Shown here one piece after another: positions 1 to 64,000 of a stretch of DNA of 64,000 bases (positions are counted from its first letter, which is position 1; each line of letters opens with the position of its first letter). Origin of the DNA: Rheinheimera sp. (GTDB lineage: Bacteria; Pseudomonadota; Gammaproteobacteria; Enterobacterales; Alteromonadaceae); assembly GCF_030690345.1 (NCBI RefSeq), contig NZ_JAUYGV010000008.1, positions 684,433-748,432 on the forward strand, read 5' to 3'. A program made the position numbers and the translations under genes. Under the pieces are notes generated by a model. It was not told where the DNA came from and made no database searches. It saw only the letters and a list, made by a program, of their open reading frames with translations.

Positions 1-1408
1 ACTGTTGGTAAATGGCACCGGTGGCGCCACCAAAGAACGCCATAGGCACAAATACCGCCGACAGCACCAAACCAATACCCACCAGCGCGCCGGTGATCTG
101 GCCCATCGATTTACGCGTGGCTTCTACCGGGCCCAGGCCTTCTTCCGACATAACCCGTTCCACGTTTTCTACTACCACTATGGCGTCATCTACCAGCAAG
201 CCAATCGCCAGTACCATGCCAAACATGGTTAGGGTATTAATGGTAAAGCCAAACAGCGACATAATGCCAAAGGTACCCAGCAATACTACCGGCACCGCCA
301 GCGTAGGAATAAGCGTAGCGCGGAAGTTCTGTAAAAACAGATACATCACCAGAAACACCAGAATAATGGCTTCTATCAGGGTTTGTACTACCGAGCTTAT
401 CGACACCTCCACAAAGGGCGTGGTGTCATACGGGATCACCGTGGTTAAACCTTCGGGGAAATACGGTTTAAGCTCTTCCAGCTTGGCTTTTACCGCGGCG
501 GCGGTATCCAGTGCATTGGCGCCGGTGGCCAGCTCTATCGCTAAACCGGTGGCCATCTTGCCGTTGTAGCGCGCTATTACCGAGTAGTCTTCACCACCCA
601 GCTCTATCCGTGCCACATCAGACAGCTTTACCATAGCGCCGTCGGCATTAACTTTCAGTAAAATCTGGCCAAATTCTTCTGCCGACGTCAGCCGGGTTTG
701 CGCCAAAATAGCGGCATTAAACTGCTGGCCTGGTAAGGCCGGTGCTCCGCCTAACTGGCCGGCGGTTACCTGATTATTCTGCACCTGAATAGCCGACGTT
801 ACATCAGCCGGGGTCAGTTGATACTGGTTCAGCTTGTCGGCATCTAACCACACCCGCATCGCATACTGGCTGCCAAACACCTGCACATTGCCCACACCTG
901 TGGTGCGGCTGAGCGGATCTTTAACATTGGCCACAACAAAATCGGCAATGTCGTCGCGTGCCAGGCTGCCGTCTTCGGAGATAAAGCCCACTACCATCAG
1001 GAAGCCGCCGCTGGATTTGGCTACCCGTACGCCGTTTTGCTGCACTTCCTGCGGCAATAACGGCAACGCCTGCTGCAGTTTGTTTTGCACCTGCACCTGG
1101 GCAATATCGGCATCGGTGCCGGTTTCAAAGGTCAGGGTCAGGCTAACGTTACCGGACGAGTCCGAGTTGGCCGACATATACATCAGGTTATCCAGGCCAT
1201 TCATCGCCTGCTCTATTACCTGGGTTACCGCATCTTCTGCCGTTTGCGCCGAGGCACCACGGTAAGAGGCGCTGATACTGATTGCCGGCGGCGCAATACG
1301 CGGGTATTGCTCTATCGGCAGTTGTTTAATTGATAACAACCCGGCCAGCATAATCACTATTGCGATTACCCAGGCAAAAATGGGCCTGTTTATAAAGAAA
1401 TTCGCCAT
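1..1408 (-). CDS. Efflux RND transporter permease subunit (AcrB/MexB-like), N-terminal part; gene continues past the left edge
   Basis: Minus-strand frame from ATG at 1408 reads [36 protein letters not shown]..., with the RND motif [23 protein letters not shown]; next to an adaptor gene. Confidence 0.93.
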
Positions 1409-1420
1409 CTGCTACCCCTG

Positions 1421-2566
1421 TTATTCTGTCGCAGTCTGGCTGATGGCAGCCGGTGCGTCTACTACCCGCACCGCAGCGCCCGGCCGTACTTTTTGCAAAC
1501 CTGCCACTATTACTTTGTCACCGGCTTGCAGGCCGGACAGCACCTGCCAGCTTTGCTCAACCGAGCGGCCGGTTTCAATTACGCGGGCTTCCACTTTATT
1601 TTCACTGTTCACCAGCATTACCGAGGCCTGGCCTTTTGGCGTGCGGCTTACCGCAGCCTGCGGCACTAACAGTGCATTATCATCGGTACCATGGTGCAAG
1701 CGTGCCCGCACAAACATGCCCGGCAGTAAGTCGCCGGTTTCATTCGGAAATACCGCCCGCAGCGTTACCATACCGGTGCCCGGGTCTACATTAACTTCAG
1801 AAAACTGCAGGCTGCCTTTATGGCCATATTCGCTGCCATCATCCAGCAGCAAATCCACGCTGACCTTGCCGCTGGTATCACCGCGCATCTGTTTTTTCAG
1901 CTTTAACAGCTCAGAGCTGGACTGGGTTAAATCAACATAAATCGGGTCTAACTGGCGAATAGTCGCCATTACCTGGGTTTGGTTGGCGGTTAACAGCGCG
2001 CCCTCAGTTACCAGCGAGCGGCCAATTTGGCCGGCAATCGGCGCGGTAATCTCGGTGTAGTCCAGGTTTATTTGTGCGCTTTGCAGTGCTGCTGCACTGC
2101 TGGCTACCGCGGCATCGGCTTGCATTAACGTAGCCTGAGCATCGTCAAAATCCTGCTGGCTTACTGCCTTGCCGCCTAACAAGCCCTTAAAACGCTCGGC
2201 TTTTAACTTAGCGTTATGCTGCACCGCCTTGCTGCTGGCCAGGTTGGCTTTGGCATTGGCTAATGCCGCCTGATACGGCGCGGCATCAATTTTGTACAGC
2301 ACCTGGCCGGCTTCTACCAGCTGGCCTTCGGTAAATAAGCGCTGCTTTAAAATACCGTTTACCTGCGGCCGGATTTCCGCCTGGCGGTAATCGGTAGTAC
2401 GGCCGGGTAATTCAGTGGTTAATGCCAACGCCGTGGTGGCAACTGTTACTACTTCTACTTCTGTCGCAGCGGCCGCTCCTTGCGCAGCGCCCTGTTGTGG
2501 CTCACTGCAGGCCGCCAGTACCAATGCCGCCAGCGCAACAGTGAACAGTTTTACATTTACACGCAT
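1421..2566 (-). CDS. Efflux RND transporter periplasmic adaptor subunit (AcrA/MexA-like lipoprotein)
   Basis: MRVNVKLFTVALAALVLAACSEPQ lipobox; membrane-fusion protein pattern (LPGRTTDYRQAEIRPQVNGIL...). Start 2566 preferred over the ORF-track start at 2605. Confidence 0.92.
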   Translation of the reverse strand: MRVNVKLFTVALAALVLAACSEPQQGAAQGAAAATEVEVVTVATTALALTTELPGRTTDYRQAEIRPQVNGILKQRLFTEGQLVEAGQVLYKIDAAPYQAALANAKANLASSKAVQHNAKLKAERFKGLLGGKAVSQQDFDDAQATLMQADAAVASSAAALQSAQINLDYTEITAPIAGQIGRSLVTEGALLTANQTQVMATIRQLDPIYVDLTQSSSELLKLKKQMRGDTSGKVSVDLLLDDGSEYGHKGSLQFSEVNVDPGTGMVTLRAVFPNETGDLLPGMFVRARLHHGTDDNALLVPQAAVSRTPKGQASVMLVNSENKVEARVIETGRSVEQSWQVLSGLQAGDKVIVAGLQKVRPGAAVRVVDAPAAISQTATE

Positions 2567-2631
2567 ACAAACTCCTGTGAGACACTGCCCGAACAAGCCG
2601 TGCACAGCTTAGGCAGAATAAGAACGGCAAT

Positions 2632-2653
2632 ATACATACAAGCTTGTATGTAT
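2632..2653. promoter_or_regulatory. Perfect 22-bp palindrome, likely TetR/AcrR-type operator of the efflux operon
   Basis: ATACATACAAGCTTGTATGTAT is self-complementary and lies about 65 bp upstream of the adaptor start. Confidence 0.65.
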
Positions 2654-2767
2654 TCAATAAGGCACCGGCCTGGCCGCGACCAACGGCAGAAAAAAGCTGA
2701 CCAACAACCATCAGTGCAGTATAGACTGTCAGGATCCGGATACCGTTTTTACAACCACAGGTGATAT

Positions 2768-3166
2768 ATGAGTATTGAACTGCGTAAAAGTGACAGCGGC
2801 ATTTACCGCCAAACCATTCGTATTAACCAGCACACAGTGTTTGCCGATGTCGCCAAAGATTTAGGCGGCGATAACAGCGCACCCGACCCGCACGACTACT
2901 ACGACGCCGCCCTGGCCGCCTGCAAAGCCATCACGGTAATGATGTACGCCAAACGTAAACAACTGCCGCTGGATTATATAGATGTAGTAATAGAGCGCGA
3001 CAACAGCCGCGAAGCGCAGGGGGTATATGTGTTAAACGTGCAGCTAAAACTGTTGGGTAGTCTAACCGACGAGCAAAAAAGCCAGCTGACAACCATCGCC
3101 GGCAAATGTCCGATACATAAGCTGATGACAGAAGTCAGTACAGAGATTAATACCAGCTATAGCTAA
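2768..3166 (+). CDS. OsmC family protein
   Basis: Ohr/OsmC-like layout: DPHDYYDAALAACKAITVMMYAKRKQLPLDYIDVVIER...KCPIHKLMTE. Confidence 0.85.
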   Translation: MSIELRKSDSGIYRQTIRINQHTVFADVAKDLGGDNSAPDPHDYYDAALAACKAITVMMYAKRKQLPLDYIDVVIERDNSREAQGVYVLNVQLKLLGSLTDEQKSQLTTIAGKCPIHKLMTEVSTEINTSYS

Positions 3167-3801
3167 CCGGCTTGTAGCTTACGCTGGCGCCGGCGGCCAG
3201 CCATTAATGCCGCCAGGCCCAGGCTAAAAGCAGCAATACCGGCAGGCGCGGGCACTTCAGCTGCAACTTGAATGGGTGCAGCACTAACCTGAACCGCATC
3301 CAGCAGGTTACCCATAGTGCCTTGATTTAACGAAGTAAAACGTAAAGTGGTATTGCTTGTTTCGGCAATAAAATAGTTGTTGTAGTGCGCCCAACCCTGC
3401 GTCGTATGGTCATCAAACAACCAGCTGGTATCGCCTAACGACAGCTCAAACTGCTCATTATTATTACTGCGGGCGCGATAGTAAAAACTAAACTGATACT
3501 GCTGGCCAATGTCAGTGGCAAAGCTTTGGAAAATAGACCAGGCCCCCTGGTTATCACCATGGGCATTGAGTTCAATAAAATACTGACCACTCATAGCCTG
3601 CACGCCGTTCATGTCGTGCCAGATTTCCATGTTACTACCTTGCCAACCATCTATCTGGCTACTGGACATCCAGCTCCAGCTGCCTGCATTAACGGTATTG
3701 GCTTCAAAATCGCCGTTTACGATCAGCCCGGCATGGCTGCTGAAACTGCCTAACATCAGTGCCGCAGCACCAACTACCCGACCAGCTGCTTGAGATAACA
3801 T
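3163..3801 (-). CDS. Exported protein with PEP-CTERM-like (VPAPA variant) C-terminal sorting signal
   Basis: N-terminal signal peptide; GLIVNGDFEANT... domain; C-terminal VPAPAGIAAFSLGLAALMAGRRRQRK. Confidence 0.72.
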   Translation of the reverse strand: MLSQAAGRVVGAAALMLGSFSSHAGLIVNGDFEANTVNAGSWSWMSSSQIDGWQGSNMEIWHDMNGVQAMSGQYFIELNAHGDNQGAWSIFQSFATDIGQQYQFSFYYRARSNNNEQFELSLGDTSWLFDDHTTQGWAHYNNYFIAETSNTTLRFTSLNQGTMGNLLDAVQVSAAPIQVAAEVPAPAGIAAFSLGLAALMAGRRRQRKLQAG

Positions 3802-4191
3802 ATTGATCCCTCAACTTTTTAGTATCAAACCGGCAAATCCGGCCGGCACAGCAATATGAAACACGCTGCTATCATACAATGTGACAAACACAAATACGAA
3901 CAAATAATAACCAATATGCAGACGCCAACATGTGCGGAAGCACACATAAGCCGCAGCAAAATAGCAAGAAGCATTATTTCCTGTGTACAGCATCAATTGC
4001 GACCCGGCTAAAAAAGGTCTTAAATAAGGCCGTTATAGCATCGATCATTCTGGAACAACCAAACGCGAAAACTCTGCGAACACTTAACTTATACACTGAT
4101 CCTGCATCAGCAATACAAAAATGTACCGCTTTGAAATAATAAAGAACACAGGTAGTATCAAGGCGTTTGTAGCGAAATCGCGGCCAGATAA

Positions 4192-4788
4192 ATGTCATTT
4201 GAAACAATAGATTATTACAACCGGCATGCAGCGGAATATGCAGAGGAGACAGTTAACGTCGACATAGCTGCACTGTATGCTGAGTTTCTGCCTATGGTAA
4301 AACCCGGCGGCCATATTCTTGATGCCGGTTGCGGCAGTGGCCGTGATGCCGGTTATTTTAAGCAGCAAGGTTTTACCGTCAGTGCTTTTGATGCCAGTGC
4401 CGCAATGGCGAAAATTGCCAGTGAGCGTTTACACCAAACTGTTGCAGTGCATAGCTTTGAGCAACTGGATAAAAAAGAAACCTTTGATGGCATTTGGTGT
4501 TGCGCCAGCTTGCTTCATGTCGCAGACAAAGCCTTGCCTGATGTTTTTTCCCGTTTACAACGCGCGCTTAAACCCAATGCAGTGCTGTATGCATCCTTTA
4601 AATATGGCGATGGTGAGCGTAGTAAAGACGGCCGCAACTTTACCGATATGAACGAGCCAAAACTGGCTAAATTAGTCGCAGATATAGCCGGACTGACGCT
4701 CAGCAAAACCTGGTTGACGCAGGATAAGCGTCCACAGCGTAGTGATGAAATGTGGTTTAATGCACTGCTGAAGAAGGACGCTGTTTAG
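4192..4788 (+). CDS. Class I SAM-dependent methyltransferase (small-molecule type)
   Basis: HILDAGCGSGRDAGYFKQQGFTVSAFDASAAMAKIA motif I/II. Confidence 0.85.
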   Translation: MSFETIDYYNRHAAEYAEETVNVDIAALYAEFLPMVKPGGHILDAGCGSGRDAGYFKQQGFTVSAFDASAAMAKIASERLHQTVAVHSFEQLDKKETFDGIWCCASLLHVADKALPDVFSRLQRALKPNAVLYASFKYGDGERSKDGRNFTDMNEPKLAKLVADIAGLTLSKTWLTQDKRPQRSDEMWFNALLKKDAV

Positions 4789-4790
4789 CT

Positions 4791-6323
4791 ATGGCCGGCA
4801 TGCAAGAGCAACTGGACTTTATTGCCTATATTCAGCGTATGTTGGCTGAAGGCGACTTCAGTGCAACATACAAGTTTGCTCTGCTGCACGCTATTGCCGA
4901 TGTCTGCGTCGAGCATCCGCTGCAACAACCAGACAGTGAACTGGTGATTACATTGGATCAACTGGTGGATAAGTTGATCCTGCTGTACTGGCATCATGCG
5001 GTACCTTTTGCCCCCGCTGCCAATGGTGATGCCGCGCTGCTCAAGCAAAACTCAGGCAAGCAGTCCAAAGTTATCAGCGTGTTGTATCAGTGTCAGCAAA
5101 ACAATATCCGTAATATCCGCCAGTTAAAACTCAGCCAGTACTGGCCTGCTATTTATCGCGCAACGCTGGCGACATTGAAAGACGGCCCGTTATGGCGGCT
5201 GCAAATTTTGTCCAAGCAGGCGGAATGTTTTTTATATCCGCATAGCAACAGTAATAAGTTTATCAAGCTGAACCCCGGCATTGCCTATTCGTTCCGCCGC
5301 TTTTACGATCTGGTGGTGTATCTGGCAAAAAATGCCTGGCTGCAAAAAATTCAGAGTATTAAAGACAATCAGCAATTGTTGGGCTCACAAAGTCAGCTGC
5401 AGCAGTTTTTGTTTGGTGTAGACAGAAATGCGCTAAACAAAGCACGACCAGTACTTATCGAGATCCAGCGTGGGCTATGTTTTTACTGCCATAAACCGTT
5501 AAAAGACCAAAGCAGCGCCGACGTTGATCACTTTATTCCATTCGCCCGCTACTCTACCGATCTGGGCCATAACTTTGTTGCCGCTCACAGCAGTTGTAAT
5601 AACAGCAAGCGTGATTATCTGGCGGCGCAGGTACATCGCGATAACTGGCAGGAACAAAACCTGGTGCAACATGCAGCAGTGCTGAGTACAGAACTGGCGG
5701 CCTATTTTTTCTGCGATGCAGCGAAATCGCTGGCAGTCAGTGACTGGGCCTACGGCGTTGCGCAGGCCAATGGTGCCAAACTATGGCTGAACAAAGATGA
5801 ATTTGTCGTTGCCGGCGCTGCTCAGCTTGTCCAGACTAACCCCGAGACAATGCGCATTGCGCCAGTTGCCGCTAATGATGCGCCGGCAATAACAACTGCC
5901 GATGATAGTTTGCGCCTGTGCTACTTTCCCAATCTTAAAATTGCCTGTGGTCATTTTAAAACCGGCAATATCAGCGAGGCCGAACAATGGCCCGCCCCGG
6001 CTGGTTTTGGCAGCCTGAACCCTGCTAAACACTTTTTAGCCCGCGCCAGCGGCAACTCGATGAACGGTGGAAAAACCCCGATATTAGACGGCCAACTACT
6101 ATTGCTGGAGCTGATCAGCCCAACCAGCGCCGGTTCACTACAAAACTGTACCGTTGCCATAGAACGCCAGGATCAAAGTGGTGATAACCAATACCTGCTG
6201 CGTGATGTGAAAAAAATCGCCGACGGGCAGTATCTGCTGATCGCCAAAAACCCCGATTATCCGCCTCTGGCGGCCGATGAAACCATGCGAACTTTTGCCA
6301 GGCTAAAAGGTATAGTGGAATAA
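4791..6323 (+). CDS. HNH endonuclease domain protein with LexA/S24-like C-terminal domain
   Basis: HNH-type core CFYCHKPLKDQSSADVDHFIPFARYSTDLGHNFVAAHSSCNNSKRDY; C-terminus ARASGNSMNGGKTPILDGQLLLLELI...YLLRDVKKIADGQYLLIAKNPDYPP resembles the S24 Ser/Lys layout. Confidence 0.75.
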   Translation: MAGMQEQLDFIAYIQRMLAEGDFSATYKFALLHAIADVCVEHPLQQPDSELVITLDQLVDKLILLYWHHAVPFAPAANGDAALLKQNSGKQSKVISVLYQCQQNNIRNIRQLKLSQYWPAIYRATLATLKDGPLWRLQILSKQAECFLYPHSNSNKFIKLNPGIAYSFRRFYDLVVYLAKNAWLQKIQSIKDNQQLLGSQSQLQQFLFGVDRNALNKARPVLIEIQRGLCFYCHKPLKDQSSADVDHFIPFARYSTDLGHNFVAAHSSCNNSKRDYLAAQVHRDNWQEQNLVQHAAVLSTELAAYFFCDAAKSLAVSDWAYGVAQANGAKLWLNKDEFVVAGAAQLVQTNPETMRIAPVAANDAPAITTADDSLRLCYFPNLKIACGHFKTGNISEAEQWPAPAGFGSLNPAKHFLARASGNSMNGGKTPILDGQLLLLELISPTSAGSLQNCTVAIERQDQSGDNQYLLRDVKKIADGQYLLIAKNPDYPPLAADETMRTFARLKGIVE

Positions 6324-6539
6324 GCTCGGCACAGAATAATGATTTGGTTATAGTGCTTAGTTTGGAAGGATGCAAGGCTAAACTTTTGTTTCCAAAAGCG
6401 GACATTGCCGATTTAAATCTCCCACAACTCACTTTTGCTGCATATGTGTTAACTTTAACTGAAGTAGTGACAACTATTTTGAAATTAACTATTTTAATGC
6501 CAAGGTATTCACCTTGTCGCTAATCCAGTTATCAATCTG

Positions 6540-6561
6540 CACTTTAATGTACGTTAAAGTG
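6540..6561. promoter_or_regulatory. Inverted repeat CACTTTAA-TGTACG-TTAAAGTG upstream of ORF 6632
   Basis: Perfect 8-bp arms, 6-bp spacer, about 70 bp upstream of the next start codon. Confidence 0.4.
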
Positions 6562-6631
6562 AAAAAAGTTCTCTAGCGGCGAGCTCGACGCAACTTGCTC
6601 ACTGATTCACATTTCTGTTCGTTAAATTAAA

Positions 6632-6988
6632 ATGAGAGTGTTAATGGCTGAACGCGTAATTCCCTTCGCAGTCAGAACGGTTGATGACAACACAATATCT
6701 GACCTTTTCTGTATTGCTGCTGAGCAAGCAAAAGCTGCTGATAAAGTTTCTGAAGCAATGGATTGTGACGTTACAATTCCATATTCAGAATCAATTTTAG
6801 ATATAATTTTTGATGCCGTTGGTGCACCTGATGACAGTGAGTTTAGAGAACCATTTTTCGAGCTGTTTTTTGATTGGGTGCAATCTGAAACGCAGAGCAT
6901 GCAAGAATTTTTAAAAGAGTTTTACTTGTGTCTTGATGATCATCTGCACATGTATAGCCTCCGTGAGCAAGATAGTGAGAGCACTTGA
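6632..6988 (+). CDS. Hypothetical acidic protein
   Basis: 118-aa ORF in non-overlapping context ahead of the CoiA-like gene; no family recognised. Confidence 0.55.
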   Translation: MRVLMAERVIPFAVRTVDDNTISDLFCIAAEQAKAADKVSEAMDCDVTIPYSESILDIIFDAVGAPDDSEFREPFFELFFDWVQSETQSMQEFLKEFYLCLDDHLHMYSLREQDSEST

Positions 6989-7023
6989 TATCACACCAAT
7001 CATCTAATCAGAGACGTTACTAA

Positions 7024-7995
7024 GTGATAATCAAGGAGCCAAGACACGTTGCTACTGAACTTAGGTACGCGCTGAGAAATGGCATATTTGTGTCAATTGA
7101 GGATCTAGCGGTTACTGAGCGAGGGCTAGCATGTAACTGTGTATGTCCTAATTGCAGTGTTGCATTGGAGGCATGCCTCGGAGAAATCCGCCAACATTAT
7201 TTCAGACACTGCAAAGATTCATCCGATTGTGGTGTAACAAATGAGTCTGCTTTACACGCCTTCGCGAAACAATGTCTCAAAAGTGCTGTTGGGACAGACA
7301 AAGTGTTTAAGATACCCCGAGTTGAAGTTGGTAAAGTCATACCGAAAACATTGAGCGGTGAAATCACTGATTCTGTTATGATTACTGCCGCAGAACTTGA
7401 GTACCGAGATGAAAATACCGGTACGATCACAGACGTAAGGTTAACCACGTCAAATGGTTGGGTTTTGAATGTGGAAATTAAGGTTACTCATGGCATTGAC
7501 GATACCAAAGCTACAAAAATAGTTACAGGTAAAGCGTTCACCTTAGAAATCTCACTTAATACCCACACGCTAACTTTATTCAAGCTGGAGGAAGTAGAAA
7601 AAGATATATTCGGCTTTAATGGCAAGACAGTTTGGAACCATCCAGAAGCGCAGAGTTGGCAGCATAACCCTAAGAATATATACAAAGCCAAGACTGTGGC
7701 ACCTAAACCCAAAACTGATCCACCACCAAGATTATCTCCCAGACAGCAAATCAACATACCCCAAGATGTTAGTTATGAGCTGAAAGACTGCTATCTAAGC
7801 CATGATGTACATGCTGATGATAATGGACTGAATGTTTTACTAGAGTTTTGTGATGAGCATGGTGAGGTATTAAAACTGCCAGTCATAAAATTCAACGCCC
7901 GGTATTACGCATCAATTTTTGAAAAGTTGGAGCCAGGCGCTAAAATCATGGTGATTAGGCATAATGGCGAAGTGGTTAATGTCCGAAAACACTGA
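7024..7995 (+). CDS. CoiA-like protein (zinc-ribbon plus nuclease-like core)
   Basis: CVCPNCSVALEACLGEIRQHYFRHCKDSSDCGVTNESALHAFAKQCLK followed by TDVRLTTSNGWVLNVEIKVTHG (D...ExK); GTG start. Confidence 0.65.
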   Translation: MIIKEPRHVATELRYALRNGIFVSIEDLAVTERGLACNCVCPNCSVALEACLGEIRQHYFRHCKDSSDCGVTNESALHAFAKQCLKSAVGTDKVFKIPRVEVGKVIPKTLSGEITDSVMITAAELEYRDENTGTITDVRLTTSNGWVLNVEIKVTHGIDDTKATKIVTGKAFTLEISLNTHTLTLFKLEEVEKDIFGFNGKTVWNHPEAQSWQHNPKNIYKAKTVAPKPKTDPPPRLSPRQQINIPQDVSYELKDCYLSHDVHADDNGLNVLLEFCDEHGEVLKLPVIKFNARYYASIFEKLEPGAKIMVIRHNGEVVNVRKH

Positions 7996-8014
7996 GCTCA
8001 GACAATCTCAATTT

Positions 8015-8665
8015 TTAATCATGAACAATTGGCAAGCAATCGACGAAGTGATGATGCATCTCTCTTATAGGCTCCATTGCTTCCTCGTAACCAGTCAAAA
8101 TAGATAGCATTTGCATATTTATAGCAGCAACAGCGTTGCAGTTCCGAAGAGAATCATAGATAACCTTGGGTTCATAACCTACGCCATTGCTGACAAGTGC
8201 TGTAAGACCACTGTGTGTAAAGCTATTAAACGCTGAATTGTTAATGCCTCTAAAGTCATTCAACTGGCCGAGGATATGCGCTGGCGCTTCCGAATTATCA
8301 AGCGCTTTAAGCATATCTCCAATCAGGGGTGTTTCCAGCTTTTTTATCTCGTTCGGACCAACGTTGCCCGCTGTTGCGAGTTTATTAAACCAAGCCTCAG
8401 TATCAGCGTACATGAGCCAAAATCCGCGTATCAGGCTTTCGTATTGGGGCCGCATCAACGCAAAGCCTGATGATGTAAAGCCATCAGCAATTAACTTAAG
8501 AGACGATAGTCCATGTTCAAATGACAAAAGACCCGACTGAAAGGCCATTCGCCATTTAAGCTCCGGCACCGCTTCAAGATGCTGTAACTGCTCAACGTGC
8601 TCCGCCATAAAATCATACATCTCAAAGCAGCGTGGCAGTAGCGCTTCTAGTTCTTTTTCGTACAC
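8015..8665 (-). CDS. Hypothetical protein (216 aa, helical; possible DUF6988/DUF5677-like)
   Basis: ORF 9 bp downstream of the ankyrin gene; SSGFALMRPQYESLIRGFWLMYAD... family suggestion is weak. Confidence 0.6.
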   Translation of the reverse strand: MYEKELEALLPRCFEMYDFMAEHVEQLQHLEAVPELKWRMAFQSGLLSFEHGLSSLKLIADGFTSSGFALMRPQYESLIRGFWLMYADTEAWFNKLATAGNVGPNEIKKLETPLIGDMLKALDNSEAPAHILGQLNDFRGINNSAFNSFTHSGLTALVSNGVGYEPKVIYDSLRNCNAVAAINMQMLSILTGYEEAMEPIREMHHHFVDCLPIVHD

Positions 8666-8674
8666 AACTGTTCC

Positions 8675-10888
8675 TTAGTGCCTCAAAGCCAAAATTGAGC
8701 GGGAGCGCCAAAAGGTGGCAATCTGCCATGAATTGTTAGCTGTCTTAGTGTTTGGGTCAATAAAGGTTTTATGTGGTTTACCACCATACTCAAGCATTAG
8801 CGAATATAGTTCTCCCTCATCTAACTCTGCGGCTAACATTAACGGAGTGTACCCTTTGACCGGGCTGTTGTGCTCTGCATTGACATCTGAGCCTTGTCTT
8901 ATTAGCAGTCTTGAAATGTCTCTAAGTTCTTCGATGTTGGTATGTTTACATACTCGATCAATCATCAAATCGGCCATCATTTCTGATATTTCTTTGTAGA
9001 ACTGCGTTTTTCTATGTTCGGATAATTGTGCCTGTAAGTCAGAGAGGCTGAAGCCAAAATCTCCAGCTGACAACCTCCTACCCACGTCGATGAGCTCTGG
9101 CGTTATCGGGTGTTGCAACATGATTTCCCTAAATCTCTCCGGATTCTTTTTAATGCCGACCAGCTTAATGATCTCGTTTAGTGCTGTTTGATTATCCGCT
9201 AAGCCCCGTTTACCAACATCTGCACCTAACTCTAAAATCTTACGTACTATTTCGAGCTTACCCGTTCTGACAGCTTGAATAAGTGCGAGGTGCTTTTGCT
9301 TTAACGTCTTTTGATTAACAGTGTCGGGAGTCATCGGAGTTTTGATTATCGCGTCGTAATAGCGCCTATCAAGAGACATATAGGGTACTTCGAGTAAATC
9401 GAGTTTATGGAGTGACAGCAGTAGTGGTGTATCACCAACCTCAGAGCAGACATTTACGTCAGCACATTGCTGAAGAAGTTGGTTAACTGAAGATAAATCA
9501 TCCACCATGATGAAGTAATTGATCTGAGGCATTCTGCGCTGCCATGTCCTGCCAACGTTGATTTTCTTGTCTGAATACCTCAAATCGGGCTTAAACTCGC
9601 TGTTGAGATCTAGCATCAATGGTCCATACTTATCTGTGAATGGATAAGAGACGCCAGGGAATAAAGTGCGAGGTATGAACATCTGATCAAACCCTTTTCG
9701 CCACATATCAACTTCCCACTTTTCCACAGTGTCTTTAAAGCGTAATTGTTTTTGCCCAGATTCGACCGCAGCTGAGGGGATGTCATAGCCGTACAGTACC
9801 TGAGCTGTTTTAAGCTTTTTAAAAAAAACGTTATCGGGATTCTCTGCAGCACTTGTAACCACTAAGCTCTCATTTACTACTTGCTCAATGTACGCCCCGC
9901 CGCAGCATAGCAAAGCATCAAATGCTTTTTCATAGAGTTCTTTTGCAGGTGCTAAGTGACCTGACAAAACTAAAAATCTTGCTTCAAACCAATTGAGCAA
10001 TCCCTCGCCACCACTTGGAATTAGGGATGCTGGGATGTTTTTACAGACTTGAAGTTGTTTCGCAGCAAATTCAAAGTCATCTAATGTTTTATACCGTTTG
10101 ACCAGAATTTTCTCTAAAGCTGATAGCTCTTTTCGAAAACTAGTAAATGCCGAAAAATAACGATTTGGGTGTCTATTCATATTTGCTTGCAAATCGAAGC
10201 TGCCAGAAACGTGTATGTCGATGGCACCTTTAATAAGTCGTTTGCCCCAACTTTTTTTCTTGAGTACGTCGATGAATCTGGCTACCAGCAACAACGGCAA
10301 TATATAAGATTGACTTCCTTGAGGGATAATAGCGTTCAGACGTTGGTAATCAGGGAAATGCTTTCCTGACCGCCAATTTCTGATTTTATCTTTGTCTTCT
10401 TTAGTTGCCTCTTCAAATTTTTTCCAGTCCAAAAACGTGTCGCTGCACCACTGCCAAACCTGATCAAAGGCTGAATGTGAACTCAATAAATCGAGAGCCG
10501 AAGGCGCATGATAACGTCTATACGGGTCGAGCACTTTTTTTAGTAACGGCTCTAGCTGTATAGCGAAGAAGTGCCGGTTAATTGTAACAAGGGCTCTTCC
10601 ACGGCTCGATCCGATGAAAAAGCCGCAACCCGCCATTTTGCGGCAGTATGTATTGATAATGTTATATATTGCTTGTCTGGTAAATTCAGCAAAACCGTTT
10701 AAGTCGCTTTTGGCTAAGCCTTCATAAAATACGCTATTTATTAACTCACTGATTTGAGCAGGGTGAAGAACTGCTTCCTTAGCTTTTTCATCCAGAAACT
10801 TTGTTGCTTTAGTATTTCGGATGCCAAAACAGCCGGCCGCTTCTCGAATGATTTCAACGGGTGTTGGTAGAATGAATCCCTGCTTCAT
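8675..10888 (-). CDS. Ankyrin-repeat domain protein (737 aa)
   Basis: C-terminal ankyrin motifs: ALIQAVRTGKLEIVRKILELGADVGKRGLADNQTALNEI; YTPLMLAAELDEGELYSLMLEYGGKPH. Confidence 0.75.
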   Translation of the reverse strand: MKQGFILPTPVEIIREAAGCFGIRNTKATKFLDEKAKEAVLHPAQISELINSVFYEGLAKSDLNGFAEFTRQAIYNIINTYCRKMAGCGFFIGSSRGRALVTINRHFFAIQLEPLLKKVLDPYRRYHAPSALDLLSSHSAFDQVWQWCSDTFLDWKKFEEATKEDKDKIRNWRSGKHFPDYQRLNAIIPQGSQSYILPLLLVARFIDVLKKKSWGKRLIKGAIDIHVSGSFDLQANMNRHPNRYFSAFTSFRKELSALEKILVKRYKTLDDFEFAAKQLQVCKNIPASLIPSGGEGLLNWFEARFLVLSGHLAPAKELYEKAFDALLCCGGAYIEQVVNESLVVTSAAENPDNVFFKKLKTAQVLYGYDIPSAAVESGQKQLRFKDTVEKWEVDMWRKGFDQMFIPRTLFPGVSYPFTDKYGPLMLDLNSEFKPDLRYSDKKINVGRTWQRRMPQINYFIMVDDLSSVNQLLQQCADVNVCSEVGDTPLLLSLHKLDLLEVPYMSLDRRYYDAIIKTPMTPDTVNQKTLKQKHLALIQAVRTGKLEIVRKILELGADVGKRGLADNQTALNEIIKLVGIKKNPERFREIMLQHPITPELIDVGRRLSAGDFGFSLSDLQAQLSEHRKTQFYKEISEMMADLMIDRVCKHTNIEELRDISRLLIRQGSDVNAEHNSPVKGYTPLMLAAELDEGELYSLMLEYGGKPHKTFIDPNTKTANNSWQIATFWRSRSILALRH

Positions 10889-11094
10889 ATAGCCTCCATG
10901 GCGCAGTAACGTCTTATATCGCGTTTAAAATTATCCAAGGCTCTCTTGTCACTCGGTGAGCTTGGCACTGCAACGCTTTTACCTGAAGGGGCTAAAAGCT
11001 TTGAATGCTTCTTTCCGTGGATAAATGTACAGCCAGCTTTGCAAAGTTGCTTAATATACACATTAAAGTCTTTATTTGAGGTAAATTTTTTCAT
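10885..11094 (-). CDS. Small HicA-like protein (69 aa)
   Basis: GCTFIHGKKHSKLLAPSGKSVAVPSSPSDKRALDNFKRDIRRY resembles the HicA dsRBD-like core (G-x-H then PSG-x-x-V-x-VP); 4-bp ATGA overlap with the ankyrin gene. Confidence 0.5.
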   Translation of the reverse strand: MKKFTSNKDFNVYIKQLCKAGCTFIHGKKHSKLLAPSGKSVAVPSSPSDKRALDNFKRDIRRYCAMEAI

Positions 11095-11108
11095 AGTCTA
11101 ACCCTGAA

Positions 11109-11128
11109 GCGGGGGAAAGCTCCCCCGC
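11109..11128 (-). promoter_or_regulatory. Hairpin between small-peptide gene and HicA-like gene (attenuator or processing site?)
   Basis: GCGGGGGA-GCTT-TCCCCCGC, perfect 8-bp stem, no U-tract afterwards on the minus strand. Confidence 0.5.
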
Positions 11129-11137
11129 AGACATTAT

Positions 11138-11266
11138 CTAACGCTTAGCAGGTGCAGGAGCAGCATTGCCGCGACCATTACCAGATGGATTGCCTGTAGT
11201 GCTTGGCCAATTACCACCATTGCCAGGCTGGTTTGATACTGGGCGAGATGAACCTTGTTTACTCAT
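11138..11266 (-). CDS. 42-aa Gly/Asn/Pro-rich small protein (below ORF-track cutoff)
   Basis: Frame reads MSKQGSSRPVSNQPGNGGNWPSTTGNPSGNGRGNAAPAPAKR*; good Shine-Dalgarno (GAGGAAAAAGCAATG). Confidence 0.65.
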   Translation of the reverse strand: MSKQGSSRPVSNQPGNGGNWPSTTGNPSGNGRGNAAPAPAKR

Positions 11267-11414
11267 TGCTTTTTCCTCAGTTAAGCCCGGAATTGGGCGT
11301 AACCAAAAATACAATCTTGCTTACTAGATTACGGCAGTGTAGTTGGCGGGATTTTTTTAAATTTTACAAATTACTGAATTTTATATGGAAATTATTTAAT
11401 GCAAATAGGCGGTA

Positions 11415-11963
11415 GTGTTAGTGAATTTACATTGCACCAAAAAGCTTTTTGAACAACTGAGTATTTCACGTTTTGAGGAAGGTAAAACAAGCGCCTCAAG
11501 CCAGGCTGATCCTTTGCTTAATTGGCATGCCAATATCGTTACCATTCAGCGTAAACAAAACTTGGTGTTTATAAACGATGCAACCCGTTACGCGGTATTT
11601 ATACCCTGCGTGACAAAAAGTGATCTGAACCGCTTACCCATTCTGTTTCAAGATGTTTTCATAAACAGTCTATTAAAAGCCGGATTATCGAGTGAGCTTG
11701 TGGAAAAGGCCGCGTTATATCTGCACGATACTGAGATGAAACTGGATACAGAGTGCAGCCGTTCGGTCCAGGGTACGATGAGACTAGTGGTGAGTGATGT
11801 AGAGATAACCCTGAGCTACCGAAAGCAAAAAATCACTGATTTGCTTCCTTACTCTACATCGCTGATGCTCTCCGACCGCCCATGCACAATCAAAGGGGTA
11901 AAGGGGGCTATTTGGCCAATCAGGGAAATGGAAAATTTACTAAGAAACCTTCCAAACACATAG
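11415..11963 (+). CDS. DUF6933-like protein (GTG start at 11415 or 11421)
   Basis: NLHCTKKLFEQL...DPLLNWHANIVTIQRKQNLVFINDATRYAVFIPCVTKSDLNRL; family recalled, not searched. Confidence 0.65.
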   Translation: MLVNLHCTKKLFEQLSISRFEEGKTSASSQADPLLNWHANIVTIQRKQNLVFINDATRYAVFIPCVTKSDLNRLPILFQDVFINSLLKAGLSSELVEKAALYLHDTEMKLDTECSRSVQGTMRLVVSDVEITLSYRKQKITDLLPYSTSLMLSDRPCTIKGVKGAIWPIREMENLLRNLPNT

Positions 11964-11971
11964 GCGGTTGA

Positions 11972-12568
11972 ATGAGCATAATAAATAGCATTGATGATGA
12001 GTTGCTAAATTCTGACCTGAAACTGGACGGTAATTTACTGGATTTCCTCTCATGGGCTTATTCAGACTTATGCGACGACGTTAATAAAGGCATTTTTGCT
12101 GAGTGGTTGGTGGCAAAAATTTTAGGCATAAAAAGTCCCAGACGCTATTTATGGGCAAATAGTGATTTGGAAACAAGTAGCGGTGTTCGAATCGAAGTTA
12201 AAGCCAGCGCATATTGGCAGTCCTGGAAGGCACTTAATCCCGATGGGAGCCTTAAAGACTTATCGAAAGTCATCATCCAGCCTTACAATAAAATTAGGTT
12301 TGGTGGATTAGTAGCAAGAGATACGATTGATAACAGTAAGCAAGAATTTGGCTCATTGAAGTCAGATTATTACTGCTTCTGTTTTCATACGGAGAAGAGT
12401 TATGAAGCTTGGAACGGGATGGATATGTCGAAGTGGGAGTTTTATCTCGTAGCTGCTAAGGACATTAAGACAAAGAGCGTTAGTCTGAAGTGGTTAAAAG
12501 AACGTGGTTATGGGCCGTACACCGCAGCTGGATTGAGAAATCATTGGTTTTCTTGTGACCGAGCTTAG
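11972..12568 (+). CDS. Putative PD-(D/E)XK-type nuclease
   Basis: KGIFAEWLVAKILGI...SDLETSSGVRIEVKASAYWQSWK (E...D...ExK); 8 bp after the DUF6933-like ORF. Confidence 0.55.
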   Translation: MSIINSIDDELLNSDLKLDGNLLDFLSWAYSDLCDDVNKGIFAEWLVAKILGIKSPRRYLWANSDLETSSGVRIEVKASAYWQSWKALNPDGSLKDLSKVIIQPYNKIRFGGLVARDTIDNSKQEFGSLKSDYYCFCFHTEKSYEAWNGMDMSKWEFYLVAAKDIKTKSVSLKWLKERGYGPYTAAGLRNHWFSCDRA

Positions 12569-12861
12569 AAGACGAAACTTTTTGTTTTTGGATGGCGCCT
12601 CGTTTGAAAGTGTGTGCTGAATTTTTGAGGAAGTCTATTCATCCCCATCCCTGAGCCCACCGACAATGCCAGCTTCACTTATATCTACCAAGTCAGGCAG
12701 TTAAATAATATTAAAACGAATGCGCCCGTGAACGTGAACTTGCTGGTACACCAAATTTTATAGCGCTGAGAAAGTATCTGCAGTTTGACATTTAAAACCT
12801 CACATCAATACCCCTGCAACTTTAAGCAACACAGGTATACTAACCTATTTCGGAATACCCG

Positions 12862-13656
12862 ATGACTGCAGACACCCACTACCACCTGCTTGTACCCACC
12901 CGTAGCAACCACTTTAACACCTGCTTTTACTGCGGCTGCATTGCCGCTACGCATGACTATGCGCCACCGCAGCAGTATCTGGAGTTTTACCTTGCTACAC
13001 GCGAGGCCAGTGAGTTTTTAAAAATTCCGGTTTGCAATGAATGCCATGAGCTGGTTAAACCCTGCAAAGCCGGCACTTTGGATGAGCGGCACAAATTTGC
13101 CAAAACCAAACTGGCTAAAAAGTATGCCAAGGCGCTGAGCATTTACGACATGTGGACGGTGGATGAGTTAGCGGCGTTAGATTTTAGCCTGCGCCACAGT
13201 ATTGAAGCGGGGTTAAAACTGGGCGCGGAAACCACAGAGCGGCTTAACTTTTTTGGCTTTGACTATGAAGCCGGTGGTATTAGCCAGCAGGTACAAGATA
13301 CCGCGCCGTTGCACTTCGAGGTGTTTGGCGAGAGCTTTGATAGCTTTCGCGAAGCGCTGGATTTTGCCAGTAAAGCCTACCGCATACCGAAAAACGCGCT
13401 AAAAGAAGCCTTTGCCGATAACGGCAACAGCTTTGAGCAGGCAATACAGGCGACTCACCAGCAAGTGGCAGAAAAAGAATTTAACCAGCAGCTAAAACAG
13501 CAATGCGCTGCCTTTGCCAAACAGCATAAACAAGCGGTTATTTTTGTGCACAAACAGGTAGAGCGTTACCTGAGTGAAAACGCCGATATGACCATAACCG
13601 AAGCGCTGCAGCATTTATATGACACCCGAGTAAAACCGGCCGCCGCGAGGCGTTAA
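12862..13656 (+). CDS. Hypothetical protein with N-terminal zinc-binding-like CxxC pairs
   Basis: NHFNTCFYCGCIAATHDY...LKIPVCNECHELVKPCKAG. Confidence 0.6.
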   Translation: MTADTHYHLLVPTRSNHFNTCFYCGCIAATHDYAPPQQYLEFYLATREASEFLKIPVCNECHELVKPCKAGTLDERHKFAKTKLAKKYAKALSIYDMWTVDELAALDFSLRHSIEAGLKLGAETTERLNFFGFDYEAGGISQQVQDTAPLHFEVFGESFDSFREALDFASKAYRIPKNALKEAFADNGNSFEQAIQATHQQVAEKEFNQQLKQQCAAFAKQHKQAVIFVHKQVERYLSENADMTITEALQHLYDTRVKPAAARR

Positions 13657-13677
13657 CCGCAGCGCAACAGTTTACTG

Positions 13678-14295
13678 CTAAGGTTGTTTAACCACAAAGC
13701 CGCGCGCGCCCAAATCCAACGCCAGGGCGCGCAGTTCGCTTTGCTGAGTTACCGGCGCATAAGCAAAGCAGGTTACCTGTAACCCCGCCTCAGCGGCAGT
13801 GTGAATAAACTGGCACACTTCGCTAAAACCCAATTGTATTGGCTTAACCGCTTGCTGATAGGCCGGCGGATTAGTGGCCGGCAGGTAAATTTCTAACTTT
13901 TCTACTTCCAGCTCAAGCAGCTGTTGGCACAATGCAGGCGCCTCCTTTGGTGCCACCAGGCCATAGCTGACTAAGGTTACCGGCACGCCATGGCGCCTGG
14001 TTTTAAAAGGCGGTAAAAACTCCGCCAGCAGCTCCCTATGCAGCAGCGGATCGCCTATACCGGCGATAGCAATGCCTTGCAGCTCAAACTCGGTAGAAGC
14101 ATCTTGCTCATAACCGGCCTGATAGGCTTGTTCTGCCACGTTCAGCAATTGCTGCACCGTGGGCGCTGCTGCCAGTTGCGCCAGCAGTTGTGCATTGCCC
14201 GCCAGTTGCAGCAACGATTGCGCCGCCGGTAAGCGGCTGCCGCACTGCAGGGTTAAGCGCTGATTATCTGCATAACTGATTAGATTTGCTGTCAT
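13678..14295 (-). CDS. Radical-SAM-barrel-like protein lacking the [4Fe-4S] cysteine motif
   Basis: GIAIAGIGDPLLHRELLAEFLPPFKTRRHGVPVTLVSYGLV...VEKLEIYLPATNPPAYQQAVKP...FSEVCQFIHTAAEAGLQVTCFAYAP matches the layout of TatD-associated radical SAM proteins; no CxxxCxxC; 22 bp after cydC. Confidence 0.55.
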   Translation of the reverse strand: MTANLISYADNQRLTLQCGSRLPAAQSLLQLAGNAQLLAQLAAAPTVQQLLNVAEQAYQAGYEQDASTEFELQGIAIAGIGDPLLHRELLAEFLPPFKTRRHGVPVTLVSYGLVAPKEAPALCQQLLELEVEKLEIYLPATNPPAYQQAVKPIQLGFSEVCQFIHTAAEAGLQVTCFAYAPVTQQSELRALALDLGARGFVVKQP

Positions 14296-14317
14296 TTTTC
14301 CTCCTGTGCTTTGGCTG

Positions 14318-16015
14318 CTATAAGGCCAGTTGGCGCCAATCGTCGGCGGTTAAAAACGCCGGCGCCTTGTGCAGCAGTAACAGCACAAATTTATCTGCCA
14401 ACCAGGGCTGAAGATTATGCCAAATGCGCTGTGCCATTGCTGCATCCAGGCCGTTAAACGGTTCGTCCAATACCACCAGTTGCGGCTGGCGCAATAACAG
14501 CCGCGCTAAACATAAACGCCTGGCCTGGCCGCCGGACAGTTGCTGGCCTGTGTCACCCAACCAGGTGTCCAAACCTTGCGGCAAGTTGCGCGCCCATGCT
14601 GCCAGCTCTACCCTATCTAATGCTTGCCATAGCTGTGCCGCGGTAATATTGGCCAGGCCAAGGCTAAGATTGGCGTACAGGGTGTCGGCTATAACGCTGT
14701 TTTGTTGGCTAAGATAGACGCTGTGCTGCGCGATACTGCCGGCGGCCTCTGCGCTTAACGGTTGATTATTCAGCAGGTAGTGGCACTGCGCGCCTAACTG
14801 CCCGGCTTCTGCCAGTCGCTCTGCTAATACCAACCCGGCCAAAGTAGATTTACCCGCCCCGGAGCGGCCGCTAACCAATAGCCACGGCCGGGCCGTACTG
14901 AAACTAAGTTGCAGCGCCCCCTGCCGGCCTGCCGCCAGATACGGGTGCTGCGCCACCGTTAAGCTTAAGCTATGCCATGGTGCTGCTGTGGTTATTGCCG
15001 AAGGCGCAACCGCATGCTGTTGGGCCTGCGCTAACGGATACAAACGCTCTGCCGCGTAGCGGGTTTTGCCGACATGGCTAAGTTGGCCGGGCAGCAACTG
15101 CAATAACTCGCCCAGCGCAAATACCGCTAACACCAGTAATACCGCTACCGGCGCAGTAACCAGCCCGGCATTAAAACCGGCCAGCGCCAGCAATGCCGCC
15201 AACACCACCTGTATACTGTGCAATGCGTTTACCGCTAACTGCGCATTGGCTTGCTGGCGCGCAGTGCGCAATTGTAAGTTGCCAAGGCTGGTACTTAATT
15301 GCAGCAGGGCGCGTTGCTGATGCGCCTGCAACCTGGCCGCTCTTAGCTCCGGCAGGCCTTGTAAGTGGTTAATCAACGCGGCTCTGGCCTGATTAAACTG
15401 CAGCGCCAGTTGGCGGCTAAGCGGTTGCTGACAGCGGATCAGCAGGCTGAATACCACAGTGCAGCCCACCAGCGTTAACCCCAGCAACAGCAACGCTGAG
15501 GGCCAGCTCCAAATGCTGACCACCGCGCTTAGCAGCAGTAAACTAAGCAGCGCCGACAACGGCGGTAACAACAGGCGCAGCAACAGGCTGTCGAGACTCT
15601 CCAGCTCGGCCGTAAGCCGGCTTAGCCAGTCAGCATTGGCTTGTTGCTCAACAGCTGTGACAGGTAACACCGCCAACCCCTGAAACAATTGCTGCCTTAC
15701 CAGCGCCAGTTGCCGCAGCACCGAGTCATGGTTGTACAGCCGCTCAAGATAGCGGCTTACTGTGCGGCCCAGCGCAAAAAAGCGGATACCACTGCCGGGC
15801 AGATATACATCCAACGCCAACATAGCGCCTGCTGCCACACTGATACCGGCTAAGGCCGTAGCGGTGATAAACCAACCGGACAATGCCAGTAGCGCCAGGC
15901 CGAAGGCCGCTGTAACAAAAGCCAACCCTGCACCAGCCAGCACGCGCCGGCGCTGGTGCCACAATAGTTGCCGGGCCCAATAGCTCAGTGCATTTTTATG
16001 TTCTATGTCAGCCAT
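14318..16015 (-). CDS. cydC: Thiol reductant ABC exporter subunit CydC
   Basis: ABC exporter, SGRSGAGKSTLAGLVLAERL and LSGGQARRLCLARLLLRQPQLVVLDEP; paired with CydD. Confidence 0.9.
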   Translation of the reverse strand: MADIEHKNALSYWARQLLWHQRRRVLAGAGLAFVTAAFGLALLALSGWFITATALAGISVAAGAMLALDVYLPGSGIRFFALGRTVSRYLERLYNHDSVLRQLALVRQQLFQGLAVLPVTAVEQQANADWLSRLTAELESLDSLLLRLLLPPLSALLSLLLLSAVVSIWSWPSALLLLGLTLVGCTVVFSLLIRCQQPLSRQLALQFNQARAALINHLQGLPELRAARLQAHQQRALLQLSTSLGNLQLRTARQQANAQLAVNALHSIQVVLAALLALAGFNAGLVTAPVAVLLVLAVFALGELLQLLPGQLSHVGKTRYAAERLYPLAQAQQHAVAPSAITTAAPWHSLSLTVAQHPYLAAGRQGALQLSFSTARPWLLVSGRSGAGKSTLAGLVLAERLAEAGQLGAQCHYLLNNQPLSAEAAGSIAQHSVYLSQQNSVIADTLYANLSLGLANITAAQLWQALDRVELAAWARNLPQGLDTWLGDTGQQLSGGQARRLCLARLLLRQPQLVVLDEPFNGLDAAMAQRIWHNLQPWLADKFVLLLLHKAPAFLTADDWRQLAL

Positions 16016-17762
16016 TTACCACCTGCCCTGCTACAATTTCCGACGCCAGCTGCGTTTCAGCTAACTGCCAATGCTGATCTGCCAGCACCTGTAAAGCCGG
16101 ATCATGGCTGACTAAAATAAGCATAACCTGAGGCTTTAGCTGCTGCAGTGCGCTGAGCACCAGATCACGGCTGTGGCCATCTAAACTTGCGGTGGGCTCA
16201 TCCAGCAGTACCACGGCTGTAGGCGCCAACAATACCCGCGCCAGCGCCAACCGCTGCAGCTGACCACCGGATAAACCGCGACCCTGCTCACTGATTTGCC
16301 GGTACAAGCCCGCAGCGGTTTCTGTAACTAATTCTGCCAAACCCAGCCGACTTAACACCGCCAACATTTGCGCTTCGCTGGCCGCCGGTGCCAACAAGCG
16401 CAGGTTGTCGGCCCAGCTGCCGTTGATCAGCCAGGGTTGCTGCGGTAAGTAAGCAAGGGTGTGCTGTGCTAATGATTGGTTATTCAACAATACACTACCG
16501 GCCAGTGGCGGCAATAAACCGCACAAACTCTGTAAAATGGTGGTTTTACCGCGGCCGGAAGCCCCGCTGATAAGCAGGCACTGGCCGGTGGTCAGGTTGG
16601 CACTAAGCCGGCTTTGCAACGGTTGGGCCGGGGTGTAACCTACGGCTAAATTGTTAATGTGCAACTGCTGCACCTCAGGCACTATGGCTGCAGGCATCGG
16701 CTGCGCCGGCGCATGAAAATCAGCTTCGCTTAGCTGAGGCGCTAACTGGTTAGCCGCAGCCAGCGCGGCGGCTCTGTCATGATAAAACTGTGCAAAGCTG
16801 CGCAGTGGCTGAAAAAACTCCGGCGCCAGCATTAAAATAAACAAGCCGGACAATAAGCTAAGCGCAGGAGCCGGCCCCCAATTAATGGCGCCCAACAGGC
16901 CAAAGCCGATATACAGCGCCACACTGGCAATGGCGACACTGGCGAAAAACTCCAGCACCGCGGAAGATAAAAACGCCACTTTTAACGTGCGCATTAACAC
17001 ACGCCGATACTGATCGCTGCGATTGGCGACTTCCGCGTGGGTTTCGGCTACCGCCTGTAAACGCTGAATGGTAGCAAGATGGCGGATACGATCTAAAAAA
17101 TGCCCGGCAAGGCGCTGGCGCAGCAGAAAATGGCGCTGGTTCAGCTGCTCTGCCCCCAGCCCCACCAGTGCCATAAACAGCGGGATAAGCGGGGCACTAA
17201 CCAACAGCAGTAAAGCTGCCAGCCAGTCCATACTGCATACTGCCAACAAAATAAACAGCGGAGCCAACACGGTGAGATATTGCTGCGGCCAATAACGCGC
17301 CAGATAACCGTCGAAGGCTTCGACATCTTCCAGCCACTGGCTGGCCAGCGCTGCCGGTGACTGCTGCTGTAACTGATGCACAGCCCGGTGTTGCCAGCTT
17401 TGCAGCAATGCCTTACGCAACGCCTCACGGCCGGCAACGGCTGCCGCACCGGCCAATAATTCCTGCGCACGTAACAAGACCAGGCGCAACAACATAACCA
17501 GCAGCAGCGCGATCAGCGCTTTAGCCGCTAAGCCAGGTGCTGCTGTGGCATCAGATGCCAGCAGCAACCCCTGATACAACAGATAGCACAGCAGATACCA
17601 CTGACCAATTAAGCCCAGACAGGCCAACACACCACACAGCACCGCCAGGCGCAACTTGCCGCGTTGCCGGTAGCTGACAAAGCGCAGCAGCTCAGTGCCG
17701 CTGCTAAAACTTGCCGTGTTACCGGCCGCGCTAATCATGTCGGGCATGCTGTGTAACAACAA
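16008..17762 (-). CDS. cydD: Thiol reductant ABC exporter subunit CydD
   Basis: ISGASGRGKTTILQSLCGLLPP, LSGGQLQRLALARVLLAPTAVVLLDEPTASLDGHS; upstream of cydC. Confidence 0.9.
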   Translation of the reverse strand: MLLHSMPDMISAAGNTASFSSGTELLRFVSYRQRGKLRLAVLCGVLACLGLIGQWYLLCYLLYQGLLLASDATAAPGLAAKALIALLLVMLLRLVLLRAQELLAGAAAVAGREALRKALLQSWQHRAVHQLQQQSPAALASQWLEDVEAFDGYLARYWPQQYLTVLAPLFILLAVCSMDWLAALLLLVSAPLIPLFMALVGLGAEQLNQRHFLLRQRLAGHFLDRIRHLATIQRLQAVAETHAEVANRSDQYRRVLMRTLKVAFLSSAVLEFFASVAIASVALYIGFGLLGAINWGPAPALSLLSGLFILMLAPEFFQPLRSFAQFYHDRAAALAAANQLAPQLSEADFHAPAQPMPAAIVPEVQQLHINNLAVGYTPAQPLQSRLSANLTTGQCLLISGASGRGKTTILQSLCGLLPPLAGSVLLNNQSLAQHTLAYLPQQPWLINGSWADNLRLLAPAASEAQMLAVLSRLGLAELVTETAAGLYRQISEQGRGLSGGQLQRLALARVLLAPTAVVLLDEPTASLDGHSRDLVLSALQQLKPQVMLILVSHDPALQVLADQHWQLAETQLASEIVAGQVVNG

Positions 17763-17765
17763 GCT

Positions 17766-18767
17766 TTAATGGTAGCCACCGGCTTTTACCTTGCCGCGAA
17801 ATACCCAGTAGGTCCAGGCGGTATAGGTTAGCACTATCGGGATAACGAACAGGAAGCCAAGTAACAAGAACAGCTGTGACTCAAAGGCTGAAGCAGCGTC
17901 GTACAAGGTGTAGTTTGGCGGCACCATATAAGGCCATTTGCTGGCCAGCAGGCCTAAATAAGTAAACAAAAACAGCCCCATAGTAGCGACAAACGGCATG
18001 CCTTCGTGCTGTTTGCGCAACGAACTGAACACCACATAAGCGCAATACAACGCCAACAATGGCAATAGCCAGATGGCACTGAAACCGCTGAACCAACGCT
18101 GTTTAACAAAGGGGTCGACAAAGGGGGTGTACACGCTGATCACGGCGAACACCACCAGTACCATCAGCAATAAGCGCGGCGCCAGCTTGTAAGCCCATTG
18201 CTGTACTTCGCCCTCGGATTTCATAATCAGCCAGGTGGCACCCAATAAGGCATAGCCGGCAACCAGGCCAAGGCCGGTGATCACGGTAAATGGCGTTAGC
18301 CAGTCCAGCGCGCCGCCAACATAACGGAAGTTTTCTGTTTTAAAGCCCTGAATATATGCGCCTACTACCGCGCCTTGCGCAAACGCTGCCACGGTAGAGC
18401 CGCCGGCAAAAGCCCAGTTCCACAAGTACTTAGAGGTTTTGGCTTTAAAGCGAAACTCAAACGCCACACCGCGGAAAATAAGCCCGGCCAGCAGTAAAAA
18501 CACGCCAATATACAGCGCCGGTAAAAACACCGCATACACCAGAGGGAACGCCGCCAGCAAGCCGGCGCCGCCTAATACTAACCAGGTTTCGTTGCCGTCC
18601 CACACCGGCGCTACCGAGTTCATCATCACGTCGCGGTGATGCTCATCCGGCGCAAACGGGAACAATATGCCCTGGCCTAAGTCGAAGCCATCCATTAGTA
18701 CGTACATCATCACACCAAAGGCGATAATGCCGGCCCAAATCAGCGTTAAATCAAATGGCTGTTCCAT
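17766..18767 (-). CDS. cydB: Cytochrome bd oxidase subunit II
   Basis: YVLMDGFDLGQGILFPFAPDEHHRDVMMNSVAPVWDGNETWLVLGG. Confidence 0.95.
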   Translation of the reverse strand: MEQPFDLTLIWAGIIAFGVMMYVLMDGFDLGQGILFPFAPDEHHRDVMMNSVAPVWDGNETWLVLGGAGLLAAFPLVYAVFLPALYIGVFLLLAGLIFRGVAFEFRFKAKTSKYLWNWAFAGGSTVAAFAQGAVVGAYIQGFKTENFRYVGGALDWLTPFTVITGLGLVAGYALLGATWLIMKSEGEVQQWAYKLAPRLLLMVLVVFAVISVYTPFVDPFVKQRWFSGFSAIWLLPLLALYCAYVVFSSLRKQHEGMPFVATMGLFLFTYLGLLASKWPYMVPPNYTLYDAASAFESQLFLLLGFLFVIPIVLTYTAWTYWVFRGKVKAGGYH

Positions 18768-20164
18768 TAGTTGTCTCCTTCCAGGCTGGCATGCGCGGCA
18801 GAAAATGGCCGCTTGGCGCGTTCAACTTCTTCTTGCTCGTGTGGCCGGTTAGCTTTTTCTACACCACCACGGAACACCTTGAGTAAATAGTAAACCCCGG
18901 CACTAAATACCAGCGCATACACCACGATATAGCCAATCAGGGTAAACAGTGCCATGGCGCCGGTAAGCGACGGCGTTAAACCTTCGGCGTGGGTCATCTG
19001 GCCGTAAATAAGCCAGGGCGCGCGGCCGGACTCAGTAACTATCCAACCGGCCAGTACAGCAATAAAAGGGCTTAAACTCATTAAACGCAAACCCTGTAAA
19101 AAGCTGCGGCTTTGGTGGTATTTGGCCTTGTAACGCAACACCAGGCCCCACAGGGCAAACAGCACCATTAACAGCCCCATAGCCACCATAATACGGAACG
19201 ACCAAAACACAATAAACACCGGTGGCTGCATTTCCGCTGCCACTTCATTTAAGCCCGGTACTTCGCCGTTCCAATCGTGGGTTAATACATAGCTGGCCAG
19301 CTTGGGAATTTTTACTTCAAAATGGTTGCTTTGCGTCTGTTGATCCGGAATAGCAAACAATAACAGCGGCACACCGTTAGCGGTTTGCCAGTTACCCTCC
19401 ATCGCTGCTACTTTCATTGGTTGATGCTTTAAGGTATTTAAACCATGAAAATCGCCGATGACCACTTGCAGCGGTGCCAACAGCAGCAACATCCAAAGTG
19501 CAATAGATAAGGCTTTGCGGTTAGTGTCAAATTCACGCTTTTGCAAAATAAACCATGCGCTTACACCAGCCACCACCAACGCAGCGGTAAGGAACGACGC
19601 CAACGCCATATGAATAAAACGGTAAGTAAAGGATGCGGTAAACAGCGCTTCGCTCCAGGACACCACATGGTACATGCCGTTACGCAGTTCTAACCCACCC
19701 GGGGTTTGCATTAACGAGTTGGCGGATAAAATCCAGAATGAGGAAATAAAGGTTCCCAGCGCCACCATAATAGCAGCGAACAAGTGCACACCTTGCGGCA
19801 CTTTGTCACGACCGAACAACAACACACCAAGGAAGGCCGCTTCAAGGAAAAAAGCGGTAATGACCTCGTAACTAAGCACCGGGCCGAGGAAGTTGGCGGT
19901 GGCATAAGAAAAGTTACTCCAGTTAGTACCAAACTGGAATGACATAACTATGCCGGATACCACGCCCATACCGAACACTACGGCAAACACCTGGATCCAA
20001 AACTTAGATAATTTCTGCCACACCGGGTTACCGGTTCTAAAAGACAACGCTTCAAGCACAGCAATAAAACTGGCCAAACCAATAGTAAATACCGGAAAGA
20101 TGGCATGAAAACACACCACAAAGGCAAACTGAAGGCGCGAGAGCAATAGCGGGTCAAGTTCCAT
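18767..20164 (-). CDS. cydA: Cytochrome bd oxidase subunit I (short, CIO-like)
   Basis: LLLSRLQFAFVVCFHAIFPVFTIGLASFIAVLEAL...MAAMEGNW-type region (AAMEGNWQTANG)...GWIVTESGRAPWLIYG. Confidence 0.95.
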   Translation of the reverse strand: MELDPLLLSRLQFAFVVCFHAIFPVFTIGLASFIAVLEALSFRTGNPVWQKLSKFWIQVFAVVFGMGVVSGIVMSFQFGTNWSNFSYATANFLGPVLSYEVITAFFLEAAFLGVLLFGRDKVPQGVHLFAAIMVALGTFISSFWILSANSLMQTPGGLELRNGMYHVVSWSEALFTASFTYRFIHMALASFLTAALVVAGVSAWFILQKREFDTNRKALSIALWMLLLLAPLQVVIGDFHGLNTLKHQPMKVAAMEGNWQTANGVPLLLFAIPDQQTQSNHFEVKIPKLASYVLTHDWNGEVPGLNEVAAEMQPPVFIVFWSFRIMVAMGLLMVLFALWGLVLRYKAKYHQSRSFLQGLRLMSLSPFIAVLAGWIVTESGRAPWLIYGQMTHAEGLTPSLTGAMALFTLIGYIVVYALVFSAGVYYLLKVFRGGVEKANRPHEQEEVERAKRPFSAAHASLEGDN

Positions 20165-20350
20165 AAATACTCCTGAGTAAAGCTATAAAAGTAAGCTAAC
20201 TTTGGCATTATAACCAATGAATATTAATATTCTCTGATATATAAAATGCGCCACTTTGTCGCAGATCATGTTTTGTCGCGTTTAAGTTATAGCGCTCAGC
20301 CGCCGGCAACACTATTCTTAATAAGGATTTACTAATTAAAAGGGTGGGTT

Positions 20351-20536
20351 ATGCAAGCTAACGTAGGTGGAATAGATAAAGGCATACGCATTGTGGCCGG
20401 TATGACATTAATGACGCTGGCCGCAACCGGCGCCATAGGAGTATGGGGCTGGCTGGGCATAGTGCCGCTGCTGACCGGGTTATTTAACTTTTGCCCGCTG
20501 TACAGCTTGCTGGGGATTAAAACCTGTAAGGTGTAA
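20351..20536 (+). CDS. DUF2892/YgaP-type inner-membrane protein
   Basis: MQANVGGIDKGIRIVAGMTLMTLAATGAIGVWGWLGIVPLLTGLFNFCPLYSLLGIKTCKV. Confidence 0.88.
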   Translation: MQANVGGIDKGIRIVAGMTLMTLAATGAIGVWGWLGIVPLLTGLFNFCPLYSLLGIKTCKV

Positions 20537-20569
20537 AACCAAAAGCCGCCATAGCGGCATAACCCTGAA

Positions 20570-20609
20570 AGCTAAACCAACCGACAGCTACGGTTGTGTT
20601 TGGCTTTTT
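20570..20609. terminator. Terminator hairpin between convergent genes
   Basis: AGCTAAACCAACCG ... CGGTTGTGTTTGGCT then TTTTT. Confidence 0.6.
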
Positions 20610-20617
20610 AGTTAATC

Positions 20618-22414
20618 TTAGTTATGGCTACTGCTGCTTTTGGCTGCGGTGGCAATAAAGCGATCCATTTCCGCCTGCAGAATTTCCAGTGGCAGCGCAC
20701 CGTTGGCTAATAACGCATCATGAAAAGCCCTGATGTCGAAGGCGCTGCCCAATGCCTGCTCTGCTTTGGCGCGTAACTGCCGGATAGTAATTTCACCCAT
20801 TTTGTACGACAGCGCCTGGCCGGGCCAGGAGATATAGCGATCTACCTCGGCCCGCACATTGGCTGCTGATAACGAGGTGTTGCCGGATAGAAAATCCAGC
20901 GCCTGCTGGCGGCTCCAGCCCTGAGAATGAATGCCGGTGTCGATCACCAGGCGGCAGGCGCGCCACATTTCATAGCTGAGGCGGCCAAATTGCTGATAAG
21001 CGTTTTCGTATACACCCATTTCTACCCCCAACCGTTCGGCGTACAAACCCCAACCTTCGCCATAGGCGCTTAAATACAAATTACGCCGGAACTGCGGCAC
21101 GTTTTCCAGCTCTTGTGACAAAGCGCTTTGTAAGTGATGGCCCGGCACCGATTCGTGCAGGGTTAAGGCGACCAGTTCATACAGCGGGCGCTGATCCAAG
21201 GCGTCGGTGTTAAGCCAATAGGCGCCGCCACGGCTGCCGCCAATGGCCGCCGGGTTATAAGATGCTGTAGTGTAGTTCGGCGCTATCTCGGCCGGCACCG
21301 GCACCACGCCGTAAGGCAGGCGTGGCAGCTTGCCGAAAAACTGCGGCAGGCGGTAGTCGATGCGCTTGGCAATGTACGACGCTTCTTTTAATAACTCGCG
21401 CGGCGTCGTGGCATAAAACTGCGGATCAGTGCGTAAAAAAGTGGTGAAGCCGGTAAAGCTGCCGCTAAACCCGGTTTGTTTAATCAAGGCATCCATTTCA
21501 GCGCGGATGCGTTTTACTTCCGCCAGCCCGGTGTTGTGGATATCAGCCGGGTCCAGATCTGCGGTAACGTAAGTGTTAATAGTATGCCGGTAGTAGGCTT
21601 TGCCGTTGGGTAATTGCTCTGCCGCTAAGCTGTCGGTGGCGGCCTGCATATAATCACCTTCAAGAAAATCCGCTAAACGCGCAAACGCCGGCAGCGCCAC
21701 CTGTGCAATAGCCTGTTTTGCCGCGCGTTGTAACTGCTGTTGTTCGGTTTGCGAAAAGGCCGCCGGCAGGTTTTTAAACGGCTCGTATAAGCTGCTTTGC
21801 AGCGGGTCGCTGTACACCTGCGCCCGCACCGTGGGTGCTATGCCCTGCACGACAATTTTTGGCAGCACAAAGCCGTCTTTAATACCTGTGCGCATATTAT
21901 TGATGTTTTCGTCAAAGTAGCGGCCAAAATCTTTGATGCGACTGATATAGTCTTGATAATCAGCCACTTTGGTCATAGTGAGGCCACTGCTGGCATCTAA
22001 CGCCAGGCTCCAGAAACTGTAAAAGGTATTAGCCGGTATACGATCGAGAAACAGTTGATTCGCCTGAATCGAATTGCGCAGCACCCAGCCGAGTAACTGA
22101 TGATTAACCCGGTCGGCATCGGTTAGTTGCTCTGGCGCAATAGCCTCCAGATGCTGCAGTAGCTGTTGTTCACTGGCAAGACGACGGGCGCGATCTGCCG
22201 GCGTGACACCCGGCAAGCGATCATTGTAACCGGCCAGCCCCATGCGGCCGGCGGTAACCGGGTCTTCCTGCAGGCTGTATTGCCAATGATCGTCGATCAC
22301 TTGTTGCAGTTGCTCAGTCGCCGTGGCGGCTAAAATTGCAGGGGCAATAGCCAATAAGGCCAGGCTAAACAAAGCATGCGTGAATAACGCGGTAAGTGTA
22401 CGGGACCTGAGCAC
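20618..22414 (-). CDS. DUF885 family protein (putative peptidase)
   Basis: Signal peptide; LTLHESVPGHHLQSALSQE and GEGWGLYAERLG, typical of DUF885. Confidence 0.88.
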   Translation of the reverse strand: MLRSRTLTALFTHALFSLALLAIAPAILAATATEQLQQVIDDHWQYSLQEDPVTAGRMGLAGYNDRLPGVTPADRARRLASEQQLLQHLEAIAPEQLTDADRVNHQLLGWVLRNSIQANQLFLDRIPANTFYSFWSLALDASSGLTMTKVADYQDYISRIKDFGRYFDENINNMRTGIKDGFVLPKIVVQGIAPTVRAQVYSDPLQSSLYEPFKNLPAAFSQTEQQQLQRAAKQAIAQVALPAFARLADFLEGDYMQAATDSLAAEQLPNGKAYYRHTINTYVTADLDPADIHNTGLAEVKRIRAEMDALIKQTGFSGSFTGFTTFLRTDPQFYATTPRELLKEASYIAKRIDYRLPQFFGKLPRLPYGVVPVPAEIAPNYTTASYNPAAIGGSRGGAYWLNTDALDQRPLYELVALTLHESVPGHHLQSALSQELENVPQFRRNLYLSAYGEGWGLYAERLGVEMGVYENAYQQFGRLSYEMWRACRLVIDTGIHSQGWSRQQALDFLSGNTSLSAANVRAEVDRYISWPGQALSYKMGEITIRQLRAKAEQALGSAFDIRAFHDALLANGALPLEILQAEMDRFIATAAKSSSSHN

Positions 22415-22690
22415 GGGTGTTCTCCAGACTAATCAAAGGGCTGCGTTTTATCGCTGTACCTTAGCATGCCAGCGCTGAGAGCAGGCAATTTTCTAACCCA
22501 TGCTGTAAACGGTTTGGCGCATTCGGCGTGGGTGGCAGATCAAACCATCAAACCGCCGTACCGCAGAGGGAGTGATTTCATGGCGCGATAAATACAGAGC
22601 AAATGCCGAGCGCTCTTATGCTCTGGGCAGTCTGAGAAATATCATTAGTTCTGTGAGAAAAAAACTGGCCCAAACAGGCCAGCTGCATAA

Positions 22691-22936
22691 TTAAGAAGTG
22701 ACTTTTGGTGCTGCTTTTTTACTTTCATGCTTGTGAGCAGCTACAGGGTGCTTAAACTCAGCATCATAGTAAGCAACGCCGTTATGATAGTGATAGCCGG
22801 TGCATAAGCCTTTATCTTTAGAGGCTTGGCTGCAATTATGACCACCGTTAGAGTCCGTTCTGCCACTATGTGCGTTTACGGAAATGCTCAGCACCGCCGC
22901 AACAGCAAGCAACATGGTAACTTTTTTCATGTTCAT
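22691..22936 (-). CDS. YHYH domain-containing secreted small protein
   Basis: Signal peptide; HSGRTDSNGGHNCSQASKDKGLCTGYHYHN. Confidence 0.8.
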   Translation of the reverse strand: MNMKKVTMLLAVAAVLSISVNAHSGRTDSNGGHNCSQASKDKGLCTGYHYHNGVAYYDAEFKHPVAAHKHESKKAAPKVTS

Positions 22937-23092
22937 TCCTTAAATCATTATTTTAATTATAAAACTTTGGGAGATTGCTCAAAGCCTAACCAAGCTATAT
23001 AAGGTTTCCCTTTATTGCAAACAATTAAGTTGCCGCGGCAATATACCATCTACAAAACCATACAGCTGCGCTAACGTTAGTAGACAGCCACA

Positions 23093-23536
23093 TCAAATCT
23101 TGGCAAATGCCTGTGAAAAGTGCTTTTGATGTTTGTGAAACCGCTGTCCACCGGCTGCATTTAACCGTATCTGATTACAGCTGAAAGGCTTTATTATGTA
23201 ACCCCAATTTCCCTTCTGCGAAAAATAGATGACATAATCGATATTCGTGTCAGTATTTTTCCACTGGTTCTTTACCAGAACGGAATCATCAGTAGTCTCA
23301 AGCGACTTTATCTGAACCCGATAGAATACCTGACCATCTGAAATGACTAGATCGGTTTTGCGCCCATGATCCAAAGCGGGCACAAGCACTTCCCAGCCGT
23401 CATTCATAAAGAGGCTGGCTGCATATTGTTCAAATGAATGGCTTTGGTAATGACGATGTTGTTCTGAAGCTAAAACAGAGGTTTTAAGTGGCATAGTAAA
23501 TCCAAAAATTAATGCCGCTACGTGTTTAATGGCCAC
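23093..23536 (-). CDS. PD-(D/E)XK endonuclease-like protein (group I intron-associated type)
   Basis: FEQYAASLFMNDGWEVLVPALDHGRKTDLVISDGQVFYRVQIKSLE; start may be internal (MPLKTSVLASE...). Confidence 0.65.
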   Translation of the reverse strand: MAIKHVAALIFGFTMPLKTSVLASEQHRHYQSHSFEQYAASLFMNDGWEVLVPALDHGRKTDLVISDGQVFYRVQIKSLETTDDSVLVKNQWKNTDTNIDYVIYFSQKGNWGYIIKPFSCNQIRLNAAGGQRFHKHQKHFSQAFAKI

Positions 23537-24062
23537 ATCGCTAACGACAGAGATAACCTGTGGTTAATCTCTTAATAATTTAAGAAGCACTATACCGCTT
23601 ATGCGTGTATCGAGTAGTAACGGAGGCCAGTCCCAAATTTCCAAGCTCTGCTCGTACTTTCTGCTAATACTACTTTCAGCCCCTCTGGGGCGTGTTTCCA
23701 GTTCGGTTGTAAACTTAAACCAGACACTGACGTTCGTCAATACAGCCAAGCTAAAAGGCATTTGCCACCTTGGCTGGGCATAACCCCCCGCCTGCAGCGG
23801 TGGCGGCTGGAAATCAGCCATAGCGCTTTTCGCTTTTTCAGGCATAAACAAGAAGAGTCATTTATGTGCTCAAACCATTACCACCTATGCCATTTGCATG
23901 ATGTTTGTGCAGGTAACATAGCTCTCCAGCACTTTTGACTTCACTCCAAACACCTACCCATTAGGTAATTATCTAATCTTTATCATTAAAACAGCGTTGT
24001 TCCCATTTTAACTTCATCGTATGTTATGTATCGCATTTCTCTTTTCAGTACGCAGGCAGTAT

Positions 24063-24920
24063 ATGGATATAGCATTTTGTACCATTGACGGTAAAAAATG
24101 GGTAGCTCAGGACTTTTTTGATTTAGGCGAAGCTGTTTACACCTCTCTAAGGCGTAATCTAAAGTGCCCTTCTTGTGAGGGTGATGCTTGGTTTAGAAAG
24201 GCAAGCTATGGCAATAAAGTTCCGCATTTTTGTGCTCATCATCTGGAAGGGTGCGAGTATTCCACAACCTACGAACAAATTGGTGAAGGTGATGGCGGAA
24301 GTGAATTTCCTGCCGCAAATCCCGACAGCGGAATCATTCTGGATTTAGGTTTAGAAAAAGACTATTCAATTGACGTAAAGCCTCAAGATCAAAAAGATAT
24401 AGATCCACAAGGGCAGCATCGTGTAGCAACCAAAATCGAAAATGGTGGAGGAAAAGATTTTCCGGCGCACCTGACATTAAAAAGCCTGCTATATAAACTT
24501 GTTCGCTCTGACAAACTCTACTTTTCCGATTCGAAAGTAATAATCCCGAATAGTCCAGTAAAAGGTTTGCCAGAAACGGCCAAAGACCTGTTTGTAAATT
24601 TCAAAAACATTAATGAAAACCTGAAAGATAAAAACCGAATTTTTTGGGGTTTCATTAGTGATGCAGGCTATACCACTGATGGTAAGCTATGGCTTAACGC
24701 AGGTAGCCGAAATGATGGGCTCAGCGTATCAATAAACCCTGAAATTGCAGACGAGTTTAGACGATATTTCAAAGTGGAAGGCTCTTTAGATAATCTTGCT
24801 GGATGCCACGTTTTGGTTATAGGGAATTGCTATTTTGCAGCATCCGGTAAGCCTGTTATATGGTGCGGTCAATTAGACTATATTGTCCTGCGAAGGTACA
24901 AATCTGATCTAGCTCATTGA
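24063..24920 (+). CDS. CoiA-like zinc-ribbon protein upstream of SIR2-HerA
   Basis: LKCPSCEGDAWFRKASYGNKVPHFCAHHLEGCEYS; start at 24063 (MDIAFCTIDG) preferred. Confidence 0.6.
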   Translation: MDIAFCTIDGKKWVAQDFFDLGEAVYTSLRRNLKCPSCEGDAWFRKASYGNKVPHFCAHHLEGCEYSTTYEQIGEGDGGSEFPAANPDSGIILDLGLEKDYSIDVKPQDQKDIDPQGQHRVATKIENGGGKDFPAHLTLKSLLYKLVRSDKLYFSDSKVIIPNSPVKGLPETAKDLFVNFKNINENLKDKNRIFWGFISDAGYTTDGKLWLNAGSRNDGLSVSINPEIADEFRRYFKVEGSLDNLAGCHVLVIGNCYFAASGKPVIWCGQLDYIVLRRYKSDLAH

Positions 24921-24973
24921 GTTAAATAATAATAAATTCGGATTTGATAGAACTTAATTAATGGGAATTAACA

Positions 24974-26188
24974 ATGGTCGATACTGTCCACAATCCAGAC
25001 CAATATATGTACGATTTAAAGCATATATTAACTAGTGGTAAAAAGAAGATTGGTATTCTAATCGGAGCAGGCGCTCCTGTTAGCATCAATGTTGCTACTG
25101 ATGGTACTTGGAAATCATTAATTCCAGACATCGCAGGACTAACAGAAATTGTTGTAGCCAATCTTAACAAGACAGAGCAGTCAGTTTACGCAAACATTAA
25201 GAACGATGTCGGCAGCAATAATATCGAGTTGATTTTAAGTCGGATCAGATCTCTTTCCGAAGTCATAGGTAACACAAAAATTCATGGTTTTGATGCCACT
25301 GGATTTGAAGGTTTATCAAAAAAAATATGTAGCGAAATAAAAAATGTCGTAAGCAAGCAATTGCCTGATGGAGAGAACCCCTTTTCAAATCTTATTTCAT
25401 GGATAAATGGCATTAACAGGGAACACGCGGTCGAGGTTTTCACAACCAATTACGACTTACTGCTTGAAGAGGCGCTAGAGAGAACAAGAACTCCTTATTT
25501 TGATGGCTTTTCAGGTTCAAGAATAGCGTTTTTCGACCCATCTACCATTTCTACAAACAACTTACCTGCTAGATGGGTTAGGCTTTGGAAACTACATGGT
25601 TCTATAAATTGGTCAAAGAATAGCAATGGCGAGATTACTCGCTCGGCTGGCAGCGATGATGGAACTATGGTTTACCCTTCACATATTAAATATGATCAGA
25701 CTCAGGCCGCCCCTTTTTCAGCACTTTTTGAACGTTTGAAGAATTTCTTGTTAGAACCTGACAGTTTATTGCTAACTGCAGGCTTTTCTTTTGCAGATGC
25801 TCATATAACAAACAAATTGGACGAATGCCTTGCGGCTAATGGCTCGTCCGCTTTAATTGCTTTCCAATATAAAAATCTAGACGAAGAAACGCCAGCGCTT
25901 AAAATTGCGTCAAGAAGGCCGAATATGAGTGTTTACTGTAAAAATGGAGCAACTATTAATGGCGTATCTGCACCATGGAAGCTTGGTGAACCTCCAAGTA
26001 AAAACTGGCATGCCATTCGCGGCGAGTACTGGCACAATGAAAGCTTTTTACTCGGTGACTTTCTAAAATTCACTAAATTCCTTGCGGGGTCAAGAGGGGG
26101 AAAATCAGTTGCAATTGTTGAGTTGGTAAATGCTGTAGCCGAGGCTCTTGCGGAAAAAGAGCACGAAGGGAATAAAGATGACGCTTGA
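24974..26188 (+). CDS. SIR2 family NAD-binding protein (antiphage SIR2-HerA type)
   Basis: GILIGAGAPVSINVATDG, VFTTNYDLLLEEAL, LWKLHGSINW; overlaps HerA. Confidence 0.88.
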   Translation: MVDTVHNPDQYMYDLKHILTSGKKKIGILIGAGAPVSINVATDGTWKSLIPDIAGLTEIVVANLNKTEQSVYANIKNDVGSNNIELILSRIRSLSEVIGNTKIHGFDATGFEGLSKKICSEIKNVVSKQLPDGENPFSNLISWINGINREHAVEVFTTNYDLLLEEALERTRTPYFDGFSGSRIAFFDPSTISTNNLPARWVRLWKLHGSINWSKNSNGEITRSAGSDDGTMVYPSHIKYDQTQAAPFSALFERLKNFLLEPDSLLLTAGFSFADAHITNKLDECLAANGSSALIAFQYKNLDEETPALKIASRRPNMSVYCKNGATINGVSAPWKLGEPPSKNWHAIRGEYWHNESFLLGDFLKFTKFLAGSRGGKSVAIVELVNAVAEALAEKEHEGNKDDA

Positions 26189-27962
26189 ACCAACATATTT
26201 AGGAAAAGTGACTTCAGTTTCAGGTGCTTCAGTAAGTATTGAAGTAACTCCACAACTAAAATCAGGGCTACTTATAATCGAAGGCAGGACTCATAGAGTT
26301 GGACAAGTAGGAAGCTTCATAAGAATACCTCAGGGCTATAATGATCTATATGGTGTTATATCAGAAACATCTGAATCTCAATCAAACGGGGATTTAGATA
26401 CAAGAATTCTAAAAGCTGAATTAGTTGGCGAAGTTATAGGTTCAGACTTCGAGCGAGGTATAGGGCAATACCCGAGCATCTCAGATGAAGTTCATTTAGT
26501 GACTGAAAATGATTTAAAAAAAATATACGGTAACGACACGCACGGACAGATTACCGTAGGAAGACTTTCAAGCTCTGACAGTATAAAAGTAAGTATTGAT
26601 TTAGACGACTTAGTTAATAAACACTCTGCAATACTTGGTTCAACTGGTGCCGGTAAGTCGACAAGTGTCGCTAGCTTACTTCGTTCCATCGTAACAAATC
26701 ACCAAGACAATGTATTAATGCCCTCAGCCAGAATAGTTTTATTTGACATACATGGCGAATATGCAGCAGCTCTCAAAGATATTTCTGAAGTCTTTTCTAT
26801 CACTCCAACAGCTGACGAAAAAAACTTCCATATCCCTTTTTGGTGTGTTTCTCCTGACAGCTTAATAGAGTTTTTATGCGGCTCGAATGAACCGCTGCGA
26901 AATAAATTCAATGAGCTTATCCTTGAAGATAAGCGGATATATGCTAGAGACAATCAAGATTTACAACTTGATGAGCACAAAATCACGTCCAATACTCCAC
27001 TTCCATTTCGCTTAAAGAAAATTTGGTATGATTTGGTTTTTGAAGACAATGTAAATTGGAACGATAAAGAAAAAACTGCAGACCCCGCGTATAAAGATAA
27101 CGAAAAAGGCGACCCAGATAAACTTATTGCACCCAAATTTATACCTCCTGGTGCAGCTTCAAACCCGCCCCACAAAGGAGGCCCAAAAGCATGGAGCAAA
27201 CCCCTCGATTTAATGAAGTCTAGGCTATTAGACAATCAATACTCATTTCTCTTAGAACCCGGAGGTTGGAGTCCAGACCTTAAAAACTCTATTGAGAAAG
27301 ATATTGATCACCTAATTTCAGAGTGGATAGGAAGTAATAAGCCGATAACGATTTTTGATTTGTCGGGAATGCCAACAGCTCGCTTAGAACTGCTTCTTGG
27401 CTCAGTACTAGATATTCTGTTCGAAGCGGCTATTTGGAGCAGAGGTCTCGAAAAGGGCTTCAAAAGCACTCCCGTCTTACTAGTTTTGGAAGAGGCACAT
27501 CGCTACTTGTCTTCAGAAAACTCTGGTTTAGCTAAAAAAATGGTCAGGCGTATTGCCAAAGAAGGTCGCAAATTTGGTGTAGGTTCAATGCTAATAAGTC
27601 AAAGACCATCTGAAATAGATGAAACAATACTCTCTCAATGCGGCACTATATTTTCCCTCCGAATTACAAATACAACAGACAGAAATCGAGTTAAAGCAGC
27701 AATGTCTGATGGCTTAGCCGGTATTGTAGATTCTTTGCCTGTTCTTCGAACAGGCGAAGCTATCGTAACCGGAGAGGCAGCAAAACTTCCGATGAGATTT
27801 AAGTTTCGCCTTCCTAAAGATGGGCAGTTCCCTGACAGTCAAGACCCTCAGGTGAGCCAAAATTGGGCCCGCAAATATGAAGAATCCGATTTCAAAGATT
27901 TTATAAATTGTTGGCGACAACAAGACGCCAAAACTAAAAAAAAGGAGAGAGATGATGAATAG
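26178..27962 (+). CDS. HerA-type DUF87 ATPase/helicase
   Basis: Walker A LGSTGAGKSTSVASLL; Walker B VLLVLEEAHRYL; SQRPSEIDETILSQCGTIFSLRITNTTDR. Start 26178 (MTLEPTYLG). Confidence 0.9.
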   Translation: MTLEPTYLGKVTSVSGASVSIEVTPQLKSGLLIIEGRTHRVGQVGSFIRIPQGYNDLYGVISETSESQSNGDLDTRILKAELVGEVIGSDFERGIGQYPSISDEVHLVTENDLKKIYGNDTHGQITVGRLSSSDSIKVSIDLDDLVNKHSAILGSTGAGKSTSVASLLRSIVTNHQDNVLMPSARIVLFDIHGEYAAALKDISEVFSITPTADEKNFHIPFWCVSPDSLIEFLCGSNEPLRNKFNELILEDKRIYARDNQDLQLDEHKITSNTPLPFRLKKIWYDLVFEDNVNWNDKEKTADPAYKDNEKGDPDKLIAPKFIPPGAASNPPHKGGPKAWSKPLDLMKSRLLDNQYSFLLEPGGWSPDLKNSIEKDIDHLISEWIGSNKPITIFDLSGMPTARLELLLGSVLDILFEAAIWSRGLEKGFKSTPVLLVLEEAHRYLSSENSGLAKKMVRRIAKEGRKFGVGSMLISQRPSEIDETILSQCGTIFSLRITNTTDRNRVKAAMSDGLAGIVDSLPVLRTGEAIVTGEAAKLPMRFKFRLPKDGQFPDSQDPQVSQNWARKYEESDFKDFINCWRQQDAKTKKKERDDE

Positions 27963-28161
27963 GGAACCAGTAACATCAACAAATATTAGCTCAATAGGAT
28001 ATGACCAAGATGCGAATATTTTAGAAGTTGAGTTTAATTCCGGAGCAGTATACCAATACTTTGATGTCCCAGAGTACGTTTGGAGGGAGCTTATGGACGC
28101 CACATCACATGGCTCTTTTCTTGCTCAAAACATTAAAGGTGTATACAGCTATTCGCGGTAA
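27955..28161 (+). CDS. KTSC domain protein
   Basis: NREPVTSTNISSIGYDQDANILEVEFNSGAVYQYFDVPEYVWRELMDATSHGSFLAQNIKGVYSYSR; overlaps the HerA 3' end. Confidence 0.82.
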   Translation: MNREPVTSTNISSIGYDQDANILEVEFNSGAVYQYFDVPEYVWRELMDATSHGSFLAQNIKGVYSYSR

Positions 28162-28269
28162 ATCAAAAATTGCATTCTGAACTGCTACACAGGCGCTACA
28201 CAAAAAAATTTAGGCATAAAAAAGGCCTCACTTTTCAGCTAAGAGATTAATTTATATAGCGAAACCGAT

Positions 28270-28348
28270 AGGATTACTCGGGCTATCCTGCCCTCGCCCT
28301 GCGGGCCAGCGGAGCTGTTCCAAATCGTTCCCGACGATTTGGTCGAAC
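28270..28348. repeat. 79-bp structured repeat, copy 1
   Basis: 78/79 identical to copy 2 at 28428. Confidence 0.9.
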
Positions 28349-28382
28349 GCCCGTTCTCATCGGGCAGAGTGCCAAAAACACA

Positions 28383-28405
28383 AAAACCACCCTAAAGGTG
28401 GTTTT
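28383..28405 (-). terminator. Terminator hairpin (duplicated unit)
   Basis: AAAACCACC-CTAAA-GGTGGTTTT. Confidence 0.7.
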
Positions 28406-28414
28406 GATGTTTTG

Positions 28415-28427
28415 TGGTGCACCCGCC
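28415..28427 (-). pseudogene. tRNA 3' acceptor remnant (GGCGGGTGCACCA)
   Basis: Identical to the 3' end of tRNA-Arg at 28573..28585, abutting the 79-bp repeat. Confidence 0.6.
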
Positions 28428-28506
28428 AGGATTACTCGGGCTATCCTGCCCTCGCCCTTCGGGCCAGCGGAGCTGTTCCAAATCGTTCCCGACGATTTGG
28501 TCGAAC
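28428..28506. repeat. 79-bp structured repeat, copy 2
   Basis: AGGATTACTCGGGCTATCCTGCCCTCGCCCTTCGGGCCAGCGGAGCTGTTCCAAATCGTTCCCGACGATTTGGTCGAAC. Confidence 0.9.
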
Positions 28507-28541
28507 CTAACGGTTCGCCTCCTACGGGGGCTATAAACGCA

Positions 28542-28564
28542 AAAACCGCCGAATTGGCGGTTTT
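28542..28564 (-). terminator. Rho-independent terminator of tRNA-Arg
   Basis: AAAACCGCC-GAATT-GGCGGTTTT followed by T-run on the minus strand. Confidence 0.75.
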
Positions 28565-28572
28565 GACGTTTA

Positions 28573-28649
<77 letters not shown>

Positions 28650-28817
28650 ACAATCTGCAATACTGCAGAAGCTGCGCATTATAGACAGCCTTGCTCTGTG
28701 TGTCTATCGCCTTACTGCCTGATTTTTCAGCACTCAGTTTCACTGCCCGTATTTACATTGTTGCAGCGTTAGCGCTAGAGTGAGGGCTGGCTAACTTTCC
28801 GGCATTCCCCCGCTACG

Positions 28818-30749
28818 ATGAATACAAAATTTTTGCTGTCTTTTGGCCACTGGCTACTGCTGCTAACCTTGCTGCTATTGGCGATGTACGCCACTGAAAC
28901 CATAGTGCAGCACGAGCAGCAACATGCACGCAGCCAGCAGTTACGCCATGAAATAGCCAGCGCCGGCCAGTTGCGGGCTTTGTTAGAGTCAGAGCTGAAT
29001 ATTCCGCTGTACCTTACCATTGGCCTTACCGCTTACGTGCAGGCCAACAATGGCGAAATTTCGCCGGCTGAAATCCATTTGCTGTTGCCGGAGCTGGTGC
29101 ATCAGGCGCGGCATATCCGCAATATCGGTGTCGCGCCCGGCAATACCTTACGCTATGTCTACCCGCTAAGCGGCAATGAGCAAGCCATTGGCCTGTATTA
29201 CCCCGACCTGCAAGAACAATGGCCCGACATTGCCGCCATTATTGCCCAGCGCGAAGCACGGCTGGTGGGCCCTATTGAACTGGTGCAGGGCGGCACCGCC
29301 TTTATTTACCGCCTGCCGGTGTACCTGAATGCCGACAGTTACTGGGGCATTATCAGTACCGTAGTTAATATCGACTCGGTTTGGCGCCTGCTGGAAAAGC
29401 AAACCACCGAGCAGGAAGTGCAGGTAGCTATTCGCAGCTTGTCGGCACAGGGCCGGGCCAGCACAGCGTTTTATGGTGACGACCGGCTGTTTTATGATGA
29501 CAGCCTGTTGTTGGGCATCAGTTTGCGCGGTGCGCTGTGGCAAATGGCCGTGCGCTCTTTGGCGCCACTGCCGGATCGCGCGCAGCAAATACGCATCGCC
29601 GCCTATGGCATAACAGCATTGCTGCTGTGTTTGCTGGGCTGGCTGTTAATTTCACGTCAGCATTTGCGCGACAGCGTAACAGAGCAACAGCGCAGCAAAC
29701 TCTATTTACGCAGCATGATGGATAACGTGGCCGATGCCATTATTACCACCGACCCGGACGGCATTATTGAGCAGGTAAACCTGTCGTGCTACCCGATGTT
29801 TGGCTATGCCACCTCCACCCTGCCGGGGCTGCATTGGTCGGTATTGCTGGCCGACCCGCAGCGGCTGGACGAGGTATACAGCGCTACCTCCAACGGCAAC
29901 GCCGAATACGAAACCGCCGGCCGGCGGCGTGACAACAGTACCTTTCCGATGGCAGTGCACCGCAGCCATATCCGGATGCTGCAGCAATCGCGCCAGCTAC
30001 TGGTATTAAGCGATTTATCTGAGCGGCGGCAAACCGAGCAGTTAAAGCAGCAGTTTATTTCTACCGTAAGCCATGAACTGCGCACGCCGCTTACCTCAGT
30101 TTCAGCGGCGTTGGGCCTGGCGGTGGCCGGCGCTTTAGGTGAGTTGACGGCGTCGCAACAGCGTATGCTGCAGCTGGCGCATACCAATTGTCAGCGCTTG
30201 AATGCGTTGGTGAGTGACTTACTGGATATTGAAAAAATTACCAGCGGCACTATGACGCTGGAGCTAAGCCTGGTGGCCCTGCGGCCGCTGGTGCAGCAAT
30301 GTATTGACGAAATGCTGCTGTTTAATAACAACCGTGTGATCACCCTGCACTGCGATACCAATCTGGCTAAGGTGAACGTTGAGGCCGAACCAAACCGGCT
30401 TAGCCAGGTGTTAATGCATTTGCTGTCTAACGCGGTAAAGTTTTCACCGACCGACCAGCCGGTACAAGTTAGTATCAGCATGGCAGGTAACCGGGTACGG
30501 GTAACGGTGCAGGATAGCGGCCAGGGTGTGGCTGCACAGTTTGTGCCGGGTTTATTCAGTCGCTTTAGCCGCGCCGACAACAGCGACAACCGCGAACATG
30601 GCGGTACCGGGCTGGGGTTAGCCATCAGCCGCAGCCTGATCACACTGATGAACGGCAGCATGGGCTATAAACCGGCACCGCAGCAAGGCAGCTGCTTTTA
30701 CTTTGAACTGCCGTTTATCGCCACCCTGCAACCACAAACGTTGCCCTAA
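28818..30749 (+). CDS. CHASE-PAS sensor histidine kinase
   Basis: Periplasmic CHASE-like region; FISTVSHELRTPLTSVSAALGL; HATPase motif GGTGLGLAISRSL. Confidence 0.88.
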   Translation: MNTKFLLSFGHWLLLLTLLLLAMYATETIVQHEQQHARSQQLRHEIASAGQLRALLESELNIPLYLTIGLTAYVQANNGEISPAEIHLLLPELVHQARHIRNIGVAPGNTLRYVYPLSGNEQAIGLYYPDLQEQWPDIAAIIAQREARLVGPIELVQGGTAFIYRLPVYLNADSYWGIISTVVNIDSVWRLLEKQTTEQEVQVAIRSLSAQGRASTAFYGDDRLFYDDSLLLGISLRGALWQMAVRSLAPLPDRAQQIRIAAYGITALLLCLLGWLLISRQHLRDSVTEQQRSKLYLRSMMDNVADAIITTDPDGIIEQVNLSCYPMFGYATSTLPGLHWSVLLADPQRLDEVYSATSNGNAEYETAGRRRDNSTFPMAVHRSHIRMLQQSRQLLVLSDLSERRQTEQLKQQFISTVSHELRTPLTSVSAALGLAVAGALGELTASQQRMLQLAHTNCQRLNALVSDLLDIEKITSGTMTLELSLVALRPLVQQCIDEMLLFNNNRVITLHCDTNLAKVNVEAEPNRLSQVLMHLLSNAVKFSPTDQPVQVSISMAGNRVRVTVQDSGQGVAAQFVPGLFSRFSRADNSDNREHGGTGLGLAISRSLITLMNGSMGYKPAPQQGSCFYFELPFIATLQPQTLP

Positions 30750-30884
30750 GCCGGTTTTTATCTTAATTTGTTGGCATCTGGCTGCAAACGCGGGGCTTTG
30801 TCAGATTTTTTTGGCATACTCGGGTGGCCATGCGCCCAAGCGTAACTATTACAATAAGCTTTAACATCTTCCAGGGAGATATCC

Positions 30885-33053
30885 ATGCGTAAAACACTGA
30901 TTGCCACCACCGTTGGTGCCGTACTGGCGCTTAGCGCCTGTTCTGATAATACGGCTCCGGCTCAAACTAATACTCAACCAGGCTCTGCCGCGGTAACCGA
31001 AGTGACTTCTACTAACCCGTTATTCGTTAAAAGCATGCTGCAATACGAAGCGCCCAATTTCACTGAAATAAAAGACGAGCATTTCCTGCCGGCCTTTGAA
31101 GAAGGCATGAAGCAGCATATGGTTGAAGTACTGGCCATTGCCAATAACCCGGAGCCGGCCAGCTTCGACAACACCTTAGTCGCACTGGAAAAAAGCGGCG
31201 AGCTGCTTACCCGTGCGTCGCGTATTTTCTATAACCTGGCGGGCTCTAACTCTAACCCGGAGCGGCGTAAAATTCAGTCTGAACTGGCACCGAAAATGGC
31301 CGCACACTCAGACAACATTAACTTAAACCCGCAGTTATTCGCGCGGATTAAAAGCCTGTACAACCAGCGCAACGAGCTGCAACTGGACAGCGAGTCGGTA
31401 CGCTTAGCAGAAGTGTATTACGAGCGCTTTGTGCGGGCCGGGGCCGAGCTGACTGAAGAGCAAAAAACCGCGATTCGGGCGCTGAACGAAGAACACTCTA
31501 AACTGACCAACCAGTTCTCGCAGAACCTGCTGGCCGAAACGAAAAACATCGCCGTAGTGGTTGAGACCAAAGAAGAACTGGACGGTTTATCTGACTCGCA
31601 AATTACTGCCGCTGCCAATGCCGCTAAAGAAGCCGGCCATGAAGGCAAATACCTGTTAAGCATTACCAACACCACGCGCCAACCGGTGCTGGCTCAGCTG
31701 AGCAACCGCGAGCTGCGTAAGCGTGTATGGGAAGTGTCTGCCAACCGCGCGCAAAGCGGTGAAACCGACAACCGCCCACTGGTAGCCCGTTTGGCCCAGC
31801 TGCGTGCTGAACGCGCCAAACTGTTAGGCTACGACAACTGGGCCAGCTATGGCCTGGAAGCGCAAATGGCGAAAACTCCACAAGCCGTGTTTGATATGTT
31901 AGGCAGCATGGTGCCGGCAGTAGTGGCTAACACTAACCAGGAAGCCGCGGCCATTCAGCAGATGATTAAAGAGAAAGGCGGTGATTTTGAGCTGCAACCG
32001 TGGGACTGGGAATACTATGCCGAGTTTGTGCGCCAGGCGAAGTTTGACCTGGACGAAAACGAAGTTAAACAATACTTTGAGTTTAACCGCGTATTAAAAG
32101 ACGGCGTGTTCTTTACCTTTGAGCGCTTGTACGGCATTACCTTTAAGCCACGGCCGGATTTACCCACTTACCACCCGGATGTAGATGCCTATGAGCTGTT
32201 TGATGCCGACGGCACCAGCCTGGCCATTTTCTACGCCGATTACTTCGCCCGTGAAGGTAAGCGCGGCGGCGCCTGGATGAGCTCTTTTGTTGGCCAATCG
32301 CACTTAACCGGACAAAAACCGGTAGTGGTTAACGTAATGAACATTCCTAAAGCCCCGGAAGGCGAGCCGACGCTGGTAAGCTATGACCACGTAACCACTA
32401 TGTTCCACGAACTGGGCCATGGCTTACACGGCATGTTCTCTGACGTAAAATATCCAACATTGGCCGGTACCTCAGTATCGCGCGACTTTGTTGAGTTTCC
32501 GTCTACGTTCGAGGAAGACTGGGCCGCCCACCCGGAAGTGATCGCTAACTACGCCAAGCACTACAAAACCGGCGAAGCCATTCCCTCTGAGCTGCTGCAA
32601 AAAGTAATGAATTCACGCAGCTTTAACCAGGGCTTTGATACGCTGGAGTATTTGTCTGCCGCCTTGCTGGATATGGAATGGCATTCACTGTCTGCCGACG
32701 AGCCGTTGCAGGATGTTAACGCCTTTGAAGCCGCAGCGCTGAAAAAGCACGGTGTAGATTTAGCGGCGGTACCACCGCGTTATAAGTCGACCTTTTTCTC
32801 TCACTCTATGGGTGGCGGCTATTCTGCCGGTTACTACGCCTATATGTGGAGTGAAATTCTGGCGGCCGATGCTTTTGCCTTTGTACAGCAGCAAGGTGGG
32901 TTGAAGCTGGAAAACGGCCAGAACTACCGCAAAAACATTTTGTCTGTAGGTAACTCACGCCCGCCAATGGAGTCTTACAAAGCCTTCCGTGGCCAGGAGC
33001 CTACTACAGATGCGCTGTTAATCCGCCGCGGCCTGAAAACCAAAGTAGATTAA
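30885..33053 (+). CDS. M3 family metallopeptidase lipoprotein (Dcp-like)
   Basis: Lipobox LALSACSDN; FHELGHGLHGMFSD. Confidence 0.92.
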   Translation: MRKTLIATTVGAVLALSACSDNTAPAQTNTQPGSAAVTEVTSTNPLFVKSMLQYEAPNFTEIKDEHFLPAFEEGMKQHMVEVLAIANNPEPASFDNTLVALEKSGELLTRASRIFYNLAGSNSNPERRKIQSELAPKMAAHSDNINLNPQLFARIKSLYNQRNELQLDSESVRLAEVYYERFVRAGAELTEEQKTAIRALNEEHSKLTNQFSQNLLAETKNIAVVVETKEELDGLSDSQITAAANAAKEAGHEGKYLLSITNTTRQPVLAQLSNRELRKRVWEVSANRAQSGETDNRPLVARLAQLRAERAKLLGYDNWASYGLEAQMAKTPQAVFDMLGSMVPAVVANTNQEAAAIQQMIKEKGGDFELQPWDWEYYAEFVRQAKFDLDENEVKQYFEFNRVLKDGVFFTFERLYGITFKPRPDLPTYHPDVDAYELFDADGTSLAIFYADYFAREGKRGGAWMSSFVGQSHLTGQKPVVVNVMNIPKAPEGEPTLVSYDHVTTMFHELGHGLHGMFSDVKYPTLAGTSVSRDFVEFPSTFEEDWAAHPEVIANYAKHYKTGEAIPSELLQKVMNSRSFNQGFDTLEYLSAALLDMEWHSLSADEPLQDVNAFEAAALKKHGVDLAAVPPRYKSTFFSHSMGGGYSAGYYAYMWSEILAADAFAFVQQQGGLKLENGQNYRKNILSVGNSRPPMESYKAFRGQEPTTDALLIRRGLKTKVD

Positions 33054-33083
33054 TAACCACTTAGCCGCCTGCCGGTTATGCAT

Positions 33084-33116
33084 AAAAAAGCCCCGCTAAC
33101 TTAGCGGGGCTTTTTC
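33084..33116. terminator. Rho-independent terminator
   Basis: AAAAAAGCCCCGCTAACTTAGCGGGGCTTTTT. Confidence 0.85.
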
Positions 33117-33131
33117 TTGGTTGCCGCTTAA

Positions 33132-34478
33132 TTAACTGCCGGCTACCTGCATCTGGTTTATCAAGATCGAGCCGGTTAATACGCCGCCACGGCGATCAAC
33201 GTCGTTACCTACCGCCACTATGTTCATAAACATATCTTTTAAATTACCGGCAATGGTCACTTCAGACACCGGAAACTGAATTTCGCCGTGCTCTACCCAA
33301 AAACCGGCGGCGCCACGCGAGTAATCACCGGTTACGGTGTTAACGCCCTGGCCCATCAGTTCGGTGACCAGCAGGCCTTTGCCCATGCTGCGGCACAGTT
33401 GCAGTAAGTCTTCATCGCCGTGCTGTACCAGCCAGTTATGAATGCCGCCGGCATGGCCGGTACTGGCCATACCCAGCTTACGCGCCGAGTAACTGGTGGT
33501 TAGGTATGTTGTCAGTACGCCCTGCTCTATTACGGCTAAATCACGGGTTTTTACGCCTTCGCCGTCAAACGGGCTGGAGGCCAGCGCCTGCTTTAAATGC
33601 GGCTGCTCAACAATGCTGACGCCGGGCGCCATAATTTGTTGGCCAACCTTGTCCATTAAAAAGCTGGATTTACGGTAAATACTGCCGCCACTTATAGCCG
33701 AGACTAAATGGCCAAACAGGCTGCTGGCGATGTCGGCACGAAACAATACCGGCACTTTTTGCGTGGCAATTTTACGCGCATTAAGCCTGGCTACGGTTTC
33801 CAGTGCGGCTTCGCGGCCAATTTGTTTCGGGTCCAGCAGCTGGTTGTAGCGCCGTGCCACGGTAAAGCTGTAGTCGCGCTGCATATCATCGCCATCTTCG
33901 CCTATCACCACACAACTGAAGCTGTGGCGTGAGCTGGGGTAGCCGACTAACTGGCCATGGCTGTTGCCGTACACCTTTAAGCCCTGATGCGACGAGAACG
34001 ACGCGCCTTCCGAATTGGTAATACGTTTGTCGGTGGCAAAGGCGGCTTCTTCGGCGCCGGCACATAAGCGGATGGCTTCGTCGGTGCCGATGCTGTCGGG
34101 GTAAAACAAGTCCAGATCCGGTGGCGACATTTCCAGCCAGGCCGCTTCGGCCAAACCGGTATGCGGGTCTTCCGAGGTATAGCGGGCAATATCGGCCGCC
34201 GCTTCTACCGTGCGGCGCAGCGCATCGTGGCTTAAATCGGCAGTAGAGGCCGAGCCTTTGCGCTGGCCAAAGTACAAACTGATGCCCAGGCCACCATCCT
34301 GATTAAACTCTACCGTTTCCACCTCGCCGTGGCGGGTTTCCACGCTTAAGCCTTTGGTGCGGCTCATCGACGCTTCAGCGCTGCTGGCACCCAATTGCTT
34401 TGCATGGGCCAGCACTTCAGCTACGGCTTGTTTTACTTCGTCAATTTCCTGCCAAATAGTGCTTTGGGTTACTTGCAT
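33132..34478 (-). CDS. pmbA: Metalloprotease PmbA/TldE
   Basis: GLSVETRHGEVETVEFNQDGGLGISLYFGQRKGSAST...TGDYSRGAAGFWVEHGEIQFPVSEVTIAGNL. Confidence 0.93.
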   Translation of the reverse strand: MQVTQSTIWQEIDEVKQAVAEVLAHAKQLGASSAEASMSRTKGLSVETRHGEVETVEFNQDGGLGISLYFGQRKGSASTADLSHDALRRTVEAAADIARYTSEDPHTGLAEAAWLEMSPPDLDLFYPDSIGTDEAIRLCAGAEEAAFATDKRITNSEGASFSSHQGLKVYGNSHGQLVGYPSSRHSFSCVVIGEDGDDMQRDYSFTVARRYNQLLDPKQIGREAALETVARLNARKIATQKVPVLFRADIASSLFGHLVSAISGGSIYRKSSFLMDKVGQQIMAPGVSIVEQPHLKQALASSPFDGEGVKTRDLAVIEQGVLTTYLTTSYSARKLGMASTGHAGGIHNWLVQHGDEDLLQLCRSMGKGLLVTELMGQGVNTVTGDYSRGAAGFWVEHGEIQFPVSEVTIAGNLKDMFMNIVAVGNDVDRRGGVLTGSILINQMQVAGS

Positions 34479-34594
34479 AATGTCTGTTCAGCTAAATTAT
34501 TTGCCACAAGCTTATCATAGTCTGCTTATGCTGGCTGCTGCTGTGCATCACTATCATGTATACTTAGCGCATTATTGTTAAGAGTGAAGCAAGC

Positions 34595-35113
34595 ATGACA
34601 GATTTTATTAACGGCGATACCTGGGACGAAGAAGAAGGTAAGAGTAAGTCTCAGGTTAAGCGTGAAATGCACGAGCTGCAAAAACTGGGCGAAGAGCTGG
34701 TAGAGTTAAGCGCCGCATCACGCGCCCGGGTGCCGCTGGATGACGAATTAAAAGACGCGCTGCAATTGGCCGACAAGCTGAGCAATAAGCGCGAAGCGCT
34801 GCGCCGGCATATTCAGTTTATCGGCCGCTTAATGCGCACCCGTGATTTAGAGCCGATTGAGCAAGCTTTAGCGGTACTGCGTAATACCAACCAGGCGGCG
34901 ACACGGCAGTTTCATAAGGTAGAACAATGGCGCGATAAACTGTTGGCGAAAGACGACAGCCTGACCGACTTTATTGCCGCCTACCCGGAGGCCGATGTGC
35001 AGCAACTGCGCCAGCTGATCCGCAATGCCAAGAAAGAGCAGGAAAAACAACAGCCGCCCAAAGCCTACCGCGAGCTATTTCAGCTAATTAAACCTTTGAT
35101 TATTGAAGAATAG
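34595..35113 (+). CDS. darP: Ribosome-associated protein YjgA/DarP
   Basis: DDELKDALQLADKLSNKREALRRHIQFIGRLMR; next to pmbA. Confidence 0.9.
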   Translation: MTDFINGDTWDEEEGKSKSQVKREMHELQKLGEELVELSAASRARVPLDDELKDALQLADKLSNKREALRRHIQFIGRLMRTRDLEPIEQALAVLRNTNQAATRQFHKVEQWRDKLLAKDDSLTDFIAAYPEADVQQLRQLIRNAKKEQEKQQPPKAYRELFQLIKPLIIEE

Positions 35114-35129
35114 TTTATCGCAGATGCCA

Positions 35130-35287
35130 GCTACAAACTCCGTTGTGCTCGCCACAGCGAAATTCGGGGGCAATCCTGCCCCTCATCCGGCGGGCCAGCT
35201 ACGCTGACGAAATTCGTTCCCGACGAATTTCTTACCCGCCTTCGCTATACGCGAAAATGTCTGTGGCTGCGCTAACGGAGTTGTAGC
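35130..35287. repeat. Inverted-repeat-bounded intergenic element containing a diverged copy of the 79-bp structured repeat (about 35160-35233)
   Basis: GCTACAAACTCCGTT ... AACGGAGTTGTAGC outer arms; inner GAAATTCGT-TCCCG-ACGAATTTC hairpin. Confidence 0.7.
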
Positions 35288-35292
35288 CTGCC

Positions 35293-36288
35293 TTAGCAGA
35301 CCTTAGTTAGCCAGCCGTGTTTATCTTCGGCCTTGCCCCACTGAATATCATTCAGTGCCTGGCGCAGGGCATTAGTAGTGGCGCCGGCAACACCGGAACC
35401 TACCTGATATTCCTTACCGCCATGAATTAAGGTACCCACCGGGGTTAATACAGCAGCAGTGCCGGACAATGCCGCTTCTGTACCCGGCTTAGCGGCGCGC
35501 TCCAGCAGTTCGTCTACTGTAAGCTCGCGCTCAGATACGGTCATACCGCGATCGCGGGCCAGGGTTAAAATAGAATCCCGCGTAATGCCATGCAGGAACG
35601 AGCTGTCCAGCGCCTTGGTGATAATTTCATTGCCGTCGATCAGCAAAAAGTTGGCTGCACCGGTTTCCTGCACATCGCCATTGGGGCAAAACAGTACCTG
35701 GTCGGCCTGCACGCTGGCGCGGGCTTTCATGATCGGCTGCAGCGCACTGGCGTAGTTACCGCCGCTTTTTACCATGCCCATATGCGGCGCACAGCGGGCG
35801 TTGTCTTCCAGCAGTAAGCGCAGTGGTTTGGCACCACCGGCAAAATAGTCGCCTACCGGCGACAGTAACACATACAGCATAGACTCCAGGCTTGGCGCGG
35901 CAGCTTTGCCGATTGAGGCTTCAGTGCCGATATGGGTTGGCCGGATATACATAGAGCCCGGTGGCACCGGTACGTCTGCCGCATAGCGGCCGACAATATC
36001 CAGAATCATCTTGCTTAACATGGCTTTATCAAAGCCCGGCAGCGCCAGCAATTGGCTGCTTTGCGCTAAGCGGGCAACGTTTTTCTCCATGCGGAAGGTA
36101 TAAATACCACCATCGGCATGGCGAAACGCCTTTAAGCCTTCAAAACAGGTGCTGGAGTAATGCAGCACATGCGCGCCCGGATGCAGGCTGATGCTGTCGG
36201 TGGCGACAATTTCCGGCGTGCTCCAGCTGTTGTTGTTAAAACGGGAGATGATCATCTCCGGAGTAAATACGGTGCCAAATGCTGCCAT
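35293..36288 (-). CDS. ilvE: Branched-chain amino acid aminotransferase
   Basis: HYSSTCFEGLKAFRHADGGIYTFRMEKNVAR...QETGAANFLLI. Confidence 0.9.
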   Translation of the reverse strand: MAAFGTVFTPEMIISRFNNNSWSTPEIVATDSISLHPGAHVLHYSSTCFEGLKAFRHADGGIYTFRMEKNVARLAQSSQLLALPGFDKAMLSKMILDIVGRYAADVPVPPGSMYIRPTHIGTEASIGKAAAPSLESMLYVLLSPVGDYFAGGAKPLRLLLEDNARCAPHMGMVKSGGNYASALQPIMKARASVQADQVLFCPNGDVQETGAANFLLIDGNEIITKALDSSFLHGITRDSILTLARDRGMTVSERELTVDELLERAAKPGTEAALSGTAAVLTPVGTLIHGGKEYQVGSGVAGATTNALRQALNDIQWGKAEDKHGWLTKVC

Positions 36289-36331
36289 TTTTTACTTTTA
36301 ATCCCTGTTGATGTTGTTAGTTAAGCACTGA

Positions 36332-36440
36332 GTGAGCTATCCGGTCTGCCCTAAACCAACCGTTGAAGCCCCGGATGGGCGGAATCGAGCCTACAGGGAC
36401 GTATTTACGGCGTGTTGGTGTGGGCAGCCGGTTTGCTCAC
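36332..36440. repeat. Palindromic intergenic element
   Basis: GTGAGCTATCCGGTCTGCCCTAAACCAAC pairs with GTTGGTGTGGGCAGCCGGTTTGCTCAC. Confidence 0.65.
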
Positions 36441-36463
36441 GATCAGTAGTTTAATTCATTCTG

Positions 36464-37903
36464 TTACTGCGTGCCGCCTACGGTCATCGCGTCCAGCTTC
36501 AGTGTCGGCTGGCCGACACCTACCGGTACGCTCTGGCCCTGCTTACCACACACACCCACGCCGGCATCGAGGGCTAAATCGTTACCGACCATCGACACCT
36601 GTTGCATCGCTTCCGGGCCGCTGCCAATTAAGGTAGCACCTTTAATTGGTGTGGTAATTTTACCGTTTTCAATTAAGTAAGCCTCAGAGGCAGAGAAGAC
36701 AAATTTACCCGAGGTAATATCTACCTGGCCACCGCCAAAGTTAGGCGCATAAATGCCTTTTTTCACGCTGGCGATAATTTCTTCCGGCTCGTGCTGCCCG
36801 GCCAACATATAGGTGTTGGTCATCCGCGGCATCGGCAAATGAGCGAACGACTCACGCCGGCCGTTACCGGTTGGGTCGACATTCATCAGCATGGCGTTGT
36901 GCTTATCCTGAATATAGCCTTTTAAAATGCCGTTTTCGATTAACACATTGTATTGGCCGCGCACACCTTCATCGTCAATATTCAGTGAACCGCGCCGGTG
37001 CGCTAAGGTGCCGTCATCAACAATAGTGCACAGCTTAGAGGCTACCTGCTCACCAATACGGCCGGCAAAAGTAGATGAACCCTTGCGGTTGAAATCGCCT
37101 TCCAGACCATGGCCTACCGCTTCATGCAGCAGTACGCCCGGCCAGCCGCTGCCCAGTACCACCGGCATAGTACCGGCCGGTGCATCGATAGCGGTTAAAT
37201 TGACCTGCGCCTGACGCACCGCTTCGCGCGCGTATTGCTGCCAGCGTGGCTCGCCGTTAACCGGCTCAGAGAAGTATAAATAATCGGTGCGCCCGCCGCC
37301 ACCGGCACCGCCGCGCTCGCGCCGGTCGCCCTGCTGCAGCAACACCGAGCAGTTCAGCCGTACTAACGGCCGGATATCGCTGGCAAAGGTGCCATCGGTT
37401 GCCGCGACTAAAATCTCTTCATACACTCCGGTTAAACTTACCATTACCTGCTCGGCACGGTTATCCAGCGTGCGGATATAAGCTTCAATCTGATGCAACA
37501 ACGCCACTTTGTCGGTATTGGTTAAACTTTGCAGCGGCTCGCACGGCAGGTAAATATCGCTGTTGCCGCTTTTGCTGAAGGCTTTGACTTTGCCACTGCT
37601 GCCCTGCGCCGCGATGCCGCGCGCTGCCGTGGCCGCTTGTTTTAACGCCGCAGCACTGATGGTATCGGCATAGGCGAAACCGGTTTTTTCACCGCTAACG
37701 GCACGTACGCCGACGCCGCGTTCAATATTAAAGGAGCCGTCTTTCACCAGGCCGTCTTCCAATACCCAGGATTCATGCACACTGGACTGAAAATACAGAT
37801 CGGCAAAATTCAGCTGATGATCAAATAAATATCCCAGCGTTTGCTGTAAATCATCGGCTGTCAGCCCGGAGGCGGTGATCAGGTTCTGCTCTGGTGCAGT
37901 CAT
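36464..37903 (-). CDS. tldD: Metalloprotease TldD
   Basis: [33 protein letters not shown]. Confidence 0.95.
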
Positions 37904-38745
37904 GGTTTGGGCTCACTGTTAAATCGGTTATGGTGCGCCAGCGGCATGCTCTGTTTAAGCTGCGCGCAGTCGGATAAATCTATTTCGGCTGAGATCCAGC
38001 CGGGTGCCGTGCCGGCATCTGCTAATACGCGGCCCCAGGGATCGATGATCAGGCTGTGACCATAAGTTTCGCGGCCATTGGCGTGTACCCCGGTTTGGTT
38101 CGGCGCCAGCACAAAACACTGGTTTTCTATCGCCCGCGCTCTTAGCAGCGTATGCCAGTGTGCGGCACCGGTAACCTTAGTAAAAGCCGAGGGTACACTC
38201 AGCAGATTCATGCCCTGTGCCGCTAATGCCTGCATCAGGCCCGGAAAGCGCACATCATAGCATATCGACAGGCCAAGCTTTAACTGGTCGATGTGAGCTA
38301 CACTGATTTTTTGCCCGGGGTAAGTGCTGGCCGACTCGCGATAACTGCCGGTACTGTCGCTGATTTGCACGTCAAACAAATGCATTTTCTGATAATCGGC
38401 CACTATGCTGCCATCGGGTGCGAACACTATGCTGCTGGCGCTGAAGCGCTGCGGATCCGGGCTGGTGGTGGGCAAAGAGCCGGCCAGTAAATACACACCA
38501 AACTGTTTTGCTAACGCAGCACAGCCCTGCTGAATAATGCCCTGGCCCAACGCGGCCTGATACTGCAATTGTAAGCCGTCACGGCCGCCAAACACGGCAA
38601 AACACTCCGGTAACGCCACCAAATGCGGCAAGCCGTTGCCATAGGCCGCACTCAGTTGCTGCAGATACAGCGCCACCTGCGCCAGATTTTGCTCCGGCTG
38701 CGGTACGCTGTTAAGTTGAATGGCAGACAGCCGCCAGTTAGCCAT
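37900..38745 (-). CDS. Carbon-nitrogen hydrolase (nitrilase/Nit superfamily)
   Basis: [13 protein letters not shown]...[11 protein letters not shown]...[21 protein letters not shown]. Confidence 0.9.
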
Positions 38746-41700
38746 GGGGTTGTTTTCCGCCCGGTTGCGGTTGGTCCGGCGCCGGCAGCTCAATAATGGC
38801 TTCCGGCTGAGCTACCCGCACCGGTACCGGCACTTCGGTACTGTGGCGGTTTACTTCGGTCACCACCGGCTTATCGAAACTGCCGGTAACGATAAAATTA
38901 ATTTTCGAAATCACTTCCGCACTTTGAAACACTTCATCCAGCGCCAGCGCAGCCAGCCCGGTGGCGGGGTTAACCATCCAGGCAATAATCACCGGTAAAC
39001 TGGAGGTGACCTTGGGCGAGAACGCCATTTGGTAATCCAGCTCTTTACTGACCAGGTCGGCATAGCCCTGTATTTGTAAATTGCCCGGCACGCCATCTAT
39101 TGCCGCATCGCTGGTTTGTGCCACGCCCTGCGCAATAGCCAGGTTGCCGCTCATGCTGTTATAGAAAAAGCCTTTGGCGAACACATCGCGAAAATCCAGC
39201 CGCAATTTGCGCAGCAGGGAGTCCAGGCTGAAAATAGAGAATAAACGCGAGCCCTGGTCGCTGACTTCTGTTAGTGCCCCCTCGCCTAAATTGAACTTCA
39301 CCTGGCCAGCCAACTCGTCCGGTGCAAACTGCTGCGGCGCACCCGGCCAGTTCAGCGCGAAATCAATTTCGGCACTGCTGCCGGAGATAGCCGACGTAAG
39401 CTGAAACTCATCCAGCATAGCGCCCAGGTTAGCGGTTTGCAGCCGGCCGCTGAAACTGCTGTGACCGGCGCTGCTGTTATCGTTCAGCCACACGCCGTTG
39501 GCGGTTAAGCGGCTGCGTTTATAGTCGGCACTGAAGTCACTTAACAGCCATTGCTTGCCATCGCTGTGTGCTTTGGCATTAACCTTACCAAAGCGATAAC
39601 TGCCCAACGAACAATCGCCGCAGGTGAGCTGTATTGGCGGCAATTGCAGCAGCCAACGCTGTGGCTCGTGCACCAATTCAGCCACCGCCGGCGGCAAAGC
39701 ATCCGCGTCAACCACAGCGTTACTCAGCGGCAAATGCAGGTAGTCCAGCGCGGCGCTGATGCCTTTGCCCTGCCAGTCTTTATTGAACGACCAGCGGCTG
39801 GCAATCTCGGTACCGTTTAGCTGTAACTGCCAGCTGTCCGGCAAGGTGGTTAACTCAAATACGGTATTGTTCAGCACTATGCCGGGCGCCATATCCAACC
39901 GCGCCACTTTGCCGCGCACCAGGCTTAGCGTCGGGAAAAACGGCTGCTCTGCGTCAGTGTTGCCACTCAATTGCTGTTGTAACAGTTCAAACCAGGGCAA
40001 AAATTCGGCCTGCGCCAAATCAATACTGACGTTAAAACCATCGGGATTCAGGCCGCTGTCTTTGTGGCCCAAGATCAGGTGGGCACGGTTTAAGCGTTGC
40101 TGCTCGTGCGCCAGCTCGGCATGAAAATGTAACTCGCCGTTATAGTGCAGCGCTAACAATGAGCGCAGCTCATTACCATGGGCGCTAACGCTGAGTTTGC
40201 GTTTATCAGCCGCTGCTTTGGCATAAGGTGCCGGTAATAGCAATGCCGTTTGCTGTAAGTCAGTGTGCAACTCGGCGCTGTAGCTAAAGCCGCTTTGCGG
40301 CAGGCTAAGCGCCAGGGTTAATTGCCAGTCGGTGTCGCCGTTAACCAGCTCTGTCAACGGTTGATGCAGCGCCTGTGTCAGCTGCTGCGCCTGATGCGCG
40401 CCGTTTAACTGCAGCGCCAGCTGATAACCCTGCGCACTGTTCTCTCCCTGCAGCGCCGCAGTTAGCGGCAGGCCGCGCCAACTCAGGCTGAGGTTGTCAG
40501 CACGAATTTGTTCATTATCAAATCTCAGCTGGCCCTGCAACCGGCTCAGCTGCATCGCCGGCGCCGCCAGTGCCAGCTCAGTGTCGTTAAAGGTCACAGT
40601 ACCGCTGGCCTGCACAGTAGGTTGCTTCAGGCCCACGGCCAGCAATACATCGCCCTGTACCGGCCCGCTGGCGCCAAGGTGTTGCAGAGTTTTGCCCAGG
40701 TTATCCGCCAGCGGTGATTGCAGCATCAGCGCCGTTAAAGCCGATGCCTCTACTGTTTGTTTGATGCGGATATCCAGGGTGTCGGCAGCAAATAAGTCGG
40801 GAATTTCAGCACTGACCGTCTGTTGCAAGGCGATACCGGCCAGCTCACCGGCTTGAGTATGGATTTGCATATTGGCATTATCAAACAGCAATTCAGCGCT
40901 TAAACCGGTGAGTTGTGGCCACTGTGGCGCAAACGCAAACTGGCTGTCGTCTAACTGCGCCCGCACCTGAAACACGCCCTGGTGTTCACGGTAAGGAAAT
41001 TCTGCCGGTTTACCATGCCACAGCATCGTCGCTTCGCTAACGGTGCCACTGACAATGGCCTGATCTAAATAAGACCGTACTTTGTCCAACATATAAGGCG
41101 TGGGGAAAAACCGTCCGGCCTGACCGGCATCGACCTGCTGCAATTTTGCCAGGATCTGTAAACTGTCATCCAGTTGCAGGCTGGCATCCAGCTGCATCAA
41201 ACCAGCCTTTAGTTGCAACTGCGGTGCGCTTAACCGCCAATGCCGGCCATCGGTGCCCGCCTGCCAATACAGGGTTGCGGCCAGCTCGTCATAGTCGGTG
41301 GCTTGATTAAACAGCCTGTCCCAGCTTAACTGCGATGCTTCACTGTGCAGTCGCAACCGCGCCAGCTCCGCACTGACGACAAAATCACCGTTGACCTGCT
41401 GTAGCCCCGGCACATCGGCCACCGCCACGGTATTCAGGTTGTTAACAGCGCCGCTGAATTGCCATTGTCCGGCGCTGCTGTGCCATTGCAGCTGTGTCAG
41501 CGCAGCATCCGGTTGATACTGCATCAGCTGTTGTAACGGCGCTATATCCTCGGCCAGCAACTGTGCCAGTGGCGACAAGGCTGCCAGGGAAAACTGATTC
41601 AGACCGGCTTGCCACTGCGCATCGCGGCGGTGCAACTGAAACTGCAAGCCGGGCCAGCTTTGCTCTGCCGCACTGAGGGTTAAATCGCCGGAATACATTG

Positions 41701-42619
41701 ACCAGCCATTCTCAGCCGGCTGCCATAGCAACTGCCCCTGACCCAATTGCAGGCGATGCTGCTCGCCCTGATGTTGCCAGCTCAGGCTGTTATCGGCCAA
41801 CTCTACCTGGATGCGTTGTAACAGGCCGTTATCTATCCGGCCCCAGGCGGCAAAATTAATGCTGGCCTGGTCCAGCTTGCGACTGGGCGGTAATAATTTG
41901 CCAAACCAGGGCAATACATCGAGCTTTTCACTTTGCAAATACAACTGGCCAAAGGCTTGCGCCAGGCTGTCACCGTGCAAATCCAGTACAAAGGACACCG
42001 TATTGGCCGTAACACCGGCGAGAGATAAATCGCCGTAACCCTGGTGGCGGTTGCCGCTGTTCAGCCAGTCTAATTGTTTAATGTTGATCATCAGATCCGG
42101 GTTATTGTCGTTTTGCAGGATCAACTGGCTGTCGACGACCGAAAAGTACTCTAACTGGCGGAAAAATAACGTTTCCAACGCATCCAACACCGGAGCACCG
42201 TCCAGCGGTTCGTCCTGCTTCGCTGACAGTACAGTGTCAGCGTCGAGATAATACCTCAGGCCGCTGAGTTCAAAGTGTTGAGCTGTAAGCTGCCGGCTTA
42301 GCAGGCTGCGCCAAAAATCTACTCTGACGCTGGTTTGAGCAATGCTCAGTTGCAACTGCTCAGTGCTGTCATGCAATTGCACATCCTTGAGCAGCAGGGC
42401 CGGGCCATATTTTTGCCAGCCGGCACTGAGCTCGCCAATACTGACATTGGCGCCATAGCGGTTGTAAATTAACTGTTCAAGATGATGTTTGTAGCTATCA
42501 GCGTACGGCAGGCTGTAGCGTAACACTGAAATCAGCACAGCAAGCAGCACCAGCCCCAGCGCTAATGCCAACCAGAGTTTATGTAAACAATAAAAACAAA
42601 CCCGCTTTGTGCCTTGCAC
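38738..42619 (-). CDS. yhdP: YhdP family AsmA-like protein
   Basis: 1293 aa, N-terminal TM; C-terminal YQMAFSPKVTSSLPVIIAWMVNPATGLAALALDEV; next to rng. Confidence 0.9.
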   Translation of the reverse strand: MQGTKRVCFYCLHKLWLALALGLVLLAVLISVLRYSLPYADSYKHHLEQLIYNRYGANVSIGELSAGWQKYGPALLLKDVQLHDSTEQLQLSIAQTSVRVDFWRSLLSRQLTAQHFELSGLRYYLDADTVLSAKQDEPLDGAPVLDALETLFFRQLEYFSVVDSQLILQNDNNPDLMINIKQLDWLNSGNRHQGYGDLSLAGVTANTVSFVLDLHGDSLAQAFGQLYLQSEKLDVLPWFGKLLPPSRKLDQASINFAAWGRIDNGLLQRIQVELADNSLSWQHQGEQHRLQLGQGQLLWQPAENGWSMYSGDLTLSAAEQSWPGLQFQLHRRDAQWQAGLNQFSLAALSPLAQLLAEDIAPLQQLMQYQPDAALTQLQWHSSAGQWQFSGAVNNLNTVAVADVPGLQQVNGDFVVSAELARLRLHSEASQLSWDRLFNQATDYDELAATLYWQAGTDGRHWRLSAPQLQLKAGLMQLDASLQLDDSLQILAKLQQVDAGQAGRFFPTPYMLDKVRSYLDQAIVSGTVSEATMLWHGKPAEFPYREHQGVFQVRAQLDDSQFAFAPQWPQLTGLSAELLFDNANMQIHTQAGELAGIALQQTVSAEIPDLFAADTLDIRIKQTVEASALTALMLQSPLADNLGKTLQHLGASGPVQGDVLLAVGLKQPTVQASGTVTFNDTELALAAPAMQLSRLQGQLRFDNEQIRADNLSLSWRGLPLTAALQGENSAQGYQLALQLNGAHQAQQLTQALHQPLTELVNGDTDWQLTLALSLPQSGFSYSAELHTDLQQTALLLPAPYAKAAADKRKLSVSAHGNELRSLLALHYNGELHFHAELAHEQQRLNRAHLILGHKDSGLNPDGFNVSIDLAQAEFLPWFELLQQQLSGNTDAEQPFFPTLSLVRGKVARLDMAPGIVLNNTVFELTTLPDSWQLQLNGTEIASRWSFNKDWQGKGISAALDYLHLPLSNAVVDADALPPAVAELVHEPQRWLLQLPPIQLTCGDCSLGSYRFGKVNAKAHSDGKQWLLSDFSADYKRSRLTANGVWLNDNSSAGHSSFSGRLQTANLGAMLDEFQLTSAISGSSAEIDFALNWPGAPQQFAPDELAGQVKFNLGEGALTEVSDQGSRLFSIFSLDSLLRKLRLDFRDVFAKGFFYNSMSGNLAIAQGVAQTSDAAIDGVPGNLQIQGYADLVSKELDYQMAFSPKVTSSLPVIIAWMVNPATGLAALALDEVFQSAEVISKINFIVTGSFDKPVVTEVNRHSTEVPVPVRVAQPEAIIELPAPDQPQPGGKQPHG

Positions 42620-44085
42620 TACATCATCACCACATCAAATTGCTCCTGGGTATACAGAGGTTCGGTATGAATACTGATCTGCTTACCAATAAACACCTGT
42701 AGCTCTGCCAGATTATGAAACTCATCGTTCGTCAGGGCGTCTTTTACCGCCGGCGACACATAAACCACAAATTTATCAGCGGCATAGGCCCGGTTTACCC
42801 GCACTATTTCGCGCAGCACTTCAAAACACACCGTTTCTACCGTTTTTAAACTGCCGCGCCCCTCACATACAGGACACTCAGAACAGAGGATATGTTCCAA
42901 ACTTTCGCGGGTTCTTTTGCGCGTCATCTCAACCAACCCCAGGGCCGAGAAGCCATGAATATTGGTTTTCGCCCTATCGCGCGCCAGTGCCAGCTCTAAG
43001 CTGTGAAACACCCGCTTTTTGTGTTCGCTGCTTTGCATATCGATAAAATCGATAATAATAATACCGCCCAAATTACGCAGCCGCAGCTGTCGCGCTATGG
43101 CCTGGGTAGCCTCGGCATTAGTATTAAAAATGGTTTCTTCCAGATTGCGATGACCAACAAAGGCGCCGGTGTTAACGTCTATGGTGGTCATCGCTTCGGT
43201 TTGGTCGATGATCAGATAGCCGCCGCTTTTCAGCGGTACTTTGCGCTCCAGCGCGCGCTGAATTTCGTTTTCCACGTCAAACATATCAAAAATCGGCCGC
43301 TCGCCGGGGTAGTACTCCAGCAACGGCGATAAATGCGGAATAAACTCTTCGCAAAAGGCGGTAAGCTGCTGAAAGGTTAACTTAGAATCGACCCGTACCC
43401 GCTCTAACTCAGTGCCGACAAAATCACGCAAAATGCGATACGTCAGGGTGAGGTCTTCATATACCACGCCTTCTTTGCGGGTTTTTTGCTTGCGCTTAAT
43501 AATCTTGGCCCAGAGCTTTTTCAGAAATTTGGCATCCTGTGCCAACTCTTCTTCTTTCGCGCCCTCGGCCGCGGTGCGCACGATAAAGCCACCGCTGTCA
43601 TCAAGATAATGGCTGACAATGTCTTTCAGCCGTTGCCGCTCGCTGTCGCTTTCCAGCCGCTGTGACACCCCAACATGCGGCGAGCCCGGCATAAACACCA
43701 GATAGCGCGACGGCAGGGTAATATCGGTGGTCAGGCGTGCGCCCTTGGTGCCCAGCGGGTCTTTTACTACCTGCACCAATAAAAACTGGCCTTCATGCAC
43801 CAGTACGCGAATATCTTTACTGACTGCCGGCTTGCCTTCCAGCTCGGCTACGCTGTCCGGTTGTACTATGTCAGAAGCATGTAAAAACGCGGCTTTATCC
43901 AGGCCGATATCAACAAAAGCGGCTTGCATGCCGGGTAAAACACGGCTGACTTTACCAACATAAATATTGCCTACCAGGCCTAACTTGGCCTGGCGCTCTA
44001 TATGCAGCTCCTGCAATACGCCGTTTTCGATCAGCGCTACCCGGGTTTCACTGGGGGTAACGTTCAGCAGTAGTTCTGCGCTCAT
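42619..44085 (-). CDS. rng: Ribonuclease G
   Basis: MSAELLLNVTPSETRVALIENGVLQELHIERQAKLGLVGNIYVGKVSRVLPGMQAAFVDIGLDKAAFLHASDI. Confidence 0.95.
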   Translation of the reverse strand: MSAELLLNVTPSETRVALIENGVLQELHIERQAKLGLVGNIYVGKVSRVLPGMQAAFVDIGLDKAAFLHASDIVQPDSVAELEGKPAVSKDIRVLVHEGQFLLVQVVKDPLGTKGARLTTDITLPSRYLVFMPGSPHVGVSQRLESDSERQRLKDIVSHYLDDSGGFIVRTAAEGAKEEELAQDAKFLKKLWAKIIKRKQKTRKEGVVYEDLTLTYRILRDFVGTELERVRVDSKLTFQQLTAFCEEFIPHLSPLLEYYPGERPIFDMFDVENEIQRALERKVPLKSGGYLIIDQTEAMTTIDVNTGAFVGHRNLEETIFNTNAEATQAIARQLRLRNLGGIIIIDFIDMQSSEHKKRVFHSLELALARDRAKTNIHGFSALGLVEMTRKRTRESLEHILCSECPVCEGRGSLKTVETVCFEVLREIVRVNRAYAADKFVVYVSPAVKDALTNDEFHNLAELQVFIGKQISIHTEPLYTQEQFDVVMM

Positions 44086-44657
44086 AGCTGCTCCTGCCAC
44101 TGTAGTAATAACTGTTCGGTTTCGCACAGCGGTAAGCCGACTACCGCGGTGTAGCTGCCGTTAATGCGTTGGACAAACTTTGCCGCCAGGCCCTGAATAC
44201 CGTAACCGCCGGCTTTGTCTTGTGGCTCGCCGCTGTGCCAGTAGGCGCTGATCTCCGCTGCGCTCAGCCGGCGAAAGCACACTTCAGTGCAAACAAGTTG
44301 CTGCAACTGGCGGGCAGAGTTTACCAGCGCGATGGCCGTCATAACCTGATGGCAGCGGCCGGACAATAACTGCATAGTGCGCTCAAACCGGGCAAAATCG
44401 GCCGGTTTACCAAGGATTTCACCATCGGCTACCACCACAGTATCGGCGCCCAGCACCGGTAAATCACTGTTAGTCCGGGCCAGCCCGGCGCGGGCTTTTT
44501 GCAGCGCCAGCCGCTGTACATAGTCGGTTGCGGCTTCACCCGCCAGCGGGGTTTCGTCTATATCGGCGCTGACGAGGCTGAAACTCACACCAAGTTGTGC
44601 CAGCAGTTCACGCCGGCGCGGGGAAGAAGAGGCTAAAAAGATATCGGGGTAGCTCAT
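44082..44657 (-). CDS. Maf-like nucleoside triphosphate pyrophosphatase
   Basis: DIFLASSSPRRRELLAQLGV...DTVVVADGEILGKP. Confidence 0.93.
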   Translation of the reverse strand: MSYPDIFLASSSPRRRELLAQLGVSFSLVSADIDETPLAGEAATDYVQRLALQKARAGLARTNSDLPVLGADTVVVADGEILGKPADFARFERTMQLLSGRCHQVMTAIALVNSARQLQQLVCTEVCFRRLSAAEISAYWHSGEPQDKAGGYGIQGLAAKFVQRINGSYTAVVGLPLCETEQLLLQWQEQL

Positions 44658-44667
44658 TACAAAGAAC

Positions 44668-45150
44668 TCATTGGATTTTTAATTGCCGCCTGTAGCGCCG
44701 CAGTAGCCAGAATAACCAGGGCCACACCAACATACCGGTCAGCACCGGCCACAAATATTGCGGCAAAAAATACACTCCGGTTAAGAAGTGGCTGAGCCAA
44801 AATAACAGTAAATGATACAGTGCCAGCAATAAGCCCAGTAACAGCGATTGCTGCACGATGGAAAAATTGCGGATTTTAAGATGATGCAGTGCCACAACAA
44901 AAATAACCACAGCAAAGGCCAGCGCATTGACACCCAATACCGTGCCTACCAACACGTCGACAATAAAGCCGGTAAAAAAGGCAGTACCCACGCTAACCCG
45001 CTGCGGCAGAGCCATGGTCCAGTACATTAGTACCAGTAAGGCCCAATCCGGCCGCGCTAACTTCACCAGTTGCGGCATCGGCATAACGGTAAGCAGCAGC
45101 GCGACAAATAGCGTCAGATAAATAAAAGCTATGCCTTGGGGTCTGCGCAT
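44668..45150 (-). CDS. mreD: Rod shape-determining protein MreD
   Basis: Multi-TM protein downstream of mreC. Confidence 0.9.
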   Translation of the reverse strand: MRRPQGIAFIYLTLFVALLLTVMPMPQLVKLARPDWALLVLMYWTMALPQRVSVGTAFFTGFIVDVLVGTVLGVNALAFAVVIFVVALHHLKIRNFSIVQQSLLLGLLLALYHLLLFWLSHFLTGVYFLPQYLWPVLTGMLVWPWLFWLLRRYRRQLKIQ

Positions 45151-46007
45151 CAGGGCTGCTCCTGCGGTGGTTCCGCTGGCGTCAGTTTGCTGCTGTCTGT
45201 TAACAGCAACACATGCCGGATTCGGTCCAGCCGGGCGTAAGGTTCGGCGTATACCAACATAAACGGCTGGCTGGCATCCTGACTGATCCTGACTACCCTG
45301 GCCACCGGATAACCTTCCGGGAAGCGACCATCCAGGCCCGAAGTTAATAAACGATCACCTTCGCGAATATCGGTACTGTGCGGTAAATGCAACACCCGCA
45401 GCACATCCCATTGCCCGAGGCCTTCGACAATAGCCCGCACTCCGGTGCGCTCTGCCCGTACCGCCAGCGCATGAGTGTTATCAGAAATAAGCAAGGCCCG
45501 GCTGCTGGTGGGGCCGACACTGACAATCTGGCCCACTATGCCCTGATCATCAATTACCGGCTGATGCTCTGTTACGCCATCGCTACTGCCTTTGTTCAAT
45601 ACCACCTGGTGGCTGAACGGATGACTGTATACCGCCAGAACTTCGGCAACGAGGCGCTCGCCTTCGATCACCGAGGACGAACCGAGCAAAGCGCGCAGTT
45701 TTTCATTTTCCTGCTGAAAAAAGCGCAATAACTGCAACTGGCCGCTTTGCTGCAGCAGGGTTTCTTTTAACCGGGCATTTTCTTCCAGTACGGCTTGCTG
45801 CGACATAAATTGGGCAGACGCCCCGGAAAACAACGTTTCCGGCAAACTGGCAACATAAAACAGCGGGCTGACGGCGGTGGTAAGGTAACTGCGCAGTTGG
45901 GTGGAACTGTCGGTGTAGCGATCGAGAAACATCAGGCCAGCACTGCACACTACGGCTAAAAACAACCGCAGTGGCAATGACGGGCCCCGACTATAAATCT
46001 GGTTCAT
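45150..46007 (-). CDS. mreC: Rod shape-determining protein MreC
   Basis: NTHALAVRAERTGVRAIVEGLG...GDRLLTSGLDGRFPEGYPVARV. Confidence 0.93.
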   Translation of the reverse strand: MNQIYSRGPSLPLRLFLAVVCSAGLMFLDRYTDSSTQLRSYLTTAVSPLFYVASLPETLFSGASAQFMSQQAVLEENARLKETLLQQSGQLQLLRFFQQENEKLRALLGSSSVIEGERLVAEVLAVYSHPFSHQVVLNKGSSDGVTEHQPVIDDQGIVGQIVSVGPTSSRALLISDNTHALAVRAERTGVRAIVEGLGQWDVLRVLHLPHSTDIREGDRLLTSGLDGRFPEGYPVARVVRISQDASQPFMLVYAEPYARLDRIRHVLLLTDSSKLTPAEPPQEQP

Positions 46008-46036
46008 ACAGGTGCAGACACAGCAGACAGGTTCAG

Positions 46037-47095
<1,059 letters not shown>

Positions 47096-47308
47096 TTATA
47101 AACCTGAGTGTCGCACGAGCACTCAGCACTGCGTCGCCTTAGCATAGCAGCGTTGGTAAACATAGCGAGAGTTATTCTAAGTAACTCCCCGATAAGTGAA
47201 TAGCTTTATCTTACATTTTTGTGCAATTAAACCAAGCCCCCGGCGCATTTATCTATCTGCTACAACGAATTGTACCAAAGTAACCCGGCACGGCAGTAAG
47301 ATTAGCAG

Positions 47309-50300
47309 TTACTGAAATAGTTCACGCCAGGAAATTTGCCGTGGATTACCTCTAAAGCGACCAAACATTACCTCCGCTGAAGGGTTTTGTTGATAGTCCG
47401 GTGTGGCACCCCGCCAGTAGTATTGCAACCAGGGATGAGTTTCGTATTGCACTTGCCAGGTTCCCACCGCTGAGGGCGGATTAAGCCATAATGTCTGCGC
47501 CGGCAAGCGGCCTGACTGCATAATAGCGCTGTTGCCAATCAGGCTCAGATCAGGCGAGCCGCTGATTGTAGTCAGCAAAGCTGAACTGTTGCTGATTAAC
47601 GAGCAACTATCAGCCGCATTGAGCAGAAAGTCGCTGCCATCCCAATATTCTGTGGCAAATACCAGCGGTAGCGGTTCATCTTCCGGCCCGGCCAGGTTTT
47701 GCATACTTAAACGGCCATAACGCAATGCCGTGGTGTCACTATGCAGTGCGCTGATTGCATCTGTCGACACGCCGTCGGCATCGGTTGGTTGGGCATACAC
47801 TGTCAAATCAAGCGGTGCCGCCGGCAGCGACGGCCGGCTGGCGTAGTGCGACACTGTCATTTGTGCTACACCATCTTGCCAACTACCCAGCGGGCTTATT
47901 GCCCCCTCGCCCAGCACGGAGCCGGCAGGCAAATCCGGCGCACTGTAGCGCATACCCTGTGTCACAGTAGCATCACCCCATACCGACAGATCCAGCCTGG
48001 CAAAGGCATCGCGGTAATTTTGCGTTACCATGCCGGCCGTATTAAGCGCCTGCAAGGTAAAAGCGGTGCTAAAACCGCGCTGACCAAAATAGGTGAAGCT
48101 GCCACAGGCTGCGATAGCACTGCCGGCTTCAAGGTTAAAGCGCTGCGGAATAAAACGCCCGGTTGGTGCACTGGCAGCCGCCGGAATGGGCTCGGCCATA
48201 CCCAGGTAACTCAGCGCCGGTACTGCAAAACGAAACACCCCAACTTCCGACACACTTTGCACCACAACAGTGGCAGCGTTAACTGCACTTTGCTGCTGAT
48301 ATTGGCTCACCGCCAGGCTGCCGGCATTACCATTGGCCGGTGCCAATAACTGATGCGTAATGGCAATATTGCTGCGGCTGAAATTAGGTGTTACGGGATT
48401 TTGGCAAATATCGGTGCTGTTTTGGGCAAAAGCGCGCGCGCTGATGCTCAGGTTAAAGTTCTCTCCGGCGCGGCGAAACACCGGGCAATCGGCATCGGCT
48501 GCACTACACTCACCGCCGGTTTGAATACATAGCCCGGCCGGGCGGCGCTTAAACTGATCGGCGCCGTTCATTACCAGGCCGTTATCTTGCGTTGCCGCCG
48601 ATCCCGTATAGCGGGCATTAAGTTGCAACTGGCCGGCATCGGCATAATTCAGGTCAAAACTGGCCTGACCCTGGGCATTAAAGTTCAGTGCCAGTGTTTG
48701 CCGCGTCGCTTCTGTCAGGCCAACGTCGGTATTATTAATCTGTACCGGCCAGGACACCGGCCTGCCGGCGGCGCCTGGGCTGATATAGTCACTCCAGAAC
48801 GCCACATTTCTGCTGACGTTGGCAAATTGCGGCACACATTGCTGGCTGCTGTCGTCTTTACGTACGGCACTGATAAGAATATTCTGCGTTTGCTGGTTGG
48901 CAATGCCGTCCGGCACGTCAAACACCAGGCCGCTGTCAGCAAAACTAATGTTGCAGGCCGCCGCACTAAGCGCACCATTGCCGGCGCGGCACAGCGTTTG
49001 GCTTAGCGGCCGCGTTGTCGGCACAGAGCCACTGACACCTATAGTGGTACTACCGACAACACTGCGGCGCAGCGCAACTGTGGTACTGCCACCGCTGAAG
49101 TTAATTACATTACCACCAAGCCAGCCGCCGTCAGGTATTGTTGCAGGGCTTAAATTAGCGATTACCGCTTCGGTTACCAATTCGCTGCACGCCGCGTTTT
49201 TGCAGGCACGCACGGTGAAGGTTTCCGGGTTACAGGTCAGCGCGCGGCCGCTGTAGTCAAACTCGAAGTGATCTATTTGCTGGCCTACCGGTGCGGAGCG
49301 CAGGGCGCAAATACTCAGATTATCCAGCTCATGGATATTATTTGAGCCGCCGGTAGAGCCGGTGAGCGATAAAAAGAAGTTTTCCGGCACCGGCGCCTGG
49401 CCGGTCTGATTTTGCGCATTAAAAGGCGCAATCAGGCTGACAAAACCGCTGCCGCTGTCACGCTCTACTGACACCAGGGTAGTGCCGGCCTGGCGCGAGT
49501 CTACGGTAAAGCGATAGCGATGCGGACTGTTTTGGTTGCCATCCACCGCCGGCGATAAACAATTGCCATTGGGGTTAGTGCTGCCATTATTGCAGGTACC
49601 ACGCAGGTAACGATAACCAGTGGTGCCCTCGCCAGAGCCCCGTACCGCAACACTTTGCTGGCGCCGCCCCACATTAGTGCTACCACCTTCGTTAGAGAAA
49701 TTGCCATATTCATCCAGACCAAAGCCCAGCCAACCTCCGGCAAAGCCGGGAATACCCGGTTTAAAGCCATAGCCCAGCGGGCCACCAAAAGCGCCGGCCT
49801 GCGGCGTGATTGTTGCGTCTGACAACACCAGGGCTAAACCGTCGGCACCGTTACCACCGTAAGCGCGATAATCAAATTCCACAATCACCAGGTTGTCCGC
49901 TGCAGGGTACAACCGCTGATAAGTAGCGGAGGTGGCCTGGTTGCCGACAGCTTCCGTCATCCGCAGCCGGCCATTAACAACCTGCGGCGTGAAGCTGCCA
50001 CTGCTGCGGCTGGTTACCCAGCTCTCCGGCGACAAGGTGCCGCTGAAGTTATCGGTCAGACACTGGCCACAAGCACTGCTGCGCGCTGTGCCGTCATAAC
50101 TAAGCCCGGCGCTTTGATTTTGATACATCTGGCTGATCTGTACCTGGCTAAGCGCCTGATTAAACAGCAGCACTTCATCGATATCGCCGCGAAAATCATC
50201 CGTCACGTTGCCATTGGCCTGCCACCAGATCCCGACAGCGGCACCTGCTACAGACAGCCCTGCACTATTGCTGGCAGTAACACAACGCACCAGGTTATTG

Positions 50301-51571
50301 TTCAGATACAGGCACAGTTGGTTGCCATTACGGGTAAGCGTAACCTGGCTCCAGACATTGTTAGCAACCACCGGGCTACTGCTGCCACCACTAAAGGTAT
50401 AGTAAGCACCCTTCAGGCCGGCACGGATTTCATTGTTGCCGTTAATGTATAGCTCCAGCTCGGTATTGGAACCGTTGCTACTGGCCGAAAACAATTCGCG
50501 AAAACTGTTACCGGCATCCAACCGGAACCACATCGACAAGCTAAAGTTAGTCAGCCCGTTGAGCGCTGCTGCCGGCACATTGATATAGTCATTGCCGGTT
50601 GCAGAAAAATCTCCCGCCTCCAGCACCTGACCATCGGCAACAGCACCAACATTTATGCCCGAGGCCGGATAGTTACCGGTTAGGTCAGCAATAACCCCGT
50701 TATTTACCGCTGTACATAGATCAAGCGGATAATGCGCACGGGCCTGCTGCAACGGCTCGTACAGTGTGCAAGCACCTGCCGGTGAGGCATTGGGTAAACA
50801 CTGGCCAAACACCTGGCTGCCACCCTGCACATTAACCGTCGAATACCCGGGGGCCTGCAGCACGCCGTATACTGTGCTGTCATTAAGGGTAATGGCGCCG
50901 CTATTGCTGCTGATATTCACCATAGCGCCGGCTGAACCAATGTTACTGTCATCTATTGATACGGTGCTGGCGCCGCTGATACTGCCGCTTTGCATAGTGA
51001 CACCGGACAGCGTCATAATGTTGTTTGACAGCATAACAAAATCACCCGCCAGGGTGCCGCCGGTCAAATTCATTCCCGAGCGCGCAGTAGCGCCGCCGGA
51101 TAAATCGGTACCGTTGCTGGTAATAGTATTATTGTTACTGCTGACCAGGCCGGTAACGCTGCCGCCGGTCAGATTAATGCTACCGCCGCTACTTATACTG
51201 CCGTTTACCGTGCTGTTAGTCAGCGAGATCGCCGCGCTGGAGGCCGTTATATTGCCCCAGACAACATTAGTGTTGGTACTGGTAATACTGCCGTAATCAC
51301 TTTGCAGGTTAATCCGCGTTGCCGCACTGCCTATCGTCGCGCCATTCAGGCTAAAACCGTTATTAGCAATCAGTGTTGCAGTGGCATTTGCCACCACAAT
51401 ATCGCCGTTATTTAACGTAACACGGCCGTTACCATTGCAGCGAAAGGTATTGCCATTCACTGACCAATTGGTACTGCACGGCGGGTAGTTGCCGCTGCCG
51501 AGGTTATAGGTTGCCGCACTTAGCGGCATTGCGCACAGCAACAGTAGCCACAGCCAGAATACTTGTTTCAT
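47309..51571 (-). CDS. mshQ: MSHA biogenesis protein MshQ (large, LamG-like and lectin-like regions)
   Basis: Signal peptide [20 protein letters not shown]; DUF6701-type C-terminus; end of msh operon next to mreB. Confidence 0.85.
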   Translation of the reverse strand: [1420 protein letters not shown]

Positions 51572-51981
51572 TGCCGCACCTCTATTTGTACCGTGCGGCT
51601 GGTCAGGAAACCGGCGGCCACGCAATTTGCTGTGCTGCTAAGCTGAAACAGCGGTACGGCACCGGGTGTGGTGGCGGTATAAGCCTTACAACTTAAGCTG
51701 GCGCTGCAGCCTTGCAACGCCGGGCCGCTAAACGTATGCGCTGCGCTGACGGCCGTGCAATCGGCGCTGTTGTTGTCTAACGGAAATAACTCTGTCAGCG
51801 CCAGCTCCAGGCCACTTTGCGCGGCAAACAAACTGCGATTGCCCTGCACTTCATATACTACGGTTTGCGCACTGCTGCTAAGCAAGCGCGCCATACTCAG
51901 CGCCAGCGCCAGCATCACTACAATAACAAAAACCGCGATAACCAGCGCACTGCCGCGCTGCGCATAATAGTTAAGGTACAT
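51568..51981 (-). CDS. mshP: MSHA biogenesis protein MshP
   Basis: MYLNYYAQRGSALVIAVFVIVVMLALALSMARLL; operon position. Confidence 0.85.
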   Translation of the reverse strand: MYLNYYAQRGSALVIAVFVIVVMLALALSMARLLSSSAQTVVYEVQGNRSLFAAQSGLELALTELFPLDNNSADCTAVSAAHTFSGPALQGCSASLSCKAYTATTPGAVPLFQLSSTANCVAAGFLTSRTVQIEVRQ

Positions 51982-52765
51982 TGGGCAGGTGCACCTCATA
52001 GTTAAAAAACATATCAGAACCGCTATCGGCACCAAACTGCAAAAACATATTTACCACTGCATTGCGGGTTAGCACCGCCTCCTGCACCTGAAATTGCGCA
52101 TTTTTAACCTGCTGTGCCATTAACACCCCGGCACCGGCCGGCGGGTTGCCGGCAGAAAAATCGTAACCCACCAGGCGGCGGATCTCACCATCACGGGCAC
52201 AATAACTGACACTGTTTTGCAAAATATAGAAGCGCCGCTCCGGCGAATCCGTGGCAAAGCTGTGGGCGGCGGCCAGCTCCAGCTCCACCGTAGCCCCCTG
52301 TGCCGGGTTGGTTATTGCGGCCGCATTCGTCACCGTAGCGCCTTGCAATGACACCCGCCTGTCGCTGGCGGCGTAATAATGTGCCGGCCCGGTGGGATAC
52401 ACTATAAGCTGCTGCGCCAACAAGCTGTTGTTCCAGTCAAATAACTCCAGTTGTACTTCATCACTGCTTTGTGGTGCCACCGGCAGGCGGCGGTATATAC
52501 CGCTGGCAGCTACCGGAGTAAATTCAACACAACTGCTTAAACCGGCCACCTCATTTACCCGCACGCTGTTTGGCGCCGCGTTGCGCAGTTCGCGCACTAA
52601 ACGCTCGGCTACAAAGCGGCTTTGGCCAAGAATTTGCTCGCGCCCCGCCACATCGGCATACATTCTGGCGCCCAGGCCAAGGTAGCTGCTTACCGCCACC
52701 GCTAAAATAGCCAGGATCACCAGAGTAATTACCAGCTCAACCAGAGTAAAACCGCGCGCGCGCAT
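51971..52765 (-). CDS. mshO: MSHA minor pilin MshO
   Basis: MRARGFTLVELVITLVILAILAV prepilin motif; position. Confidence 0.87.
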   Translation of the reverse strand: MRARGFTLVELVITLVILAILAVAVSSYLGLGARMYADVAGREQILGQSRFVAERLVRELRNAAPNSVRVNEVAGLSSCVEFTPVAASGIYRRLPVAPQSSDEVQLELFDWNNSLLAQQLIVYPTGPAHYYAASDRRVSLQGATVTNAAAITNPAQGATVELELAAAHSFATDSPERRFYILQNSVSYCARDGEIRRLVGYDFSAGNPPAGAGVLMAQQVKNAQFQVQEAVLTRNAVVNMFLQFGADSGSDMFFNYEVHLPNVP

Positions 52766-53316
52766 TACCAGTTACCCCGCAGTGCAGCAAACTCAATCAC
52801 ATCGCCGGTGGGTGTGGTTATCTGCAACTGAATACGCTTAGTTTGCGCTGAGGCGTAACTTACCTGAACCTGCACGCGGTAGGCGCGGTAAATATCCAGC
52901 AGGCGCGCATCGGCGCTGCCGAAAATACTGTTAATTTGATCGCCGCTGACATCAAGGTTATGAAAGTCGTCTACGTCGTTATAGTGTTCGCGCTGTTCAC
53001 GCTCGGCCGGCGTACAAAAGGGAGCGCCGTTGCGGCATTCCGGGCCAAAATCTGCCGCCGGCGTGCAGGGTTTGGCGCCGGTTTCATTGCAGCGCAATAA
53101 GCTGCCGCTGCGGCTGGATTGTTGATCAAAGGCTTTGCCGAAGATTTCATTCATCAGGCTTTGGCCAAGCTCTGCCGCGCGCACCTGATGCCAGGGATCA
53201 GCGCTTTTTAACAAAATGGGGCCCAGCACCGAGGTAATAATGGCCAGGCTGATACCCAGCACAACAATACCGGCAATTAATTCTATTAAGGTCACACCGC
53301 GGCTGCGTTTTAGCAT
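52765..53316 (-). CDS. mshD: MSHA minor pilin MshD
   Basis: MLKRSRGVTLIELIAGIVVLGISLAI; position. Confidence 0.87.
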   Translation of the reverse strand: MLKRSRGVTLIELIAGIVVLGISLAIITSVLGPILLKSADPWHQVRAAELGQSLMNEIFGKAFDQQSSRSGSLLRCNETGAKPCTPAADFGPECRNGAPFCTPAEREQREHYNDVDDFHNLDVSGDQINSIFGSADARLLDIYRAYRVQVQVSYASAQTKRIQLQITTPTGDVIEFAALRGNW

Positions 53317-53753
53317 GGGTGTATATAGCCTTCGCTTGCAATACACACGTTTAGTGTAGTCTGTCCCTGCAGCGTTATAGTGCAACTGCCGGCACTGCAA
53401 GCCGGCCGGCCCAGATTGTCAAAGCTGATAGTGCCGGCCGGTGCCAGAGTTACCGCATCGCGCGCAGCCACACACACTACCGCGCTGGTATCGGCATCAT
53501 TACAAGTGGCAGCGCCGATAAGAACGGAAGCAGCGGAGACATTAACAGCGGGGGTAATACAATCTGTGCATTGCATCGCTTGAATTTGTACGCGGCGCAG
53601 TAAGTTAAGCAGCTGATCCTGATACAGATATTCTGAGGTGCCGGCAGTAGTAAAAAAACGCGGGGCTATGCTGACACTTAATACCGCCAGTACTACGATG
53701 ACAACGATCAGCTCAATTAGCGTGTAACCGCAAAAGTTAAGCCTGTTACGCAT
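53310..53753 (-). CDS. mshC: MSHA minor pilin MshC
   Basis: MRNRLNFCGYTLIELIVVIVVLAVLSVSIAPRFF. Confidence 0.85.
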   Translation of the reverse strand: MRNRLNFCGYTLIELIVVIVVLAVLSVSIAPRFFTTAGTSEYLYQDQLLNLLRRVQIQAMQCTDCITPAVNVSAASVLIGAATCNDADTSAVVCVAARDAVTLAPAGTISFDNLGRPACSAGSCTITLQGQTTLNVCIASEGYIHPC

Positions 53754-53774
53754 AAACGGCCCCTTTAACAGCAA

Positions 53775-53844
53775 CCCCGCCAACAGCATAACACCGACGG
53801 CGGGGCTAACACCCGGCGCTGCACTAAATGTAAATGCAGCGCCG
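53775..53844 (-). promoter_or_regulatory. Two consecutive hairpins 3' of mshA
   Basis: CGGCGCTGCA...TGCAGCGCCG (53814..53844) and CCCCGCC...GGCGGGG (53775..53805). Confidence 0.55.
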
Positions 53845-53862
53845 ACTAATCAGCTGACTAAA

Positions 53863-54375
53863 TTAGTTAGCACAACCATCTGTATCTAATAAAATTACCG
53901 GTGGGTCATCCGCACTGGTAGCATTAGTGTACTGCAGGTAGCAACCTTTACTGGTAATACCCGTCTCATCTGCTGCAGAAGGAATGCCTACTACTGAACT
54001 TTGTGCAATATAAATATCGCCGCCGTCAATAAAAAACACCCAATCTGTTGTGGCAGCAGCAGCGCCCATAAGAGATGCATCTAACGAAGCGGCGGCAACA
54101 ACGCCAGCGGCTGTAGCCGATGGATAGCCGTAAATCACCTCAATACCGCCAGAGGTCAAATTTGATGCTGTATCACCCAGGCGCCCTTCAATAGCTGCTT
54201 TGGCATATACCGTTTGCGCGCCGCCTTGCACTGCACCTTTTAAACCGTTGACCACACTAACACGGGCGTCACCGGCAAAGTTAAAAAAGCGTGGTGCTGC
54301 CGTTACCGCCAGAATACCCAGAATAACGATAACAATAATTAACTCAATTAATGTAAAACCTTGATTACGTTTCAT
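53863..54375 (-). CDS. mshA: MSHA major pilin MshA
   Basis: MKRNQGFTLIELIIVIVILGILAVTAAPRFF. Confidence 0.85.
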   Translation of the reverse strand: MKRNQGFTLIELIIVIVILGILAVTAAPRFFNFAGDARVSVVNGLKGAVQGGAQTVYAKAAIEGRLGDTASNLTSGGIEVIYGYPSATAAGVVAAASLDASLMGAAAATTDWVFFIDGGDIYIAQSSVVGIPSAADETGITSKGCYLQYTNATSADDPPVILLDTDGCAN

Positions 54376-54390
54376 AATACTGCCTTTGGA

Positions 54391-54939
54391 TTACGGTTTA
54401 TTTAAGAAAATAGATACCTGACCCGTTGACGGATTATAGGTAAAACCATTGGTCGCAGTTATGCCGGCAGCTGGTGCCGCTGTTAAACCTGCCGTTTGGT
54501 GAAATTCACACACCGGAGCGGCATAACGCACAAAAATATTGTCGTTTGCATCAAATGCTGTATCAGCAGTTGGCGGGCTTTGAAAAACACTCTGAAATGC
54601 AGCTATACATTCTGCTGCAGTTACGCTGGCAACCACTGATGCCACCAGTGGTGTACCGCCTCCTGTGGGGTAACCAAAAGCACTGTCCACACCAACATTG
54701 ACGCCATCATAGTTAATAGTGGCAACACCGGCTGTACCAGCAGGACGGCCCTCAACTTCCCATTGCGCACGCACCAAACCTACTGCAGAAGCAAAACCGC
54801 CTGCTATACCTTGCAGAGAAGCATCTTCAGCCTCTGCAGTTACATTTAAAAAGCGTGGTAAAGCTGTAGCGGCTAATAAGCCTAAAATAATCACTACGAT
54901 AATCAGCTCTATTAAAGTAAAACCTGATTGTCTTTTCAT
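54391..54939 (-). CDS. mshB: MSHA pilin MshB
   Basis: MKRQSGFTLIELIIVVIILGLLAATALPRFLNVT; just upstream of mshA. Confidence 0.83.
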   Translation of the reverse strand: MKRQSGFTLIELIIVVIILGLLAATALPRFLNVTAEAEDASLQGIAGGFASAVGLVRAQWEVEGRPAGTAGVATINYDGVNVGVDSAFGYPTGGGTPLVASVVASVTAAECIAAFQSVFQSPPTADTAFDANDNIFVRYAAPVCEFHQTAGLTAAPAAGITATNGFTYNPSTGQVSIFLNKP

Positions 54940-55032
54940 CTTTGTATCTCCCATCCGTTTGTTATCATTAGTATATCGTTAAAATCTGTAATTACACTTA
55001 CTTTGTCAACAGCTTTACACTGCTGCTACCTG

Positions 55033-56256
55033 TCAGGTGCCCTTGTAGGCGTTGAGCATATCCCACATTGGCGTAAAAATACCCAGCGCTAAAATCAGTA
55101 CCATTACTGCCACTACGGCAATAAGAATCGGTTCTATTTTGGCGGTCAGGCTTTTTAAATCAAACGCCACTTCGCGCTCATAAAAGCCGGCCACTTCGGC
55201 CAGCATTTCATCCATAGCACCGGTTTCTTCGCCTACAGCCAGCATTTGCAGTACCAGCGGGGTAAACATGCCGCTTTGCTGGCTTACCTTAAGTAAGCTT
55301 TCGCCACGTTCTATACTGCGGCGCATTTCACGGATTTTACTGCCGAGGTGCTCATTATCTACCGCGTCGGCCACCAGGGTTAACGCACTGGTCATGGGTA
55401 CACCGGCCTTTAACATCATGCCAAAGCTGCGGGCAAAGCGGCCCAACGTAGCGCGGTAAATTAAATCGCCTACAAGCGGCACGGCCAGCTTCCATCTACC
55501 CCATGTTAAGCGACCCTTATCGGTCTTAACATAAGCGCGCAGCGCCAAAGCACCGCCCACAGCCATGATTAACATTAACGGCCAGAAGCGGACAAAAAAC
55601 GCCGAGCTGGCCAGCAAAGCTTTGGTAGACCACGGCAGTTCAGCATTAAAGCGGGCAAACATAGCGGCAAACTGCGGAATAACCGCCAGGTTAAGAATAA
55701 ACATTGCTACCACTAAGGTGAGTAACACAAAAATAGGGTAACGGGTAGCCTGTTTAATTTGCTTGCGGGTTTCCAGCTCCTGCTCAAAATAATAAGTCAG
55801 CTGTAAAAAGGCTTCATCCAGCCGGCCGGTGTTTTCACCCACGTGCACTATGCTCACCATCAGCCGGCTGAATACGTCGGGGTGCAGCGCCAGCGCTTGC
55901 GACAAATTCCGGCCGCTTTCCAGTTGCTCTACCAACTGCGGCAACAACAGCTGCAGGCGCTTAGATGCTGTGCTTTGTGCCAAACCTTCAATGGCGCGGA
56001 TAATAGGAATGCCGGCCCGCATTAACGAGTACATCTGGCGCGAAAACATAATTAAGTCAGTTAACGACACCTTGCTTTGCCACAGCACTATGCCTTTAAC
56101 AGCGCTGCTGCTTTGTTGCTGCTGCCGTTGAATACTCAGCGGTATATAGCTGCGCCGGCGCAATAAATCGGCCGCGGCGCCTTCATTGCCGGCTTCTACT
56201 TCCCCGCTGACGGCCTGGCCGGCAGCATCTCGCGCTTTGTAAGCAAATAGTGCCAT
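55033..56256 (-). CDS. mshG: Type II secretion/type IV pilus inner membrane protein MshG
   Basis: PilC/GspF family: MFSRQMYSLMRAGIPIIRAIEGL. Confidence 0.92.
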   Translation of the reverse strand: MALFAYKARDAAGQAVSGEVEAGNEGAAADLLRRRSYIPLSIQRQQQQSSSAVKGIVLWQSKVSLTDLIMFSRQMYSLMRAGIPIIRAIEGLAQSTASKRLQLLLPQLVEQLESGRNLSQALALHPDVFSRLMVSIVHVGENTGRLDEAFLQLTYYFEQELETRKQIKQATRYPIFVLLTLVVAMFILNLAVIPQFAAMFARFNAELPWSTKALLASSAFFVRFWPLMLIMAVGGALALRAYVKTDKGRLTWGRWKLAVPLVGDLIYRATLGRFARSFGMMLKAGVPMTSALTLVADAVDNEHLGSKIREMRRSIERGESLLKVSQQSGMFTPLVLQMLAVGEETGAMDEMLAEVAGFYEREVAFDLKSLTAKIEPILIAVVAVMVLILALGIFTPMWDMLNAYKGT

Positions 56257-56260
56257 AGGC

Positions 56261-57991
56261 TTAGCTTTCCTCTGCCGCTGGCAGTGGGTCGGTATCCAGA
56301 TACTCGGATACGCGGATCACTTCATCCAGGCTGGTAACGCCCTGCTGAGCGTACTGCAAGGCCATAGTGCCCAGGCTGGTAAAATCTGCACTGTGATGCG
56401 CCAGGTTAGTAAAAGCTTCAGTGTCACTGCGCCTTAACGCATCGGCCAGCGGTTTGGTGATCATCAACAGTTCAAACACACCCAGCCGGCCTTTATAGCC
56501 GCTGTGGTTACAGGATTGACAGCCGGGCGCATGCCAGTATTTTGCCGACACACTGGTTTTATGATGCCGCAACCAGCTGCTTTCCAACTCGTCGGGTTGG
56601 TACGGTTGTTTGCAGTAATCACACAGCCGCCGCACCAGGCGCTGCGCTACTATGGCGCGCAAAGCTGATGCCACCAGATAAGGCGCCGCACCCATATCTA
56701 TTAGGCGCAAGGTACTGGTTACCGCATCATTGGTGTGTAAGGTAGATAACACCAGGTGGCCGGTTAAGGCGCCACGCAGGCCCATCTCTGCCGTTTCCTG
56801 ATCGCGCATTTCCCCCACCATGATGATGTCCGGGTCCTGGCGTAAGGTGGTGCGCAGTACATTACTGAAACTCAGGCCTATTTTATGATTCACCTGTACC
56901 TGGTTTATCCGTGGCAAGCGGTACTCTACCGGGTCTTCTACGGTAATAATTTTACTGCCGGCCTGGTTTAACTCGCTAAGCAAACCATACAGGGTAGTAG
57001 TTTTACCTGAGCCGGTTGGGCCGGTAACCAAAATCATGCCGTGCGGACTTTGAATAATACGGCGTAATTTGGCCAGCATCGGCGCCGGAATGCCGGTTTC
57101 TTCCAGTCGCAGTAAGCCGGCAGATTGGTCCAGCAAACGCATTACCACAGACTCGCCGTATTGCACCGGCATGGTGGAAATACGCACATCTATCTGGTGT
57201 TTTTTTACGTTGATTTGAAAACGGCCATCCTGCGGCAAGCGTTTTTCCGAGATATCCAGGTTTGCCATCAGCTTTAAGCGCAGTACCAGCGCCGAAGCGA
57301 TACTGACCTGATTAAGGATATTTTCCTGCAACACGCCGTCTACCCGCTGGCGGATGCGCAGCACTTTGTCATCCGGTTCTATATGGATATCTGACGCTTT
57401 AACCTGTACTGCGTCTTCAAAAATCGATTGCAGCAACTTAACAATGGTGTTGTCGGCGTCAATTTGCTCGTCCAGTGCGCTGACATCCAGCCCGCTGTCG
57501 TCACCGTGCTCGGCCTTCAGCTGGGTGGCAAAGCTTTCAATTTGCCGCGTGCGGCGATACAAGGTGTCAAACGCTTGAATTAACTGGCTTTCCCGCACTA
57601 CGGCCAGCTCTATTTGCCGTGGCGCCAGCAGTTCTGCCAGTTGATCCATTGCGGCTAAATCGGCCGGGTCACTCATGCCCAGCAGTACAGTGTCATCACG
57701 ATCTTCCAGCACCAGGGCACGGAAACGCCGCGCCTGCACTTCGGGCAATAGTTGCACAGCTTTCGGATCTATCGGCTTTTGCGCGATATCCAGAAACGGC
57801 ACATTCAGCTGCTGCGCCAAAAACTGCAACAGCTGGGCTTCTGACAGAAAATTCAGCTCGGTCAGCGTGGAGCCTAACTTACGGCCGCTTTGCTGTTGTT
57901 GGGTTAACGCTTGTTGTAACTGTGGCTCTGAGATAATGCCCTCATGCACCAGTAAATCACCCAAACGCATTTTTAAACGTGGTCTTTGCAT
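56261..57991 (-). CDS. mshE: MSHA ATPase MshE
   Basis: GspE N-terminal domain plus LVTGPTGSGKTTTLYGLLSELN. Confidence 0.93.
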   Translation of the reverse strand: MQRPRLKMRLGDLLVHEGIISEPQLQQALTQQQQSGRKLGSTLTELNFLSEAQLLQFLAQQLNVPFLDIAQKPIDPKAVQLLPEVQARRFRALVLEDRDDTVLLGMSDPADLAAMDQLAELLAPRQIELAVVRESQLIQAFDTLYRRTRQIESFATQLKAEHGDDSGLDVSALDEQIDADNTIVKLLQSIFEDAVQVKASDIHIEPDDKVLRIRQRVDGVLQENILNQVSIASALVLRLKLMANLDISEKRLPQDGRFQINVKKHQIDVRISTMPVQYGESVVMRLLDQSAGLLRLEETGIPAPMLAKLRRIIQSPHGMILVTGPTGSGKTTTLYGLLSELNQAGSKIITVEDPVEYRLPRINQVQVNHKIGLSFSNVLRTTLRQDPDIIMVGEMRDQETAEMGLRGALTGHLVLSTLHTNDAVTSTLRLIDMGAAPYLVASALRAIVAQRLVRRLCDYCKQPYQPDELESSWLRHHKTSVSAKYWHAPGCQSCNHSGYKGRLGVFELLMITKPLADALRRSDTEAFTNLAHHSADFTSLGTMALQYAQQGVTSLDEVIRVSEYLDTDPLPAAEES

Positions 57992-57995
57992 CAGG

Positions 57996-59099
57996 TTACT
58001 CTGTAGCAGCTAAACGCTGTTGAATGTAATTCCGGCTGGCAGCAGACAGTGTTTCACTGTGTTGCCATGCCTGGCGATAATAATGCTGTGCCTGAGCGCG
58101 CTCGGCCTGTGCATCAAATGAAATAGCCGCCCCCAGCCACCAACGCCCCTGCTGTGGTTGCAGCACCACCAGTTGCGAAAACCAGTGCAGTGCTCCCTGA
58201 TGCTGCCCCAATTGCTGCAGCGCGGTCGCCTTCATGCCGTAGTAATCCGGTTGCTGCGCTAAGGTAAATTGTGGCGGCAACAAGGCATCTACCGCTTGCC
58301 ATTGCTGCGCTGCCGCAGCGTGCTGCGCCAGCATTAACTGAATATCGGCATGCACTATGCCTTGTGCCACCGCTTGTTGTAACACTGCATGGGCTTGTGC
58401 CGGCTGTCCCAGTTGCAACCACAGCCCGGCCTGCGCCAGATATAACTCCGCGTCTTGCGGCGTTAGCTGCTGCAGTTGCTGCCAGTATTGCAACGCCTGC
58501 TGCAATTGGCCGTTTTGTGCAGCAGCCAGCGCTTGCTGCCGTAACCCGGCTTTACGCTGCGCTATGGGTTCGGCCGCATGTTCAATTGTCATCTTACCGG
58601 CCGGCGCTGCGGCTTTAGTAACCGGGGCCGGAACCTCGTTTACCACTATAGCTTGCTGTGATGCTTGTGATTGTGGCAAAGCCTGTAGCGGTACAATAAC
58701 GGCTACCGGCAACGGCTGCTCAACTGTGTTTTCTGTGCTTTCTGCATTCTCAGCACTTTCTGCGCGGACGCTATTGGCAGCCTCTACGCTACCAAGCACT
58801 GAACCATCAGCCGCAGCCGCTACTGCAGTATCCGCGGTTAAACTCTGTGCTATCTCCACAACATCTGTAGCCGCCGCTGGCTGTAGCACAGGCGTTGTCG
58901 CGGCAGGGTTATCCGCGGCGACATCGCGGGTTAAAATGGCGTACACCGCAAAGCAGAGTAAGCAGAAGCTTAGCAACAACAATATATTCAGCCATAATGG
59001 CCGGTCCGGCCGGTAGGCCAATTGCGCCGCCGGCTCTGTGGCAACAGCTGTGTGTTGGCGCTGCTCTAAATCGCGCAGCATTTTATTTAATACACTCAT
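57996..59099 (-). CDS. mshN: MSHA biogenesis protein MshN (TPR)
   Basis: MSVLNKMLRDLEQRQ; TM; C-terminal TPR; position. Confidence 0.87.
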   Translation of the reverse strand: MSVLNKMLRDLEQRQHTAVATEPAAQLAYRPDRPLWLNILLLLSFCLLCFAVYAILTRDVAADNPAATTPVLQPAAATDVVEIAQSLTADTAVAAAADGSVLGSVEAANSVRAESAENAESTENTVEQPLPVAVIVPLQALPQSQASQQAIVVNEVPAPVTKAAAPAGKMTIEHAAEPIAQRKAGLRQQALAAAQNGQLQQALQYWQQLQQLTPQDAELYLAQAGLWLQLGQPAQAHAVLQQAVAQGIVHADIQLMLAQHAAAAQQWQAVDALLPPQFTLAQQPDYYGMKATALQQLGQHQGALHWFSQLVVLQPQQGRWWLGAAISFDAQAERAQAQHYYRQAWQHSETLSAASRNYIQQRLAATE

Positions 59100-60013
59100 A
59101 ATGCCGCCAACCTTTGCAGCCAGCTGCTGTTAGCCGCTACCGCATAGCCGGCGATTCCGGGCAGCAACAAACAGGCGGCATACCACAACCAGCTGCGCGG
59201 TTTAGGCTGTACATCTTCGGTATCCAACGCGGCGAGGCGCACATGCTGATAGCCGGCAGTGGCTTTGCCTTCACCAAATGCCAGCAACAGTGCTTTATGC
59301 GCCAGTATATTTACCAGCCTTGGAATACCGCGGCTATAACGGCTTAATGAGCGCAGCGCCGCGCCGCTGAACAACATCTGGTTGGCGCCGGCCTGTGCCA
59401 ACCGCTGCTGTAAATAGGCGGCCACCTGAACACGGCTCATCAAAGCCAGTTCACTGGAAAAGGTAATACGCTGACGCAGCTGGCGAAAGCGGTAGCTTGC
59501 CAGCTTTTTATTCAACTCCGGCTGGCCAAACAATACCACCTGCAGCAGTTTTTGCTGCTGGGTTTCCAGATTGGTCAGTAAACGCAGCGCCTCTAAAGTA
59601 TCGTCCGGCAATGCCTGGGCTTCATCTATCAACACTATGGTTTTTTTACCCTGGGCGGCCAACAGCAGCAATTGCCGTTGTAACAGCTGCAATAATTGCG
59701 CCGCATCAATATTGGCCGAGTGTTTTAAACCCAATTCCAGCGCCAGTGCCCAACGTAACTCCAGCGGCGTTAAACAGGGATCCGGTAAATACGCCAGCTG
59801 CCAGTCGGCGTCGGCTTGTTGCAGCAATTTACGACACAGCAGGGTTTTGCCACTGCCGACTTCACCGGTAATTTTAATAAAACCTTCGCCGGCGGCCAGC
59901 GCAGTTTGTAGTACGGCTAACACATCCTGATGCTGTTGCAACGGCACAAAGAACGCCGTATCCGGCGTTAGGCCGAACGGCATTCGGTTCAGTTGGAAAT
60001 GCCGTTGATACAT
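59096..60013 (-). CDS. mshM: MSHA biogenesis protein MshM (ExeA-like ATPase)
   Basis: MYQRHFQLNRMPFGLTPDTAFFVPLQQHQDVLAVL; GEVGSGKTLLCRKLL. Confidence 0.9.
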   Translation of the reverse strand: MYQRHFQLNRMPFGLTPDTAFFVPLQQHQDVLAVLQTALAAGEGFIKITGEVGSGKTLLCRKLLQQADADWQLAYLPDPCLTPLELRWALALELGLKHSANIDAAQLLQLLQRQLLLLAAQGKKTIVLIDEAQALPDDTLEALRLLTNLETQQQKLLQVVLFGQPELNKKLASYRFRQLRQRITFSSELALMSRVQVAAYLQQRLAQAGANQMLFSGAALRSLSRYSRGIPRLVNILAHKALLLAFGEGKATAGYQHVRLAALDTEDVQPKPRSWLWYAACLLLPGIAGYAVAANSSWLQRLAAL

Positions 60014-60015
60014 CG

Positions 60016-61680
60016 CTAATTGGCCGACCAGTCTGACAGTTGCACCGAAGACTGCTGAATTTGCTGCTGCCATACGCCTTCACCAACCACGGTGGGTTTA
60101 AGCAGAATAACCAGCTCTTTTTTCTTTTCTACCTTGCTGATACTGGTAAACAACTTACCCAGTATTGGTATAGCGCTAAGCACCGGCGTACGTGACTCAC
60201 TGTCGCTGGTAACGGTTTGCATTAAACCGCCAATCACCACGATTTCGCCGCTGCGGGCGCGGATAATGGTATCAGACTCACGAATATTGCTTTGTGCCAA
60301 CGGCAGGATCACTTCTTCGTTGCTGAAACGGATGGTTTTACTTTGTTCTGCCGTCTCGGTTACTGAAGGGTGCACATGCAGGATCACGCTGCCGTTTTGG
60401 TCAATTTGCGGTGTAACATCCAGCGCGATACCGGAGAAAAACGGCTGCAAAGAGATATTCGGTGTACTGATAGTGCCGCCAACGCCGGATATAGTGTCGC
60501 TGCTGATGTTAGTAACAAAGTATTCGTCCTGGCCTACTTTAATTACCGCTTTTTGGTTATTCATTGCAGTAACCCGCGGGCTGGACAATACCTGCGCATT
60601 GCCCTGAGTTTCCAGCAGGTTAATTACGCCGTTAAAATCGGCATTATTAAATGAAATAGCGGTAACGCCACCTAAAGAGCTGCTGATAGCATTACTGGCC
60701 ACCGCACCACTGGTGCTGAAATTAAAGCCGGTACTACGCAGGTTCATAATGGCGTTTTGCCAGTTAATGCCTTGCTGATACTCATCATTGAGGGTAACTT
60801 CTATGATCTTCGCTTCCAACACCACCTGGCGCTGTAAGTGTTGTTCAGACTGGCCCAGGTAGGCTTTTACTGCGGCAATTTCTTCCGGCATACCCCGTAC
60901 GGTTACCAGGCCGGCCTGCGGCGTAACCACTACCATCCGTTGTGGCCCGTCGCCCAACACAGTACTGACAGCTTTTTCCAGATCTTTCCAAAAGTCGGTT
61001 TGGCTTTCACTTTTTATCGTGCTGCCGTTAAATTGCTGTTGGCCGGATTGGCCCTGGCCGTTTTGATTGTTTTGGTTATTGGCCTGGTTGTTATTCTGGT
61101 TATTGTTATTATTGTTGTTGCCGTTATTCTGATTGCTTTGGTTGTCTTGCGACACACCGCCGGAATTTACCGCAATGGAAGAAAAACCCTGACGCTGCAA
61201 CATCAGATAATTTACAGCGATGCTCTCAGTGCGCAGCCCTGCCGGATAAACTTTATATACCAAGCCTTGCAGGCGGATATCAAAACCATACAGTTGCTGC
61301 ACAATGGCCATAGTTTCGGCCAGCGTAACCTGCTTTAACTGCAGGCTGATATTGCCACTGACATCCGGGTGCAACACCACGCTATAGGGTGTGTCTGTAA
61401 CCAATGATTGAAAGAAATCTACCAGATCTGCCTGCACGGCGGCGACGTTAAAGCGCGGCAACTGCGGCTGCACCGGGGTATAGCCGGCGCTGAGTAGATC
61501 TTGGGTTACTGCTGCCGGTACCGGCGCTGCGGCTTGCGCTGCGGCATGATTCTGTTGCGCGGCCTGGTGTAAATCCTGTTTAGCTTGTTGCGGAATTGCA
61601 GTGGGCGTAAAGGCCTGGCAACCGGCCAGCAGTGCGCTGCTGCATAGCCACAGTATTTTGTGTCCTGACTTATTCTTCAT
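60016..61680 (-). CDS. mshL: MSHA secretin MshL
   Basis: Secretin C-terminus (SGEIVVIGGLMQTVTSDSESRTPVLSAIPILGKLF); N/Q-rich linker. Confidence 0.92.
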   Translation of the reverse strand: MKNKSGHKILWLCSSALLAGCQAFTPTAIPQQAKQDLHQAAQQNHAAAQAAAPVPAAVTQDLLSAGYTPVQPQLPRFNVAAVQADLVDFFQSLVTDTPYSVVLHPDVSGNISLQLKQVTLAETMAIVQQLYGFDIRLQGLVYKVYPAGLRTESIAVNYLMLQRQGFSSIAVNSGGVSQDNQSNQNNGNNNNNNNQNNNQANNQNNQNGQGQSGQQQFNGSTIKSESQTDFWKDLEKAVSTVLGDGPQRMVVVTPQAGLVTVRGMPEEIAAVKAYLGQSEQHLQRQVVLEAKIIEVTLNDEYQQGINWQNAIMNLRSTGFNFSTSGAVASNAISSSLGGVTAISFNNADFNGVINLLETQGNAQVLSSPRVTAMNNQKAVIKVGQDEYFVTNISSDTISGVGGTISTPNISLQPFFSGIALDVTPQIDQNGSVILHVHPSVTETAEQSKTIRFSNEEVILPLAQSNIRESDTIIRARSGEIVVIGGLMQTVTSDSESRTPVLSAIPILGKLFTSISKVEKKKELVILLKPTVVGEGVWQQQIQQSSVQLSDWSAN

Positions 61681-61999
61681 ATTGTTTTATCGCTGTGTTA
61701 AGTAACGGCAATACCCGCTGTTCACCATTTAATTGCAAAACTACCTGTGCCTGCTGAATGTCGGCTACCCGATACTGCTCAACCCGATCTCCCTTGCGTA
61801 CCAGTTGGCCGTTTATCAGTGCAACCAAACCCTGTTCAGTATTCTTAATCAGTTGCAGCCGGAGGCTGACCGGCGCAGCAGCGCTTTGTACCGCGCTGCC
61901 GTCAATTTGCCAACCACTGGCAGGCTTGGTAGGATCGGCCTGCAGCTGGCTGCTTAGCAGCAAGGCCAGACTACAAACGAATAAAATCTTCATATTCAC
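61670..61999 (-). CDS. mshK: MSHA biogenesis protein MshK
   Basis: Small exported protein between mshL and mshJ. Confidence 0.8.
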   Translation of the reverse strand: MNMKILFVCSLALLLSSQLQADPTKPASGWQIDGSAVQSAAAPVSLRLQLIKNTEQGLVALINGQLVRKGDRVEQYRVADIQQAQVVLQLNGEQRVLPLLNTAIKQYEE

Positions 62000-62621
62000 T
62001 CACTGTGCTCAGCTTTAACGACAATTCTGCCTGAGGGTACTCCAACACGCGATACTCCAGCCCGGCGCGGTTTACCAGCCCCGGCAATTGCTCAATACGT
62101 TGCAGTACTGCATACAACTTAGCGTAACTGCCGCTCATTACCAGCGTAATAGTATGCTGATATAATAATGCCGCTTCGTCATCAGCCTGCCCTGCCAGCC
62201 TGACCGGTTGCGCCGGCGGGGTAGACAAGCTGGTTACCTGCACACCGCTGCTGCTTTGCAGTATGTTTTGCAGCAAGCTGATCATTTGCTCTGAGCCGAC
62301 AAAATGGGCAGCACTTAGTCTTATTTCGCTATTAAGTTGCTGCTCTTGCTGTTGCAATCCGGCTATTTGCTCCAGATACTTTTGATCCATATTCACGCTG
62401 AGTTGGCGCCGCAGGGTATCGGCCTGCGCTTTGGCATCATGTTGTTGCTGTTGCAAAGTGCTCAGTTGCTTTTGCCCTTGCTGAGCAGCCAGTAATACCG
62501 GCTCCAGCAGATAAATCAGCAATAACCACAGCGTAAGAAAAATAGCGCCCAACGACAGCAACAGTTTTTCCCGCTGCTGTAACTGACTGAATTTGTCTGA
62601 TAATAACTGCCATTGCGTCAC
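61971..62621 (-). CDS. mshJ: MSHA biogenesis protein MshJ
   Basis: PilO-like: W..LSQREKLLLSLGAIFLTLWLLLIYLLEP; position. Confidence 0.82.
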   Translation of the reverse strand: MTQWQLLSDKFSQLQQREKLLLSLGAIFLTLWLLLIYLLEPVLLAAQQGQKQLSTLQQQQHDAKAQADTLRRQLSVNMDQKYLEQIAGLQQQEQQLNSEIRLSAAHFVGSEQMISLLQNILQSSSGVQVTSLSTPPAQPVRLAGQADDEAALLYQHTITLVMSGSYAKLYAVLQRIEQLPGLVNRAGLEYRVLEYPQAELSLKLSTVSEYEDFIRL

Positions 62622-63214
62622 AAGCCGGCTCCTTGTTGGGCTACCAGCTGAAAGCTTACTGCGCTCTGTTGTGGTACCTGCAACATATTAACCTCGCTAA
62701 AGCGCTGCCCTTTGAAATAGCTGAGCCGGCGTAAATCTTCCAGCCATAACGGCACTTTGTCCGGTTGCAATGAAATGCCGCTGAAGCTGCTGTGCTGTTG
62801 CTGCAAACTAAAAGCAGTTAACCACAGCTCCTGCCGGTCTATCTGCAGCAAATGCGCAAACACCGGGCTGTACAATTGACCGGCTTGTTGCTGCTGTTGA
62901 GCAAGGTAGCCTAACAGTTGCTGCTTTTGCCGTACCCGGTGCTGCACCTGTTCATATTGCTTGATCAGCTCTGCTGACGGCTGGCGCTGCTGCAGTGCTT
63001 GTTGATACAACAGCACTTCCTGTTGCTGCACATCCAGTTGTTGCTGCTGTGTTGCAAGCTGCGCAGCCAGTTGTTGTTGCTGATACTGCAACAACAACCA
63101 AGCCGACAGCAACAGACCCACCAGTAACAACCAGGCAGATAATACCCGCTGCAAGCTGAGGCGATCGGTTACCGGATACAGTAGCGGTTGATACAGGTTT
63201 ACCTGCTGTTTCAT
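62618..63214 (-). CDS. PilN-like MSHA biogenesis protein
   Basis: MKQQVNLYQPLLYP...; single TM, Q-rich coiled coil; position between mshI and mshJ. Confidence 0.8.
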   Translation of the reverse strand: MKQQVNLYQPLLYPVTDRLSLQRVLSAWLLLVGLLLSAWLLLQYQQQQLAAQLATQQQQLDVQQQEVLLYQQALQQRQPSAELIKQYEQVQHRVRQKQQLLGYLAQQQQQAGQLYSPVFAHLLQIDRQELWLTAFSLQQQHSSFSGISLQPDKVPLWLEDLRRLSYFKGQRFSEVNMLQVPQQSAVSFQLVAQQGAGL

Positions 63215-64000
63215 GCGGCCGGCTCCTTCATCTGTGCGCTAACCGCGGCCACTGCGGGCCAGCAGCGTAACAGTTCGTTGTCGTTCAGTGTTGCAGCCAA
63301 TGGCGGCGCTTGTAACGGCTCAACACGGTTGAAGCCGCTTTGACTGAGTAATTCAGCCATAATCTGTGGCGCCGTCATCAGTAAGCGGATATCGCGCACC
63401 GGCGGCTGCTTGAGCTGGCTTTCGAAATAATCCATTGAACGCTGCAGTTCTAACTGCAAGCGATCCAGGGTTCCAGCGCGTAAGTCTTCTTCGCTGCTTA
63501 AATGCAACTTACTGAAACCGCGGGTGCGTCTGGAGAAGTAAAGCAAACCATCACGCACAATTTGGATCAATACTTCCTGATCCGGCTGATGCACCACCAA
63601 CATGCTGGCCTGAGTGCTTAGCGGCAGCAGTGCAGCGGCTAGCCATTCTTCCGGTTGTATTGACACTATTGCCGGGCCGGCGCTGTTTACGGTATTAACC
63701 AGCTGCTTTAACCAGGCGAGGCTGGCCACTACCACATTAATTTTAGCCTGTGTGGTATTATTGCCGGGTAAATCAATGTAGTCCGCCACGATATCTTCCG
63801 GCGCAATACTCACCAGATCTTTTACCTGCCATGGCAATGCCTGCAGCATTTCTTCAGCGGCAACAGCCGGCTTGTCCAACTGCACCAGCTGGTAGAAATC
63901 GGCTGCCAGAATAATGTGCAGCCGGCTATGCGCCGGTGCTACGGCAAGCGCTTCAAGCAATGCCGGCTGCCAATTACCGACACTAAAGTTGATGGTTTTG
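63211..64000 (-). CDS. mshI: PilM-like MSHA biogenesis protein MshI, partial at right edge
   Basis: Frame remains open to the window end (KTINFSVGNWQPALLEALAVAPAHSRLHIILAADFYQLVQLDKP). Confidence 0.8.
   Translation of the reverse strand, partial: KTINFSVGNWQPALLEALAVAPAHSRLHIILAADFYQLVQLDKPAVAAEEMLQALPWQVKDLVSIAPEDIVADYIDLPGNNTTQAKINVVVASLAWLKQLVNTVNSAGPAIVSIQPEEWLAAALLPLSTQASMLVVHQPDQEVLIQIVRDGLLYFSRRTRGFSKLHLSSEEDLRAGTLDRLQLELQRSMDYFESQLKQPPVRDIRLLMTAPQIMAELLSQSGFNRVEPLQAPPLAATLNDNELLRCWPAVAAVSAQMKEPAA

What the first reader, a model, noticed from the sequence alone, without database searches (positions are those of the whole stretch)
28270..35287. Dispersed structured repeat family with compensatory stem changes and invariant TCCCG loop
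Seen: copies at 28270-28348 and 28428-28506 (78/79 identical) and a diverged copy at about 35160-35233. All share the order: hairpin GGGC-TATCCT-GCCC (35 kb: GGGGC-AATCCT-GCCCC), hairpin CAGC-GGA-GCTG (CAGC-TAC-GCTG), hairpin CCAAATCGT-TCCCG-ACGATTTGG (GAAATTCGT-TCCCG-ACGAATTTC). The last stem differs at three base pairs, all compensated. Inference: the fold, not primary sequence, is selected; either a REP-like mobile element or a structured RNA. No known family recognised.
Basis: partly seen in the sequence, partly recalled or inferred. Interest (0 to 1): 0.75.

Follow-up and report, generated by a model that had tools for sequence, protein, structure and literature searches.

The report
tRNA-linked repeats carrying CsrA-type hairpins
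The repeated folded sequences are members of a 1978-described but functionally unexplained bacterial family that sits just behind tRNA genes; their two conserved hairpin loops look like docking sites for the global regulator CsrA, so these RNAs probably soak up or tune CsrA in step with tRNA production.

Summary
The repeats are real. The biologically meaningful strand is the MINUS strand, so the "TCCCG" loop is CGGGA. Copies A and B lie behind tRNA-Arg(CCG) (28573-28649, minus). B ends in a copy of that tRNA's 3' end, and intrinsic-terminator-like hairpins separate tRNA, B and A. This is the tRNA-linked-repeat (TLR) / Rfam RtT arrangement. A covariance model from Rheinheimera copies, window A/B included, recovers E. 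coli rttR (45 bits) and the rrn-linked TLR RrB (61 bits); Rfam's RtT model misses window and RrB at its cut-off.

Copy C is a dispersed cousin just behind an aminotransferase gene. Its 147-nt subfamily (D1, 18 copies) is 97.8% paired, with 20 pairs changed on both sides.

Across Gammaproteobacteria most elements carry two hairpins with GGA loops: NNGGA, and CA(N)GGA(N)G, the CsrA/RsmE consensus. E. coli RrB has the same two hairpins and binds CsrA in vitro through GGA motifs (PMC8144298). That paper called RrA/B/F unique among E. coli TLRs in affinity for CsrA; here paired GGA hairpins are the rule outside enterics.

Most likely: CsrA-binding RNAs made by read-through from stable-RNA operons. 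Membership is shown; CsrA binding here is inferred; function is untested. RAYT/REP is not supported.

The parts
28573..28649 (-). tRNA-Arg (anticodon CCG), host gene of the tRNA-linked repeats
   Evidence: ARAGORN, Rfam tRNA 66 bits
28533..28572 (-). T1: intrinsic-terminator-like hairpin between the tRNA and copy B
   Evidence: fold -22.8 kcal/mol, AAAACCGCC...GGCGGTTTTT
28415..28541 (-). Copy B: complete tRNA-linked repeat (RtT-type) element
   Evidence: R2 114.3 bits (B is in the seed of R2); RF00391 full length 21 bits; R1 41.8 bits
28415..28432 (-). 3' end of B: copy of the 3' end of tRNA-Arg (16 of 18 nt, GGCGGGTGCACCA exact)
   Evidence: sequence
28478..28500 (-). B hairpin 1, loop CGGGA at 28487-28491 (GGA site 1)
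28438..28451 (-). B hairpin 4, loop AGGATA at 28442-28447 (GGA site 2, CAGGATAG)
28377..28414 (-). T2: second terminator-like hairpin, between B and A
   Evidence: fold -19.0 kcal/mol
28257..28381 (-). Copy A: second tandem repeat, 3' tRNA-like end degenerate (12 of 25 nt match the tRNA, against 18 of 25 for B)
   Evidence: R2 109.4 bits (in the seed)
28320..28342 (-). A hairpin 1, loop CGGGA at 28329-28333
28280..28293 (-). A hairpin 4, loop AGGATA
35135..35282 (-). Copy C: dispersed (D1) element, 11 nt from the aminotransferase ORF end (ORF 35293-36288, minus), i.e. in its 3' UTR
   Evidence: R1 150.7 bits (in the seed); R2 47 bits, E 1.4e-12 (not in the seed); context
35209..35231 (-). C hairpin 1, loop CGGGA at 35218-35222
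35167..35182 (-). C hairpin 4, loop AGGATT at 35172-35177 (CAGGATTG)

Best explanation
The repeats are RNA-coding elements of the tRNA-linked-repeat (TLR/RtT) family. A and B are transcribed as the tail of the tRNA-Arg(CCG) transcript by read-through of terminator-like hairpins, and the copied tRNA 3' end is probably used by tRNA-processing enzymes. Each element presents two GGA-loop hairpins (hp1 NNGGA, hp4 CA(N)GGA(N)G) that bind a CsrA dimer and so titrate or tune CsrA in proportion to stable-RNA synthesis. Copy C is a homologous dispersed module in the 3' UTR of the class-IV aminotransferase mRNA, with the same two CsrA-type hairpins. Shown: homology, structure, tRNA linkage, GGA conservation. 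Inferred: transcription, CsrA binding here, processing, physiological effect.
For: Membership: R2 finds E. coli rttR (45.5 bits) and RrB (60.8 bits, E 5.8e-19), neither in its seed; RF00391 hits are over cut-off in 4 congeners and 2 other genomes of the order, and almost all hit loci with enough flank lie behind tRNA genes. Of 265 model matches, 155 have a tRNA or tmRNA upstream on the same strand within 600 bp, and 1 has one on the opposite strand. The 16-nt 3' tail matches the adjacent tRNA at 13.2 of 16 against 8.7 for other isotypes; in the class-wide sample usually 18-19 of 19. Range: 83 of 185 Gammaproteobacteria genomes at E<=1e-5. CsrA: 1.39 GGA-loop hairpins per element against 0.15 in shuffles; at least two in 81 of 137 against 0.9% of shuffles; class sample 35 of 43 with two. 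The two sites are kept or lost together (exactly one in 17 of 103 loci, 38 expected if independent). E. coli RrB has the same hairpins, caaatccgcCGGGAgcggatttg and gtggcgggcAGGACgcccgccat, and binds CsrA in EMSA, lost when three GGA motifs are changed (PMC8144298). The genome encodes CsrA.
Against: No expression or binding data for this organism. Enteric tRNA TLRs such as rttR and the Tyr-type congeners lack GGA loops, so CsrA binding cannot be the only role of the family. RrA/B/F deletion or overexpression had only modest effects in E. coli, and CsrB competes far better. Hairpin 1 has C or another base where the CsrA consensus has A. A CsrB-like candidate exists in the genome (43 bits, below cut-off), so the elements need not be the main sponge. 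R2 was built from GGA-bearing copies and the genome contigs pattern required GGA, which inflates GGA frequency in some samples; related sequences are not independent.
Confidence: 0.74

Rival explanations
1. The elements are tRNA-linked repeats whose job is RNA processing and termination: the tRNA-like 3' end and stable hairpins guide 3' maturation of the tRNA or protect transcripts, and GGA loops are incidental.
For: 3' ends copy the adjacent tRNA; terminator-like hairpins flank the repeats; enteric tRNA TLRs keep the architecture without GGA.
Against: Does not explain why GGA is the commonest loop trinucleotide (187 of 463 loops), why both GGA loops are kept or lost together, or why the motif persists in dispersed copies without tRNA (35 of 49 with two).
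Confidence: 0.14
2. A mobile or selfish hairpin repeat (REP/MITE-like), spread by a transposase, with structure needed for transposition.
For: 2-36 copies per Rheinheimera genome at E<=0.01; dispersed copies in varied intergenic sites; tandem duplications.
Against: No intact Y1/RAYT gene in this genome, none at all in G007 and G013 which carry 11 and 19 copies. Fixed orientation behind tRNA genes (155 against 1) and GGA conservation are not explained. Sequences diverge widely while the fold is kept.
Confidence: 0.06
3. Integrase-related: tandem copies of the tRNA 3' end act as attachment sites or decoys next to the SIR2-HerA island.
For: Repeated GGTGCACCCGCC tRNA 3' end; a SIR2_2 + HerA pair lies directly beyond A.
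Against: No integrase was found among the ORFs scanned between the island and the tRNA (only selected ORFs from 20618 to 36288 were scanned). The same arrangement occurs behind many tRNAs. It cannot account for C.
Confidence: 0.04

Closest known systems
tRNA-linked repeats (TLR) / Rfam RF00391 RtT (E. coli rttR in the tyrT operon)
   Same: Same four-hairpin order, GGTTCGAC and AATCC motifs, position behind a tRNA, 3' end copying that tRNA, tandem units; reciprocal covariance-model hits
   Different: Window copies score 21 bits with RF00391 (cut-off 45); hairpins 1 and 4 carry GGA loops that rttR lacks; terminator-like hairpin between tRNA and element
RrA/RrB/RrF, CsrA- and Hfq-interacting TLR sRNAs of E. 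coli rrn operons (PMC8144298)
   Same: Same hairpin 1 loop CGGGA, hairpin 4 loop AGGAN, hairpins 2 and 3; between two terminators, made by read-through; R2 60.8 bits
   Different: Linked to 5S rRNA, not tRNA; 3' end copies 5S
CsrB/CsrC, RsmX/Y/Z CsrA-sequestering RNAs
   Same: GGA in hairpin loops; CAGGANG and CANGGANG motifs
   Different: Own promoters, many sites (CsrB about 18, as quoted in PMC8144298); here two sites per element, attached to tRNA transcripts or 3' UTRs; no sequence homology shown
TwoAYGGAY (RF01731)
   Same: Two GGA-loop hairpins proposed to bind CsrA (PMC4333381)
   Different: Assigned to Clostridia in that paper; no Rfam match to the window at gathering threshold
REP/BIME with RAYT
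   Same: Dispersed intergenic hairpins
   Different: No cognate RAYT; much larger conserved fold; tRNA linkage

Membership tests
TLR / RtT (for A and B) | Lies directly downstream of a tRNA or rRNA gene, same strand | tested here: met
   tRNA-Arg(CCG) 28573-28649 minus, B begins 32 nt beyond it; family-wide 155 of 265 against 1 on the opposite strand
TLR / RtT (for A and B) | 3' 18-19 nt identical to the 3' end of the upstream stable RNA (PMC8144298) | tested here: met
   B: 16 of 18 nt, last 13 exact, so near-identical rather than identical; A: degenerate, 12 of 25
TLR / RtT (for A and B) | Shared sequence and secondary structure with E. coli rttR | tested here: met
   R2 finds rttR at 45.5 bits and RrB at 60.8 bits, neither in its seed; same hairpin order
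Rfam RF00391 as curated | Score at or above 45 bits | tested here: not met
   21 bits for B; congeners reach 61.6 bits
TLR / RtT (for C) | Linked to a tRNA or rRNA gene | tested here: not met
   Between a class-IV aminotransferase gene and darP; only one tRNA in the window. C is a homologue of the family, not a tRNA-linked member
CsrA-binding RNA | GGA in apical loops of stable hairpins | tested here: met
   Two per copy in A, B, C; enrichment over shuffles
CsrA-binding RNA | Physical binding of CsrA | not testable with these tools
   Known only for the homologue RrB (PMC8144298)
REP/BIME | Cognate RAYT transposase in the genome | tested here: not met
   Only a 102-aa PF01797 fragment at 30.6 bits in own genome; zero in G007 and G013

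The most novel reading that the evidence does not exclude
The functionally orphan TLR/RtT family is, across Gammaproteobacteria, mainly a CsrA-titrating system built into tRNA (and tmRNA, rRNA) operons, so that free CsrA tracks stable-RNA synthesis; RrA/B/F of E. coli are not unique but retain the common form, while enteric tRNA TLRs have lost it. In Rheinheimera the module has also spread as 3'-UTR cassettes.
Probability: 0.4. Interest if true: 0.8.

Novelty: new variant of a known kind. Interest (0 to 1): 0.62.

Why it matters
TLRs have been known since 1978 and, per PMC8144298, have no known function. That paper saw CsrA affinity only in three rrn-linked E. coli copies. Here a single covariance model joins rttR, RrB and elements found in 81 of 177 sampled gammaproteobacterial genera, and paired CsrA-type hairpins are the usual state. 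This makes a concrete, easily tested prediction that links tRNA synthesis to a global post-transcriptional regulator, and it would let Rfam's narrow RtT family be redefined.

Tried and rejected
REP/RAYT: Y1 transposase search negative for an intact gene. Integrase att duplication: first suspected from the repeated tRNA 3' end, dropped because the same arrangement recurs behind many tRNAs. attC sites: considered from the outer palindromes, not pursued because the conserved interior is a multibranched RNA-like fold. Rfam at gathering threshold gives only tRNA in the window; sub-threshold miRNA and other matches were ignored as chance. A first automatic classification of hairpins 1 and 4 was crude and partly biased by the GGA pattern; replaced. 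Literature searches for tyrT/RtT gave mostly noise; the useful papers came from CsrA searches. Empty-site comparison for dispersed copies was considered and not done.

Full report
1. Observation. The three copies exist as described. A and B are 78/79 identical and C is diverged, with three compensated pairs in the longest stem. The window is G000:C10:684433-748432 of a 4.35-Mb genome. The genus of the window itself is inferred from this, because its own record is unnamed.

2. Strand and context. The single tRNA of the window, tRNA-Arg(CCG), lies at 28573-28649 on the minus strand. Reading from it: terminator-like hairpin T1, copy B, a copy of the tRNA's own 3' end (GGCGGGTGCACCA), terminator-like hairpin T2, copy A. 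Copy C is on the same strand, 11 nt from the end of a class-IV aminotransferase ORF and facing darP. On this strand the reported TCCCG loop is CGGGA and the TATCCT loop is AGGATA.

3. Family. Rfam at curated thresholds sees only the tRNA. With a permissive threshold, B matches RF00391 RtT over its full length at 21 bits. RF00391 is above cut-off in four congeners and two other genomes of the order, and most of the loci examined there sit behind tRNA-Tyr, Arg, Glu or Ala genes (a few loci have no ARAGORN tRNA in the stretch held). A model R2 built from 14 Rheinheimera elements (A5, window A and B among them) finds C at 47 bits, E. coli rttR at 45.5 bits and E. coli RrB at 60.8 bits; none of these is in its seed. 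A model R1 built from dispersed copies finds B at 41.8, A at 37.5 and RrB at 27.1 bits. Tandem and dispersed elements are therefore one homologous family. R2 matches 59 of 149 genomes of the order at E<=0.001 and 83 of 185 genomes sampled across the class at E<=1e-5.

4. Structure. Eighteen dispersed copies: 44 pairs, 97.8% of cells paired, 20 pairs with changes on both sides against a shuffle mean of 9.7; slid controls 31-39% paired. The tRNA-linked form has an acceptor-like closing helix, a GAAC/GTTC hairpin and hairpins 1-4. The closing helix changes with the host tRNA: 5' and 3' segments of one element pair better than 5' segments swapped from elements at other isotypes (mean -22.4 against -18.7 kcal/mol; 87 of 114).

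5. Linkage. 155 of 265 matches have a tRNA or tmRNA upstream on the same strand within 600 bp; 1 has one on the opposite strand. Host genes include Ser, Arg, Tyr, Glu, Gln, Lys, Asp, Val, Pro and Ala tRNAs and, in one case, tmRNA (L164). In the class-wide sample 40 of 43 elements are linked and most copy 18-19 of the last 19 nt of the tRNA. Part of the sample of 265 was chosen with a DNA pattern, which contains the GTTCGAC of the element.

6. GGA loops. In 137 elements selected by model only (A7+A8), hairpins with GGA loops average 1.39 per element against 0.15 in dinucleotide shuffles; two or more in 81 elements against 0.9% of shuffles. Hairpin 1 loops are mostly CGGGA, CTGGA, CAGGA and CCGGA, that is a free base followed by fixed GGA. 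Hairpin 4 loops read C-A-(N)-GGA-(N)-G, such as CAGGATG, CATGGATG, CAGGGAAG. This is the CsrA/RsmE consensus as I know it from the literature (SELEX and RsmE structures; own knowledge, not tested here). Both sites are kept or lost together more than independence predicts (17 of 103 loci with exactly one, 38 expected), as expected for a dimer that bridges two sites; shared ancestry inflates this figure. The seed of R2 carried GGA, so detection is biased towards it.

7. Experimental anchor. PMC8144298 reports that RrA/B/F, TLRs between two terminators of E. coli rrn operons, are made by read-through, bind CsrA in EMSA, and lose binding when three GGA motifs are changed. The sequence of RrB shows exactly the two hairpins found here. 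The paper states that TLRs have no known function, that the stringent-response claim for rtT was retracted, and that the other 19 E. coli TLRs score below 0.01 for CsrA, hence RrA/B/F appear unique. The comparative data here suggest the opposite for the family outside enterics.

8. Mechanism. Proposed: read-through of T1 yields tRNA-tailed RNA carrying B, then A; the tRNA-like 3' end allows maturation; the paired GGA hairpins hold a CsrA dimer; free CsrA falls as stable-RNA transcription rises. Dispersed copies such as C would attach the same CsrA site to mRNA 3' UTRs: 18 of 26 examined have a same-strand gene directly upstream, often within 11-65 nt (simple ORF calls). The genome has one CsrA gene and a CsrB-like candidate below cut-off. 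In several congeners csrA itself lies within about 1 kb of a tRNA-Ser/Arg operon that carries such repeats; the csrA-tRNA neighbourhood is a general gammaproteobacterial feature (own knowledge), so this is suggestive only.

9. Novelty. A and B are members of a known family; C is a homologue lacking the defining tRNA linkage. New here: unification of rttR, RrB and a class-wide set under one model; the paired CsrA-type hairpins as the usual state; and the dispersed, highly covarying subfamily. No paper found in the library describes this, but the library lacks most subscription journals.

Noticed in passing
window 24974-27962 (+): SIR2 (PADLOC SIR2 599 bits) and HerA (502 bits) genes side by side, a likely SIR2-HerA anti-phage defence pair, with an uncharacterised 299-aa ORF upstream and a KTSC-domain gene (27952-28161) downstream, directly next to the tRNA-Arg repeats.
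   Followed up: partly
L164:1001-1143 (-), genome G166: A tRNA-linked-repeat element with two GGA hairpins directly downstream of tmRNA rather than a tRNA.
   Followed up: partly
L280 (Lacimicrobium alkaliphilum), 3837-5111: Five tandem elements interleaved with tRNA-Glu and tRNA-Ala genes, each with a GGA hairpin 1.
   Followed up: partly
L008/L089/L092/L095 (own genome C2:438860, C8:144423, C8:466894): A further dispersed subtype (D3) with extra hairpins CATGGATG, CAGGGATG, CACGGATG and CCCAGGGATGGG, i.e. possibly four or five CsrA-type sites per element; structure not modelled.
   Followed up: partly
G000:C1:458487-458802: Sub-threshold CsrB match (43 bits), a candidate CsrB of this genome.
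   Followed up: no
G002, G003, G008, G011, G012, G015 csrA loci: csrA lies within about 1 kb of an RF00391/R2 element behind tRNA-Ser/tRNA-Arg in these congeners; own genome has the csrA - tRNA-Ser/Arg cluster (L223) without an R2 match.
   Followed up: partly
L223, own genome C1: ARAGORN calls a 'tmRNA' overlapping the tRNA-Ser/Arg genes, probably a false call.
   Followed up: no
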